This document shows positions 1 through 64,000 of a stretch of DNA of 64,000 nt, piece by piece (within the stretch, counting starts at the first letter, position 1; every line of letters begins with the position of its first letter). A program made the translations under genes and the position numbers. The DNA comes from Gluconacetobacter diazotrophicus PA1 5. Its GTDB lineage: Bacteria; Pseudomonadota; Alphaproteobacteria; Acetobacterales; Acetobacteraceae. Under the pieces are notes generated by a model. It did not search any database. It was not told where the DNA came from and worked only from the letters and a program-made list of their open reading frames with translations. The stretch covers positions 3,624,001 to 3,688,000 of the forward strand of contig NC_011365.1 of the NCBI RefSeq assembly GCF_000021325.1, read 5' to 3'.

Positions 1-82
1 CAGACCGGCGGAAGAGGCATTTTCGTTCGCTCCCCCCGCGACGGCCGAGGGGGGATCGGTCGAAAGCTGGACGCCGGACGAC

Positions 83-418
83 ATGCCGGCCGCCGACGCG
101 CGGACGGAATCGGATGCCCCGGACGAGGATTCGGTGATCGCCGCGATCGCCAGCGTCTACGATCCGGAAATTCCCGTGAATATCTACGAACTGGGCCTGA
201 TCTACGCCATCGACCTGCACCGCGACGGTGCCGTGCATATCGAGATGACGCTGACGGCCCCGAATTGCCCCAGCGCCCAGGAACTGCCGGCCCAGGTGCA
301 GGAAGCCGTGCGCGCCGTCGCGGGCGTGACCAGCGCCGATGTCGAAATCGTCTGGGACCCGCCATGGGACATGTCGCGCATGAGCGACGATGCCCGCCTG
401 GCCCTGAACATGTTCTGA
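83..418 (+). CDS. sufT: SufT-like Fe-S assembly protein (MIP18/DUF59 family)
   Basis: A small MIP18/DUF59-domain protein, probably helping to mature or deliver Fe-S clusters in the cytoplasm. The family hallmark is clear: YDPEIPVNIYELGLIY near residues 26-41, then TAPNCPSAQELP with the conserved Cys at about residue 62, and a DPPWD motif near the C-terminus. It lies 20 bp upstream of a SufA/IscA-type gene, so this is most likely the distal end of a suf operon whose sufBCDS part lies left of the window. The frame stays open to the first base of the window, with a Pro/Ala/Glu-rich stretch before the ATG at 83. The true start could therefore be upstream, and the N-terminus is uncertain. Family assignment is firm; the SufT role is by analogy and context. 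Confidence 0.88.
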   Translation: MPAADARTESDAPDEDSVIAAIASVYDPEIPVNIYELGLIYAIDLHRDGAVHIEMTLTAPNCPSAQELPAQVQEAVRAVAGVTSADVEIVWDPPWDMSRMSDDARLALNMF

Positions 419-438
419 TCATTCCCAGGAGGACGCCT

Positions 439-819
439 ATGACCCTTCCGACCGAACACACGGCCACGCCCTCGCGCCCCGCGCGGCCCCTGCCACCGCT
501 GATGGCGCTGACCGACCGGGCGGCCGACCGGCTGCGCGTGCTGTACGAAACCGCGCATGCCGGCCAGAAGCTGCGCATCGCGGTCTCGACCAAGGGCTGC
601 TCGGGCCACGCCTACGACATGAACTTCGTCGATGCCGCCGGCCCCGGGGACGAGGTCGTGACCGACAAGGGCGTGACCGTGCTGGTGGACCGCAAGGCGA
701 CGCTGTTCCTGATCGGCACGACGATGGATTACGAGACCAGACAGCTCGAATCCGGCTTCACCTTCAGCAATCCCAACGAAAAGGGACGCTGCGGCTGCGG
801 CGAGAGCTTCCACGTCTGA
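439..819 (+). CDS. sufA: A-type iron-sulfur cluster assembly protein (SufA/IscA/HesB)
   Basis: A 126-residue A-type carrier that binds Fe or an Fe-S cluster and passes it to apo-proteins. The three cluster ligands of the family are present: Cys54 (in KGCSGHAYD) and the C-terminal CGC pair, Cys118 and Cys120. The ATG at 439 is preferred over a longer upstream reading because a strong AGGAGG at 427-432 lies at normal spacing, and the HesB fold begins near LTDRAADRL (about residue 25). It follows the sufT-like gene by 20 bp in the same direction, consistent with one suf transcript. SufA and other A-type carriers (IscA, ErpA) cannot be separated on sequence alone; the neighbour favours SufA. Confidence 0.9.
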   Translation: MTLPTEHTATPSRPARPLPPLMALTDRAADRLRVLYETAHAGQKLRIAVSTKGCSGHAYDMNFVDAAGPGDEVVTDKGVTVLVDRKATLFLIGTTMDYETRQLESGFTFSNPNEKGRCGCGESFHV

Positions 820-932
820 TCCCGGGTCCCCGAGAGTCAGCGGAAAGAGCCCGGCCTGGCGGGCCTGCTGCAGGTCCGGCGCGCCTGCCAGGTCCAGCAG
901 CAGATTCGGTCCCCTCCTGTTCTTCTTGAGGA

Positions 933-1721
933 TCAGGGCTTGCGGAATTTCAGCACGACCTGGTCGGTATGGCCGCGAATCGACGGGTCGAAGACCGTGA
1001 GGGTGTGGGAATCCGCGGGATTGGCCAGCAGCTTGCTCTCGCCCTCGAACTGGAAGCCGGCGGCCTCGACCTGCTGGCGGATGATGGCGGGGTCGATCCG
1101 ATGCAGCTTGCGGACCGCGTCCGGCGTCATGCCGGGATTGGCGACATGATCCACCACCATGAAGGTCCCGCCCCGCCGGAGTGACGCGAAAACCGCCTTG
1201 TCGAGGGCGAGCGCCGCATCCGGTCCGGCGCCGTAATAGACGTCGTGATAATTCTGCGATGTCCAGGCGAGATCGAGGGGCTTGGGAAACGAAAGCGCAT
1301 CCAGCTTCTGGACCAGTGCGGTGACGTTGCCGAAGGATGCATCGGCGGCAATCGCCTTGACCGCGTCCGCCGCCCTGGGATTCTGCGCCAGGCGCGCGGC
1401 CGGGACCACCGCCCAGACATGGCCGCCCGCGCCGACCAGATTGCTGAAGATCCGCGTGAAATAGCCCTGGCCCGGCATGATGTCCGCGACGTTCATCCCG
1501 CGCCTGACGCCGGCGAAAGCCAGCAGGCTGGCGGGCTTGCGGTTTGCGTCCGCCGCACGGTCCGCCTCCGGCCGGTCGCGGTTGCTCAGCGCCGCGGCAA
1601 TGCGAACCCCCTCGCCGTGACGGAGGGCGGGCGCGGCAAGCTGGGCCGAGGCGGGCATGATCGCCGTGCCGCTGAATAGTCCGACAAGGCCGAAAATAAT
1701 GAAGAACCTGCGTGTGGTCAT
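933..1721 (-). CDS. Predicted exported class I SAM-dependent methyltransferase-like protein
   Basis: A 262-residue protein with a textbook Sec signal peptide: basic start MTTRR, a hydrophobic run at about residues 6-22, and the cleavage motif PASAQ around residue 26. The rest resembles predicted methyltransferases of the COG4798 type. A glycine-rich SAM-binding-like loop (DIMPGQGYFTR) sits near residue 80, followed by a conserved Gly/Val strand region (GAGGHVWAVVP) and a later DLAWTSQNYHD segment. SAM is normally absent from the periplasm, so the substrate and even the activity are uncertain. It is a monocistronic gene on the minus strand, convergent with the suf genes. No function beyond the fold is claimed. 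Confidence 0.75.
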   Translation of the reverse strand: MTTRRFFIIFGLVGLFSGTAIMPASAQLAAPALRHGEGVRIAAALSNRDRPEADRAADANRKPASLLAFAGVRRGMNVADIMPGQGYFTRIFSNLVGAGGHVWAVVPAARLAQNPRAADAVKAIAADASFGNVTALVQKLDALSFPKPLDLAWTSQNYHDVYYGAGPDAALALDKAVFASLRRGGTFMVVDHVANPGMTPDAVRKLHRIDPAIIRQQVEAAGFQFEGESKLLANPADSHTLTVFDPSIRGHTDQVVLKFRKP

Positions 1722-1784
1722 GAGTCCACTTTCCTAAGATGTCGGACTCGGAGCGTAACAGGAATTGCAGTGGAATGTGACCGA

Positions 1785-2009
1785 TCAATGGATCGTGTCG
1801 CTTTTCCAGCGGGACGTTCTCAGCAGCACGGTGGCCCGGTTCCTGACCCGGAGCCAGAATTCGGCCTCGTCGGTCAGGTTGTCCTCCACGCACCGGCTGA
1901 TATGGCGTCGGATCGTGCCGATGGCCACCGCGCCGTAAATCCGGATCAGGGCCGTCGCGACACTGGACGCGGTTGTTTCGGCTTCATCCGGTTCATCCTT
2001 GCTCGCCAT
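1785..2009 (-). CDS. Small protein of unknown function (74 aa)
   Basis: A short reading frame whose most plausible start is the ATG at 2009, giving MASKDEPDEAETT and 74 residues. A longer version starting at 2159 would prepend about 50 residues of low-complexity, Cys/Arg-rich sequence that looks non-coding. The core reads as an acidic N-terminus followed by an amphipathic segment (SVATALIRIYGAVAIGTIRR) and a basic C-terminus. There is no membrane-spanning segment and no motif that I recognise. It stands alone between the exported methyltransferase-like gene and the RNA methyltransferase gene. It could be a regulator or a false call. Confidence 0.4.
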   Translation of the reverse strand: MASKDEPDEAETTASSVATALIRIYGAVAIGTIRRHISRCVEDNLTDEAEFWLRVRNRATVLLRTSRWKSDTIH

Positions 2010-2169
2010 ACCCGCCCCGATCGCTTCCGATGGACGTTCGATACCAGCGTGACGGGCACAGCCCGGTTTCGTCAGCGGCAGGCTCTCCGGCCGGACAGAC
2101 CGTCTTGATGCAGAACAGCAGGTCAAGCCTAGCGCAAGGCAGGCCCTGTCGTCACCCAAAGCGCCGTGA

Positions 2170-3450
2170 TTACCGCGTCCGGCGGCGGGGGGCGGGTGGG
2201 GCGGTGAAGACGCAGACGGCTTCGACCTCGGTCGACCACAGGAACTGGTCGATGATCGTCACGCCGTCCAGGCGATAGCCCGCCGCCTGCAGTCCGGCGG
2301 CGTCGCGGCCCAGCGCCTGCGGATTGCAACTGACATAGACGATTCGCTCCGGCCGGCCGGCGACGATCTCGGCCATCTGCGCCCCGGCCCCGGTATAAGG
2401 CGGGTCCAGCACCACCGCCCGCGCGTCGGCAATCTGGCGCGCCATCACCGGCTGGCGGTTCAGGTCGCGCTGTTCGGCGACCACGCGCGTGCCCGTCGTG
2501 GCGCGGCGCAGGGTCGCGACCGCGTCGGGCTGTCCCTCGAACGCCAGGGTGCGCACGTGCTGCCCCAGCGCGAAGGACAGCGTGCCGCACCCGGCATAGA
2601 GTTCGATCACCGTATCCTTCCGCACCAGTCGGCGCGGTAGGCCGGCCAGTACGGCGGCGATGATCGCGGCCTCGCCCTCGCGCGTCGGCTGCAGGAACGC
2701 GCCGGGCGGCGGCATGGTGGCGACGCCGGACAGTTCATGCCGAACCGACGCGGTCTGGGCGGCGGTTTCCGGCACGTCCGTCGTGCCCGCACGGCGCCAG
2801 GCGATGCGGGGAATCCGGTGGTCGCGGGCAAAGGACGCCAGCTTGGCACGGTCCGCCGCTTCCAGCGGGCCGTCGGTCGCCAGCAGCAGGTCGGGGCCTG
2901 AATCCAGCATGTTGATCAGGGCGTCACCGTCGCGCCGCAGGGCCCCCAGCGACTGCATCACGGCACGCAGGGCCGGGAGCAGGGCGAACAGCGCCGGTTC
3001 CAGGACCGGGCAGGCGGTCAGGTCCACCACGTCGCCGCGCCGGGCATGCAGCCCGATGCATACGCCCTCCGGCCGGCGCCGGACCGCCAGGTCGATCCGC
3101 CGGCGCGATCCGGGCGGGCTCTGGACCGTTCCGGTGATCGCGGGGGCGGCGAATCCGGCGCGCTCCAGCGCATGGACGACCAGCCCGGCCTTCCAGTCCA
3201 GCGCGGCGGCCAGCGACAGATGCTGGATCGCGCATCCGCCGCAGGTTCCGAACAGCGGGCAGGGCGGCGTCACCCGGTCCGGGCTGGGCCGCAGGATGGA
3301 TGTCAGGTGGGCGGTGCGTTCGTCCACCCGGTCGGCCAGGACATGCTCGCCCGGCAGCGCGCCGGGGATGAACAGGCGGTCGCCTTCGGCGGTGCGGGCA
3401 ATGCCGTCCCCGTCCGTGCCCAGAAGGGCGATATCGGCTTCGATCGTCAT
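2170..3450 (-). CDS. TrmA/RumA-family (uracil-5-)-RNA methyltransferase
   Basis: A 426-residue SAM-dependent enzyme expected to methylate C5 of a specific uridine in 23S rRNA or tRNA. The N-terminus looks like a TRAM RNA-binding domain (about residues 1-55). A Cys cluster CPLFGTCGGC (about residues 63-72) is the 4Fe-4S site of RumA-type enzymes. The Rossmann part shows ELYAGCGTLSFALG and VLDPPYTGAG, and the catalytic nucleophile lies in IVYVSCNPQALGRD near the C-terminus. Full length. It lies 46 bp downstream of the DEAD-box helicase gene on the same strand and may be co-transcribed with it, which would pair two RNA-related functions. RlmD, RlmC and TrmA cannot be distinguished here. Confidence 0.9.
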   Translation of the reverse strand: MTIEADIALLGTDGDGIARTAEGDRLFIPGALPGEHVLADRVDERTAHLTSILRPSPDRVTPPCPLFGTCGGCAIQHLSLAAALDWKAGLVVHALERAGFAAPAITGTVQSPPGSRRRIDLAVRRRPEGVCIGLHARRGDVVDLTACPVLEPALFALLPALRAVMQSLGALRRDGDALINMLDSGPDLLLATDGPLEAADRAKLASFARDHRIPRIAWRRAGTTDVPETAAQTASVRHELSGVATMPPPGAFLQPTREGEAAIIAAVLAGLPRRLVRKDTVIELYAGCGTLSFALGQHVRTLAFEGQPDAVATLRRATTGTRVVAEQRDLNRQPVMARQIADARAVVLDPPYTGAGAQMAEIVAGRPERIVYVSCNPQALGRDAAGLQAAGYRLDGVTIIDQFLWSTEVEAVCVFTAPPAPRRRTR

Positions 3451-3496
3451 GTCATCCAGGCGAATGGGGTTTCGAAGGGCAGGGCCCCGGCCTTTC

Positions 3497-5164
3497 TCAG
3501 GCCGTCTCGTCGATCACCTCATCGACACCGGGCACGATGGCGGGGCCCCGCCGGGGCAGCGTCATGAAGGCGGGGACGTCGTCGCCGAACCCGATGACCG
3601 TCCCGTTCTGGCCGGATATCCCGTCCTCGGCATGCCGGTCGCGATCGCGGTCCCGCTGGCGGTTCGGGCCGGACCGGCGCGGCGACGCCGCCTCGGCGGG
3701 GACGGCCGCGGGGGACGGGGGCGGAACGGGGGCGGAAACGGGCTGGGGGGGCGCGACGGGTTCGGCCTTGTCCTCGACCGGCGTGGCGTCGTTCCGGGCG
3801 CGGTCGGGCTTGCCGCCCCGCCGGTCCGGGGCCTTGCCCTTGCCGCGACCACGGCCACGCCCGCCACGGGTGCCCGATTCCTCGGACCATTCCAATTGGG
3901 TCACGCCTTCGACCTCCAGCCGGGGAATCGCATGGCCGATCAGCGTTTCGATGGCCTCGGCCAGCGCGCGGTCATACGGGGTCGCCAGGCTGTAGGCATG
4001 GCCGGATCGCCCGGCGCGGCCGGTACGGCCGATCCGGTGGACGTAATCCTCGGCATGGAACGGCAGGTCGAAATTGAAGACATGCGACAGGCCGCCGATA
4101 TCGATGCCGCGCGCGGCCACGTCCGAACAGACCAGGATCTTCAGTTCGCCGGACTTGAAACGCTCCAGGGTCGCGAAACGGACCGACTGCGGCAGGTCGC
4201 CATGCAGCGCCCCGGCCGAGAAATCATGCTTCACCAGCGATTTGTACAGGACATCGACATCGCGCTTGCGGTTGCAGAACACGATGGCGTTCTGCACCGC
4301 GTCGTCGCGCAGCATGCGGCGCAGCACCCGCCGCTTGTCGGCCTCGTCGACGACGACCAGCCCGGTCTCGATGGTGGTGGCGACCGAGGACGGGCGGCTG
4401 ACGGTGATTTCCTTGGGGTTCTGCAGGAACATGTCCGCCAGGCGGCGGATCTCCGGCGCCATGGTGGCCGAGAAGAACAGCGTCTGCCGCACGGGCGACA
4501 GCATGGCGACAATCTTCTCGATATCCGGGATGAACCCCATGTCCAGCATGCGGTCGGCCTCGTCGATCACCAGCAGGCGCGTCTGCGTCAGCAGCAGGCC
4601 GCCGCGCTCGAACAGGTCGATCAGCCGGCCCGGAGTCGCGATCAGCACGTCGACGCCGCGATTCAGCACGTCCTTTTGCTCGGCCATGCTCTCGCCGCCG
4701 ATCAGCAACGCGTGATTCAGCTTCAGATACTTGCCGTAATTGACGAAATTCTCGGCCACCTGCAGCGCCAGCTCGCGCGTCGGCTCCAGGATCAGCGATC
4801 GCGGCATGCGCGCCCGCGCCCGTGATCCGGACAGGATTTCCAGCATCGGCAGGGTGAAGGACGCGGTCTTGCCTGTCCCGGTCTGGGCCACGCCCAGCAC
4901 GTCGCGCCCCATCAGCACATAAGGAATGGCCTGCGCCTGGATCGGCGTGGGATGGCGGTATCCCATGTCGTCGATCGCGCGCTGGATCGGGTCGGACAGC
5001 CCCAGGTCGGAAAAGAGCGGTTGCGGGGCGGCGGACTCCCCGGCATCCGGAACAGGCGATTCGTCGGCGGGCGACTCTGCGTCCGTGGCGGACGGAACGA
5101 GGGCGACGGGATGGGCTTCGGCTTCTTGCGCGGCCGAAGGGGAGGCATTCGTCTTGGCGCTCAA
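3497..5164 (-). CDS. DEAD-box ATP-dependent RNA helicase (RhlE-like) with basic C-terminal tail
   Basis: A 555-residue helicase with all core motifs: a Q motif ([11 protein letters not shown]), motif [13 protein letters not shown] within [12 protein letters not shown] in FFSATM, and motif [13 protein letters not shown]. An acidic, Ala/Pro-rich N-terminal extension of about 50 residues precedes the core. After about residue 430 the tail is rich in Arg/Gly/Lys ([12 protein letters not shown]), then Pro/Ala-rich, which is typical of RhlE/DeaD proteins that anchor to RNA non-specifically. Likely roles are RNA unwinding in ribosome assembly or mRNA decay. The 243-bp intergenic region upstream is shared with the divergent GH15 gene and holds room for a long leader, but I see no clear promoter. 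Confidence 0.93.
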
Positions 5165-5407
5165 AATTCTCTCGAACGTGTCAGTGGTGTGGTCCCGTTC
5201 GTTCCGCCACGATGCGGTTCGGCAGGCATTTCGGCCTGTTTTTCCTGCAACGAAGCAGGGCCTTGCGAAAATGAAGGCGAATCCCCCGATTCCGCGTGTC
5301 TGTCCCTATCGACAAACGGAACGAAAATCAAGCGCGGAGCGTTGGGGATACGGGTTCATGCGTATCGGGTTGCAACGGGTCCTGGCGTCGTGTCCCTTGG
5401 AGGTGTC

Positions 5408-7240
5408 GTGGTCACTGTCGAGCCGCTGAAAATTGAGGATTACGGGCTGATCGGCGATGGTCGAAGCTGTGCGCTGGTGGGGCGGAACGGATCGATCGAC
5501 TGGCTGTGCTGGCCACGATTCGATAGTCCGGCCTGTTTCGCCGCCCTGCTGGGCGATGGCGAGAACGGGCACTGGCTGCTGGCCCCGGACGACGAACGCG
5601 GCGGCGAGCCGGTTTCGATCACCCGCTCGTACCGCGAGCAGGGCATGGTGCTGGAAACCGTGTTCGAAACCCGTACCGGCGCGATCGCGGTCCTGGATTT
5701 CATGGCCATCGGCACCGAAACCCCGACCCTGATCCGCATCGTCGAGGGACGAAGGGGCTCGGTTCCGGTCCTGAACTGGCTGGTGCTGCGCTTCGATTAC
5801 GGCCTGTCCGTACCCTGGGTCACGCGCCTGCCGGACAATATGGGCATCACCGCCATTGCGGGCCCGTCGCGCTGCGTGCTGCGCTGCCCCGTCGCCCTGC
5901 ATGGCGAGGACCGCCACACCGTGTCCCGCTTCATCGTGTCCGAGGGCGACCAGGTGCCGTTCGTGCTGACGCACCTGGAATCGCACGGCCCGGTGCCGGA
6001 CCCGATCGACGCGCTGGCCGCGCTGCGCCGGACGGAACAGTTCTGGGCGGACTGGATCTCGCGCTGCACCTATCAGGGCGAGCACGCGCCGGTGGTGCGG
6101 CGGTCGCTGCTGACGCTCAAGGCGCTGATCTATCAGCCCACGGGCGGAATCGTCGCCGCCCCGACCACCTCGCTGCCCGAGGAACTGGGCGGCGGTCGCA
6201 ACTGGGATTACCGCTATTGCTGGCTGCGCGACGCCTCGCTGACCCTGATCGCGATCATGGCCGGCGGCTATTATGAGGAGGCGATGGAATGGCGCAACTG
6301 GCTGCAGGCCGCCGTCGCCGGCAGTCCCGACCAGGTACAGATCATGTACGGCATCGGCGGTGAACGCCTGCTGAACGAATGGGAGGCCGGGTGGTTGCCG
6401 GGCTATGCGGGCTCGACCCCTGTGCGGATCGGCAACGCCGCCGCCGGGCAATTGCAGCTCGACGTGTATGGCGAGGCGATCTCCGCCCTGCATGTCGCGC
6501 GTCAGACGCGCCTGTCCGCGATCACCGACGGCTGGCGGCTGCAGGTCGGGCTGCTGACGCACCTGGCCACGATCTGGAAGGAGCCCGACGAGGGCATGTG
6601 GGAGGTGCGGGGCGGCCGGCGCCAGTTCACGGTCTCCAAGATCTCCTGCTGGCTGGCATTCGACCGGGCGATTCGCGATGTCGAGAAATACGGGCTGGAA
6701 GCCCCGCTGGAGGAATGGAAGGCCCTGCGGCAGGAAATCCACGACACGGTCTGCCGCGAGGGCTTCAACACCGAAAAGAACAGCTTCGTGCAGTATTTTG
6801 GCGGCAGCGGGCTGGATGCCGGGCTGCTGCTGATCCCGGTCGTCGGCTTCCTGCCCGCCGAGGACCCGCGCGTGGCCGGCACCATCGCCGCCATCGAACG
6901 CGAATTGCTGGACGAGCACGGATTCGTCCGCCGCTACCTTCCCGACCATGCGGTCGAGGGTGTCGCGGGGGGCGAGGGCTCGTTCATCGCCTGCTCGTTC
7001 TGGCTGGTGAATACCTATGTCGCCCAGGGACGGATGGAGGAAGCCCATGCCCTGTTCAACCGGCTGCTGGCGCTGTGCAGCGATCTCGGCCTGCTGGCCG
7101 AGGAATATGACGCCGTGACCGGGCGGCAGGTGGGCAATTTCCCGCAGGCGTTCTCCCACCTCTCGCTGATCAACACCGCGGCGATCCTCAGCGCCGGGCG
7201 CATCACGGTGATGGGCGCGGCCCCCTTGCCGGTCCTGTAG
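5408..7240 (+). CDS. Glycoside hydrolase family 15 protein (glucoamylase/trehalase type)
   Basis: A 610-residue GH15 (alpha,alpha)6-barrel enzyme. The N-terminal signature IEDYGLIGDGRSCALVGRNG is typical, the barrel entry motif GRNWDYRYCWLRDASLTL lies around residue 263, and the acidic catalytic region includes NEWEAGWLPGY and later GEGSFIACSFWL. Family members hydrolyse alpha-glucans or trehalose. The bacterial short form without a signal peptide is often a trehalase acting in the cytoplasm. I chose the GTG at 5408 because GGAGG lies just upstream (5399-5403) and homology begins at once; the frame itself stays open further upstream. The SD-to-start spacing of 4 nt is short. The substrate cannot be decided from sequence. 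Confidence 0.88.
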   Translation: MVTVEPLKIEDYGLIGDGRSCALVGRNGSIDWLCWPRFDSPACFAALLGDGENGHWLLAPDDERGGEPVSITRSYREQGMVLETVFETRTGAIAVLDFMAIGTETPTLIRIVEGRRGSVPVLNWLVLRFDYGLSVPWVTRLPDNMGITAIAGPSRCVLRCPVALHGEDRHTVSRFIVSEGDQVPFVLTHLESHGPVPDPIDALAALRRTEQFWADWISRCTYQGEHAPVVRRSLLTLKALIYQPTGGIVAAPTTSLPEELGGGRNWDYRYCWLRDASLTLIAIMAGGYYEEAMEWRNWLQAAVAGSPDQVQIMYGIGGERLLNEWEAGWLPGYAGSTPVRIGNAAAGQLQLDVYGEAISALHVARQTRLSAITDGWRLQVGLLTHLATIWKEPDEGMWEVRGGRRQFTVSKISCWLAFDRAIRDVEKYGLEAPLEEWKALRQEIHDTVCREGFNTEKNSFVQYFGGSGLDAGLLLIPVVGFLPAEDPRVAGTIAAIERELLDEHGFVRRYLPDHAVEGVAGGEGSFIACSFWLVNTYVAQGRMEEAHALFNRLLALCSDLGLLAEEYDAVTGRQVGNFPQAFSHLSLINTAAILSAGRITVMGAAPLPVL

Positions 7241-7259
7241 CGGGCGCGGCGCGCGGGGC

Positions 7260-7712
7260 CTACAGCCCGCGCGCCATCGCGGCGGCCAGGATGGTCAGGA
7301 ACCCCATTCCGATATTGATCATCACCAGCGACCGGATGCTGTCGAAGGTCGCGGGTTGCGGGCGGATGGCGCGCCGGACCTTCTGGAACGGGCCGAAATA
7401 GATCCGGGCGAACAGGGCCGCCATCGCCAGGCCCAGCACCTGCATCGCGTTCACCTGCCACGACACGGCGGCGAAGCCGCCCTCATGCAGGATCATCAGC
7501 CATCCGGTGACCAGAACCGTCGGCATCGTGTGCCAGACGATGCGGAAGAAGCGGGTCAGGGTCTGCAGGTGCACCGAGGCGCGCTGTGTCGCATCCAGCA
7601 GTCCCAGGCTGGGCCGCACGATGAAGACGGCATAGACCATGCCGCCGACCCAGGCGGTCATTCCGATCAGGTGGATGGCGAGCACGAGGCTCCAGAGGAT
7701 CGAATGGGACAT
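7260..7712 (-). CDS. CopD-like four-helix integral membrane protein
   Basis: A 150-residue membrane protein with four predicted helices (about residues 5-30, 55-78, 85-105 and 125-148). The first carries HLIGMTAWVGGMVY, a pattern typical of the CopD/YkoK-like family with a conserved helix-1 histidine. A second His sits in VWHTMPTVLVTGW. Family members are discussed as copper or heme handling proteins, but direct evidence for this branch is thin. It is convergent with the GH15 gene, with stops 20 bp apart, and divergent from the NAD(P)HX repair gene. Assignment to the CopD domain is reasonable; the function is open. Confidence 0.7.
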   Translation of the reverse strand: MSHSILWSLVLAIHLIGMTAWVGGMVYAVFIVRPSLGLLDATQRASVHLQTLTRFFRIVWHTMPTVLVTGWLMILHEGGFAAVSWQVNAMQVLGLAMAALFARIYFGPFQKVRRAIRPQPATFDSIRSLVMINIGMGFLTILAAAMARGL

Positions 7713-7831
7713 GTCTGCTCCGCTGAGATCGGGGATAGCTCGGGTGACCTGCCGTGCACGCCGATGGTATGCTTGATCGCTAATTCCGGACCGCCGCGCA
7801 AGTCGGCAGCAAACGGGAGTGATATCGCGCG

Positions 7832-9310
7832 ATGGATGGTACCTGTACGTCGCTTCTTCTTCCCGATCCCACGCAGATGGGGCTGATCGACCGCGCCGCC
7901 AGCCGCACCGTGCCGGTGCGCGACCTGATGGAAAACGCGGGCCGGGCCGTGGCGCGGGCCGTGCTGCGGCATGTCAGGCCGTGCCGGGTGCTGGTCCTAT
8001 GCGGCCCGGGGAATAACGGCGGCGACGGCTATGTCGCCGCCCGCCGGCTGGTCCAGGCCGGCTGGCCGGTCGCGGTCGCCGCCCTGGCGCCGCCCCGTCC
8101 GGGCGGGGACGCGGCCGCCGCCGCCGCCGACTGGCGCGGCCCCCGCGTACCCTTCACGGCGGAAGAGGCCGCGCGGGCCGACCTCGTGGTCGATGCGGTG
8201 TTCGGCGCCGGCCTCAGCCGCGATATCGATGCCGGCCTGGCATCGGTGCTGGCGGCGGCCCGCCGCGTGGTCGCGGTGGACATGCCCAGCGGCATCGACG
8301 GCGGCACCGGCGCGGTCCGGGGCTATGCCCCGCACGCCGAAATGACGGTCACGTTCGTGCGCGCCAAGCCGGGCCATCTGCTGCTGCCGGGGCGCGAGCG
8401 GCTGGGGCGGCTGGTGGTGGCGGATATCGGCATGCCCGACACGGTCTGGGACGCGGTGGACATCCGCACCTGGCGGAACGAGCCAGGGCTGTGGCGGGTG
8501 CCGGGCGACGCGGTGGACAGTCACAAATACGCGCGCGGCGTCGTCAGCATCTGCGGCGGCGCCACGATGCCGGGCGCCGCCCGCCTGTCCGCCGCCGGGG
8601 CCCGGGCGGCGGGCGCGGGGCTGGTGCGTCTGGCGGCGGGGGCGGCAGCGGATCTGTACCGGCTGGGCGAACCCGGGCTGGTGGTCGATGGCGGCGACCT
8701 GACCGACCTGCTGGCCGACCGGCGCCGCGCGGTCTGGGTCTGCGGCCCCGGCCTGACGGTGGACGAGGTCGATCATACATTGCCGATCCTGGTCGGGGCG
8801 GGGCGCACGGTGCTGGCCGATGCCGGGGCCTTTGCCGTGGCGGCGGACCAGCCGGACCGGCTGCGGGGGGTGGCGGTGATCACCCCGCATGCCGGGGAAT
8901 TCGCCCGCGTGTTCGGCCATCCCGGCGACGACAGGCCGGCGGCCGCGCGCGCCGCCGCCGCGCGAACCGGCGCGGTGGTGGTGCTGAAGGGCCCCGATAC
9001 CGTGGTCGCCGCGCCGGACGGGCGGGTCGCGATCAATGCCCACGCGTCCTCGGCGCTGGCCACCGCCGGGTCGGGCGACACGTTGACCGGGGTGATCGCG
9101 GCATTGCTGGCGGCGGGGATGGAGCCGTGGCCGGCCGCCTGCGCCGGGGTGTGGATGCATGGCGAAGCCGGGATGCGGGCCGGCCCCTGGCCGCTGGCCG
9201 AACAGTTCGACCAGCATCTGGGCGCCGCGCGGGCGCGGGCGGTGGAACTGGGCGCGCGGCGCCCGGCCTATCGGCATTGTCGGCTTGCCGGATCGGGTCT
9301 CGTGCGCTAA
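7832..9310 (+). CDS. nnrD/nnrE (YjeF-type fusion): Bifunctional NAD(P)H-hydrate epimerase / ADP-dependent NAD(P)H-hydrate dehydratase
   Basis: A 492-residue metabolite-repair enzyme joining the YjeF_N epimerase (about residues 1-215) to the YjeF_C ribokinase-like dehydratase. The epimerase part has LCGPGNNGGDGYVAARRL and DAVFGAGLSRD. The dehydratase part has VLKGPDTVVAAPDGR and the phosphate-binding ATAGSGDTLTGVIAALLAAG. It restores NAD(P)H damaged by hydration, which suits a cell running a complex I and many dehydrogenases. The last 30 residues are low-complexity Arg/Ala. The end of this gene overlaps a promoter-like sequence for the downstream tRNA-Leu. Full length for the fusion form. Confidence 0.92.
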   Translation: MDGTCTSLLLPDPTQMGLIDRAASRTVPVRDLMENAGRAVARAVLRHVRPCRVLVLCGPGNNGGDGYVAARRLVQAGWPVAVAALAPPRPGGDAAAAAADWRGPRVPFTAEEAARADLVVDAVFGAGLSRDIDAGLASVLAAARRVVAVDMPSGIDGGTGAVRGYAPHAEMTVTFVRAKPGHLLLPGRERLGRLVVADIGMPDTVWDAVDIRTWRNEPGLWRVPGDAVDSHKYARGVVSICGGATMPGAARLSAAGARAAGAGLVRLAAGAAADLYRLGEPGLVVDGGDLTDLLADRRRAVWVCGPGLTVDEVDHTLPILVGAGRTVLADAGAFAVAADQPDRLRGVAVITPHAGEFARVFGHPGDDRPAAARAAAARTGAVVVLKGPDTVVAAPDGRVAINAHASSALATAGSGDTLTGVIAALLAAGMEPWPAACAGVWMHGEAGMRAGPWPLAEQFDQHLGAARARAVELGARRPAYRHCRLAGSGLVR

Positions 9311-9313
9311 AGC
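9285..9313 (+). promoter_or_regulatory. Possible promoter of tRNA-Leu
   Basis: TTGCCG (9285-9290) and TAAAGC (9308-9313) are separated by 17 bp and lie about 28 bp before the tRNA 5' end, inside the last codons of the NAD(P)HX repair gene. The -35 box is reasonable and the -10 box is weak. This is by eye only. Confidence 0.35.
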
Positions 9314-9340
9314 CGCGCCCTTGGAAGACCGGGCGTCGTT

Positions 9341-9425
<85 letters not shown>

Positions 9426-9506
9426 GCCCGGCCAGTCGCGCGCGGATGCCGGCCCGAAGGGCCCCGTGCGTTCTATGAAGTTCTGACCGAGAGGATGGCC
9501 TGGCAG

Positions 9507-10844
9507 ATGCAGGTTACTGAAACGCTTTCCGCCGGCCTGAAGCGCGGATTTACCGTCACGGTGCCCGCCGGCGAACTGGAGAGCAAGCGGACCGCCCGCC
9601 TGAAGGAACTGGGGCAGTCCATGAACCTGCCGGGCTTCCGTCCCGGCAAGGTGCCCCTGAGCATCGTCAAGCAGCGCTACGGCGACGCCGTGCAGGGCGA
9701 GGTGCTGGAACAGGCGGTCAGCGACGCCACGCGCGCGCTGATGGACGAGCGTGGCCTGCGTCCGGCGATGCAGCCGCGCGTCGACCTGGTGGCGGGTGCC
9801 GAGCCGGGCGGCAAGGCCGACCTGGAATTCAAGGTCGAGGTCGAACTGCTGCCGGACATCGCGCAGCCCGACCTGTCCACCCTGTCGCTGACCCGCCTGA
9901 AGGCCACCCCGGACGCCGAGACGATCGACAAGGCGCTGAAGGACATCGCCAGCCGCCAGCGCGATTTCGAGACGATCGAGGACGTCCGTCCGGCCGCGCA
10001 GGGCGACGTCGTGGTCGTGGATTTCGTCGGCAAGGTCGATGGCGTGGCGTTCGAGGGCGGCACCGCCCAGGACGTCAATGTCGAACTCGGCGGCGCGGGC
10101 TTCATCCCCGGATTCGCCGAGCAGATCGAAGGCATGTCCCCGGGTGAGGAGAAGGTCATCACCGTGACCTTCCCGGCGGATTACTCGGCCGAGAACCTGG
10201 CGGGCAAGGAAGCGACCTTCGACATCACCGCCAAGGCGCTGAAGCGCCCGGTCGATGTCGAGATCGACGACGAGATGGCGAAGAAGATCGGATTCGAGGG
10301 GCTGGAACAGGTCCGCGAACTGATCACCAGGCAGGTCGAGCAGGAATACGAGCAGCTGTCGCGCCTGCGCATCAAGCGCGAGCTGCTGGACGCCCTGGCC
10401 GAGAAGACCGACTTCGAGGCCCCGCAGGGCATGGTCGAGGCCGAGTTCGCGCAGATCTGGCAGCGCGTCGAAGCCGACCGGAAGGCCGGCGAGCTGGACG
10501 AGGAAGACAAGGAAAAGGACGAGGACACCCTGCGCGCCGACTACCGCAAGATCGCGGAACGGCGGGTGAAGCTGGGCCTGCTGCTGGCCGAGATCGGCCG
10601 CGCCAACGCCATCACCGTCTCGCAGGACGAGATGCTGCAGGCCATCCGGGCCGAGGCCATGCGCTATCCCGGCCAGGAACAGCAGGTGTTCGAGTTCTTC
10701 CGCAAGAACCCGCAGGCCGCCGAGAGCCTCCGTGGCCCGATCTTCGAGAACAAGGTTGTCGACTATGTGATCGAGCTGGCGACGGTCGAGGACAAGGACG
10801 TCACCCCCGAGGAACTGGCCGAGATCCCGCCCGCCGACCTCTGA
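9507..10844 (+). CDS. tig: Trigger factor, ribosome-associated chaperone and prolyl isomerase
   Basis: 445 residues with the three-part layout of trigger factor. The ribosome-binding domain carries the signature loop GFRPGKVPLSIV (about residues 43-54). An FKBP-type PPIase domain starts near residue 150 (GDVVVVDFVGKVDG). A long helical C-terminal chaperone domain includes an acidic patch DEEDKEKDED. I chose ATG 9507 (MQVTETL) because the family begins there and GAGAGG lies upstream. An in-frame ATG at 9495 would add four residues. The open frame that runs back into the tRNA is not coding. It heads the classic tig-clpP-clpX-lon order of protein folding and turnover genes. Confidence 0.95.
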   Translation: MQVTETLSAGLKRGFTVTVPAGELESKRTARLKELGQSMNLPGFRPGKVPLSIVKQRYGDAVQGEVLEQAVSDATRALMDERGLRPAMQPRVDLVAGAEPGGKADLEFKVEVELLPDIAQPDLSTLSLTRLKATPDAETIDKALKDIASRQRDFETIEDVRPAAQGDVVVVDFVGKVDGVAFEGGTAQDVNVELGGAGFIPGFAEQIEGMSPGEEKVITVTFPADYSAENLAGKEATFDITAKALKRPVDVEIDDEMAKKIGFEGLEQVRELITRQVEQEYEQLSRLRIKRELLDALAEKTDFEAPQGMVEAEFAQIWQRVEADRKAGELDEEDKEKDEDTLRADYRKIAERRVKLGLLLAEIGRANAITVSQDEMLQAIRAEAMRYPGQEQQVFEFFRKNPQAAESLRGPIFENKVVDYVIELATVEDKDVTPEELAEIPPADL

Positions 10845-10869
10845 GCGGCGCGGGTCCTGGATGGAACGC

Positions 10870-10892
10870 CCCGGCGCGCAGCGCGCGCCGGG
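10870..10892 (+). terminator. GC-rich hairpin after trigger factor gene
   Basis: A perfect 10-bp stem, CCCGGCGCGC / GCGCGCCGGG, with a 3-nt loop, 25 bp after the tig stop codon. There is no T-run, so it could be an RNA 3'-end stabiliser or a weak terminator. A second small hairpin (CGCCAT...ATGGCG) follows about 30 bp later. Confidence 0.4.
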
Positions 10893-11081
10893 CGCGGAGG
10901 ACCGCCCTTCGCCGGATTTATCGCCATGAAATGATGGCGGCGGGGTGGTATCCGCACGGTTTATCTCTATCTTATCCAGAATAACCGGGGAACGACCCGG
11001 CCACCGGCTTCGACCGGCGCCCATGGCGCCGTTCCCAGGCGGTGCGTCGGGTCTTCGCGTTTCAGGAACGGGAATGATACT

Positions 11082-11720
11082 ATGAGGGATCGGGATCCCG
11101 TGGAGATTTTCAGCAGCGCCCTAGTGCCCATGGTGGTCGAGCAGACCTCGCGCGGGGAACGGGCCTTCGACATCTATTCCCGCCTGCTGCAGGAACGGAT
11201 CATCTTCCTGACCGGGCCGGTCTACGATCAGGTGGCCGCCGTGGTGTCGGCGCAGCTCCTGTATCTGGAGAGCGTGAATCCGACCAAGGAAATCTCGTTC
11301 TACATCAACAGCCCGGGCGGCGTCGTGTCGGCCGGACTCGCGATCTACGACACGATGCAGTACATTCGCAGCCCGGTCAGCACCGTGTGCATCGGCCAGG
11401 CGGCATCCATGGGCTCGCTGCTGCTGGCCGGCGGCGAGAAGGGGCGGCGCTTCGCCCTGCCGAACGCACGGGTCATGGTGCATCAGCCCTCGGGCGGCGC
11501 GCAGGGGCAGGCCAGCGACATCGAAATCCAGGCGCGCGAGATCCTGACGATCCGCCAGCGCCTGAACGAGATCTACGAGACCCATACCGGCCAGACGCTC
11601 GAGGATATCGAGCGCAGGCTGGAACGCGACAGCTACATGTCGGCCGAAGAGGCCCAGGCCTTTGGCATCGTGGACGAAGTGGTACGCAATCACGCGGCTC
11701 CGGCATCGGCCAAGAGCTGA
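11082..11720 (+). CDS. clpP: ATP-dependent Clp protease proteolytic subunit
   Basis: A 212-residue ClpP serine peptidase, forming the two-ring barrel that degrades substrates fed by ClpX or ClpA. The catalytic triad is in place: Ser109 (GQAASMGS), His134 (MVHQPSGG) and Asp183 (ERDSYMSA). The oligomerisation and oxyanion region [17 protein letters not shown] is also clear. Length and sequence match the conserved proteobacterial ClpP. It is followed 139 bp later by clpX, the partner ATPase, in the same direction. Confidence 0.97.
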
Positions 11721-11859
11721 GGGGCGGGGGCGGGCACGCTTTTTTAGCTTGGCGGCGCCCGCGGGCTTGGGCAGGGTTGATGAAACCCTGTCGTGAGTCA
11801 GGATTTTCGACCCCGGTCCGGGCGCCACGCGGCCCGGCATCCCGGGGGTAGGAGCGGTT

Positions 11860-13119
<1,260 letters not shown>

Positions 13120-13165
13120 TTTCCGCTTTCCAGGGGTGCCCCGGCAAGGTCATCCCGTTCCACAC

Positions 13166-13251
13166 GGCGAACCGGGCTCTGCCCGCCTGGTCCGGTTCGC
13201 CTGTTCCTTCCCCGTCATTCGGGGGTCTTGCCGTGGCGGTCCCGAATGACG
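13166..13251 (+). terminator. Two tandem hairpins between clpX and lon
   Basis: The first stem, GGCGAACCGG (13166-13175), pairs with CCGGTTCGCC (13192-13201). The second stem, CGTCATTCGGG (13213-13223), pairs with CCCGAATGACG (13241-13251). Both stems are perfect. The loops are 16 and 17 nt, and there is no T-run. They may mark the clpX 3' end or regulate entry into lon. Confidence 0.45.
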
Positions 13252-13346
13252 ACATATCTCTCAGGTGATCGCGTCAGCGACACGCCGGGTGGTGCAGGCC
13301 GCGTCTGGATGCCCGCCCGGGATCGTCCTTCAGGAGGTCACACGAT

Positions 13347-15860
<2,514 letters not shown>

Positions 15861-15927
15861 ATGTGTCAAAAACGCACCAGCCCTCCGATTTGGCCGGGTT
15901 TTCCGCCGGACCGGGCGGGCTGGTCGG

Positions 15928-15955
15928 TTGACGCCGCGAAAAACGGCTGCATAGT
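15928..15955 (+). promoter_or_regulatory. Likely sigma-70-type promoter of the HU gene
   Basis: TTGACG (15928-15933) and CATAGT (15950-15955) are separated by 16 bp, about 67 bp upstream of the HU start codon. The -35 box is near consensus. Identified by eye. Confidence 0.5.
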
Positions 15956-16021
15956 GCGGCCCAATGCGGCGTAGGCAATCATATCGGTCCTGGCGCGCGC
16001 GCAGTGAAAGAAAGGCGTAAA

Positions 16022-16306
16022 ATGGAGAAGCCACTCAACAAGCAGGAACTCGTCGCCGCCGTGGCCGACGACGCTGATCTGCCGAAGGCAAAGGCCGGAG
16101 AAGTGGTCGATGCCGTGTTCAGCGCTATCGAGAAGGCCCTGTCGAAGAAGCAGGAAGTGCGTCTGGTGGGTTTCGGCACGTTCGTGACGGCGACGCGCAA
16201 GGCAGCCAAGGGTCGCAACCCCCGTACGGGCGAGGAAATCGACATTCCGGCGTCCACCTCGGTTCGTTTCAAGCCGGGCAAGAACCTGAAGGAGGCCGTG
16301 AGCTGA
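16022..16306 (+). CDS. hup: DNA-binding protein HU
   Basis: A 94-residue histone-like DNA-bending protein. The N-terminal helices (LNKQELVAAVADDADLPKAK) are followed by VRLVGFGTF and the DNA-binding arm RNPRTGEEIDIPAS, which is the bacterial DNA-binding protein signature. I chose ATG 16022 over an in-frame GTG at 16004, because GAAAGG is well spaced for it and the extra MKERRK would be atypical. HU downstream of lon is a common gene order. Confidence 0.96.
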   Translation: MEKPLNKQELVAAVADDADLPKAKAGEVVDAVFSAIEKALSKKQEVRLVGFGTFVTATRKAAKGRNPRTGEEIDIPASTSVRFKPGKNLKEAVS

Positions 16307-16325
16307 TCACGCGCTGACTTTGGCA

Positions 16326-16372
16326 GGGGCCTGGCCGGCCGCGCGTCGTGCCGTGGCCCCTTTTATTTTTTT
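16326..16372 (+). terminator. Rho-independent terminator after HU
   Basis: GGGGCC (16326-16331) pairs with GGCCCC (16355-16360) around a GC-rich loop, followed directly by TTTTATTTTTTT. The T-run ends only about 9 nt before tRNA-Val. Confidence 0.7.
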
Positions 16373-16381
16373 CCGTCTTTG

Positions 16382-16456
16382 GGGCGATTAGCTCAGCGGT
16401 AGAGCGTCTCGTTTACACCGAGAGGGTCGGCGGTTCGATCCCGTCATCGCCCACCA
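16382..16456 (+). tRNA. tRNA-Val (anticodon UAC)
   Basis: 75 nt. Acceptor GGGCGAT (16382-16388) pairs with ATCGCCC (16446-16452), then A and an encoded CCA. The anticodon stem TCTCG/CGAGA holds loop TTTACAC, giving anticodon TAC. D-arm AGCTCAGCGGTAGAGC and T-arm GGTTCGATCC are standard. Confidence 0.96.
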
Positions 16457-16550
16457 TGCCGGGGTCCCATACCTCGGATAGTTCGAACAAAAATCCTGCT
16501 CGTCGGTTGACGCGTCCCGGGGGGATGGCTAAACACCGGCTCACGCCTTC

Positions 16551-16627
<77 letters not shown>

Positions 16628-16740
16628 GGGTCGCATCGTTGAAGATGCCGACCGGCGCCCAGCGGATCATTTCTTGCCCGCTCCAATATTCATGAAAAAA
16701 TCTGATGCGGAATTTGATTGCCACGCAAGTAAATCGTGGT

Positions 16741-16765
16741 AAACGCGCGGATACGCGCGTTTTTT
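16741..16765 (+). terminator. Rho-independent terminator after tRNA-Asp
   Basis: AAACGCGCG and CGCGCGTTT form a 9-bp stem with loop GATA, running into a T-run of six. It lies about 113 bp after tRNA-Asp and ahead of the nuo operon. Confidence 0.75.
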
Positions 16766-16906
16766 CATCATCACGGGAATGTTCACCATTCCATGGTGCA
16801 TCGCACACTGGTCGCATCCGGATGTTGGGTCTAACCTGTCGGCCATGTCGAAGCCCTGTTTTCGTCATGACGTCGGAACGGCGTGCCACCAGTCAGGGGA
16901 AGCAAC

Positions 16907-17272
16907 ATGCAGTCCGTCCTCGCGGATTACTTTCCGGTCCTCATCTTCGGCGTGCTGGCCGTCGTCATCGCCGGCGCCATGCTGGGAAGCTGCCTTCTGT
17001 TCGGCCATCAGAAGCCGTATGCCGAAAAGGTATCGGCCTACGAATGCGGGTTCGATGCGTTCGATGACGCGCGGCATCGCTTCGATGTGCGATTCTACCT
17101 CGTGGCGATCCTGTTCATCATCTTCGATCTCGAGGTCGCCTTTCTCTTTCCCTGGGCGGTCAGCCTGTCGCGGATCGGCCTGTTCGGTTTCCTGTCGATG
17201 ATGGGTTTCCTGGGCATCCTGACGGTCGGGTTCATTTACGAATGGTGCAAGGGCGCGCTGGACTGGGATTGA
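16907..17272 (+). CDS. nuoA: NADH-quinone oxidoreductase subunit A
   Basis: A 121-residue membrane subunit of complex I at the quinone-site junction. Three hydrophobic helices are visible (about residues 8-32, 65-88 and 92-112). The conserved loop between helices 1 and 2 carries [16 protein letters not shown], with the invariant Cys. First gene of the nuo operon; the leader AGGGGAAGCAAC gives a good SD. It is followed 22 bp later by nuoB. Confidence 0.95.
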
Positions 17273-17294
17273 TGTACGGCAAGGAGACACGGGC

Positions 17295-17870
17295 ATGAGT
17301 GCCGCGAACGCGACGGGCGAGGGCCAGGACGCCATCGCCTGGAACAGGGAGATGCTGCCTCCGGGGCCGGAGCAGGATGCCGTCATCAAGGGCATCACCG
17401 GCGAAATCACCGAGAAGGGCTTCGTCGTCGCCAGCCTGGACAAGCTGGTGAACTGGGGCCGAACCGGCAGCCTGTGGCCGATGTCCTTCGGTCTGGCCTG
17501 CTGCGCCGTTGAAATGATCCACGCCTACATGCCGCGCTACGACCTGGACCGGATGGGCATCATCCCCCGCGGGTCGCCGCGCCAGTCGGACGTGATGATC
17601 GTGGCGGGCACCCTGACCAACAAGATGGCGCCGGCCCTGCGCCGGGTCTATGACCAGATGGCCGAGCCCCGCTGGGTCATCTCGATGGGCTCCTGCGCCA
17701 ATGGCGGGGGATATTACCATTATTCCTATTCCGTGGTGCGCGGCTGCGACCGGATCGTGCCGGTGGACGTCTACGTCCCCGGCTGCCCGCCGACGGCCGA
17801 GGCCCTGATCTACGGCATCTTTCAACTGCAGAAGAAAATTCGCAGGACAGGGACGATTCTCCGTGGCTGA
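17295..17870 (+). CDS. nuoB: NADH-quinone oxidoreductase subunit B
   Basis: A 191-residue peripheral subunit that holds cluster N2, the last Fe-S centre before ubiquinone. The four ligands are visible: adjacent Cys69-Cys70 (FGLACC), Cys134 (MGSCANGG) and Cys164 (VPGCPPT). AAGGAGA precedes the start. The 3' end overlaps nuoC by 8 bp, so translation is likely coupled. Confidence 0.97.
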
Positions 17871-18528
17871 CACCGGAACGGATCTGATGGCCCGGACGAC
17901 CCGGGCATTCGGGGCCCTGGGGTCCCTGGCGTTCGCACTCTCCACCTCGGTGCCGGGCATCCAGTCCGCGGCGATCGAAGGGGGCGAGCTGGTCGTGCGC
18001 ACCGGACGCGACAACCTGATCGCGCTGATGGGCATGCTGCGCGACGATCCACGCTATGCGTGCGAGCAGCTCATGGATCTGTGCGGGGTGGATTATCCGG
18101 CGCGGACCGAGCGTTTCGACGTCGTCTACAACCTGCTGTCGGTGACGCTGAACCATCGGATTCGGGTCATCGTCACGACCGACGAGACGAATCCGGTGCC
18201 GTCCGTCCATCATCTGTGGCCCGCGGCGACGTGGTGGGAACGCGAATGCTACGACCTGTTCGGGGTCCTGTTCTCGGGCCAGCCGGACCTGCGCCGTATC
18301 CTGACCGATTACGGTTTCGAAGGGCATCCGCTGCGCAAGGATTTCCCGCTGACCGGCTATGTCGAGGTGCGGTACGACGAAGACCGGCGCGAGGTGGTCT
18401 ACGAGCCGGTCAAACTGACGCAGGATTTCCGCAATTTCGATTTCGAATCGCCCTGGGAAGGTATCCTGACCCTGCCGGGCGACGAGAAGGCGCATGAAAC
18501 CCGCCAGGGGCTGAAGCTGCCGCGATGA
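17863..18528 (+). CDS. nuoC: NADH-quinone oxidoreductase subunit C
   Basis: A 221-residue hydrophilic subunit of the complex I connecting module (30-kDa type). The family signature [20 protein letters not shown] is at about residues 126-145, followed by [16 protein letters not shown]. The GTG start overlaps the end of nuoB by 8 bp. It is separate from nuoD, as in alphaproteobacteria and mitochondria, unlike the E. coli CD fusion. Confidence 0.96.
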
Positions 18529-18565
18529 CCGGGACATGCATGCGCAAGGTGAGGGGAGGCGGACG

Positions 18566-19816
18566 ATGAGCGACATTGTCCTTCATGAGGATATTCCGGA
18601 ATCCCTGCTGCCCGGTGGCGAGGCCGCGGCGGCCGCGACCCACACGGTGGAAATCGATTCCCACGCCCTGAATTTCGGCCCGCAGCATCCGTCCGCCCAT
18701 GGTGTGCTGCGCCTGGTCCTGGAAATGGAGGGCGAGGTCGTCGCCCGCGCCATTCCGCATATCGGCCTGCTGCATCGCGGCACCGAAAAGCTGATCGAAT
18801 ACAAGACCTATCCCAAGGCCCTGCCGTATTTCGACCGGCTCGATTACGTCTCGCCGATGTGCGAGGAGCAGGCTTTCGCGCTGGCGACCGAAAAGCTGCT
18901 GGGGATCGACATTCCCGATCGCGCGAAATGGATTCGCGTGATGTTCGCGGAAATCACCCGGATCCTGAACCATATCCTGAACCTGACGGCGCTCGGGCTC
19001 GATTGCGGCGCGGTGACCCCGGCGCTGTGGGGCTACGAGGAACGCGAAAAGCTGATCGAGTTCTACGAGGCCGCGTCGGGCGCCCGGTTTCATGCCAATT
19101 ACTTCCGTCCCGGCGGGGTCTCGCGTGACCTTCCGGCGGGGCTGGAGGATCGGATCGCCGAATGGGCGCGCCAGTTCCCGGCCTGGATCGACGATCTGGA
19201 ATCGCTTCTGACCAACAACCGGATCTGGAAGCAGCGCACGGTCGGGATCGGCATCTTCACGACCGAGCAGGCGCTGGCCTGGGGCTTCAGCGGTCCGTGC
19301 CTGCGCGCCTCGGGCGTGCCGTGGGACCTGCGCCGCGCCCAGCCCTATGACAATTACGACAAGGTCGAGTTCAACATCCCCGTCGCGCGCCAGGGCGATT
19401 GCTACGACCGCTACCTGATCCGCGTCGCGGAAATGCGCGAGAGCGTGCGGATCGTCGAACAGTGCCTGGCCCAGATGAAGCCCGGCCCGATCAAGATCCA
19501 GGACCACAAGATCACGCCGCCGCCCCGGCGCGAGATGAAGCGGTCGATGGAAGCCCTGATCCATCATTTCAAGCTGTTCACGGAAGGGTACCACGTCCCG
19601 CCGGGGGCAACCTATACGGCGGTCGAAAGCCCCAAGGGCGAATTCGGGGTCTATCTGGTCGCGGATGGCAGCAACCGGCCCTACCGGTGCAAGATCCGGC
19701 CGACCGGCTTCGCCCATCTGCAGGCCATCGACGAGATGTCGCGCCGCCACATGCTGGCCGACGCGGTGGCGATCATCGGGTCGCTGGACCTGGTGTTCGG
19801 CGAGATTGACAGGTGA
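18566..19816 (+). CDS. nuoD: NADH-quinone oxidoreductase subunit D
   Basis: A 416-residue 49-kDa-type subunit that forms the ubiquinone-binding pocket with NuoB. Recognised by [20 protein letters not shown] (about residues 34-53), the [10 protein letters not shown] motif, the loop [11 protein letters not shown], and the C-terminal [14 protein letters not shown] 18566 follows a strong GAGGGGAGG; the frame is open some 30 bp further upstream. A 4-bp overlap with a possible GTG start of nuoE suggests coupling. Confidence 0.97.
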
Positions 19817-19821
19817 AAGAG

Positions 19822-20472
19822 ATGTCCGCTCACTCCCCCATTGACCAGATCGAGCAGCCTTCCTCCTTCGCCTTCGATGCCGAGAGCGAGGCCGAGATCG
19901 CCACGATCCTGGTCAAGTACCCGCCCGAGCGCAAAGCCAGCGGCACGCTGCCGCTGCTCTATGTCGCGCAGAAGCAGATGGGCCGCGTCACCGGCAGCGC
20001 CTGGGTGCCCCGGGTGGCGATGGACGAGATCGCCCGCCGGCTGGAGGTCGCGCCGATCCGCGTCTACGAGGTTGCGACCTTCTACCTGATGTTCAACACC
20101 AAGCCGATCGGCCGCTATCACCTGCAGGTCTGCACCACCACCTCGTGCTGGCTGCGCGGTTCGGACGACGTGGTCGCGGCCTGCAAGAAGGCCACCGGCA
20201 TCTCCGCCTTCGGCCAGTCCAGCGCCGACGGTTTGTTCACCCTGACCGAGGTCGAATGCCTGGGGGGATGTTCCAACGCGCCGATCCTGCAGGTGGATGA
20301 CGATTTCTACGAGGATCTGGACGGACCGCGCACGATCGAACTGATCGAGGCGCTGCGGCGCGGCGATCGCCCGAAGCCGGGCCCGACCATCGATAGAATG
20401 GGTGCCGCCCCCGCGGGGGGGCGCAAGACGCTGACGGACAGTCCGGCGGACAGCCGGTCGGACCAGGGTTGA
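19822..20472 (+). CDS. nuoE: NADH-quinone oxidoreductase subunit E
   Basis: A 216-residue thioredoxin-fold subunit of the NADH dehydrogenase module carrying 2Fe-2S cluster N1a. The ligand pairs are in VCTTTSCWLRG and VECLGGCSNAP. A C-terminal tail of about 40 residues (Pro/Gly/Asp-rich) goes beyond the conserved fold. I chose ATG 19822; a GTG at 19813 overlapping the nuoD stop would add three residues and is a real alternative. Confidence 0.94.
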   Translation: MSAHSPIDQIEQPSSFAFDAESEAEIATILVKYPPERKASGTLPLLYVAQKQMGRVTGSAWVPRVAMDEIARRLEVAPIRVYEVATFYLMFNTKPIGRYHLQVCTTTSCWLRGSDDVVAACKKATGISAFGQSSADGLFTLTEVECLGGCSNAPILQVDDDFYEDLDGPRTIELIEALRRGDRPKPGPTIDRMGAAPAGGRKTLTDSPADSRSDQG

Positions 20473-20487
20473 GCGGGAGAGACGGCA

Positions 20488-21813
20488 ATGCTTCAGGACA
20501 AGGACCGGATCTTCACCAACCTGTATGGTCAGCAGGACTGGCGCCTGGCCGGCGCCCGGGCGCGCGGCGACTGGGACGGCACGGCCGAGATCATCGCCCG
20601 CGGGCGCGATGCGATCATCAACGAGATGAAGGCGTCCGGCCTGCGCGGCCGGGGCGGCGCGGGCTTCCCCACCGGCGTGAAATGGTCGTTCATGCCCAAG
20701 AATTCGGACGGCCGTCCTCATTACCTGGTGATCAACGGCGACGAATCCGAACCCGGCACCTGCAAGGATCGCGAGATCCTGCGCCATGACCCGCACAAGC
20801 TGATCGAGAGCGCGCTGATCGCCTCGTTCGCCATGGGGGCGCATGTCGCCTACATCTACATTCGCGGCGAATTCTTCAACGAAGCCCGGCATCTGCAGAT
20901 CGCGATCGACGAGGCCTATGCCGCCGGCCTGATCGGCCAGAACGCCGCCGGCTCGGGCTGGGATTTCGATTTCTACATTCATCGCGGCGCCGGCGCCTAT
21001 ATCTGCGGCGAGGAAACCGCGCTGCTGGAAAGCCTGGAAGGCAAGAAGGGCCAGCCCCGGATGAAGCCGCCTTTCCCGGCGGCAATGGGCCTGTATGGCT
21101 GCCCGACCACGGTGAACAACGTGGAAAGCATTGCCGTCGCCGCGACCATCCTGCGGCGCGGGGCTACGTGGTTCTCGTCGCTGGGACGCCCGAACAACGC
21201 GGGCACCAAGCTGATGGCCATATCGGGCCACGTGAACACGCCCTGCGTGTTCGAGGAAGAACTCGGCGTTCCGCTGAAGGACATCATCGAAAAGCATGGC
21301 GGTGGCGTGCGCGGCGGCTGGGACAACCTGCTGGCGGTGATCCCGGGCGGCTCTTCGGTCCCGCTGCTGCCGGCCTCGGTCTGCGAGACCGTGCTGATGG
21401 ATTACGACAGCCTGCGGGCCGAACGGTCGGGCCTGGGCACGGCATGCATGATCGTCATGGACAAATCCACCGACGTCATCCGCGCCATCGCCCGCTTCTC
21501 GCAATTCTACAAGCATGAAAGCTGCGGCCAGTGCACGCCCTGCCGCGAAGGCACGGGCTGGATGATGCGGGTCATGCACCGCATGGTCGAAGGCCGGGCC
21601 GAAATCGAGGAAATCGACATGCTCGAACAGGTGACGCGCCAGGTCGAAGGGCACACGATCTGTGCCCTCGGCGATGCGGCGGCATGGCCGATCCAGGGCC
21701 TGATCCGGCATTTCCGCCCGGTGATGGAGGAGCGGATCCGGGCCTACAAGGCCACCCACGGCGGCGGTCAGATCACGCAGGTGCCCCCGGGTATCCCCGT
21801 GGCGGCGGAGTAA
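20488..21813 (+). CDS. nuoF: NADH-quinone oxidoreductase subunit F
   Basis: The 441-residue NADH-binding and FMN subunit with 4Fe-4S cluster N3. The NADH/FMN fold shows [18 protein letters not shown] (about residues 53-70) and [14 protein letters not shown]. The Fe-S ligands are in [15 protein letters not shown] plus a later HTICALGD. Full length with good SD spacing. It hands electrons from NADH to NuoE and NuoG. Confidence 0.97.
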
Positions 21814-21818
21814 GGGCG

Positions 21819-23888
21819 ATGGTGAAGGTTACCGTCGACGGGATTCCGGTCGAAGTTCCCGGCGGGTCCAGCGCGTTGCAGGCGTGCGAGGCCGCGGGCA
21901 AGGAAATTCCGCGCTTCTGTTTTCATGAACGGCTGTCCGTCGCGGGCAATTGCCGCATGTGCCTGGTACAGGTGGTGCGCGCGCCGAAGCCCGTCGCGTC
22001 CTGCGGCTTTCCGGTGTCGGAAGGGATGGAAATCCTGACCGACACGGAAATCGTGCGCAAGGCGCGGCGCGCGGTCATGGAATTCCTGCTGATCAACCAT
22101 CCGCTGGACTGCCCGATCTGCGATCAGGGCGGCGAGTGCGACCTCCAGGACCAGGCGTTCGGCTACGGCGCGGACCATTCGCGCTACCAGGAAGCCAAGC
22201 GGGCGGTGAAGGACAAATATCTCGGCCCGCTGGTCAAGACGGTGATGACGCGGTGCATCCAGTGCACGCGTTGCGTGCGCTTCGCCACCGAAATCGCGGG
22301 CGTGCCCGAACTGGGCGCCGTCTCGCGCGGCGAGAACATGGAAATCACCAACTACGTCGAAAAGGCCCTGACATCGGAACTGTCGGGCAACCTGATCGAC
22401 ATCTGCCCCGTGGGCGCGCTGACATCGAAGCCCTACGCCTTCGTCGCACGGCCGTGGGAACTCAAGCGCACGGATTCGATCGACGTCTGTGACGCCGTCG
22501 GCACCAATATCAGCCTGCATGCGCGCGGCAGCGCCGTCCTGCGCGCCGTGCCCCGCGTGAACGACGAGGTGAACGAGGAATGGCTGGCGGACAAGGGGCG
22601 CTTCTCGGTCGACGGGCTGAAGCACCGCCGCCTGGATCGCCCCTGGGTCCGCGTGCACGGCAAGCTGCACTCCGTCTCGTGGCAGGAGGCCTTCGTCGCC
22701 ATCGGCCGCCGGCTGGACGGCGTGGCGGGTGACAGGATCGGCGCCATCGCCGGTGACCTGTGCGACGCCGAAAGCATGCTGGCGCTGAAGGACCTGATGA
22801 CGGCGCTGGGCTCGCGCAACATCGACTGCCGGCAGGACGGCGCGCAGTACGACCTGTCCAGCCGCGCCTACTATACTTTCGGCAGTTCCATCGCCGGGAT
22901 CGAGGACGCCGACGCGCTGCTGATCGTGGGCTCCGTTCCCCGGCAGGAAGCACCGGTCCTGAACGCGCGCATCCGCAAGCGCTTCGTCGCGGCGGGGCGG
23001 GGCGGGTTCCCGATCGGCCTGATCGGCGCCCCCACGGCCGACCCGACCTATGCGGCCCAGGTCCTCGGGGATGGGCCGGACGTGCTGACCGCCCTCCTGG
23101 ACGGCACGCACCCCTTCGCCGATACGCTGAAGGCCGCGAAGCGGCCGATGATCATCGTCGGCCACGGCGCCCTGGTGCGCGAGGACGCGCAGGCGATCCT
23201 GGCGGCAAGCTGGGCGCTGGGGCAGGCGGTGGGCGCGATCGGCGCCGGCTGGAACGGGTTCAACGTGCTGCACAACGCGGCCAGCCGCGTGGCCGGCCTC
23301 GACCTAGGCCTGGTGCCCGGGCAGGGCGGCCGCAGCGTCGCGGGGATGATGAGCGGCGGCGTGGAAGTGCTGTGGCTGCTGGGCGCGGACGAATTCCACA
23401 CCGCCCAGATCGGGCCCGAGACCTTCGTCATCTATCAGGGCCATCACGGTGACGCGGCCGCGGCCCGGGCGGATGTGATCCTGCCCGGCGCGACCTACGC
23501 CGAGAAATCCGGCACCTATGTCAATACCGAGGGCCGGGTCCAGCGGTCGTTCCGCGCGGTCATGCCGCCGGGCGACGCGCGCGAGGACTGGCGTATTCTC
23601 CGCGCCTTTTCCGAGGTCGTGGGCAAGACGCTGCCCTACGACACGCTGGAAGCCCTGCGCGAGCATCTGGCTGCCGTCAACCCGGTCTTCCGGGTGATCG
23701 GGGGGCGGGACGCGGTGGACGTCTCGGGCCTGACCGGGCCGGCCGGCGATCCGCGCGCGGTATCGTCGGCGCCGTTCCGCCCGGTCTTCGACGATTATTA
23801 CCAGACGAATCCGATCTGCCGGGCCAGTCCGACGATGGGCGAATGTTCGCGGATCTATGTCCCCCCCCGGGCCCTGGCGGCGGAGTAA
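21819..23888 (+). CDS. nuoG: NADH-quinone oxidoreductase subunit G
   Basis: A 689-residue subunit with several Fe-S clusters. An N-terminal 2Fe-2S ferredoxin domain has CFHERLSVAGNCRMC. The His/Cys ligands of N5 follow in CDLQDQAF and nearby, and the 4Fe-4S motif CPICDQGGEC and CIQCTRC is also present. The rest is a molybdopterin-oxidoreductase-like fold that in this family carries no cofactor. ATG 21819 lies 5 bp after the nuoF stop. It is of normal alphaproteobacterial length, shorter than E. coli NuoG. Confidence 0.96.
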   Translation: MVKVTVDGIPVEVPGGSSALQACEAAGKEIPRFCFHERLSVAGNCRMCLVQVVRAPKPVASCGFPVSEGMEILTDTEIVRKARRAVMEFLLINHPLDCPICDQGGECDLQDQAFGYGADHSRYQEAKRAVKDKYLGPLVKTVMTRCIQCTRCVRFATEIAGVPELGAVSRGENMEITNYVEKALTSELSGNLIDICPVGALTSKPYAFVARPWELKRTDSIDVCDAVGTNISLHARGSAVLRAVPRVNDEVNEEWLADKGRFSVDGLKHRRLDRPWVRVHGKLHSVSWQEAFVAIGRRLDGVAGDRIGAIAGDLCDAESMLALKDLMTALGSRNIDCRQDGAQYDLSSRAYYTFGSSIAGIEDADALLIVGSVPRQEAPVLNARIRKRFVAAGRGGFPIGLIGAPTADPTYAAQVLGDGPDVLTALLDGTHPFADTLKAAKRPMIIVGHGALVREDAQAILAASWALGQAVGAIGAGWNGFNVLHNAASRVAGLDLGLVPGQGGRSVAGMMSGGVEVLWLLGADEFHTAQIGPETFVIYQGHHGDAAAARADVILPGATYAEKSGTYVNTEGRVQRSFRAVMPPGDAREDWRILRAFSEVVGKTLPYDTLEALREHLAAVNPVFRVIGGRDAVDVSGLTGPAGDPRAVSSAPFRPVFDDYYQTNPICRASPTMGECSRIYVPPRALAAE

Positions 23889-23894
23889 GGCGAC

Positions 23895-24920
23895 GTGGCG
23901 CATTTCTTTCTGCACACCCTGATCGGTCAGGTGATCCTGACGGTCCTCGAGGCCCTGGCCGTGCTGGTGCCGCTGCTGCTGGGGGTCGCCTACCTGACCC
24001 TCGGGGAACGCAAGGTCATGGCGGCGATGCAACTCCGCAAGGGGCCGAACGTGAACGGCCCGTTCGGCGTGCTGCAGGCCTTTGCCGACGCGATCAAGAT
24101 GATCACCAAGGAAACGGTGATCCCGTCCGGGGCCAACCGGTTCCTGTTCCTGTTCGCACCGTTCCTGACCTTCTCGCTGGCCATGGTCGCCTGGGCGGTC
24201 ATTCCCACCAATAACGGCTGGGCGATAGCGAACATCAATGTCGGGATACTCTACCTGCTCGCGATTTCCTCGCTGGGGGTCTACGGCATCCTGATCGCGG
24301 GCTGGGCGTCCAACTCCAAATACGCCTTCCTGGGCGGCCTGCGCTCGGCGGCGCAGATGGTGTCCTACGAGGTCTCGATCGGCCTGGTCATCGTCTCGGT
24401 CCTGCTGGCGGTCGGCAGCCTGAACCTGAACGACATCGTCCTCGCGCAGCGCCATGTCTGGTTCTGCCTGCCGATGTTCCCGATGTTCATCGTCTTCTTC
24501 ATCTCGGCGCTGGCGGAAACCAACCGCGCGCCGTTCGACCTGCCCGAGGGCGAGAGTGAACTGGTGGCCGGCTTCTTCGTCGAATATTCGGCGCTGGCCT
24601 TCGGTCTCTTCTTCCTGGGCGAATACGCCAACATGTTCCTGATGTCGGGGATGGTCAGCATCCTGTTCCTGGGCGGCTGGCTGCCGCCGGTGGGGATCGC
24701 GCCCTTCACCTGGATCCCGGGGCCGCTGTGGCTGATCGCGAAGATCCTGTTCTGCCTGTTCGTCTTCATCTGGGTGCGCGCGACATTCCCGCGCTACCGC
24801 TACGACCAGCTGATGCGGCTGGGATGGAAGGTGTTCCTTCCGTTCTCGCTGGTGTGGATGGTGCTGACGGCGGGCTTCCTGCTGGCGACCGGGCTTCTGC
24901 CCCAGGGAGGAGCAAGCTGA
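23895..24920 (+). CDS. nuoH: NADH-quinone oxidoreductase subunit H
   Basis: A 341-residue membrane subunit with about eight helices, forming the quinone channel and the link between the hydrophilic and membrane arms. Signatures are [16 protein letters not shown] (about residues 37-52), the acidic loop [20 protein letters not shown], and [19 protein letters not shown] start, 6 bp after nuoG. The stop codon overlaps the nuoI start (TGATG). Confidence 0.97.
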
Positions 24921-25408
24921 TGGGACATTTCGACCGGACGGTCCGTTCCTTCCTTCTGGCCGAGCTCGTGGCCGGAATGGGGGCCACGTTCAAGGCCATG
25001 TTCAAGCCCAAGGTGACGATCAACTATCCCTATGAAAAGGGACCGCTCTCGCCCCGCTTTCGTGGCGAGCACGCCCTGCGCCGCTACCCGAACGGCGAGG
25101 AACGCTGCATCGCCTGCAAATTGTGCGAGGCGACGTGCCCGGCGGAAGCGATCACCATCGAATCCGAACCCCGCGATGACGGGTCGCGGCGCACCACGCG
25201 CTACGACATCGACATGACGAAGTGCATCTATTGCGGCCTGTGCGAGGAAGCATGCCCGGTCGATGCGATCGTCGAGGGACCGAATTACGAGTTCGCGACC
25301 GAGACGCGGGAGGAACTCATGTACAACAAGGACAAGCTGCTCGCCAACGGCGACCGCTGGGAAAGCGTCCTGGCACGGCGGCTGGAGCTCGATGCGCCCT
25401 ATCGTTGA
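24920..25408 (+). CDS. nuoI: NADH-quinone oxidoreductase subunit I
   Basis: A 162-residue ferredoxin-like subunit with two 4Fe-4S clusters (N6a and N6b). Ligand sets are Cys63/66/69/73 and Cys102/105/108/112, each CxxCxxCxxxCP. It has the N-terminal amphipathic region of the alphaproteobacterial type. It starts inside the nuoH stop codon. The gap to nuoJ (114 bp) is the longest in the operon and contains short tandem repeats. Confidence 0.97.
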
Positions 25409-25522
25409 GACATCCGGCGTAGGGACATCCAGCGTGGGGACATCGAGCCCCGGGCATCGGGAGGACATATCCATGCGGCAGGCCCGCTACAAACAGCCCC
25501 GCTACAAACAGCAAGGTCACAG
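25409..25522 (+). repeat. Short tandem repeats in the nuoI-nuoJ gap
   Basis: Two kinds of short direct repeat fill this gap. GACATCCAGCGTGGG-type units (GGGACATC three times at about 25420-25460) are followed by CCGCTACAAACAGC twice in a row (about 25483-25512). The unit lengths are not exact multiples of each other. No start codon and SD pair suggests a hidden gene. Confidence 0.5.
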
Positions 25523-26284
25523 ATGATGGCCCAAATCGTCTTTTACGTCTTTGCGACGGTGCTGGTCCTGTCGGCCGGCATGGTGGTCAGCGCCCGCAAT
25601 CCGGTGCATTCTGTCCTGTTCCTGATCCTGGCGTTCTTCAACGCTGCCGGATTGTTCCTGGTTGCGGGCGCCGAGTTCCTGGCGATGATCCTGGTCATCG
25701 TCTATGTCGGCGCGGTCGCGGTCCTGTTCCTGTTCGTCGTGATGATGCTCGACGTCCGGTTCACCGAGATGCGTGAGGGACTGCAGCGCTACGCGCCCTT
25801 CGGCGCGGCGGTGGGCGCCGTCCTGTTCGCGGAGCTGGCGCTGGCCTTCGGGCACTGGCAGGTCGCGCGGAACATCGCGGACGTGTCGCACCTGGTGCCG
25901 ACCCCGGGGCGGACCAATACCGCGGCCCTGGGCGATGTCCTGTATACGCATTACATCTTCCTGTTCGAATCCTGCGGCCTGGTGCTGCTGGTCGCCATGA
26001 TCGGCGCCATCGTGCTGACGCTGCGCGAACGCCCGGTGGGCAGGCGGCAGAACATCGAACGCCAGCACGAGCGTACGGCAGCGGATTCCCTGGACATGAT
26101 GGCCCTGCCGCTGGGGCAGGGCGTCGTGGACAATGGCGGATACCGCCGTCCGAAGCAGTCTTATTACGTCGCGTCGGTCCCCGGATCGTACGGTGTCAGC
26201 GCCGATGCCGTGCCGCAGCCCGCCCCGGCCGGCGGAACGCCCGGCACGACGCCCAGTGATACGCATGGAGGGCTGGCGCAATGA
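25523..26284 (+). CDS. nuoJ: NADH-quinone oxidoreductase subunit J with long hydrophilic tail
   Basis: A 253-residue membrane subunit with five hydrophobic helices in the first 175 residues, including the conserved third helix [19 protein letters not shown] with its pi-bulge region. The remaining 75 or so residues are hydrophilic, with Arg/Gln-rich then Pro/Gly/Thr-rich sequence, longer than in E. coli NuoJ (about 184 residues). ATG at 25523 or the next codon at 25526. The 3' end overlaps nuoK by 4 bp (ATGA). Confidence 0.94.
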
Positions 26285-26604
26285 CCGGCGGACTCGGAAG
26301 CATCGGCATCGGCCCGTACCTGACGGTCAGCGCCATCCTGCTGGTGCTGGGCGTGTTCGGGATTTTCCTGAACCGCAAGAACGTCATCATCATCCTGATG
26401 TCGATCGAACTGATCCTGTTGTCGGCGAACCTGAATTTCGTCGCGTTCTCATCCGCGCTCGGCGACCTGTCGGGCCAGGTCTTCACCTTGTTCGTCCTGA
26501 CGATCGCGGCGGCGGAATCCGCGATCGGGCTGGCGATCGTGACGGTCTATTTCCGCAACCGCGGATCGATCGAGGTCGAAGACATCACCATGATGAAGGG
26601 TTGA
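26281..26604 (+). CDS. nuoK: NADH-quinone oxidoreductase subunit K
   Basis: A 107-residue membrane subunit with three helices, homologous to MrpC. The second helix has the conserved Glu in [20 protein letters not shown] (about residues 37-56), and the third carries [12 protein letters not shown] with its buried Glu. Both acidic residues are part of the proton path. Starts in the nuoJ stop codon and ends 7 bp before nuoL. Confidence 0.97.
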
Positions 26605-26611
26605 GCGGGTC

Positions 26612-28552
26612 ATGGAAACGGCATCCTACCTTTTCGAGATCGCGGTCCTCGGCCCCCTGTTCGCTGCCCTCGTGGCGGGCCTGTTCGGCCGGCTGCTGGG
26701 GGACGGCCTGGCCCAGGCGCTGACCACGGGCCTGATGATCATCGCCGCCCTGTGCGGAGCCGGCGCGCTGTTCCTGGCGATGCATGCCGGCGGCATGCCC
26801 GTCGTGGTGCAACTGGCGGACTGGATCCGTGCCGGCAGCTTCCACGCCGCCTGGACCCTGCGGCTGGATACGCTGTCGCTGTCGATGGTCGCGATGGTGA
26901 CCTGTGTCTCGGCGCTCGTTCACCTCTACAGCGTCGGCTATATGGGGCACGAGACGACGCCGACCTACCGGTTCTTCTCATACCTCTCGCTCTTCACCTT
27001 CGCGATGCTGATGCTGGTCACGTCCAACGACCTGGTCCAGCTCTTCTTCGGGTGGGAAGGCGTGGGCCTGTGCAGCTACCTGCTGATCGGCTACTGGTAC
27101 GACCGCCCCAGCGCGAACAGCGCCGCGATCAAGGCGTTCGTGGTCAATCGCGTGGCCGATCTGTTCTTCATGGTGGGCATCGCCCTGCTGTTCGTGGAAT
27201 TCGGCTCGGTCACCTACGACAATATCTTCGCGCTCGTCCCGGCGCATGGCGACGACACGTTCACGCTGTTCGGCACCCATCATATCTATGAAGTCATCTG
27301 CATGCTGCTGTTCATCGGTGCGATGGGCAAGTCGGCGCAGCTGTTCCTGCACACCTGGCTGCCCGACGCGATGGAAGGCCCGACGCCGGTCTCGGCCCTG
27401 ATCCATGCCGCGACCATGGTCACGGCGGGCGTGTTCCTGATGGCGCGCATGTCGCCGCTGGTGGAATTCGCCCCGGGCACCAAGGCCTTCGTCGTGTTCA
27501 TCGGCGCGACGACGTGCTTCTTCGCCGCCACGGTCGGCCTGGTCCAGCCGGACATCAAGCGTACGATCGCCTATTCCACCTGCTCGCAGCTCGGCTACAT
27601 GTTCGCGGCGGTCGGGGTCGGCGCCTATCAGGCCTCGGTGTTCCACCTGACGACGCATGCCTTCTTCAAGGCGCTGCTGTTCCTGGGCGCCGGCTCGGTC
27701 ATCCATGCCGTGCATGACGAACAGGACATGTTCCGCATGGGCGGCCTGTGGAAGAAGATTCCGCTGACCTACGGCGCGATGTGGGTGGGCAGCCTGGCGC
27801 TGGCGGGCATCTTCCCCTTCGCCGGATACTGGTCGAAGGATGCGATCCTGGAAGCGGCCTGGATGGCGCATAGCGGACTGGGCTTCTATGCCTGGAGCCT
27901 GGGCTGCATCACGGCATTCATCACCGCGCTGTATAGCTGGCGGCTGATCTTCCTGGTCTTCCACGGCACGCCGCGCGACGCGCACCTGCATGAAGGCGCG
28001 CATGAAAGCCCCGCCTGGATGACCATCCCGCTGGTGCTGCTGGGCTTGGGGGCGGTCCTCGCCGGCCTGCTGCTGGCGCCGTATTTCGTGGGCTCGGGCC
28101 AGGCGGCATTCTGGAACGGTGCGATCGTGAACGCGCCGGGCAACACCATCATCGCGACGCTGGAACAGACGCCGGAACTGATCGCCCTGGTGCCGACCTT
28201 CGCCGGGATCGCCGGCATCGTGGTGGCCTACCTGTGCTACATGGCCAACCCGGCGATACCGTCCGTCCTGGCGAACAGCCTGCGGCCGTTTTACCTGTTC
28301 CTGCTGAACAAATGGTATTTCGACGAACTGTATGACCACATCTTCGTCCGGCCGTACCGTGCCCTGGCGCGCCTGCTCTGGAAGGGCGCGGACGAAGGCG
28401 TGATCGAAGCCATCCCCCAGGGGCTGGCCCGCATGACGGCGGGGACCGCCACCCAGGCGGTGCGGACCCAGACCGGGTCGATCGCGGTCTATGCCTTCAC
28501 GATGCTGATCGGCCTGGTGGTGCTCGTCTCCACCATGCTGGTCTTCCACTGA
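26612..28552 (+). CDS. nuoL: NADH-quinone oxidoreductase subunit L
   Basis: A 646-residue, MrpA/D-like antiporter-type proton-pumping subunit. Family marks are FFGWEGVGLCSYLLIGYWYD (about residues 145-164), the key Lys/Glu helices including AMGKSAQLFLHTWLPDAMEG and STCSQLGYMFAAVG, and a long C-terminal extension that forms the lateral helix. It is full length and ends normally (STMLVFH). What follows is nuoN at 26 bp, not the expected nuoM. Confidence 0.96.
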   Translation: METASYLFEIAVLGPLFAALVAGLFGRLLGDGLAQALTTGLMIIAALCGAGALFLAMHAGGMPVVVQLADWIRAGSFHAAWTLRLDTLSLSMVAMVTCVSALVHLYSVGYMGHETTPTYRFFSYLSLFTFAMLMLVTSNDLVQLFFGWEGVGLCSYLLIGYWYDRPSANSAAIKAFVVNRVADLFFMVGIALLFVEFGSVTYDNIFALVPAHGDDTFTLFGTHHIYEVICMLLFIGAMGKSAQLFLHTWLPDAMEGPTPVSALIHAATMVTAGVFLMARMSPLVEFAPGTKAFVVFIGATTCFFAATVGLVQPDIKRTIAYSTCSQLGYMFAAVGVGAYQASVFHLTTHAFFKALLFLGAGSVIHAVHDEQDMFRMGGLWKKIPLTYGAMWVGSLALAGIFPFAGYWSKDAILEAAWMAHSGLGFYAWSLGCITAFITALYSWRLIFLVFHGTPRDAHLHEGAHESPAWMTIPLVLLGLGAVLAGLLLAPYFVGSGQAAFWNGAIVNAPGNTIIATLEQTPELIALVPTFAGIAGIVVAYLCYMANPAIPSVLANSLRPFYLFLLNKWYFDELYDHIFVRPYRALARLLWKGADEGVIEAIPQGLARMTAGTATQAVRTQTGSIAVYAFTMLIGLVVLVSTMLVFH

Positions 28553-28578
28553 TCTTTCCGGGAAACGGGTCTGAACCG

Positions 28579-30006
28579 ATGAACTGGACACTTGCACTGC
28601 CGGAAATCGTCCTGGCGCTCTGTGGCCTCGCTATCCTCGTCTTCGGCGTGGTGCAGAAGAAGGAGCAGCCGTTCCTGTCCTGCTCCATGCTGACGATCGG
28701 CGCGTTCGTGCTGACCGGTTTCCTGGTCGTGATGTCGCCGGACGGGGTCGGATACAACCATATCTTCGTCAATGACGATTTCGCCCGCTTCATGAAGATC
28801 CTCAGCCTGGCGGGCGGGGCATTCGCCACCATGCTGACGGTCGGCTACGCGCGGAACATGAAGGTGGAACGGTTCGAATTTCCCGTCCTGCTGCTGTTCT
28901 CGACCCTGGGTGCGATGATGATGGCGTCGTCCGAGAACCTGATGACGCTGTTCATCGGCCTGGAACTGTCGTCGCTTGCCATCTACATCCTCTGCGCCTT
29001 CGCACGGGACGAGGTCAGGGGCGGCGAGGCCGGGCTGAAATATTTCGTCCTGGGCTCGCTGGCCTCCGGCCTGCTGCTCTACGGCTCGTCCCTGGTCTAC
29101 GGCTATGCCGGCACGATGGAATATGGCGGCATCCAGATGGCGCTCAGCACCAGTTCCACCGCCGTGCCGATGGGCCTGATGTTCGGCATCGTGTTCATGC
29201 TGGCCGGGCTGACCTTCAAGCTGTCGGCGGTGCCGTTCCATATGTGGACACCGGACGTCTACCAGGGCGCGCCGACCTCGGTGACCGCGTACATGGCCGG
29301 CGCGCCGAAATTCGCGGCCTTCGCGCTGCTGCTGCGGGTCATGGCCGGTCCCTTCGGCCATGTCGCGCCGCAATGGCAGATCCTGGTCGAAGGCGTCTCG
29401 ATGCTCTCGATGCTGTTCGGTTCGCTGGCGGCCATTCCCCAGACCGACATCAAGCGGCTGATGGCCTATTCCTCGATCGGCCATATGGGCTACGCCCTGA
29501 TGGGCCTGTGCGCCGGCACGGCCGAGGGCATGCGCGGCACGCTGGTCTATCTGACCACGTACCTGCTGATGAATGTCGGCGCCTTCGCCGTCATCATCGC
29601 CATGCGCCGCAAGGGGCGTGAAGTGACCGGGATCGCCGACCTGGCCGGGCTGGGCAAGACCGATCCGGGCCTGGCCACCGCCATGGCGATCTTCATGTTC
29701 AGCATGGCGGGTGCGCCGCCGCTGGCCGGGTTTTTCGGCAAGATGATGGTGTTCTATGCCGCGATCAACGCCCACCTGTTCGGCCTGGCGGCCATCGGCG
29801 TCGTCAGCAGCGTGATCGGCGGCTACTACTATGTCCGCATCGTCAAGGTGATGTTCTTTGACGACGCCGCGGCCCCCCTCGATCGCCGGCCGCTGTCGCT
29901 GTCCTTCGTCTCGGTGGGCATGGGCATCGCCACCACCGGCTTCCTGCTGGTGCTGGGACCGGTATCCAGCGCGGCGCAGGCGGCGGCCCAGGCCCTGTTC
30001 AGGTGA
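28579..30006 (+). CDS. nuoN: NADH-quinone oxidoreductase subunit N
   Basis: A 475-residue antiporter-type membrane subunit. It is identified as NuoN rather than NuoM by MTLFIGLELSSLAIYILCAF (about residues 122-141), the segment FKLSAVPFHMWTPDVYQGAP, and the C-terminal NuoN-type region FFGKMMVFYAAINAHL. It contains the intramembrane Glu of the ELSSL helix and Lys in TFKLSAVPFH. The stop codon overlaps the GTG start of birA. No nuoM exists between this gene and nuoL. Confidence 0.95.
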   Translation: MNWTLALPEIVLALCGLAILVFGVVQKKEQPFLSCSMLTIGAFVLTGFLVVMSPDGVGYNHIFVNDDFARFMKILSLAGGAFATMLTVGYARNMKVERFEFPVLLLFSTLGAMMMASSENLMTLFIGLELSSLAIYILCAFARDEVRGGEAGLKYFVLGSLASGLLLYGSSLVYGYAGTMEYGGIQMALSTSSTAVPMGLMFGIVFMLAGLTFKLSAVPFHMWTPDVYQGAPTSVTAYMAGAPKFAAFALLLRVMAGPFGHVAPQWQILVEGVSMLSMLFGSLAAIPQTDIKRLMAYSSIGHMGYALMGLCAGTAEGMRGTLVYLTTYLLMNVGAFAVIIAMRRKGREVTGIADLAGLGKTDPGLATAMAIFMFSMAGAPPLAGFFGKMMVFYAAINAHLFGLAAIGVVSSVIGGYYYVRIVKVMFFDDAAAPLDRRPLSLSFVSVGMGIATTGFLLVLGPVSSAAQAAAQALFR

Positions 30007-30785
30007 ACGGCGCGACGCCGGTCGCACCCGTACCGCCGCCGGGGCCGACACCCTGGCGGCTGGAGATTCATGACGAACTGGACTCGACGTCCGATACCTG
30101 CCTGGCCCGGGCCGGGCAGGGCGAACGCTCCGGCCTGGCCGTCATGGCCCGCCGCCAGACGCGCGGGCGTGGCAGCCGGGGGCGGGACTGGCAGGACCCG
30201 GGCGGGAACCTCGCGTTTTCGGTCTTGCTCCGGCCGGGCGGGAAAGGGGAATGGCCCGTCGGGCTGTGGCCCTTCATTGCCGGCCTGGCTTTCCACGGGG
30301 CGATTGCACCCTGGATTCCCCACCCCATATCTCTCCGGCTGAAATGGCCGAACGACCTGCTTCTGGAAGGGCGCAAGGCGGCTGGAATCCTGATCGAGGC
30401 CGGCACGGATTCGTCCGGGCGATGGCTGGTGATCGGGTTCGGCGCCAATCTGCGGGCGGCCCCCGCCATTACGGGACGGGACCTGGCCTGTGTCGCCGAA
30501 TACGGAACGGCGCCCGAGCCGGAGATCGTGGCACGGGCGATCTGCGCCGGACTGGACCATTGGATGGCGGTTTGTGGCGGGCAGGGGGACGGCCTGGGGT
30601 TCGAAGCGGTGCGGCAGGCGTGGCTGGCGCACGCGCACCCCATGGGCACAAGGCTTGTGGTGCGCGCTGAAAGCGGGCAGGTAGAAGGTTCGTTCGCTGG
30701 TCTGGACGCGCAGGGCATGCTCCTGCTGCGTTGCGCCGACGGACTGAAACGGATTTCCACCGGCGAAATCCTGCTGCTGGACTAG
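30003..30785 (+). CDS. birA: Biotin-[acetyl-CoA-carboxylase] ligase
   Basis: A 260-residue enzyme that adenylates biotin and attaches it to the carboxyl carrier protein. Motifs: QTRGRGSRGRDWQDPGGNLAFS (an ATP/biotin loop, about residues 51-70), the biotin-pocket stretch RLKWPNDLLLEGRKAAGILIE, and a small C-terminal SH3-like domain. It lacks an N-terminal helix-turn-helix, so it is a ligase without the repressor role. It is translationally coupled to nuoN through a GTGA overlap. Confidence 0.92.
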   Translation: MNGATPVAPVPPPGPTPWRLEIHDELDSTSDTCLARAGQGERSGLAVMARRQTRGRGSRGRDWQDPGGNLAFSVLLRPGGKGEWPVGLWPFIAGLAFHGAIAPWIPHPISLRLKWPNDLLLEGRKAAGILIEAGTDSSGRWLVIGFGANLRAAPAITGRDLACVAEYGTAPEPEIVARAICAGLDHWMAVCGGQGDGLGFEAVRQAWLAHAHPMGTRLVVRAESGQVEGSFAGLDAQGMLLLRCADGLKRISTGEILLLD

Positions 30786-31084
30786 GTGCCGGCGGGATCG
30801 ACGGTGACAGGCGCGACGCCTGAATTTTTTTGGCCTGACGGCAGGCCGGGACGATCGTCGAGCGGAGGCGCACCCTTCGGCTCCGGTCGGTTCGGATGGG
30901 GCCAGGGCCGATACGGGATTGCCGCCCGATCCGGCGGTACGGAATTCTGGCGGACAGGGCTTTGTCCGCGATGGGTGCGGACCGGCAGGTCCAGACGACG
31001 CATGAGACTGATTTTAACGAGCGTATTCATAAGATGAGGCCATCAACCCCATCACGATCTGCTCTGGTATAAAAGGACTTGGTT
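30786..31084. other. Intergenic region between birA and rnj, no gene recognised
   Basis: 299 bp holding no credible reading frame. The only open frame is Gly/Arg/Ser low-complexity. Many alphaproteobacteria keep coaX (type III pantothenate kinase) between birA and the RNase J gene; it is absent here. An AAGGA SD at 31073-31077 serves the RNase J start. Confidence 0.6.
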
Positions 31085-32731
31085 ATGAACGATTTGAGTG
31101 ATGGTCTGGCCTTTCTGCCCTTGGGCGGAACGGGCGAGATCGGCATGAATCTCAACCTTTACAGGCTGGGCGGCACATGGCTGGCGGTGGATTGCGGAAT
31201 CGGCTTCAGCGGCAACGACACGCCGGAAGCCGAGATCCTGATGCCCGATCCCGTCTTCATCGTCGACCGCAAGGCGGATCTCGCCGGACTGGTCATCACC
31301 CACGCGCATGAAGACCATCTGGGCGCTGTCGCCCATCTGTGGCCGCGCCTGGGTTGCCCGGTCTATGCCACGCCGTTCGCGGCCGCCGTGCTGCGCCGCA
31401 AGCTGAGCGAGGCCCATCTGCAGCAGCAGGTGAAGATCCACATCATTCCCCCGGGCGGCGAATTCATGGTCGGCCCGTTCGACCTGCGCTTCATCCCCGT
31501 CACCCATTCGGTGCCCGAGGCCCAGGCGCTGGTCCTGCGCACGCCGCAGGGCATCGTGGTGCATACCGGCGACTGGAAGTTCGATCCCACCCCGATGGTC
31601 GGGCCGCCGACCGACATCGCGGCGTTCGAGGCGCTGGGCGACGAGGGCGTGCTGGCCCTGGTCTGCGACAGCACCAACGTGATGACCCAGGGCCCTTCGG
31701 CGTCCGAGGCCGACGTGCGGCGCGGCATGACCGACCTGATCGGTTCGCTGCAGGGGCGGATTGCCGTGACCTGCTTCGCCAGCAACGTGGCGCGGGTGGA
31801 AACCATCGCCAAGGCGGCGCAGGCCGCCGGGCGTTCGGTGGTGATCGTCGGCCGGTCGCTGCGTAACCTGGACGTGGCGGCGCGGGAATGCGGCTACCTG
31901 GTCGATGTGCCGCCCTTCCTGTCGGAACAGGAAGCCAATTCGCTGCCGGATGACGAGGTAGTGCTGATCATCACCGGCAGCCAGGGCGAGCCGCGCTCGG
32001 CCCTGTCGCGCATCGCCAGCGACAGCCATCCCAACATCTCGCTGGGCCAGGGCGATACCGTCATCTACAGCAGCCGCATGATCCCGGGGAACGAACAGGC
32101 GGTCATGCAGGTGCAGGACAACCTGACCCGCCGCGGCGTACGCGTGCTGACCGACCGCGATCATCTGGTGCATGTGTCCGGCCACGCCACCGGCGGCGAC
32201 GTGCGGCGCCTGTTCGACATGGTGCGGCCGCGCTTCGCGGTGCCGGTCCATGGCGAATGGCGCCACCTGACCGCCAATGCCGCCATCGCGCGGGAAAAGG
32301 GTGTGTCCCCCATCCTGCTGGAAGACGGCGACATCCTGAACCTGGCCCCCGGCGCGGTCGAGGTCGTGGACACCGCGCCGACCGGCCGCCTGGTGCTGGA
32401 CGGCGGCCGCCTGCTGCCGATCAATGGCGGGGTGCTGGCCGCCCGTCGGCGCATGCTGTTCAACGGCATGGTCATCGGCAGCTTCGCGGTGGATGATGAG
32501 GGCTACCTGATCGGCGACCCCAAGGTCAGCGCGCCGGGCCTGCTGGACCCCGAGGACCCGGAAACCTCGCGCATGACCGAGGAATTCGGTGACGCCCTGG
32601 ACGAAATCCCCGACGAACTGCGCCGCGACGACACCACCTTCCGCGAGGCCGCGAAGACCGCGCTCCGCCGCGCCCTGGGCCGCAAGCTGCAGAAGCGGCC
32701 GCTGGTCGACGTCCACCTCCTCCGCGTCTGA
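31085..32731 (+). CDS. rnj: Ribonuclease J (metallo-beta-lactamase fold RNase)
   Basis: A 548-residue endo/5'-exonuclease acting in mRNA decay and rRNA maturation. The beta-lactamase core has the zinc site ITHAHEDHLGA (about residues 69-79) and HTGDWKFDP. The beta-CASP domain shows LVCDSTN, ITGSQGEP and the HVSGHATGGD/VPVHGEWRHL pair. A C-terminal domain of about 110 residues completes it. ATG 31085 is supported by the SD; an upstream in-frame TTG is unlikely. It is followed by a large palindrome. Confidence 0.94.
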   Translation: MNDLSDGLAFLPLGGTGEIGMNLNLYRLGGTWLAVDCGIGFSGNDTPEAEILMPDPVFIVDRKADLAGLVITHAHEDHLGAVAHLWPRLGCPVYATPFAAAVLRRKLSEAHLQQQVKIHIIPPGGEFMVGPFDLRFIPVTHSVPEAQALVLRTPQGIVVHTGDWKFDPTPMVGPPTDIAAFEALGDEGVLALVCDSTNVMTQGPSASEADVRRGMTDLIGSLQGRIAVTCFASNVARVETIAKAAQAAGRSVVIVGRSLRNLDVAARECGYLVDVPPFLSEQEANSLPDDEVVLIITGSQGEPRSALSRIASDSHPNISLGQGDTVIYSSRMIPGNEQAVMQVQDNLTRRGVRVLTDRDHLVHVSGHATGGDVRRLFDMVRPRFAVPVHGEWRHLTANAAIAREKGVSPILLEDGDILNLAPGAVEVVDTAPTGRLVLDGGRLLPINGGVLAARRRMLFNGMVIGSFAVDDEGYLIGDPKVSAPGLLDPEDPETSRMTEEFGDALDEIPDELRRDDTTFREAAKTALRRALGRKLQKRPLVDVHLLRV

Positions 32732-32889
32732 GTCGGTCCGTAAACGCGCTCTGGTGGCGATCCGACGCGCGTTTCCTGCGCTTCGCTGCTCACGGCCCAC
32801 AAGGCCGCTCCGCTGCGATGCTCGGAAACACGCGACGGGCGTGCCGCTTTGCGGCACTCTCGCTCACCAGACCACGTTTCCGGACCGAC
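32732..32889. repeat. 158-bp imperfect palindrome (MITE-like or structured RNA element)
   Basis: The left arm 32732-32756 (GTCGGTCCGTAAACG...CTCTGGTG) is the inverted repeat of the right arm 32865-32889 (CACCAGACCACG...CCGGACCGAC), with about 20 of 25 positions pairing. Inside, CCGACGCGCGTTTCC pairs with GGAAACACGCGACGG, and a short perfect hairpin GTGCCGC-TTT-GCGGCAC sits near the right arm. The left arm starts one base after the RNase J stop codon. The right arm is followed by TTTT. No reading frame is convincing. It could be a non-autonomous mobile element or a processing structure; no second copy was seen in this window. Confidence 0.6.
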
Positions 32890-33213
32890 TTTTGTGGGTA
32901 TATCTGAAGGGATCGGGCCCTAAAGGATTACGGCAGGAAAGGCGGTCGCCCTTCCTGCCGTTCCCGGACGTTTTTTTCCCTAGACCCGGCGTATCGTCAC
33001 GACCGGATCAGACGGGCGGGACTGTAGGAGGCTGCGGCGGGCCTGTCACCTGCCTCACGCAGTTGTTGAACGGGCCGGGTTTCACGCCTGGGTGTAGGGG
33101 TGGACGGATACCTGCCGGTGGGGCGTGGCGGCGGCCCGGATTCTGGCGTATTCGTCTTCTCCTGTTTCACGATCCGCCCGGCGTCCGCCGGTTTTTCCGA
33201 GGTTGATAACGGT
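32890..33213 (+). other. Gap before proS with a possible terminator
   Basis: 324 bp without a recognisable gene. ACGGCAGGAA (32930-32939) pairs with TTCCTGCCGT (32952-32961), and a run of seven T occurs at 32971-32977, 10 nt after the stem; this could act as a loose rho-independent terminator for rnj. The proS open frame extends back to 33100, but its family start is at 33214. Confidence 0.4.
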
Positions 33214-34530
33214 ATGCGTCTGTCCCGCGGCTTCCTGCCCACTCTCAAGGAGAATCCTGCCGAGGCGCAGGTCATCTCGCACCGGCTCATGCTGCGGGCC
33301 GGTCTGATCCGCCAGACGGCGGCGGGGATTTATGCGTGGCTGCCGGCCGGCTGGCGCGTGCTGCAGAACATCGCCCGGATCGTGCGCGAGGAACAGGACG
33401 CGATCGGCGCGCAGGAACTGCTGATGCCCACCGTCCAGTCGGCGGAACTGTGGAAGCGGTCGGGCCGCTATGACGCCTACGGCCCCGAAATGCTGCGCAT
33501 CCAGGACCGGCACGAGCGCGAACTGCTGTACGGCCCGACCAACGAGGAAATGATCACCGACCTGTTCGGCCAGGTGGTCAAGTCGTACCGCGAACTGCCG
33601 CAGGTCCTGTACCATATCCAGTGGAAATTCCGTGACGAGGTCCGTCCGCGCTTCGGCGTGATGCGCGGCCGCGAGTTCCTGATGAAGGACGCCTACAGCT
33701 TCGACCTCGATTACGCGTCGGCCGTCGATTCGTACCGGCGGATGATGCTGGCCTACCTGCGCACCTTCCAGCGCCTGGGTGTCCGGGCCATCCCGATGGT
33801 GGCCGATACCGGCCCGATCGGTGGCGAACTGAGCCACGAATTCCTGATCCTGGCGCCCACGGGCGAAAGCGGCGTGTTCTTCGACGGCGCGTTCGAGGAA
33901 CAGGACTGGCTGTCCGACCCGGTGGATATCGACGACCGCGAATCGCTGGATGCGTTCTTCACCCGCATGACCTCGTTCTATGCCGCGACCGACGAAAAGC
34001 ATGACGAGGCCGCCTGGGCCGACGTCCCCGCCGAGCGCCGGCGCGAGGGCAGGGGCATCGAAGTCGGGCACATCTTCCATTTCGGCCGCAAATACACCGA
34101 ATCGATGGATATCACCGTCAGCGGTCCGGACGGCGCGCCGCTCTATCCGGAAATGGGCTCGTACGGCATCGGCGTGTCGCGCCTAGTCGCCGCGATCATC
34201 GAGGCCAGCCATGACGATAACGGCATCATCTGGCCGGACAGCGTGGCCCCCTTCCGCGCCGCGATCCTGAACCTGAAGACGGGGGATGCGGCCTGCGACG
34301 CGATCTGCGAACAGGTGTACGCCGCCGCCCCCGAATCCTTCCTGTATGACGACCGGGGCGAGCGCGCGGGCGTGAAGTTCGCCGATGCCGACCTGATGGG
34401 CCATCCGTGGCAGGTCATCGTGGGCCCCAGGGGCGCCAAGGAGGGCAAGGTGGAACTGAAGCGCCGCGCCGACGGCGCGCGGTTCGAACTGTCGGTGGAT
34501 GACGCCCTGGCCCGAATCCTCGGGGGCTGA
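33214..34530 (+). CDS. proS: Prolyl-tRNA synthetase, short alphaproteobacterial type
   Basis: A 438-residue class II synthetase that charges tRNA-Pro. Motif 2 and its surroundings read [20 protein letters not shown] (about residues 134-153), motif 3 is [16 protein letters not shown], and the anticodon-binding domain follows. It lacks the roughly 180-residue editing insertion found in E. coli ProRS, which is the normal alphaproteobacterial form. ATG 33214 gives the conserved [13 protein letters not shown] start; upstream sequence in frame is not conserved-looking. It is followed 3 bp later by lolC. Confidence 0.95.
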
Positions 34531-34533
34531 TCG

Positions 34534-35773
34534 ATGTTCGGTCCGTTCGAACGGGCGGTTGCCGGCCGGTACCTGCGTGCCCGCAAGGGTGAGCGGTTCG
34601 TGTCCGTCATCGCCATTTTCTCGCTGGTCGGCATCGCGCTGGGTGTGGCCACGCTGATCATCGTCATGTCGGTGATGAACGGGTTCAAGGCCGACCTGAT
34701 GGGGCGGATTCTCGGCCTGAACGGCGATCTCAGCCTGTTCGGCGTGACCCGCACCATCCAGAACTACGACGACCTGGCGGCGACCGTGCGGCAGGTGCCT
34801 GGCGTCGTCACCGCCACACCGCTGATCGAAGGGCAGGTACTGCTCAATTCCGGCAGCTACAACGCGGGCGGGATGGTACGGGGCATGACCCGCGCCGGGC
34901 TGCACGACCTGCATGAAATCAGCGATTCCCTCATCGCCGGGTCGCTGGACGATTTCGCGGGCAATGATGCGATCATCGTCGGCGTGACCCTGGCGGAACG
35001 GGCCGGGCTTTCCGTGGGGTCGAAGCTGACGCTGATCTCGCCCAACGGTGCGGCGACGCCCTTCGGCACCATGCCGCGCATCCGCGCCTATCGCGTGGTC
35101 GCGATCTTCGATGCCGGAATGCACGACTATAATTCCAGCTACGTCTTCCTGCCGCTGCCGGCGGCGCAGATCTATTTCGAAATGCCCGCCCAGGTGACGC
35201 AGGTCCAGGTGACGACCCGGGATGCGACGAACGTCCAGCCGGTGCGCATGGCGATCGAGCAGGCCGTCGCCGACCCGCGCATCCGCGTGCTGGACTGGAC
35301 ACAGAGCAACAACGCCTTCTTCGGCGCGGTCACGGTGGAACAGAACGTGATGTTCCTGATCCTGACCCTGATCGTGCTGGTGGCGGCCTTCAACGTGATT
35401 TCGTCCCTGATCATGATGGTCAAGGACAAGACCGGCGACATCGCGGTGCTGCGCACCATCGGCGCCAGCCGGGGGGCGATCATGCGCATCTTCCTGATGT
35501 GCGGGGCCTCGGTCGGCGTGACGGGCACGGTGGTCGGCACCGTGCTGGGCATCGTGTTCTGCCTGAATATCGAACGCATCCGGCAGGGGCTGCAATCGCT
35601 GACCGGGACCAACCTGTTCAACCCGGAAATCTATTACCTGGAACATCTGCCGGCCAAGCTGGTCTGGTCCCAGGTGTCCGAGGTCATCGTCATGGCGCTG
35701 GTCCTGTCGCTGCTGGCCACGCTCTACCCGTCCTGGCGTGCCGCCCGGACCGATCCCGTCGAGGCCCTGCGCC

Positions 35774-35781
<8 letters not shown>
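34534..35781 (+). CDS. lolC: Lipoprotein-releasing ABC transporter permease (LolC/LolE)
   Basis: A 415-residue inner-membrane permease that releases lipoproteins to the periplasmic carrier LolA. There is one N-terminal helix (about residues 25-48), a large periplasmic MacB-type domain, and then three C-terminal helices with [21 protein letters not shown] and [14 protein letters not shown], hallmarks of the FtsX/LolC family. The single permease plus LolD order proS-lolC-lolD is typical of alphaproteobacteria. The 3' end overlaps lolD by 8 bp. Confidence 0.93.
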
Positions 35782-36487
<706 letters not shown>

Positions 36488-36496
36488 GATCGCGCC

Positions 36497-39400
36497 ATGC
36501 CCCACGCCGATTTCGTCCATCTTCGCGTTCATTCCGCCTATTCGCTCAGCCAGGGGGCGATCCGCATCCCCGAGATCGCGTCCCTGGCGCAGGACATGCG
36601 CATGCCGGCGGTGGCGATCACCGATACCGGCAACCTGTTCGGGGCGCTGGAATTCTCGCAATATTGCTCGGGCAAGGGGGTGCAGCCGATCATCGGCTGT
36701 CAGGTCGGCCTGCCGCCGCGCAACGACAAGCCCGGCGCGCCGGCCGAGCCCGTCGTCCTGCTGGCGCAGGACGAAACCGGGCTGATGAACCTGCAATACC
36801 TGTCTTCGCAGGGGTTCCTGACGGGCGACACCGCCGAGCCGACGGTGACGCTGGACGTGCTGTGCGAGCGGGCGGAGGGACTGATCCTGCTGACCGGCGG
36901 CACGCGCGGCCCGCTGTTCCGCATGCTGGCCGACGGGCAGCAGGACGAGGTCGCGCAGTGGCTGGAACGGCTGCACGCCGCCTTCGGAGACCGGCTGGCG
37001 GTCGAACTGCACCGGCACGGGCTGCCGGTCGAAAAGGCGGTCGAACCCGGCATGATCGCGCTGGCCGACCGGATGGGCCTGCCGCTGGTCGCGACCAACG
37101 AATGCTTCTTCCCCCGGCCGGAGATGTACGAGGCGCATGACGCGCTGCTGTGCATCGCCCAGGGCCGCACGATGGCCGAGCGCGACCGCTGGCGGGTCAC
37201 GCCGGAACATTGGTTCAAGCCCCCCGCGATGATGCGCGACCTGTTCGCGGACCTGCCGGAAGCCTGCGACAACACGCTGGCCATCGCCCGGCGCTGCGCG
37301 GTGCGGGTGGAAACCCGCAAGCCCCTGCTGCCGGTCTGCCCCAAGGTGCAGCCGGGCGCGACCGAGGAGCAGACCCTGCGCGCCATGGCCGAGGACGGGC
37401 TGGCCCGCCGGCTGGCGCGCATGGACATGGATGACGCGACCCGTCAGGTCTATCGCGACCGGCTGACGTTCGAGCTGGATATCATCGCGAAGATGGGCTT
37501 CCCCGGCTATTTCATGATCGTCGCGGACTTCATCCAGTGGGCGAAGGCGCATGACATTCCGGTGGGGCCGGGGCGCGGATCGGGGGCGGGGTCGCTGGCG
37601 GCCTGGGCGCTGACGATCACCGATATCGACCCGATTCCCTTCAACCTGCTGTTCGAACGGTTCCTGAACCCCGAACGCGTGTCGATGCCCGACTTCGACA
37701 TCGATTTCTGCCAGGACCGGCGGGACGAGGTCATCCGCTACGTCCGCGGCGAATACGGTCCCGACCGCGTGGCGCAGATCATCACCTTCGGCAAGCTGCA
37801 GGCCCGGGCGGCGGTACGCGACGTGGGCCGCGTGCTGGGCCTGCCGTTCGGCATGGTCAACAAGGTCGCGGAACTGATCCCCAACAATCCGGCCAAGCCC
37901 GTGACCCTGAAACAGGCGATCGACGGCGAGCCCCGCCTGCAGGAGATGCGCGATACCGACGAGGCGATCCGCCGCCTGATGGAAATCGCGCTCCAGCTCG
38001 AAGGGCTGTACCGCCACGCCAGCACCCATGCGGCCGGCGTCGTGATCGGCGACCGGCAACTGGTCGAACTGGTGCCGCTCTACCGCGATCCCAAGAGCGA
38101 CATGCTGGTCACCCAGTACAACATGAAGTTCGTCGAGCAGGCGGGGCTGGTGAAGTTCGACTTCCTGGGCCTGACCACCCTGACCATCCTGCAGCGCGCC
38201 TGCCAGTTCCTGAAGGGGCTGGACGTGACGGTCGATCTGACCACGCTGCCGCTGGACGACGCCCCGACGTACGAGATGCTGGCGCGCGGCGACACGGGCG
38301 GCGTGTTCCAGTTCGAAGGCGCGGGCATGCGCGACGTGCTGAAGCAGATGCGCCCGACGCGGCTGGAGGACCTGATCGCCGCCGTGGCGCTCTACCGTCC
38401 CGGCCCCATGGCCAACATCCCCGATTACTGCCGCCGCAAGCACGGCGAGGCGTGGGAGCCCCCGCACGAGGAGATCCGCTCGATCCTGGAAGAGACCTAC
38501 GGCATCATGGTCTACCAGGAACAGGTGATGCAGATCGCCCAGAAGATGGCGGGCTACAGCCTGGGCGGTGCCGACCTGCTGCGCCGCGCGATGGGCAAGA
38601 AGATCCGCGCCGAGATGGACAAGCAGCGCGAGATCTTCACCGAGGGCGCGGTCGGTCGCGGCATCGACCCCGAGAAGGCGGCCGAGGTCTTCGACCTGAT
38701 GGCCAAGTTCGCGGATTACGGCTTCAACAAATCCCACGCCGCCGCCTATGCGCTGGTGTCGTACCAGACGGCGTGGATGAAGGCGAACCATCCGGTGCCG
38801 TTCCTGGCCGCCTGCATGTCTCTGGCGCGGGAAAAGACCGACAAGCTGGCGGCCCTGCGGCAGGAGGCCGAGCGGCTGGGCATTCCCGTCCTGCCGCCCG
38901 ACATCAACGCATCGGGGCCGGATTTCACCGTCGAGCGCCTGGCCGACGGCCGCCTGGGCATCCGCTACGCGCTGGCGGCGGTCAAGAAGGTCGGATTCGC
39001 GGCGATGGAGGCCCTGGTGGCGTCGCGCGGCGACCGTCCGTTCGCCGACCTGTCGGACCTGGCGGCGCGTGTGGACCCGCGCCAGTTGAACAAGATGCAG
39101 ATCGAAAACCTGGCCAAGGCCGGGGCCTTCGACACGGTGGTGCCCAACCGCGCCCTGGTCGCGGCGGCGGCGGAGACGGTCCTGCGCCGCGCCAATACCC
39201 AGGCGCAGGAGGCCGCGAGCGGCCAGATCGGCCTGTTCGGCGGCGGAGGGCCCACGCCGGCGCCGGAACCGCTGCGCCTGCCGGACGTGACCGACTGGCC
39301 GGAATTCGAACGGCTGGGGATGGAGGCCGAGGCCATCGGCTTCCACCTGACGGCGCATCCGCTCGATTCATACGGCCTGCTGCTGCGCCGCCTGGGGGCC

Positions 39401-39925
39401 GTGCGCGCCACGGCGCTGGAGGCCGCCGCCCAGGCCGGGCTGACGCGGGTCAAGATCGCCGGCTGCGTGGTCGACCGCAAGGAACGCCCGACCCGCACCG
39501 GCAGCAAGATGGCCTGGGTGCGCCTGTCCGATTCCAGCGGCGGGTGCGAGGTCACGCTGTTTTCCGAGGTCCTGTCGCGCACCCGCGACATCCTGACCGC
39601 CGGCACCGCCGTGCTGGTGACGGCCGATCTGCGCCTGGACGGCGAGGCCCTGCGCATCACCGGCAGCGACGTGGTGGCGCTGGAACAGGCGGCGGCCGAC
39701 GCGGCGGCGGAACTGCGCATCTGGTTCGACCGCGAGGACGCGATCACCCCGATCCACGCCATCCTGTCCGAGGAGAAGGGGGGGCGCGGCAAGGTCATCC
39801 TGCTGCCGTCGGTGGCCGAAACCCGCGATGTCGAGGTGCGGCTGGGCGGCGCCTATCGCGTCACGCCGCGCATGGCCCAGATGATCAAGGCCGTCGCCGG
39901 CGTGGCCCGGGTCGAACAGGGATAG
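36497..39925 (+). CDS. dnaE: DNA polymerase III alpha subunit
   Basis: A 1142-residue replicative polymerase. An N-terminal PHP domain begins at VHLRVHSAYSLSQGAIRIPE. The C-family palm has the metal-binding acid triad around PDFDIDFCQDRRDEVIRYV (about residues 398-416). The fingers, a helix-hairpin-helix region and an OB-fold near residue 985 (IAGCVVDRKERPTRTG) follow. No intein and no frameshift is present. It starts 9 bp after lolD. Antisense open frames of over 1000 codons across it are GC-rich shadows. Confidence 0.97.
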   Translation: MPHADFVHLRVHSAYSLSQGAIRIPEIASLAQDMRMPAVAITDTGNLFGALEFSQYCSGKGVQPIIGCQVGLPPRNDKPGAPAEPVVLLAQDETGLMNLQYLSSQGFLTGDTAEPTVTLDVLCERAEGLILLTGGTRGPLFRMLADGQQDEVAQWLERLHAAFGDRLAVELHRHGLPVEKAVEPGMIALADRMGLPLVATNECFFPRPEMYEAHDALLCIAQGRTMAERDRWRVTPEHWFKPPAMMRDLFADLPEACDNTLAIARRCAVRVETRKPLLPVCPKVQPGATEEQTLRAMAEDGLARRLARMDMDDATRQVYRDRLTFELDIIAKMGFPGYFMIVADFIQWAKAHDIPVGPGRGSGAGSLAAWALTITDIDPIPFNLLFERFLNPERVSMPDFDIDFCQDRRDEVIRYVRGEYGPDRVAQIITFGKLQARAAVRDVGRVLGLPFGMVNKVAELIPNNPAKPVTLKQAIDGEPRLQEMRDTDEAIRRLMEIALQLEGLYRHASTHAAGVVIGDRQLVELVPLYRDPKSDMLVTQYNMKFVEQAGLVKFDFLGLTTLTILQRACQFLKGLDVTVDLTTLPLDDAPTYEMLARGDTGGVFQFEGAGMRDVLKQMRPTRLEDLIAAVALYRPGPMANIPDYCRRKHGEAWEPPHEEIRSILEETYGIMVYQEQVMQIAQKMAGYSLGGADLLRRAMGKKIRAEMDKQREIFTEGAVGRGIDPEKAAEVFDLMAKFADYGFNKSHAAAYALVSYQTAWMKANHPVPFLAACMSLAREKTDKLAALRQEAERLGIPVLPPDINASGPDFTVERLADGRLGIRYALAAVKKVGFAAMEALVASRGDRPFADLSDLAARVDPRQLNKMQIENLAKAGAFDTVVPNRALVAAAAETVLRRANTQAQEAASGQIGLFGGGGPTPAPEPLRLPDVTDWPEFERLGMEAEAIGFHLTAHPLDSYGLLLRRLGAVRATALEAAAQAGLTRVKIAGCVVDRKERPTRTGSKMAWVRLSDSSGGCEVTLFSEVLSRTRDILTAGTAVLVTADLRLDGEALRITGSDVVALEQAAADAAAELRIWFDREDAITPIHAILSEEKGGRGKVILLPSVAETRDVEVRLGGAYRVTPRMAQMIKAVAGVARVEQG

Positions 39926-39949
39926 GGGCAGTTTCCCGCCGCGCCGCGC

Positions 39950-39978
39950 TTGCATTGCACGGCAAAAAAGGTCATATC
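39950..39978 (+). promoter_or_regulatory. Possible promoter of rpsB-tsf
   Basis: TTGCAT (39950-39955) and CATATC (39973-39978) are separated by 17 bp in the 177-bp region between dnaE and rpsB. It would leave a leader of about 115 nt, a usual place for S2 autoregulation, but I cannot see a defined S2 site. Confidence 0.3.
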
Positions 39979-40102
39979 GACGCCCGTCGGCCCCTCGGCC
40001 GGCAATTCGCACGCGAAGCAGTGCCTCTGGTGTCCTGCGGGATTTCCCCCGGGACCGGCGCTTCGCGGAGGACCAACCAGAAGATCAAGGATTTGGCCGA
40101 TC

Positions 40103-40885
40103 ATGGCTATGCCCGATTTCACGATGCGCCAGCTGCTGGAAGCCGGCGTTCATTTCGGACACCACACCCGCCGCTGGAACCCGCGCATGGCGCCGTTCCT
40201 GTTCGGCGTGCGCAACCAGGTTCACATCATCGATCTGCAGCAGACGGTGCCGATGCTGGACCGCGCGCTGAAGGCGATCCGTGACACCGTCGCCGGCGGT
40301 GGCCGCGTCCTGTTCGTCGGCACCAAGCGCGCCGCCGCCGACCAGATCGCCGAGGCCGCGAAGCGGTCCGGCCAGTATTACGTCAACCACCGCTGGCTGG
40401 GCGGCATGCTGACGAACTGGAAGACCATCACCGGTTCGATCAAGCGCCTGCGCCAGATCGACGACATGCTGACCGGGGACACGCACGGCCTGACGAAGAA
40501 GGAAATCCTGGACATCACCCGCAACCGCGAGAAGCTGGAGCGGTCGCTGGGTGGTATCAAGGAGATGGGCGGCCTGCCGGACATCCTGTTCGTGATCGAC
40601 ACGAACAAGGAGAAGCTGGCCGTCGAGGAAGCCAACAAGCTGGGCATCCCGGTCGTCGCGATCCTGGACAGCAATTCCGATCCGCGCGGCGTGACCTTCC
40701 CGATCCCGGGCAATGACGACGCCATCCGCGCCATCGCCCTGTATTGCGAACTGGTGTCGGGCGCGGTGCTGGACGGCATCTCGGCCGAGCTGGGCGCGTC
40801 GGGCCAGGATTTCGGCGCCGCCGAGGAACTGCCGGTCGACACGGCGGCCGAAGCCGCCGCGGCCGAGGCTGCCCCCGCGGCCTGA
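40103..40885 (+). CDS. rpsB: 30S ribosomal protein S2
   Basis: A 260-residue S2 with both family signatures: [20 protein letters not shown] near the N-terminus and [20 protein letters not shown] (about residues 156-175). ATG 40103 gives MAMPDFT; the frame is open further upstream without homology. An acidic Ala/Glu-rich tail of about 25 residues ends the protein. It is upstream of tsf as in nearly all bacteria. Confidence 0.96.
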
Positions 40886-40910
40886 GTGTCGCGGACTGGA
40901 GTTTGACGGG

Positions 40911-40998
40911 TCCCACCCCGCGCCGCCCGGGCGGCGCGGGGTGGGATCTTCACGATGACAGATGCAAGGGCGCGCCCTGCCGTCACGGCAGGGCGCGC
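40911..40998 (+). terminator. Two very stable hairpins between rpsB and tsf
   Basis: A perfect 36-bp palindrome occupies 40911-40946 (18-bp arms, TCCCACCCCGCGCCGCCC and complement). A second hairpin has 13-bp arms, GCGCGCCCTGCCG (40970-40982) and CGGCAGGGCGCGC (40986-40998), with loop TCA. Neither has a T-run. They are likely an attenuator or a processing barrier setting the S2 to EF-Ts ratio. Confidence 0.6.
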
Positions 40999-41021
40999 GC
41001 CTGCCTTGAGGAGTGACGCAT

Positions 41022-41927
41022 ATGGCGGAGATTACCGCAGCCCTGGTGAAGGAACTTCGCGAGAAGACCGGTGCCGGCATGATGGACTGCAAGAAGGCCC
41101 TGAACGAGGCCGGCGGCGAGATCGAGGGCGCGATCGACTGGCTGCGCACCAAGGGCCTGGCGGCGGCCGCGAAGAAGTCGGGCCGCGTGACGGCCGAGGG
41201 CCTGGTGGCCGTGGCCTCGGCCCCCCGCGCTGCCGCGATGGTCGAAGTGAACGCCGAAACCGACTTCGTCGCGCGCAACGAGAGCTTCCAGGCGTTCGTC
41301 GAGGCCGTGGCCCGCGCTGCGCTGACCGCCGGCGAGGACCTGGAGAAGATCAAGGCCGTGGTGCTGGACAGCGGCCGCACCGTCGCTGACGAGCTGACCC
41401 ACCTGATCGCGACGATCGGCGAGAACATGTCGATCCGCCGCGCCCGCGTGCTGAGCGTGCCGTCGGGCGTCGTCGCCAGCTACATCCATTCCGCCGTCCG
41501 TCCGGGCCTGGGCAAGATCGGCGTCCTGGCCGCCATCGAAGCCCCGTCCGAGAGCGAGGCGCTGGAACTGCTGGGCCGCCAGGTCGGCATGCATGTCGCC
41601 GCCACCCGCCCGGCCGCGCTGGACATCGACAGCGTCGATCCCGCGTCGCTGGAGCGCGAGCGTGCGGTGCTGGTCGAGCAGGCCCGTGCCTCCGGCAAGC
41701 CCGAAGCGATCATCGAGAAGATGGTCGAAGGCCGCATCCGCAAGTTCTACGAGGAAGTGGTCCTGCTGGAGCAGGTCTGGGTGCATGACGGCGAAAGCAC
41801 CGTCCGCAAGGTCGTCCAGAAGGCCGGCGCCAAGCTGAGCGGCTTCGATCGCTTCCAGCTCGGTGAAGGCATCGAGAAGGAAGAGAACGACTTCGCGGCC
41901 GAGGTCGCCAAGGCGGCCGGCGTCTGA
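41022..41927 (+). CDS. tsf: Elongation factor Ts
   Basis: A 301-residue nucleotide-exchange factor for EF-Tu. The N-terminal UBA-like signature is [21 protein letters not shown] (about residues 12-32). The core has [20 protein letters not shown], the EF-Tu binding loop. ATG 41022 follows a GAGGAG SD. Coupled genomically to rpsB; unlike many bacteria, pyrH and frr do not follow, and recO does. Confidence 0.96.
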
Positions 41928-41976
41928 CCGGCACGCGACCCTCTGATCGCAGCCTGAACGGGGCGGGGCCTTCCTG

Positions 41977-42741
41977 ATGGAATGGGAGGCACCCGCCCTT
42001 GTGCTGTCTGCGTCCCCCTATGGCGAAAGCAGCGCCATCGTCCATCTGCTGACCGAGGATCTCGGCCTGGTCCACGGCCTGGCCCGTGGGGGCACCGCCC
42101 GCGCCAACCGCGCGCTGTGGCAGCCCGGTAACCTGATCCGCGCCTCCTGGCGGGGGCGCCTGCCGGACCAGTTGGGCAATCTGTCCGGCGAACTGGTCCA
42201 TGGGTCCGCCGCGCGGCTGATGTCCGCGCCGCTGGCCCTGGCGATGCTGGCCTCGGCCTGCGCGGTGGCCGACGGCACCCTGCCCGAGCGCGAACCCCAT
42301 CCCCGTATCTTCCACCTGCTGACCCGCTTCTTCAGCCTGCTCAGCCTCGACCCCGACATGGCCGGGTGGGGCGGCATGGCGGCCCTGCTGCGGTGGGAGG
42401 CCTGCCTGCTCGGCGACCTGGGCTATGGCATGGACCTGTCGGCATGCGCGGTGACGGGGGGCAGCGCGGAACTGGCCTGGGTCTCGCCCCGGACCGGGCG
42501 CGCGGTCAGCGACGCGGCGGCGGGGGAATGGCGGCCGCGCCTGCTGCGCCTGCCGCCGCTGTTCCTGAACGAATCCGATCCCGGCACCGTCCAGGACTGG
42601 CGGGACGGGCTGCGCCTGACCGGGCATTTCCTGGCCCGTGACGCCTTCGGCCAGCGCCATCGCCCGCTGCCGCCCGCGCGGTTGCGGCTGGTGGATATGA
42701 TCGATGCCCTTCAGCCCGGCGCCCTCCACCCCGACGATTGA
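41977..42741 (+). CDS. recO: DNA repair protein RecO
   Basis: A 254-residue recombination mediator of the RecFOR pathway. The N-terminal OB-fold (MEWEAPALVLSASPYGESSA... VHGLARGGT) and a helical domain follow the RecO pattern, with RWEACLLGDLGYGMDLSACA as the most recognisable stretch. The zinc-finger cysteines of some RecO proteins are not evident. It is followed by parC 64 bp later. Confidence 0.88.
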   Translation: MEWEAPALVLSASPYGESSAIVHLLTEDLGLVHGLARGGTARANRALWQPGNLIRASWRGRLPDQLGNLSGELVHGSAARLMSAPLALAMLASACAVADGTLPEREPHPRIFHLLTRFFSLLSLDPDMAGWGGMAALLRWEACLLGDLGYGMDLSACAVTGGSAELAWVSPRTGRAVSDAAAGEWRPRLLRLPPLFLNESDPGTVQDWRDGLRLTGHFLARDAFGQRHRPLPPARLRLVDMIDALQPGALHPDD

Positions 42742-42805
42742 GGCACGCACGCGATGGACAAATCGCGGATTTTCTCTATCTGTTCCCGGGACAGGAGGAG
42801 TGCGC

Positions 42806-45037
42806 ATGTCAGTGGATACCAGCGGCCATATCGAGGAAACCCGTCTCGCGGACGCGTTGAGCGAGCGGTACCTGGCCTATGCGATGTCCACCATCATGTC
42901 GCGTTCGCTGCCCGACGTGCGCGACGGGCTGAAGCCGGTGCATCGCCGGATGATCTATGCGATGCGGCAATTGCGCCTGGACCCGACATCGGGGTTCAAG
43001 AAATGCGCCCGCGTCGTCGGCGACGTCATCGGTAAATACCACCCCCACGGCGATGCTTCGGTCTACGAGGCGCTGGTGCGCCTGGCGCAGGATTTCGCCG
43101 TCCGCTACCCACTGGTCGAGGGGCAGGGCAATTTCGGCTCGATCGACGGCGATAACGCGGCGGCGATGCGTTATACCGAAGCCCGGATGACCGAGGTCGC
43201 GCGCGCCCTTCTGGAAGGGATCGACGACGATTCGGTCGATTTCCGCCCGACCTATGACGGCGAGGAGCAGGAACCCGTTGTCCTGCCGGCGGCCTTTCCG
43301 AACCTGCTGGCCAACGGCGCGGCCGGCATCGCGGTCGGCATGGCCACCAGCATTCCCCCCCATAATGTCGGCGAGATCTGTTCGGCCGCGATCAGGCTGA
43401 TCCGGTCGCCTGATGCGACGGTGGCGGACCTGATGGAGGACATGCCCGGTCCGGACTTCCCGACCGGCGGCCTGATCGTCGAGGACCGCGCGACCCTGTT
43501 GCAGGCCTACGAGACCGGGCGCGGCAGCATGCGCATCCGCGCCCGCTGGTCGGTCGAGCAGGGCCGATTCGGCACCTGGCAGGTCGTGGTGACGGAAATT
43601 CCGTACCAGGTGCAGAAATCCCGCCTGATCGAGCAGATCGCCGACCTGATGGAACAGAAGAAGCTGCCGCTTCTGGGCGATATCCGCGACGAAAGCACGA
43701 CCGACATCCGCCTGGTGCTGGAGCCCAAGTCGCGCGGTGTGGAACCCGAAGTGCTGATGGAAACGCTGTTTCGCGCCACCGCGCTGGAAAGCCGCTTCGC
43801 CCTGAACATGAACGTGCTGGGCGCCGACCGCGTGCCCGGCGTACGCAGCCTGCGCGAGGTCCTGCTCGCGTGGCTGGACCATCGGCATGATGTGCTGCAA
43901 CGCCGCAGCCGCCACCGGCTGCAGGCGGTGGACCGCAGGTTGGAAATCCTGGACGGGTTCCTGGCCGTCTATCTGAACCTGGATGAAGTCATTCGCATCA
44001 TCCGCGAAGAAGACGACGCCAAGGCCGGGCTGATGGCCACGTTCTCGCTGACCGAATTGCAGGCCGAGTCGATCCTGAACATGCGCCTGCGCAGCCTGCG
44101 CCGGCTCGAGGAACTGGAAATCCGCAAGGAACACGCGGCGCTGACGGCCGAACGCGGCGACCTGACGGCCCTGCTGGACAGCGAGCCCCTGCGCTGGAAG
44201 AAGATCACCGAGGAAGTGAAGGCCATCCGCAAGGCATTCGGCGCCGGCGCGCTGGGCACGCGGCGCAGCGAACTGGCCGCCCCGCCGCGCGCGATCGAAC
44301 TGTCGGCCATCGAGGCGGTGGAGCGTGAGCCGCTGACCCTGATCCTGTCCGCCAAGGGCTGGGTCAAGACGCTGAAGGGCCACGGCATCGACCCGACGAC
44401 GCAGAAATTCAAGGAAGGCGACGGGTTCCGCCTGGCGGTGGAATGCCAGTCCACCGACCGGCTGTGCGTCTTCGCCACCGACGGCCGTGCCTTCACCCTG
44501 CGCGCCGCCGACCTGCCGCGCGGGCGCGGCGACGGCCAGCCGATCCGCCTGCTGATCGAACTGTCGAATGACGAGGATCTGGTGGCGGTCTTCCCGGTGC
44601 GCGAGGGCACGCGCCACCTGCTGGCTTCCAGCGCCGGGCGGGGCCTGGTGATCCGCGACGAGGACCTGGTGGCCGAAAAGCGTACCGGCAAGCAGGTGCT
44701 GAACCTGAAGGATGCCGAAAGTGCGCGGATCTGCCTGCCGGTCGAGGGCGACCACGTCGTGGTGCTGGGGCAGAACCGGCGCATGCTGGTCTTCCCGGTA
44801 GCGCAACTGCCGGAAATGGCGCGCGGCCTGGGCGTGGCCTTGCAGAAATACAAGGAAGGCGGCCTGATGGACGCCTGCCTCCTGTCCTCGACGGACGGCG
44901 CGGCGTGGCCCGATCCGGCGCGAATCCGTCCCTTTGCCGATTTCCGTGACTATCTGGGCAAGCGCGCCGATGTCGGCCGACCCGCCCCGGCCTGGGCGAC
45001 CCGCAAGCCCAAGCCGAAGACCCCGGCCGGCGGGTAG
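42806..45037 (+). CDS. parC: DNA topoisomerase IV subunit A
   Basis: A 743-residue type IIA topoisomerase subunit that decatenates daughter chromosomes with ParE. The catalytic Tyr is Tyr123 in [11 protein letters not shown]. The quinolone-determining helix reads [15 protein letters not shown] with the usual Ser and Glu. It is shorter than GyrA and lacks the GyrA-box, supporting ParC. ATG 42806 follows ACAGGAGGAG. The C-terminal propeller domain is basic at its end ([11 protein letters not shown]). Confidence 0.93.
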
Positions 45038-45043
45038 GCCGGT

Positions 45044-45826
45044 CTACTCGGTCAGGCTGGCCGGGAAGCGGGCGGGCCCGCGATCGCCTTCCTCGGGCAG
45101 GCGGTCGCGGTCCAGCGGCGTCCAGGCGCCGTGGAACAGGATTTCCGCCGGCTGGAAGCGGGCCTTGTACGCCATCTTGGCGCTGTCGCGAATCCAGTAG
45201 CCCAGATAGAGATAGGGCAGCCCCAGCCGCCGCGTGTGCGCGATCAGGTGCATGATCGCGTAGGACCCCAGCGAGCGGGCGTCCATCGTGGGGTCGAAGA
45301 AGCTGTAGACCGCCGACAGCCCGTCATCCAGCCGGTCGATCAGGCTGACGCAGACCAGCCGGTCCTCGGGCGTGCGGAACTCGATCATCATCGTGTCGAT
45401 CGGGGTGTCCTCGATCATCGCCCGGTAATCGTAGAAATTCATCGCCGCCATGTCGCCCTCGGCATGGCGGGCGAACTGGTAGCGCTGGAACAGGGTGAAT
45501 TGCTCGGTCGTGGCGTGGGCCGGAACCTCGAACCCCTCGATCGTCGCATTGCGGCGCAGGGTCCTGCGCTGCGTGCGGTCGGGCGCGAAGGAGGCCACCG
45601 GCACCCGGATGGGCACGCACGCGCTGCAGGACGGGCAGACCGGGGCATAGGCGATGGTGTGGCTGCGCCGGAAACCGGCGCGTGACAGGCGGTTATGCAG
45701 CCGTTCGGCGTCCGGCCCGCCAATGTCGGTCACCACCTTGCGTTCCATCCGGCCTGCGACATAGGGACACGGCATGGGGGCGGTCGTGTAGAAAAGTTGC
45801 GGACGACGCGGCGATGTATAGGTCAT
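45044..45826 (-). CDS. bpt: Aspartate/glutamate leucyltransferase (Bpt, N-end rule)
   Basis: A 260-residue aminoacyl-tRNA-protein transferase of the ATE/Bpt group. It adds Leu to N-terminal Asp or Glu so that ClpS/ClpAP can degrade the protein. Key marks: MPCPYVAGRMERKVVTDIGG near the N-terminus, the Cys cluster CPSCSAC (about residues 64-70), and a GNAT-like fold with YLGYWIRDSAKMAYKARFQP. Convergent with parC, stops 6 bp apart. Confidence 0.92.
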   Translation of the reverse strand: MTYTSPRRPQLFYTTAPMPCPYVAGRMERKVVTDIGGPDAERLHNRLSRAGFRRSHTIAYAPVCPSCSACVPIRVPVASFAPDRTQRRTLRRNATIEGFEVPAHATTEQFTLFQRYQFARHAEGDMAAMNFYDYRAMIEDTPIDTMMIEFRTPEDRLVCVSLIDRLDDGLSAVYSFFDPTMDARSLGSYAIMHLIAHTRRLGLPYLYLGYWIRDSAKMAYKARFQPAEILFHGAWTPLDRDRLPEEGDRGPARFPASLTE

Positions 45827-46027
45827 ACGCCTCCTCGACGGGATTCAGCGCCCCCACGGCCGATGTCAGGGGCCAACGGCGACGGGTCCGCATGTCTCCT
45901 GGCGCCACGCGGTACCGCTCCGAAACGGATGGTAACGGTACAGGGCCCGGTTTGCATCACAATCCGCCGCGTGAGCGAGGATTTGTGACGTCTGGATGAA
46001 AGAGGCTGTTCCCCCGGCCGGGTCGGG

Positions 46028-48585
<2,558 letters not shown>

Positions 48586-48796
48586 GCAATGCGTCTCCTG
48601 AAAAAGCGGCCCCCCGAAGCGGGGGTGGTGAAAAGCGGGTCGATGAAACGCGGAACGGCGGCCAACGGGCATCGTTGTGTGGCCTCGCCGACGTGGAGAC
48701 GCTAGAATGCGCGAAATCACATTGACGCATGTGCAAGGGCCATTGGAACTCTTCCGGTGACTGGCTGCGGCGTTGAAGGAACTGGAGAATATAACG

Positions 48797-50095
48797 ATGC
48801 CGGACCAGATGAGCCAGAGCGGGTTGCACGCCTATTTCCGCTCCCCGCTTGCCGAACGCGATCCCCTGGTCGCGGAGATCATCGCGGGTGAACTGGAGCG
48901 CCAGCGCGACGGAATCGAACTGATCGCCAGCGAGAACATGGTGTCCGAGGCGGTGCTGCAGGCGCAGGGCAGCGTGCTGACGAACAAATACGCCGAGGGT
49001 TATCCCGGCCGCCGCTATTACGGCGGCTGCGCCGAGGTGGACAAGGTCGAGAGCCTGGCCATCGAGCGGGTGAAGACGCTGTTCGGCGCGGGCTTCGCGA
49101 ACGTGCAGCCCCATTCCGGCGCCAACGCGAACCAGGCGGCGTTCATGGCGCTGGTCAGCCCGGGCGATACCATCCTGGGCATGAGCCTGGCGGCGGGCGG
49201 CCACCTGACGCACGGGGCGGCGCCGAACTATTCCGGCAAATGGTTCCGCGCGGTGCAGTACGGCGTGCGGCGCGAGGACGGGCTGCTGGATTACGAGGAG
49301 ATGGAGCGCCTGGCCCGGGCCGAGAAGCCGAAGCTGATCGTGGCGGGGGGCTCGGCCTATCCGCGCGCGATCGATTTCGCCCGCTTCCGCGCCATCGCGG
49401 ACGAAGTCGGGGCCTACCTGATGGTCGACATGGCCCATTATGCCGGACTGGTCGCGGCGGGCCTGTATCCCTCGCCGATGGCGCATGCGCATGTGGTGAC
49501 CAGCACGACGCACAAGACCCTGCGCGGCCCGCGCGGCGGCCTGATCCTGACGAATGACGCGGACCTGGCGAAGAAGATCAACTCGGCGGTCTTCCCCGGG
49601 CTGCAGGGCGGCCCGCTGATGCACGTGATCGCGGCCAAGGCCGTGGCGTTCGGCGAGGCGCTGCAGCCGGAATTCCGCGCCTATCAGGAAGCGGTGGCGG
49701 CGAATGCCCGCGTGCTGGCGGAAACGCTGCTGTCGCGCGGGTTCGACATCGTGACGGGGGGCACGGACAGCCACCTGCTGCTGGTGGACCTGCGCCCCAA
49801 GAAGGTCACGGGCCGCGCCGCCGAACGCAGCCTGGAACGCGCCGGGATCACCGCGAACAAGAACGCGGTGCCGTTCGACCCGGAAAAGCCGGCGATCACG
49901 TCGGGGATTCGCCTGGGCAGCCCCGCCGCCACGGCGCGCGGCTTCGGCACCGACGAATTCCGCGCGGTGGGCGAGATGATCGACGAGGTCCTGACCGCCA
50001 TGGCCGGCAAGGGCGAGGACGGATGCCCCGCCACCGAACAGGCGGTGCACGACAAGGTCCGCGCCCTGTGCGCGCGCTTCCCGATCTATCGCTAG
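48797..50095 (+). CDS. glyA: Serine hydroxymethyltransferase
   Basis: A 432-residue PLP enzyme interconverting serine and glycine and charging tetrahydrofolate. The PLP lysine is Lys240 in [16 protein letters not shown]. Other marks are [17 protein letters not shown] and [16 protein letters not shown]. Full length. The start at 48797 gives MPDQMSQ; an in-frame TTG at 48773 is less likely. It is the last gene of the conserved core before the accessory region. Confidence 0.96.
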
Positions 50096-50104
50096 GATAA
50101 ATAG

Positions 50105-50139
50105 AACACGAGATCAGGTGGTACACCTGATCTCGTGTT
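50105..50139. terminator. Perfect 16-bp hairpin between glyA and the FkbM remnant
   Basis: AACACGAGATCAGGTG (50105-50120) and its complement (50124-50139) enclose loop GTA, 10 bp after the glyA stop. It lies between two convergent genes and could terminate both. The T content after it is low on both strands, so this is a symmetrical hairpin rather than a textbook terminator. Confidence 0.6.
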
Positions 50140-50169
50140 GGTCATAACGGTCGGAGGAGATTTTCACTA

Positions 50170-50979
50170 TTAGACCGGGATAGGGCGGCAATATAAAACG
50201 GTTTCTTCTGAATGAATCGTATAGTGTCCCAAATGCAAACTATAAAAATCAAAGTTTGTTTTTATATAATTGATTATCTCAAAAATATCATTCGGCTTGT
50301 GATAAAGGGAAACGGCCATTTTGGGCCGAAATTTTCGAATGCTGTCTTCGGCCCCCTTTAGCGTGTCCAGTTCGGCTCCTTCCACATCAAGCTTGATGAA
50401 GTCGATTTTTCCGATCGTCCCCTGCCTGACCAGAATATCGAGGGACGTCAGTGGAATGTTCGGAGTTGCGGACGAAAATCCGGGTGCATAGTAGTTCGTT
50501 ATGATCGGTGCCGCCTTCACTTCACGGTTCGAAAGGCCATAGGGCATGATTTCGACGTTGTGATAGGGGAACTGATTGGCGTTGTACGTCAATATATCGA
50601 TGTGTTCCTGGACGGGGTCGAAGGAATAGACTTTTCCTTCCGCCCCTACCGCATTCGAGAATACGATCGCTGTATCTCCCGTGCAGGCGCCACCATCGAT
50701 GACAGTATCGCCTTGCTCAGGTGCGATTCGGATACCGTCCTGATCGTAAAAATATTGGTGTCGGTGCAAACAATACTCGAGGCCGAGACAGTCCACCACG
50801 TAGCGCTTGCCCTCGAACTCAAAATCGAAATGCCGCAGTTTTCCGAACATTCCCGTGACGGGAAGAGAACTTTCGACCGACTTTTCGGCATTGCGATAGG
50901 CTGCCAGTTCTTCCGTCCGCCGAAGAAATTCGGCTGGAATCTTGAAGGAGAGGTGTCCCGCCATGCGGTATGCAATTAA
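50170..50979 (-). pseudogene. FkbM-family methyltransferase, C-terminal fragment (split by IS630)
   Basis: The 3' 270 codons of an FkbM-type SAM methyltransferase, an enzyme class that O-methylates sugars. SAM-binding motifs DGGACTGDTAIVFSNAVG, YSFDPVQEH and KLDVEGAELDTLKGAE are intact. The apparent open frame begins at 51051 with MNHSSFQ, but about 24 of those residues lie inside the IS element, so that start is an artefact. The true N-terminus is at 52159-52416. The gene is clearly A+T-richer than its neighbours, suggesting acquisition. Loss of function is inferred; an internal start at the first native Met (MAGHLSF) could yield a shortened domain. Confidence 0.85.
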
Positions 50980-51082
50980 TACCAACTCCGGTCCGCCCTG
51001 ACTCATATGTGATTGCCTGACGGTATCGTTCTGGAACGAGCTGTGATTCACAGGATGCCGAACCGGGCGGGAGGCATCCGAA

Positions 51083-51675
51083 TGGGCGGGGCGTTAGCGT
51101 TGCGTGAGGATTATGATGCGGCGGGACTGCGTGCTCTGGCGCGGACAACGAGGCATGCGGGCCAGGCGCGTCGGCTTCTGGCGCTGGCGGCGATCTACGA
51201 TGGTGCGTCACGCGGAGACGCGGCACGACTGGCTGGGACGGATCGGCAGATTGTGCGGGACTGGGTGGTGCGTTTCAACGCCGAGGGCCCGGATGGCGTG
51301 CGGGATCATCATGGGGGCGGTGTCGTTCCCCGCCTGACACCAGCCATGTTGGAAGCGCTGATGCGCCGGATCGAGGACGGCCCGATCGCTGCCGTGCATG
51401 GGGTGGTGCGCTGGCGGCAGGCTGATCTGGGGCAATGGCTTTATGAGGAATTCGGCGTCTCTCTTTCGCGCAGCCGGCTGAGCGCCGTTATCCGGGGCCT
51501 CGACTTCCGCCTTCTGACGGGACGCCCCCGGCACCATGCCCAGGATCCCGAGGCCCAGGACGTTTTTAAAAAAGCTTCCCCGACGTCATGGCCGGGATCC
51601 GGGCCCGGCATCCCGGCAAGGCCATCGAACTCTGGTGGGGCGACGAGGCGAGGGTCGGCCAGAAAACGAAGCTGA
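51083..51675 (+). CDS. IS630 transposase, upstream frame (OrfA)
   Basis: N-terminal half of the IS630 transposase, likely starting at the ATG 51083 (MGGALALREDYDAAGLRALA). A helix-turn-helix of the winged type (ARLAGTDRQIVRDWVVRFN) lies at about residues 45-63. The homologous part ends at about 51573 in a run of six A after TTTTT; codons beyond are out-of-frame. A shift of -1 at AAAAAAG (51568-51574) joins FKK to SFPDVMAGIRARHPG of the second frame. This may be programmed frameshifting, as in several IS630 members, or a mutation. Confidence 0.8.
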
Positions 51676-52139
51676 CGCGCCGCTGGGCCAGACGCGGCAC
51701 CCGTCCACGCGCGCCTGCCGATCAGCGCACACGTTCGGCCTGGATCTTCGGAGCGATCTGTCCGGCGCTAGGCAAGGGAGCGGCCCTCGTCCTGCCCTGG
51801 TGCAACCTCCACGCCATGAACCGGCATCTCGACGAGATCTCGCAGGCCGTAGCGCCGGGCGCTCACGCTATCCTCATCGTCGATCAGGCAGCGTGGCATA
51901 CCAGCCCGAAACTCGATATCCCCGCCAACATCACCATCCTGCCGCTCCCGCCACGCTCGCCCGAACTCAATCCGGTGGAAAACGTCTGGCAGTTCATGCG
52001 CAATACCTGGCTGTCGAACCGGATCTTCCGCACCTACGACGACATCGTCGATATCTGCTGCCACGCCTGGAACCAGCTCGTCGACCAGCCCTGGCGCATC
52101 ATGTCCCTCGGGCTACGACAATGGGCACATGGGTTTTAA
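51588..52139 (+). CDS. IS630 transposase, downstream frame (OrfB, DDE domain)
   Basis: Catalytic half of the transposase. The DDE triad fits: Asp in WWGDEARVG, Asp in ILIVDQAAWH, and Glu in SPELNPVENVWQFMR (DDE/DxxD of the Tc1/mariner-IS630 fold). The listed ATG 51588 is internal to the fused product; native production probably needs the -1 shift at about 51568-51574. The last residues lie 14 bp inside the right inverted repeat. Confidence 0.82.
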   Translation: MAGIRARHPGKAIELWWGDEARVGQKTKLTRRWARRGTRPRAPADQRTRSAWIFGAICPALGKGAALVLPWCNLHAMNRHLDEISQAVAPGAHAILIVDQAAWHTSPKLDIPANITILPLPPRSPELNPVENVWQFMRNTWLSNRIFRTYDDIVDICCHAWNQLVDQPWRIMSLGLRQWAHGF

Positions 52140-52158
52140 CAAACAGGAGTTGGTATAA

Positions 52159-52416
52159 GCATATGAAAAGCAGTTTTGAAGAATCGTCGGACAGGTTGCA
52201 ATATGCCCGGAATAAATTTTCACGATTAAAGAAAAACCACGTAAAATAGAAAATTTTTGAATTCAGGTCGAAGTCCTGAGAATGGTCCTTTTCGTCAGTG
52301 TTGAAGCGCGATGCATCAAAATTGTCCTGATAGGAATTAAACTTCAGACCGTGAATGCTTATTCCGAGAACTGACTGGTAAAATTCATCCAGGGATGATG
52401 GAAGAGCGCTTCCCAT
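52159..52416 (-). pseudogene. FkbM-family methyltransferase, N-terminal fragment (split by IS630)
   Basis: The 5' 86 codons, starting at ATG 52416 (MGSALPSSLDEFYQ) and running to FRAYCNLSDDSSKLLFIC next to the IS. In frame with the C-terminal half: 52416 and 51051 differ by a multiple of 3, and joining across the IS minus one TAA reads FIC-LIAYRMAGHLSF. Intact length would be about 355 residues. The piece is A+T-rich like the other half. The first ATG lacks a strong SD. Confidence 0.8.
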
Positions 52417-52588
52417 TATAACTTATCCAATCGCAAGAAATAGTTTTATATGGAAGAAATTGAGCGATACCCTGCTAAACGCCTTCCGATAAGGAGGAGG
52501 ATTACGTTAAATCAGGAAATTCATCCAATCAATGGCTTGGGAAGGTGGATAAAGGCAGGACATCCGGCAGTGATGCCGCATGTCGCGG
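52417..52588. other. A+T-rich to G+C-rich junction, no gene recognised
   Basis: 172 bp in which base composition changes from A+T-rich near the FkbM start to G+C-rich before the next gene. No supported reading frame. It may mark the edge of the acquired segment that begins after glyA. Confidence 0.4.
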
Positions 52589-53635
52589 TCACGGTGTGGG
52601 GGGGAAAGATTCCGGGACGACCGTCGCCAGCCGGACGGCGGTCTGCCCCAGGCCCGGACGCAGGTTGGGCATGACCAGCATGCAGTCGGGGTAGGGGGTT
52701 CGGATCTCGTCGGGGCCGTCCTGCGCCAGCAGGGTGCCGCGCCGGCGAATGACCTCGCCGCCCCGGAAGGGACGGACGAAACGGAAGCGCGGGGTCTGCG
52801 CCGTCACGATATCCGTCACCATCATGTGCCGGGGTGGCGGCAGGGGGGCGGCCTCATCCGCCGGCAGCAACCCGGAATGCCGCAGCAGCGCGCGGACGGC
52901 GTGGTCGGTGGCCTCGACGGTGTCCTTGTTCCAATGCGCGCCCGCTTCCAGCAGGCAGGCGGCGGCCGGGCTGCCCGGGGCCGAAAACCGTTCGAAGTCG
53001 ATCAGGCGCGGACCAGACTGATGCCCATGGTCCGAGACGATCAGCCGGGGATCGCCGATCATGGCTGCCAGTCTGCGCCCGCTTTCCATCCGCCCGGCCA
53101 GGATCAGCGGCGTCCCGGGCCACAGCATCGAATGCAGGTCCATCAGGATATCCGCCGATTCGATCACCGGCAGAATCGCCCGGGCGCGGTCCAGTTCCAC
53201 CGAACGGCGCGGGCCGGACAGGACCTGCCGGCACCACAGCCGGTTCATGTCCTCCTCGACAAATCGCGAGGCGACGGGATTGTCCGGGTCGAAGCGCGCG
53301 AAGGCCTGCGGATTGGCGAAGACCAGGGACAGGCGTCCGCGTGCCGGGCGAATGTCCTCGCGCAGCAGCCGGTCCAGCACCACCGCCCCCGCATATTCAT
53401 TGCCGTGGATCAGCGACGTCAGGACGACATGCGGGCCGGGTTGCGCTCCCTCGCGGTGGATGATGCCGGGAATGCCGCCATGGTCCATCAGCCAGGGTGA
53501 CAGGTCGGGCGGGGCGATGTTGACCGCGAAGCGGGGCAGGGGCTGGGGGGGCGTCGGCAGCGTCTCCAGAAAGGTCGGACGCCCGCGTGTGCGGGGCGAC
53601 CGGCCGAGGCGGGCTCCGGATCCACAGCTCATCAT
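52589..53635 (-). CDS. Succinylglutamate desuccinylase/aspartoacylase-family zinc hydrolase
   Basis: 348 residues of the AstE/AspA (M14-like) family. The zinc-binding HxxE motif reads LIHGNEYAG and a later His is in DLHSM. The C-terminus carries a small beta-rich domain with RPFRGGEVIRRRGTLLAQDG. The start is ATG 53635 (MMSCGS), since AGGAGGGG lies 8 bp upstream; the much longer frame to 53791 is Arg-rich and unsupported. The substrate is not determinable. It has core-like high G+C. Confidence 0.82.
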   Translation of the reverse strand: MMSCGSGARLGRSPRTRGRPTFLETLPTPPQPLPRFAVNIAPPDLSPWLMDHGGIPGIIHREGAQPGPHVVLTSLIHGNEYAGAVVLDRLLREDIRPARGRLSLVFANPQAFARFDPDNPVASRFVEEDMNRLWCRQVLSGPRRSVELDRARAILPVIESADILMDLHSMLWPGTPLILAGRMESGRRLAAMIGDPRLIVSDHGHQSGPRLIDFERFSAPGSPAAACLLEAGAHWNKDTVEATDHAVRALLRHSGLLPADEAAPLPPPRHMMVTDIVTAQTPRFRFVRPFRGGEVIRRRGTLLAQDGPDEIRTPYPDCMLVMPNLRPGLGQTAVRLATVVPESFPPTP

Positions 53636-53822
53636 GCCGCATTCCCCTCCTGGCCGATGCGCCGGCCCGGCGGGCGTGTGTCTGTTCCGGTATCGCCACG
53701 CGCGACGGGATGGATCGGCCAGGCCATGGCGACAGACTTTATAGCGTCGGGCCGCCGCTGCAATGCCGCCAGACGTGCGGTCTCCCTTCACGTCTCTGCG
53801 CAGGCCTGTTTCCCAAGAATGC

Positions 53823-54995
53823 TCAGGTGGGATCGATGACGGTGATGCGCGCGCCGCTCTGTCTTTCGATGTCGCGCAGCTTCAGCCGCTCGGCGGGATC
53901 GCACAGCGAAAGCGCCGTGCCCCGCCGTCCGGCCCGCGCGGTGCGGCCGATCCGGTGGATATAGGTTTCGGGTTGCTCCGGGATATCGAAATTGACCACC
54001 AGGGCCACGTCCTCGACATCGATGCCGCGCGCCATGACGTCGGTGGCGACCAGCACCAGCAGCCTGCCACGACGGAAATCGTCCAGCGTGCGGTCGCGCC
54101 GGACCTGGCCGTGGTCGCCATGCAGCGCGGCGGCGGTCACGCCCCCCGTATTCAGCGTCCGCGCCAGCGCGTCGGCCGCCTGTTTGGTACGGGTGAAGAC
54201 CATTGTCCGGCCGCCTGCCTCGCGGCGCAGCACCGCAAGCAGGGACGCGGCCTTTCGCGCGGCCGGGGTGAAGATCACCTGCTGGCGGATGCGCGGCGGC
54301 GGGGCGGCCTGCTCCGGCGGGGCGATCTGCAGCGGCTTGTGCAGCAATTGCCGCCCCAGCGCCGAAATGGCGGGTGACATGGTGGCCGAAAACAGCAGGG
54401 TCTGATGCCGCACCGGCAGGCGCGCCGCAATGGCCCGCACATCCTCGACGAAGCCCAGGTCCAGCATCCGGTCGGCCTCATCCAGCACCAGGCAGGTCGT
54501 ATGGTCCAGCGTGATGGTTGCGTCCGCCAGATGGTCCAGCAGGCGTCCCGGGGTCGCCACCAGGATATCGACGCCGTCCAGCAAGGCGCGTGCCTGCCGG
54601 TCCTTGGGCGCCCCGCCGATGGCCAGCGCCACCGTCAGCCCGCAGCCGCGGATGCAGGTCCGGACGGTGCCGGCGGTCTGGCTGGCCAGTTCCCGGGTCG
54701 GCGACAGGATCAGGGCCCGCACCGCGCCCGGAGGCCCGGAAGGTGCGGCGCCTCCTGCACCGGTCAGCAACCGATGGATCACCGGCAGGGCGAAGGCCGC
54801 CGTCTTGCCGGTTCCGGTGCGGGCCAGGGCCTCGACATCGCGGCCGTCGCGGATCGGCGGAATGGCCAGGGCCTGGATCGGCGACGGGGTGGCATAGCCG
54901 GCCCGCGCGACATTCGCCACGATGCGCGGGTCCAGGCCCAACGTATCGAATGCGGGGATGTCGCTGGGGTCGGAAAGGGGGGCGGTATCGGTCAT
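53823..54995 (-). CDS. DEAD-box RNA helicase (RhlE-like), short form
   Basis: A 390-residue helicase with motif I ARTGTGKTAA, VLDEADRML, LFSATM and HRIGRTARAGRRG. Unlike the 555-residue helicase at 3.5-5.2 kb it has almost no C-terminal tail, ending soon after the core. ATG 54995 (MTDTAPL) is chosen, as upstream residues are low-complexity. The two helicases are distinct paralogues. It is divergent from the ELM1-like gene. Confidence 0.92.
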   Translation of the reverse strand: MTDTAPLSDPSDIPAFDTLGLDPRIVANVARAGYATPSPIQALAIPPIRDGRDVEALARTGTGKTAAFALPVIHRLLTGAGGAAPSGPPGAVRALILSPTRELASQTAGTVRTCIRGCGLTVALAIGGAPKDRQARALLDGVDILVATPGRLLDHLADATITLDHTTCLVLDEADRMLDLGFVEDVRAIAARLPVRHQTLLFSATMSPAISALGRQLLHKPLQIAPPEQAAPPPRIRQQVIFTPAARKAASLLAVLRREAGGRTMVFTRTKQAADALARTLNTGGVTAAALHGDHGQVRRDRTLDDFRRGRLLVLVATDVMARGIDVEDVALVVNFDIPEQPETYIHRIGRTARAGRRGTALSLCDPAERLKLRDIERQSGARITVIDPT

Positions 54996-55090
54996 CGTGT
55001 GACGGGATACCGCGCCCGGACGGTACCGGGGAAGCGATTCCCGCGCGGCGCGCCATTGACGGCCCGTATGGCCTGTCGGCAGATGGCGGC

Positions 55091-56062
55091 ATGACCGAGC
55101 CGACTTCGCCTCCCTCCGCCCGATCCGAGACGCCCCCGGTGGCCGTGGTGGCCGAAGACCTGGCCGGGATGCGCTCGCAGGCGTTCGGGCTGGCGGCACG
55201 GGCCGGGCTGGCACCGTTTTTCTGTCCGGTGAAGGCGCGCGGCGTGTGGAGGCGCATGCCGGCCGCCTGGTGGCCCGCCCCGTTGCGTGCCATCGATCCG
55301 CCGGTCGATCCTGGAACGGCCGACCTGGTGTTCAGTGTCGCCGGCAAGGGGGGCGCGGTCGGTGCCGCTTTGCGAAGCACGACCCGGCGCGTCGTGCAGA
55401 TCCAGAATCCCCGCATGCGGCTGGACCGTTTCGACCTGGTGATCGCCAACCGTCACGACGAAATCGCGGGGCCCAACGTCCTGCTGTCGCGCACCGCGCT
55501 GCACGGTGTCTCCCCGGCTCTGCTGGCGGCCGCGCGGGCGGAATGGTTGCCGCGCCTGGCGCACCTGCCGCGTCCGCTGGTCGCCGTGCTGCTGGGCGGG
55601 TCCAACGGCCGCTTCCGGCTGGACGAGGCGGTCGGGCAGGTCCTGGCCGGGCAACTGGCCGACATGATGCGTCGCGACCGGGTGGGGGCGGCGGTCACGC
55701 CGTCGCGGCGGACGGGCGACGCGGTCTGCCGCATCATGCGCGATACCCTGTCCCCCTTGGGCGGCTGGGTGTGGGACATGCAGGGCGACAATCCCTATCT
55801 GGGCCTGCTGGCCTGCGCGGACGCGGTGGTGGTGACGAAGGATAGTGTCTCGATGGTGTCCGAGGCCGTAGCGGGCACGGCCCCGGTCATGATCGCCGAC
55901 CTGCCGGGGCGGTCGCGACGGATCGGCCTGTTCCTGCGCGACCTGGCCGATGCCGGCCGTACCCGCCCCTTCACCGGCCGGATGCAGGACTGGCCGGTCA
56001 CGCCGCTGGACGACACGATCACCGTGGCGGCGGAGATGCGCCGCCGGCTGGGTCTGGGGTAG
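55091..56062 (+). CDS. ELM1/GtrOC1-like protein (DUF1022 family)
   Basis: 323 residues resembling the mitochondrial fission ELM1 family found in many alphaproteobacteria, a GT-B-like fold. Signatures are VQIQNPRMRLDRFDLVIANRHD (about residues 98-119), VLLGGSNGRFRLD, and DAVVVTKDSVSMVSEAVAG near the C-terminus, the last resembling the nucleotide-sugar region of GT-B enzymes. The bacterial function is unknown. Start at ATG 55091; the frame is open further upstream without support. G+C is as in the core. Confidence 0.8.
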   Translation: MTEPTSPPSARSETPPVAVVAEDLAGMRSQAFGLAARAGLAPFFCPVKARGVWRRMPAAWWPAPLRAIDPPVDPGTADLVFSVAGKGGAVGAALRSTTRRVVQIQNPRMRLDRFDLVIANRHDEIAGPNVLLSRTALHGVSPALLAAARAEWLPRLAHLPRPLVAVLLGGSNGRFRLDEAVGQVLAGQLADMMRRDRVGAAVTPSRRTGDAVCRIMRDTLSPLGGWVWDMQGDNPYLGLLACADAVVVTKDSVSMVSEAVAGTAPVMIADLPGRSRRIGLFLRDLADAGRTRPFTGRMQDWPVTPLDDTITVAAEMRRRLGLG

Positions 56063-56082
56063 GGGGCGCGAGGGGCTCGCGG

Positions 56083-56946
56083 CTATAGTTTCGACAGAAA
56101 TTCCGCAAACCCCGGCTTGGCACCGATCAGGCGAAAATGCGCGTCCAGCCTGTCCTTGTCCACGTAGGTCGAAAGTCGCTGTACAAAGGCACGCGCCATC
56201 GAGAATCTTTTCACCCCCAGGCAGCAGGCCATGCACTGCAGAAAATCGCGGCCCGTGACAACGCTGGCAGGCAGATCCTCGATGACCTGAAGCAGTTCAT
56301 CGTCCCCGAGATGGCGCCACAGGTTGAACAATCCATGGAATCCGAACGTGCGTGCGTCCGGCAGGACACGTTCATATGCGAAGCGATGGGCCACGGCCTC
56401 GGGCGCGAAAAGGATGCCGAACTCGCTCTCCAGCCGAGGGGCCAGAATGCGACAGATCAGATCGTCCTCGCCCCTTCCCGCCGGCTGGTCCGGCGCGATC
56501 TGCGCCACGGCTTTCAGCAGCTTGCGCGAGCGGAGGGAAAAGCCACCGTTTCCTACCCTGCGCTGGGCGTGCCCTCCCCATACAGCGCCGATATAGTCAT
56601 AAGCCGTAAACGACGCGTCCCACGCTGAACCGTCCAGGACAAAGCCATCCCACTGCACGATCAGGACATGGGGCGTGTCGATATGGCGATGAAGATCGTG
56701 CAGCATGAAGCGCGAATACTCTTCATGGCTGGTGATGGGCGGAATCGCGATATGCTCGATCCCCTCCGCAAGGCTTCCGGGCCGGGAAGATGACAGGAGC
56801 ACGGCCCGGTCGAAGCGCATTTTCCGACATGACCGCCTGAGTGCATCCGTGGCGAGCCGCGGCGTTATGTCGTCCACCGCGCAGATCGTAATCCCCACGG
56901 GACGGTCGGAATCGTGCTGAAGAAAGTCCTGGACGCTGGACGACAT
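56083..56946 (-). CDS. DUF5672-family protein, probable glycan-related enzyme
   Basis: 287 residues with the DUF5672 core: HVLIVQWDGFVLDGSAWD (about residues 92-109), YDYIGAVWGG, and VGNGGFSLRSRKLL. Such proteins occur in sugar and glycosyltransferase loci and are thought to have a GT-A-like fold, but a reaction is not established. It is convergent with the ELM1-like gene (stops 20 bp apart) and divergent from the TPR/glycosyltransferase gene, with 237 bp between. Cytoplasmic; no signal peptide or helices. Confidence 0.75.
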   Translation of the reverse strand: MSSSVQDFLQHDSDRPVGITICAVDDITPRLATDALRRSCRKMRFDRAVLLSSSRPGSLAEGIEHIAIPPITSHEEYSRFMLHDLHRHIDTPHVLIVQWDGFVLDGSAWDASFTAYDYIGAVWGGHAQRRVGNGGFSLRSRKLLKAVAQIAPDQPAGRGEDDLICRILAPRLESEFGILFAPEAVAHRFAYERVLPDARTFGFHGLFNLWRHLGDDELLQVIEDLPASVVTGRDFLQCMACCLGVKRFSMARAFVQRLSTYVDKDRLDAHFRLIGAKPGFAEFLSKL

Positions 56947-57183
56947 GCGGGGAAACTCTCTTTCTCATGGTCTGGCGTGCGCGGGCACAACGCCCCGGGC
57001 GTCCTGACCTGGAGAAGGTTTCGAAAGACCCCGGCGAGATGCGCCGCAGCATAGGCTGCCGGTCCCAGATGGTCGAGTGGCGATCGTTGGCGCGCAAAGC
57101 GCCCCTCGACCGGCTATCCCCGGGGGAATAGACTGCCGGGCCGGACTGCGCGGGTATGTCACAGAAATCAGGTCACACGCTTC

Positions 57184-58635
57184 ATGAGCCACAATGGCGG
57201 GTCTTTTTCTTCCGATGCCTCGTCGGCAACCTCTGGACACGAGAGAGAGCGTCCGAAGGATGGAGAGGCATTGCATCGGGCCGGTCTGTTGCAGGAAGCG
57301 GCGGAGGCCTACAGGCACGAACTGGTCCAGACGCCGGATGATGCGCGTACCCTGAGTAACTATGGCGGGTTGCTCTGCACCCTTGGTGATTTCCAGGAGG
57401 CGCATGACGTCTTGATTCGTGCGCTCAATCTGAAGCTGACGCTGGTCGATGCCTGGTCCAATTTCGGCAACGCATTGCTGGCACTCCAGCGCTATGACGA
57501 CGCGATTGCCGCGTACAAGGAGTGCCTGACCCGTTATCCCCAGCATGTCCTGGCCCTCAGCAATCTCGGGGTCGCGCTCGACCGGCGTGGGGAGCATGCG
57601 CTGGCGCGGAACTTCCATCGCGTGGCGGTCAGGCTGGACCCGGAAAACGCGGAAAGCCACGCCAACTACGCCATCTGCCTCCTAGCCCTGGGCGAGTACC
57701 AGGAGGGGTTCGAGGAATATGAATGGCGCTGGAAAACCCGGATGCTCGGTCATCACCGCATGACCGCCCCGTTGTGGGAGGGTGGAGATTTCACCGGACG
57801 CACCCTGCTGATTCATACGGAAGGTGGCTTCGGGGATATGCTTCAGTTTTCCCGCTTCATTCCGTTTGCAGCGCAATTCGGCGGGCGCACCCTCGTTCGG
57901 GTCCGGAAGGAATTACTGTCCCTGTTTCGACTTTCGTTCCCGGACCAGACATTCATATCGATCGACGACCCTGTTCCGCCTCACGATCTGCAATGTCCGG
58001 CAGCCAGTCTTCCGCGTGCGTTAGGCACGACTCTGGAAACCATTCCGTCGCCAGGGGGCTTTCTGAAGGCAGACCCGCAAAAGGTGGCGTTCTGGGCTGA
58101 AAAACTCGAGGACGATCTGGAAAAAAGGGGCTTGTCTTCAGCGCCCCTTCGCGTCGGCCTCGTCTGGGCGGGGGCGCCGCATCGCGGCGTCCGCGAGGTC
58201 AACATCGCCGACCAGCGCCGTTCCACCGATCTGGCGACGCTGGCATCGCTCGCCTCCGTGCCCGATACCCTGTTCTACAGCTTGCAGATCGGGGAAAAAT
58301 CCGTTCAGGCCAAAACGCCCCCCGCCGGAATGCAACTGATTGACCATACGCCCTTGCTTCATGATTTCAGCGACACGGCTGCCTTCGTCAGCAATCTGGA
58401 CCTGGTCATCGCGGTCGATACGTCAACCGCACATGTCGCCGCCGGACTGGGAAAGCCCGTCTGGATGCTGTCCCGCTACGATCAGTGCTGGCGATGGCTT
58501 TCCGGCCGCTCGGACTCGCCGTGGTATGACAGCCTGCGGATCTACCAGCAAAGCCAGCCGCTTGACTGGTCGGCTCCCATGCACCGTATCACGGCTGATC
58601 TGGCGAAATTTGCCCGGGCATGGGGCCGAACGTGA
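57184..58635 (+). CDS. TPR protein with C-terminal GT9/heptosyltransferase-like domain
   Basis: 483 residues. The first 190 or so are TPR repeats (LHRAGLLQEAAEAYRHEL, DAWSNFGNALLALQRYDDA, AESHANYAICLLALGEYQEG), likely for protein contact. The C-terminal half has a GT-B sugar-transfer fold: LRVGLVWAGAPHRGV, then FSDTAAFVSNLDLVIAVDTS and TAHVAAGLGKPVWML, which is the GT9 donor-site motif. Such fusions are often found in polysaccharide or flagellin glycosylation loci. It stands at the start of the glycan cluster. The acceptor is unknown. Confidence 0.82.
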   Translation: MSHNGGSFSSDASSATSGHERERPKDGEALHRAGLLQEAAEAYRHELVQTPDDARTLSNYGGLLCTLGDFQEAHDVLIRALNLKLTLVDAWSNFGNALLALQRYDDAIAAYKECLTRYPQHVLALSNLGVALDRRGEHALARNFHRVAVRLDPENAESHANYAICLLALGEYQEGFEEYEWRWKTRMLGHHRMTAPLWEGGDFTGRTLLIHTEGGFGDMLQFSRFIPFAAQFGGRTLVRVRKELLSLFRLSFPDQTFISIDDPVPPHDLQCPAASLPRALGTTLETIPSPGGFLKADPQKVAFWAEKLEDDLEKRGLSSAPLRVGLVWAGAPHRGVREVNIADQRRSTDLATLASLASVPDTLFYSLQIGEKSVQAKTPPAGMQLIDHTPLLHDFSDTAAFVSNLDLVIAVDTSTAHVAAGLGKPVWMLSRYDQCWRWLSGRSDSPWYDSLRIYQQSQPLDWSAPMHRITADLAKFARAWGRT

Positions 58636-58672
58636 CCACGTCATAGCATCCGGCCCGTACCCGAATGTCGTG

Positions 58673-59539
58673 TCAGGAGGCTATCTGCCAGATTTTCTGG
58701 TAGCCTGAATACAGGACCTTGGCTCGGATTGTGTCCATGAACTGATCGATAATCAGCCCCTTGCCGCCGCCATCCAATGGCCCGACCTGAAAATCGTCAA
58801 CGCAAATCAAGGTTCCTGGTCCAATCAAGTGACGCGCTGCCATCATTTCCTTTGCATGATGAATGGCACTCGGCATCGGGTTGTTCGGATCCAGGTCAAA
58901 ACTGTCAAGGTAAATGAGGGATGCGGGAGAGGATGTCAAAGAACTCAATGCATTAAGTGCTGAAACGGAATCATTGAGTATTGTATTGGTGACATTGCTG
59001 CATGCGCGGCGGGCGCTCTCTATGCTCTCTCTGTTTAAATCGATCGTGATGACCGTTCCGCTGTTTTCTCTGGCATACCAATCAAACTGGAAAGTGCTTT
59101 GTCCATCTCCTTCCCAATTGTTCGGGATGCGCAAACAGCCTGTTTCAAGAATGAACGGACGATCATGACGAGACAGGTGTTCGAATAAAACCGAAAACCC
59201 TTTCTGACGCGCCCCCAGGCGAGGCCGCATGAATTCCTGAAATCCTGTTTCGAAACTGACGTGGCTCGCTTCGTCCGGCAAACCGACGTAATTGAAGTCC
59301 GCTTCTATCCTCCCTCCTTCGTCAGAAGTATGAGAAGCGGCTTCCTTTCTCAACATTTCAACCGGCGTTCCCGTTGAAATTTTATACAATATATCTTTGA
59401 CAGAAGAGGGGGTTTGCAAGATATGATTGGCAAGTATATTGCCGTCGGTTCCGCTTAGTGCGCCCAATATAGATAAAGCAATTTTCCCATGAACGAGCTG
59501 GTTTTTCTCGTCTTCCGAGAGGATTTCACCGTTTCCCAT
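58673..59539 (-). CDS. Class I SAM-dependent methyltransferase, CmcI/Methyltransferase_24-like
   Basis: 288 residues. The Rossmann motif is FILETGCLRIPNNWEGDG (about residues 123-140), followed by VITIDLNRESIESARRACSN, and SPASLIYLDSFDLDP then LICVDDFQVG as motif IV and the metal/active-site region. The start MGNGEILSEDE at 59539 is preferred; a longer frame to 59677 adds 46 basic, Cys-containing residues without homology. It points the other way from its neighbours, so it has its own promoter. The substrate is probably a sugar, by neighbours only. Confidence 0.72.
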   Translation of the reverse strand: MGNGEILSEDEKNQLVHGKIALSILGALSGTDGNILANHILQTPSSVKDILYKISTGTPVEMLRKEAASHTSDEGGRIEADFNYVGLPDEASHVSFETGFQEFMRPRLGARQKGFSVLFEHLSRHDRPFILETGCLRIPNNWEGDGQSTFQFDWYARENSGTVITIDLNRESIESARRACSNVTNTILNDSVSALNALSSLTSSPASLIYLDSFDLDPNNPMPSAIHHAKEMMAARHLIGPGTLICVDDFQVGPLDGGGKGLIIDQFMDTIRAKVLYSGYQKIWQIAS

Positions 59540-59747
59540 AGTTATTTTCGCCTTCTTTCCGCGGTCCACCGTCCCATTTTGGCAGCCTGAGACTGCCCGA
59601 CCGCGAGGAGTACCGACGCAACGTCTTACATACCGCCCGTTGACCTTGCCACTCAAAGCAATAAGCTGGCCTTGCACCGAGGGTGCTCAACGCGTCTTCC
59701 ACCGTTCTCGCAACCGCACCGGGCGGTGGATTTAGGGGGAATCAACG

Positions 59748-60962
59748 GTGGTATTGTCAGTTCAAAACGCACCGGAAACACTCAATAGAAAACCCCTGGA
59801 CCGCGATATTTCAACTCAGGCTGCAAATACAAAATCGAGTAGTTCCGATATTATCGACATTCCCGTCGCCTGGCCGCGCCTGCCTGCCATGGAATATATC
59901 GCACCCTATCTCCACCAGATCGATGCAAACCGTTGGTACTCGAATCAGGGACCTCTGTGCGAGGCCTTCCAGGAGCGCCTGGGCCGCTTCTGGGGCATGG
60001 CATATGATAACATCGCCCTTGTGGCCAACGCGACCACTGGCCTTACCCTGGCCTTGCGCGCGCAGGCTCTTCGACAGGGCTCCCGTTGCCTGATGCCGTC
60101 ATGGACGTTCGTGGCAAGTGCCGCTGCCGTTGCGGCTGCCGACCTCGTGCCCCACTTCGTCGACGTCGATCCCGACACATGGATCCCTGACCCCGACACG
60201 ATCGAAGATCTCGCCCGGTCCCCCGATGTCGGGGCGATCCTCATTGTGGTTCCGTTCGGGTCACCCATCGACCTGGCGGTATGGGATGCGGTCAGCCAGC
60301 GGACGGGTCGCCCTGTCATCATCGACGCGGCCGCCGCGTTCGACACGTTGCGCTCCGACGGTCCCATGCGCATCGGCAAGAGTACGGTCGTTGTCAGCCT
60401 CCATGCGACGAAGGTGTTCGGTATTGGCGAAGGAGGCGCGGTTATTTCCCGCGATCCGGTCTTGGCCGAGCATATCCGTACCCTTGCCCGGTTCGGTTTT
60501 TCCGGCAGCCGATCCGCTCAATCCCCTGGAATTAATGCGAAAATATCGGAATATACGGCTGCCGTCGGTCTCGCCGGCCTCGATGTCTGGGCCGAGACCC
60601 GGTCACATTGGGATGCGTTGACACGTCTCTATCTGGGCCTGCTTCCTGCTTCCGTCAGACTGCCGCCTGCTTTCGGCCACAACTGGGTGGCCTCGACACT
60701 TGCCGTCATCTGTCCTGAAAAATCCCAGCCAGTAGCGGAAACGCTGGCAAGGCGCGGAATAGGAACGGTCTCCTGGTGGGGGAGCGGCTGTCATACCCAA
60801 CCCGCCTATGCGGGCTACCCACGGGAACACCTTCCGACGACGCAGCAATATGGATATCGCGGCATCGGTCTGCCCTTCTATCAGGACATGACCGAGGAAC
60901 AGGTCACGCGTGTCTGCGCCACGCTTCGGGACGTCCTGCCGGAAGAGGCCAAATTATTATAA
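59748..60962 (+). CDS. DegT/DnrJ/EryC1/StrS-family aminotransferase
   Basis: A 404-residue PLP enzyme that in this family converts a keto-sugar nucleotide to an amino sugar. The PLP lysine is Lys222 in SLHATKVFGIGEGG, preceded by VIIDAAAAFDTL for the ring-stacking Asp. N-terminal ANRWYSNQGPLCEAFQERL is the usual entry helix. GTG start at 59748, with GGGGGA 8 bp upstream; there is no ATG nearby. A small number of family members are dehydratases; the Lys argues for aminotransfer. It is the first of four same-strand genes up to the window end. Confidence 0.87.
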   Translation: MVLSVQNAPETLNRKPLDRDISTQAANTKSSSSDIIDIPVAWPRLPAMEYIAPYLHQIDANRWYSNQGPLCEAFQERLGRFWGMAYDNIALVANATTGLTLALRAQALRQGSRCLMPSWTFVASAAAVAAADLVPHFVDVDPDTWIPDPDTIEDLARSPDVGAILIVVPFGSPIDLAVWDAVSQRTGRPVIIDAAAAFDTLRSDGPMRIGKSTVVVSLHATKVFGIGEGGAVISRDPVLAEHIRTLARFGFSGSRSAQSPGINAKISEYTAAVGLAGLDVWAETRSHWDALTRLYLGLLPASVRLPPAFGHNWVASTLAVICPEKSQPVAETLARRGIGTVSWWGSGCHTQPAYAGYPREHLPTTQQYGYRGIGLPFYQDMTEEQVTRVCATLRDVLPEEAKLL

Positions 60963-61014
60963 TAATGAATCTCCAGAATTTTTTTAAATTTTTACCAATG
61001 TCAGGTCAGTTGTC

Positions 61015-62226
61015 ATGTCTTCCTTACGTAATGTTGTTGCGTTTGTTGGTGAGAACGAAAATGGAGTTCTGCGCCAATTCAGTAAGGATCTCATGCATCT
61101 CATTGAACCAGACGGCTACCGGGGGCACATCATTGATCTCAAGACGTCGGACTGGTTTCAGAAGCTTGCGGAGATTATCGACGACGGAATTGCCATGGCC
61201 TGGAGCCATGCAGGGATCGGCGCGAACATAGACCATCAAGGCAAAAATTTGTGGGATACCATCAAAGTTCCCTTCGTGTCGGTTCTCGCTGATCCTCCCT
61301 GCGCGATGCCGCAAAATCACTTCATGCGTGCACACTATGTGGCCAATGCGTACGTATTTTCTGAATGGCTTCGTATTCAGAGGGAAATCATTCGTTCGCC
61401 GCAGTATTCCACCCTCATCAATTGCGTTGGTGTGGTTCCGCAATCGGAACGGAACATTATCCCCTGGCGTGATCGCCCCCAGAGGATGGCGTTTATCAAA
61501 ACCGGTGGAAACCCAGAAGATCGCCGGGAAAAATGGACGGTGCTGCCTCCGCGTTGGCGTGCCATTTTGGAAGATGCCGCTGTTGTCGCCCTTCGGCATG
61601 GTAGTGGAGATATTACAGATATTTTATTCGCATCTTGCAAAGAGCACGGACTTTCTAATGAGCATCGTCTTGAAATTCTCTTCACCCTCATGCAGGAACT
61701 TGATCTTTACGTGAGGGAGTGTCGCATGACTTCTCTTGTCACGGCTCTGTTAGACCTGCCGGTAGACATCTACGGACGTGGATGGGATCATCTTTCGCAC
61801 AAGACGACACGGGCGCGCTTCCATGCTCCTATCGACGCTTCCAACCTGTCATCGATCTATTCTGCTACGCAATTTATTCTGAACACGAGTCCCAATATAT
61901 CTTCTGGCATTCACGAGCGTGTTGCTTACGGAATGGATGCCCGTTGTTGTGTTGTGTCAGACGAAAATGCTTTTACGAAGAAAAATATCAGACATATTCC
62001 TACGTTTTTTGGGATAAATGTAAACGAACCCAATCTTTCGGATTGTATTTCTGAAATTTATTTTTCCGATGTGGACTATACTGACGCAACCCAAATCGGG
62101 GCTGATTTTATTTCTAGCCATTTTGATGGGAGAGTCTGGATGAATTCTCTTCTTCGAATTGCTGATGAAATCAGGGTGGCGGGCATCCTTCGTTCTGGAT
62201 TTCCTGATGCTTTGGCCTTTGTTTAA
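61015..62226 (+). CDS. CgeB-like glycosyltransferase (tentative)
   Basis: 403 residues. The C-terminal third has a GT-B donor-site pattern, SIYSATQFILNTSPNISSGIHERVAYGMDARCCVVSDE, close to the CgeB/YkvP glycosyltransferase domain (an asparagine near the donor site, then an ER pair and a DE). The N-terminal half is not recognisable with confidence (FVGENENGVLRQFSKDLMHL). Codon use is clearly A/T-richer than in the core, suggesting lateral transfer. It follows the aminotransferase by 52 bp and precedes the ATP-grasp gene by 21 bp, so one transcript is likely. Confidence 0.65.
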   Translation: MSSLRNVVAFVGENENGVLRQFSKDLMHLIEPDGYRGHIIDLKTSDWFQKLAEIIDDGIAMAWSHAGIGANIDHQGKNLWDTIKVPFVSVLADPPCAMPQNHFMRAHYVANAYVFSEWLRIQREIIRSPQYSTLINCVGVVPQSERNIIPWRDRPQRMAFIKTGGNPEDRREKWTVLPPRWRAILEDAAVVALRHGSGDITDILFASCKEHGLSNEHRLEILFTLMQELDLYVRECRMTSLVTALLDLPVDIYGRGWDHLSHKTTRARFHAPIDASNLSSIYSATQFILNTSPNISSGIHERVAYGMDARCCVVSDENAFTKKNIRHIPTFFGINVNEPNLSDCISEIYFSDVDYTDATQIGADFISSHFDGRVWMNSLLRIADEIRVAGILRSGFPDALAFV

Positions 62227-62247
62227 GACCCTTCGAGAGAAACGTAT

Positions 62248-63402
62248 ATGAGTATCGACCCGTCGCCACGTAACGTTCTTCTTCTTGATGCGTCCTTTGC
62301 CGCGGTTCCTATACATGATGAGCTTGTACTCCTTGGCTGCACCGTCTGGACCGTCGGCAACCGCCCTCATGATGCTTTGGCTCTGGCATTCCCCGAGCGT
62401 TGGATACAGGCTGACTATAGCGATGCGGATATTATTCGTTCCATTATAAACGAATATGCAATCGCCGATGTGGTTCCTGGCTGTACAGACGTTTCCATGG
62501 CGACTTTCGCTCGCCTTGGAGGCAATCGCGCTTATCCATATGATCCAGACGTTGATCGTATCCTTAACATCAAGAGCCGTTTCCGCGATCTCTGTGAAGA
62601 GCTCGATTTGCCTGCCCCACGAGCGTTTCTACCCGAATGCCTCCCTTCGCGAGGTCATTTTATCTGCAAGCCTACAGACGGATTTAGCGGGCGCGGAGTG
62701 TCCGTGTTTGATGCAACTGACGCGGAGGCGACTAGAGCCGCTTTTGAGTTAGCGCGAGGCCACAGTCCTTCTGGTAGCATTCTATGCGAATCTTTCATCA
62801 GTGGTTCTCTTTTCAGCTACAGTGCGTTCCTGACGGATCGAAAAATCACGCGCGCTTTTATCGTGAGGGAAGGCTCGCGGTATGATCTCTTTGCTGTCGA
62901 TACCAGTTATGTCGTGCACCCAAACGATATGCCTGAAGCTGTCGTTATTGGAAACGCTATTGAACGTATCGCTCACAAACTAAATCTGTGTGATGGACTT
63001 GTGCATGTTCAGTTCATCGTCGGAGAAGAGGGCCCACGAATTATTGAGATAACACGCAGATGTCCTGGTGATCTCTATTCTCGCTTAATCCAGGAGAGTA
63101 CAGGCTTCCGCTATGCCGCGTGTTATGCTTCTTATTTTCTGGGACTGTCTGAGCCGGAATGGGAGTTTGTTCCGCGATCTGTGCTTCGACACACCGTCAA
63201 GCAGAGGGCCGGAACGATTTTTACTCAATTTACTGTTCCCACTATGGGGGCCGTCATGCGTCTTATTCCCCTTCGTACTCCGGGTGAACGCCTGTCCGGT
63301 GTCGGCTATCAGAGGACTGCGCTGATGTTTATCGAGGCACCGTCCTATCCAACCGTGCGTCATTTATTTGATCAACTCACTAACACGTTGTCGTCACGCT
63401 AA
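62248..63402 (+). CDS. ATP-grasp domain ligase
   Basis: 384 residues of the PurK/carbamoyl-phosphate-like ATP-grasp fold. An N-terminal Rossmann-like region (VLLLDASFAAVPIHDELVLL) is followed by the ATP-binding stretch FICKPTDGFSGRGVSVFDA (about residues 136-154) and ILCESFISGSLFSYSAF, then metal ligands in VHVQFIVGEEGPRIIEITRRCPGDLYS. It makes an amide or thioester with a carboxylate. In a sugar locus it may join an amino acid or acid to an amino sugar; this is inference. The stop overlaps the next gene (TAATG). Confidence 0.8.
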   Translation: MSIDPSPRNVLLLDASFAAVPIHDELVLLGCTVWTVGNRPHDALALAFPERWIQADYSDADIIRSIINEYAIADVVPGCTDVSMATFARLGGNRAYPYDPDVDRILNIKSRFRDLCEELDLPAPRAFLPECLPSRGHFICKPTDGFSGRGVSVFDATDAEATRAAFELARGHSPSGSILCESFISGSLFSYSAFLTDRKITRAFIVREGSRYDLFAVDTSYVVHPNDMPEAVVIGNAIERIAHKLNLCDGLVHVQFIVGEEGPRIIEITRRCPGDLYSRLIQESTGFRYAACYASYFLGLSEPEWEFVPRSVLRHTVKQRAGTIFTQFTVPTMGAVMRLIPLRTPGERLSGVGYQRTALMFIEAPSYPTVRHLFDQLTNTLSSR

Positions 63403-64000
63403 TGTCCATCTTGAACGTCCTGCTGTCGGGGCCGGGTCTGATTGGTCGGAAACATGCCGACCTGTTGGCCAATTCACCGCGCTGTGCCCTTAAGGTCATT
63501 GTGGCTCCACGAACGGCCCGAAATATGACGTTTGCTCAGGAACGCGGCGTCGCTCTCGTGGAAACGATTGACGCGGCACTGGACCGCTTTCCCATAGATG
63601 CCGCGATTCTCGCTTCTCCCAACGCTTTTCATTGCGAGCAGGCGCTGATGTGTCTCGATCGTCGTATACCTACTTTAGTCGAGAAGCCTCTGGCCACTAA
63701 TTCTAGGGAGGCTCTTGTGATTTGCGAAGCATCGGAACGGAATTCTACCCCCGTCCTCGTGGGTCATCACAGAACTTATAGTGGTCTTCTTCCTGTTGCT
63801 AAGAAGTTTATTTGCTCTCCTTCTTTCGGTCAGCCTGTTGCGGTGCATGGATCAGCGCTTTTTTACAAACCTGATGACTACTTCAACGATGGGCCATGGC
63901 GTGCGCGGATAGGGGGCGGTCCGATTCTCATCAATATGATTCATGAAGTCGGGATCTTGCAGTATTTGTACGGTCCTATCTGCTCCGTTTGGGCGCAGGC
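63402..64000 (+). CDS. Gfo/Idh/MocA-family oxidoreductase, partial (runs off the window)
   Basis: The first 199 codons of an NAD(P)-dependent sugar oxidoreductase. A Rossmann fold with VLLSGPGLIGRKHADLLA at the N-terminus and the family motif TLVEKPLATNSREALVI (about residues 90-106) are present. It continues past 64000 with no stop codon. In nucleotide-sugar pathways this family oxidises or reduces C-3 or C-4, preparing a keto-sugar for a DegT aminotransferase, which is encoded four genes earlier here. ATG 63402 overlaps the ATP-grasp stop. Confidence 0.85.
   Translation, partial: MSILNVLLSGPGLIGRKHADLLANSPRCALKVIVAPRTARNMTFAQERGVALVETIDAALDRFPIDAAILASPNAFHCEQALMCLDRRIPTLVEKPLATNSREALVICEASERNSTPVLVGHHRTYSGLLPVAKKFICSPSFGQPVAVHGSALFYKPDDYFNDGPWRARIGGGPILINMIHEVGILQYLYGPICSVWAQ

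Follow-up and report, generated by a model that had tools for sequence, protein, structure and literature searches.

The canonical alphaproteobacterial nuoA-N operon ('nuo14', e.g. in Paracoccus denitrificans) encodes the same complex I subunits as the system described here, with the difference that in our case nuoM lies outside the operon and belongs to a more diverged NuoM lineage. A second type, 'nuo13', features a fused nuoCD gene (accessible parts of PMC12361115 and PMC10715153), where the number denotes the CD fusion and not a loss of nuoM (PMC12361115); it is also present in the genome studied here as a second nuo operon with its own L-M-N genes, whose NuoM scores 488 bits and forms a clade separate from the solitary NuoM discussed below. 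The nuoA-N genes plus lao, treated as a single 15-gene set in the available part of PMC9368920, perhaps correspond to this second operon, and the part of PMC12405394 that could be accessed contains no mention of nuoM.

A detached nuoM is already annotated in print for Acetobacter pasteurianus: the accessible portions of PMC5158111 and PMC3751514 list a nuoA-nuoN operon and a separate nuoM (APT_00690) for strain SKU1108, as in the genome analysed here, and an unnamed separate locus, APA386B_2247, alongside complex I for strain 386B. As far as those portions extend, the listings do not comment on the split or on how widespread and how old it is, nor on mutL, and a search of the open-licence literature for a published description of the nuoM split returned only these A. 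pasteurianus entries.

The nuo operon of the window

The window, by which we mean the whole 64,000-nucleotide stretch of Gluconacetobacter diazotrophicus PA1 5 DNA that was analysed, was examined by profile search of its open reading frames, with the identities of nuoB through nuoK assigned by NCBIfam models. The operon and its surroundings are composed as follows:

16883..17272, + strand: nuoA (PF00507, 129.8 bits)
17295..17870, + strand: nuoB (NF005012, 266.2 bits)
17863..18528, + strand: nuoC, separate from nuoD (NF004733, 287 bits)
18536..19816, + strand: nuoD (NF004739, 608 bits)
19813..20472, + strand: nuoE (TIGR01958, 154.6 bits, above the cut-off of 142.4)
20488..21813, + strand: nuoF (NF010120, 832.4 bits)
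21531..23888, + strand: nuoG, reading frame as listed (TIGR01973, 728.3 bits, from residue 100)
23895..24920, + strand: nuoH (NF004745, 515.4 bits)
24728..25408, + strand: nuoI, reading frame as listed (NF004539, 306.1 bits, from residue 68)
25523..26284, + strand: nuoJ (NF005164, 266.8 bits)
26281..26604, + strand: nuoK (NF004323, 161.1 bits)
26612..28552, + strand: nuoL, 646 aa (TIGR01974, 792.8 bits; stop codon TGA at 28550-28552)
28553..28578, no strand: nuoL-nuoN junction, 26 bp, the site of nuoM in relatives with an in-operon copy
28579..30006, + strand: nuoN, 475 aa (ATG at 28579; NF004440, 599.4 bits, cut-off 519; TIGR01770, 470.2 bits, cut-off 332.6)
30003..30785, + strand: birA-like biotin-protein ligase gene (TIGR00121, 123.5 bits)

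The profile models thus bear out the initial annotation in its description of thirteen nuo genes, A-L and N, with no nuoM among them, as well as in its reading of a NuoL that ends normally and is followed by nuoN 26 bp later. In place of the canonical fourteen-gene order, with nuoM between nuoL and nuoN, there is only this junction, and at 26 bp any nuoM remnant within it would be too short for recognition. The listed starts of nuoG and nuoI are probably too early, since their best model matches begin well inside the reading frames, and the true starts probably lie downstream, near 21.82 kb and 24.93 kb, respectively. The birA-like gene is a conserved 3' neighbor of the operon, with relatives showing the order K-L-N-birA. 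The possibility that the gene called nuoN is itself a misnamed NuoM can be dismissed: it exceeds the cut-offs of both NuoN models and reaches just 134.4 bits with the NuoM model TIGR01972, well below the latter's cut-off of 263.8.

Comparison of the same junction across related acetic acid bacteria shows that nuoL running directly into nuoN is a recurrent arrangement. It is shown by 44 genomes of the family, comprising all 18 handled genomes with a solitary nuoM and 26 more, and a second record labeled as the same species (G271) has it with 99-100% identity. In the 18, between about -1 and 76 bp separate the two genes, where the nuoN start was estimated in three cases. An assembly accident that dropped about 1.5 kb from between the two genes, as the initial annotation had also considered, is rejected on this recurrence and is further opposed by an intact nuoM at another chromosomal place, leaving it a vanishingly small probability; no point in its support was found. 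A search for direct repeats near the junction returned weak 14-17-mers, none of which suggests an excision scar. The junction is also found in a genome of the same genus, G444 (87% complete, 1310 contigs), in which no NuoM was found, a lack that counts against the joint reading given below but is likely due to a gap in that assembly.

A solitary nuoM downstream of mutL

Of the three explanations offered initially for the missing gene, it is the presence of nuoM elsewhere in the genome that holds: a genome search located a solitary nuoM at C1:1570114-1571622 (- strand), outside the window and about 2 Mb from the operon, 122 bp downstream of the DNA-repair gene mutL and on the same strand. Its product scores 543 bits with TIGR01972 and 585.1 with NF004499, the latter barely reaching the cut-off of 585, and falls below the respective cut-offs of the remaining NuoM models shown. 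All fourteen core subunits are therefore encoded, NuoA-L and NuoN in the window and NuoM at C1:1.57 Mb. The closest solved relatives are chain M of 8qby for the solitary NuoM (449.4 bits) and chain N for NuoN (408.8 bits), 8qby being what we take to be the Paracoccus denitrificans complex I.

The mutL gene adjoins the solitary nuoM in 14 of the 18 handled genomes. Among the best 80 of 121 named loci, nuoM is solitary in 79, with no further nuo gene in flanks of up to 6 kb (shorter at contig ends); mutL lies within 500 bp in 59 of these 80, at 2-3.5 kb in 5 and is absent from the flank in 16, 15 of which are solitary. The NuoM pump residues Glu144, Lys223, Lys254 and Glu396, presumably the counterparts of E144, K234, K265 and E407 in Escherichia coli NuoM, are kept in 18/18 handled genomes and in 79/79 named orphan loci, two sets that overlap. 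A sigma-70 consensus scan near the solitary nuoM found no promoter, which says little given that merely 0.3 matches were expected by chance.

In light of these results, we hold with high confidence to a joint reading in which the window operon would account for all but one of the 14 core subunits in a proton-pumping complex I of the ordinary alphaproteobacterial (mitochondrial-type) kind, NuoM would be supplied in trans by the solitary gene directly downstream of mutL and would be inserted between NuoL and NuoN in the usual manner, and the arrangement would stem from one split in an ancestor of the acetic acid bacteria followed by vertical inheritance. The data show the solitary gene itself, its location, family and conservation, its history as a single clade and its absence along with the operon, and its product is predicted to assemble into this complex and pump protons. 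Given an intact nuoM some 2 Mb away and an arrangement common to an entire group of vinegar bacteria, complex I is most likely complete and ordinary. We set aside supply of the subunit by the second nuo operon as the main reading, since a nuoM of matching type exists on the same chromosome.

In a separate line of observation, the accessible part of an A. pasteurianus proteomics study reports values across four comparisons of 0.62, 0.33, 2.16 and 1.78 for NuoM (fig_HN.1610, as named there) and of 0.93, 0.31, 2.22 and 2.12 for NuoN (fig_HN.3354), where NuoN was not called changed in the comparison at 0.93 (PMC10742644). We counted these changes in favor of the joint reading and the 0.93 comparison against it.

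Distribution and ancestry of the split

A nuoN of the window type scores above cut-off in 120 of 150 family genomes. Directly upstream of it lies nuoM in 97 of the 120, and 18 carry nuoM away from nuoN; the remaining 5 have no NuoM among the matches listed, four with nuoN less than 900 bp from a contig start and the fifth (G120) with the end of nuoM visible at a contig edge. Among the 30 genomes without an above-cut-off nuoN, 21 were searched with orphan NuoM model A1 and none yielded a solitary-type NuoM (best score 359 bits), and the 65 genomes that score at least 792 bits with a similar orphan model, A2, include no member of these 30. The 20 of these 21 operon-less genomes that were usable in the RpoB tree form one clade nested within the solitary-nuoM species (100/99), from which operon and solitary nuoM are absent together; since the tree shows this joint loss as a single event, it carries little statistical weight.

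These data bear on an alternative in which a reduced complex I works without NuoM, as the initial annotation had allowed, while the solitary NuoM belongs with a different antiporter or with the second operon. The presence of that operon does make the assignment of function in this genome less direct, but it has a NuoM of its own, the 12 of 18 orphan genomes with a single nuoN (E <= 1e-70) all still retain the solitary NuoM, the solitary type was found in none of the 21 operon-less genomes searched, and the pump residues are invariant. With an intact NuoM of matching type at hand, we regard this alternative as very improbable.

Phylogenetic trees place the solitary-nuoM species in one clade, whether built from NuoM (94/80), NuoL+NuoN (100) or RpoB (100/100). 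The NuoM tree holds 26 in-operon and 27 orphan sequences, the latter from the 18 handled genomes and 9 of the 79 named loci; in-frame stops in two NuoL rows (L086, L099) were masked as X and counted as gaps, with no such row for NuoM or NuoN. RpoB sequences were collected by tblastn and the tree later extended; it omits G136 (RpoB in two pieces) and the fragments L303 and L304, and G011 has no RpoB match. Orphan NuoMs branch within the NuoM tree of the alphaproteobacteria and are separated from the second-operon type (100/100 branch), and their lineage is more diverged than NuoL and NuoN: the ratio of NuoM to NuoL,NuoN distances is 1.13-1.30 in 18/18 orphans vs. 0.63-1.14 in 8/8 in-operon genomes, and the stem measures 0.55+0.066 for NuoM vs. 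0.20 for NuoL+NuoN.

The genus g100 provides a further view of how the split arose. All three of its sampled genomes (G100, G213, G256) carry two NuoMs, one in the operon before nuoN (674-676 bits) and one that is solitary and belongs to the orphan lineage (796-802 bits). In G100 the latter is sister to the orphans (joint clade 100/100), and its origin as a recent copy of the genome's own in-operon NuoM is rejected (AU p = 3.4e-5). It lies away from mutL (813 kb vs. 532 kb), among genes for glutamate synthase, GST, TPR, tRNA-synt_1c, Abhydrolase_2, HNH and CtaG_Cox11 proteins, neighbors that offer no functional hint.

Together, the more diverged solitary lineage and the two copies in g100 suggest, without proving, a takeover in which a second nuoM outside the operon, duplicated or laterally acquired, diverged in a redundant state and then replaced the in-operon copy, which was deleted, a course also favored by the independent occurrence of an extra solitary nuoM alongside an intact operon in G011 and G102. 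Against it, the distance-ratio ranges touch (1.13 vs. 1.14) and long branches are involved, RpoB does not settle whether g100 is the sister group of the acetic acid bacteria (52/89; 56/59 in the extended tree), and the NuoL+NuoN tree groups g100 with G114, G043, G062 and G039 (94). Moreover, an origin of the copy in the common ancestor leads one to expect a clade of the orphans with both G100 NuoMs, which is weakly rejected (AU p = 0.030). We accordingly give such a takeover somewhat less than an even chance; it concerns the origin of the split and leaves the present function as in the joint reading.

Nearly evenly poised, if still short of probable, is a one-step relocation of nuoM, with faster evolution once freed from the operon and a lateral transfer to g100. 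The short nuoL-nuoN junctions and the single clade recovered by all three gene sets are in keeping with it, whereas the copy in g100 branches outside the whole set of orphans, as their sister, and is not nested within it (94/80; 84, without a star, in a quick tree) and, in G100, does not adjoin mutL. In this account the excised gene would have been re-inserted elsewhere, and most species today have it next to mutL.

Significance for acetic acid bacteria

For the organism itself, the joint reading of a complete complex I with NuoM supplied in trans removes a false alarm of a missing pump subunit, and for the family it cautions that operon-based scoring would mark many acetic acid bacteria as having a 'partial' complex I. 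We further propose, tentatively and with more doubt than confidence, that the nuoM of acetic acid bacteria is a diverged second copy that assumed the role of the central pump of complex I before the original was deleted, and that g100, with both copies, is a present-day example of the intermediate stage, which may include two complexes I; if true, these alternative enzymes would differ in NuoM alone. The system provides a one-clade case in which a large membrane complex has one of its core subunits encoded away from the operon while one genus retains both copies, so that the effect of operon position on assembly and evolutionary rate becomes testable.

The nuoL-nuoN junction and the solitary nuoM of G. 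diazotrophicus

On the plus strand of the window the operon reads nuoA-B-C-D-E-F-G-H-I-J-K-L-N, followed by a birA-like gene, with 26 bp between the nuoL stop (28552) and the nuoN start (28579). The absence of nuoM was correctly seen in the initial annotation, since the junction is this short and the downstream gene is a true NuoN, scoring above the NuoN and below the NuoM cut-off in profile searches; the same scores dismiss the option that this gene might itself be a NuoM. The further proposal that nuoM lies elsewhere is confirmed by a whole-genome NuoM search (3.91 Mb, two contigs, 99.99% complete; window at C1:3624001-3688000). Six related places were found: two exceed the NuoM cut-off, and the others correspond to nuoL and nuoN of the genome's two nuo operons, four genes in all.

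NuoM matches above the cut-off and the solitary reading frame in G. diazotrophicus PA1 5
C1:1570168-1571607, minus strand, NuoM match 1 (542.7 bits)
C1:802957-804402, minus strand, NuoM match 2 (488 bits)
C1:1570114-1571622, minus strand, solitary nuoM open reading frame (502 aa, GTG start)

The solitary gene lies 122 bp downstream of mutL, and a MYG1-family gene comes after it in the same orientation; upstream of mutL are genes for a DUF3035 protein and an IleRS-like tRNA synthetase. Match 2 is part of the second nuo operon with fused nuoCD (minus strand, within C1:796000-815900), which has its own L-M-N; there B to N were matched, with nuoA unconfirmed by the single reading frame checked.

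Type and proposed role of the solitary NuoM

The solitary protein narrowly attains the threshold of the equivalog model NF004499 for NuoM (585.1 vs. 585) and also passes that of TIGR01972, its best solved relative being chain M of 8qby. Among 73 NuoMs compared in a tree, it falls inside the alphaproteobacterial type, and a 100/100 branch sets it apart from the second-operon type. Glu144, Lys223, Lys254 and Glu396, which we take to be E. coli E144, K234, K265 and E407, are kept in 18 of 18 genomes with a solitary ("orphan") nuoM and at all 79 named orphan loci, two overlapping sets. Judged by sequence, then, the solitary gene is the right type of NuoM for the window operon. Asn occupies the Lys254 position in two of 44 in-operon NuoMs examined (G053 and G130).

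NuoM, whose gene, place, type, conservation and joint absence with the operon are documented here, would be made in trans from the solitary gene and inserted between NuoL and NuoN, completing the membrane arm; we infer that it assembles into complex I and takes part in proton pumping. Independent support for NuoM supplied in trans comes from the same-direction shift of NuoM and NuoN in A. pasteurianus proteomics (PMC10742644), where four comparisons give 0.62, 0.33, 2.16 and 1.78 for NuoM and 0.93 (not called a change), 0.31, 2.22 and 2.12 for NuoN. The accession number of that NuoM lies far from those of the operon, and it is presumably the one beside mutL.

Distribution across the family

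Among 150 family genomes, 120 carry an over-cut-off nuoN of the window type (121 rows), with nuoM directly upstream in 97, elsewhere in 18 and without a listed NuoM row in five; in four of these five nuoN lies <900 bp from a contig start, and for the fifth (G120) the contig edge still shows the end of nuoM. All 18 orphan genomes, window genome included, have nuoN directly after nuoL (gaps about -1 to 76 bp) and birA after nuoN. The mutL end is just upstream of nuoM in 14, about 2 kb upstream in G071 and 7 kb in G056, and mutL was not found in the nuoM flanks of G117 and G132. By nuoN flanks the junction recurs in 26 further genomes, including a second record labelled as this species (G271), and 25 of them have an orphan-lineage nuoM at another place; no NuoM was found in G444, an assembly from the same genus (87% complete, in 1310 contigs) whose contig C120 (L268) carries the junction.

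Scanning the collection of species genomes yielded 80 named nuoM loci, the best of 121 relatives, in genera including Gluconacetobacter, Novacetimonas, Komagataeibacter, Acetobacter, Ameyamaea, Commensalibacter, Lichenicoccus and Endobacter. Seventy-nine are free of other nuo genes within the available flank (at most 6 kb, shorter near contig ends); one lies in a normal operon. The mutL end lies <500 bp upstream in 59 and 2-3.5 kb upstream in five; the flanks of the other 16 (15 solitary loci, some on short contigs, and the in-operon one) show no mutL. Outside the orphan group, L-M-N is found in 30/30 best-scoring in-family NuoM loci and 29/30 best-scoring in-class ones, the last being L-M with N not seen.

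Other NuoM loci depart from this pattern. G011 (L090, 8075-9511) and G102 (L091, 8075-9556) carry an extra solitary NuoM and an intact L-M-N operon elsewhere; these proteins, with Asn replacing Lys254, lie on a long branch elsewhere in the family tree and give a second, independent instance of an extra nuoM. G215 and G292, with two matches each, may be of the same kind. Stand-alone NuoL-NuoM pairs of the second-operon type occur in L087 (G022, 7150-10502; a flavodoxin-like gene follows), L088 (G025, 7474-10595) and L089 (G048, 7134-10255, truncated where the contig ends); their flanks yielded no further nuo genes.

Apparent joint loss and the route of the split

Orphan NuoMs form one clade (94/80, 27 rows; 84, not starred, in an 18-row quick tree), as do their operons by NuoL+NuoN (100, 18 rows) and their species by RpoB (100/100, 14 rows). 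Adding 20 operon-less genomes leaves the entire group as one RpoB clade (100/99), in which those 20 form a single nested clade (100/99) sister to G009 (Ameyamaea). Orphan-type NuoM was not found in any of 21 operon-less genomes searched with model A1 (best 359 bits), out of 30 without an over-cut-off nuoN; nor does any of these 30 belong to the 65 genomes that score >=792 bits with A2, a similar model. Because the operon-less genomes are one clade without this NuoM, the operon and the solitary nuoM seem to have disappeared in a single joint loss, which fits a published remark (PMC4596401) that the common nuo operon was lost in some acetic acid bacteria.

The orphan NuoM lineage is more diverged than its partners NuoL and NuoN: dividing the mean NuoM distance to five in-operon outgroup genomes by the average of the NuoL and NuoN distances gives 1.13-1.30 in 18/18 orphans vs. 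0.63-1.14 in the eight other in-operon genomes. Searching 397 genomes with the orphan-lineage model gave the 65 matches at >=792 bits and none between 792 and 700. Junction checks cover 46 of the 65: 43 show L-N, and in three, all of genus g100, nuoN is preceded by nuoM and a solitary copy exists as well. Within the 65, g100 (3/3) is the sole genus with another NuoM at E <= 1e-165, namely its in-operon one.

The g100 solitary NuoM is sister to the orphans (joint clade 100/100) and in G100 is no recent duplicate of its in-operon counterpart (AU p = 3.4e-5). These results suggest that nuoM was duplicated, that the extra copy diverged and that it then replaced the in-operon gene (takeover). The nearest in-operon relatives of the orphans are G140/G068/G023/G096 by NuoM (99/96) but G053/G130 by NuoL+NuoN (92); a NuoM clade of orphans and G053/G130 is not rejected with the G100 solitary copy included (AU p = 0.23) and is rejected without it (AU p = 8.7e-7). 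However, RpoB places g100 as sister of the orphan species with weak support (52/89 and 56/59), NuoL+NuoN place it differently, and the simplest takeover tree is weakly rejected (AU p = 0.030); we therefore hold simple relocation of the operon's own nuoM to be about as probable as takeover.

For A. pasteurianus a detached nuoM has been published before: one report lists it separately from the nuoA-N operon (PMC5158111), and another, on strain 386B, gives a separate unnamed locus (PMC3751514); the finding is to that extent mostly explained. Among open-licence literature we found no paper discussing the split across the whole clade, the link to mutL or the genus with both copies, and the remaining interest lies in the evolutionary route by which nuoM and its operon were split.
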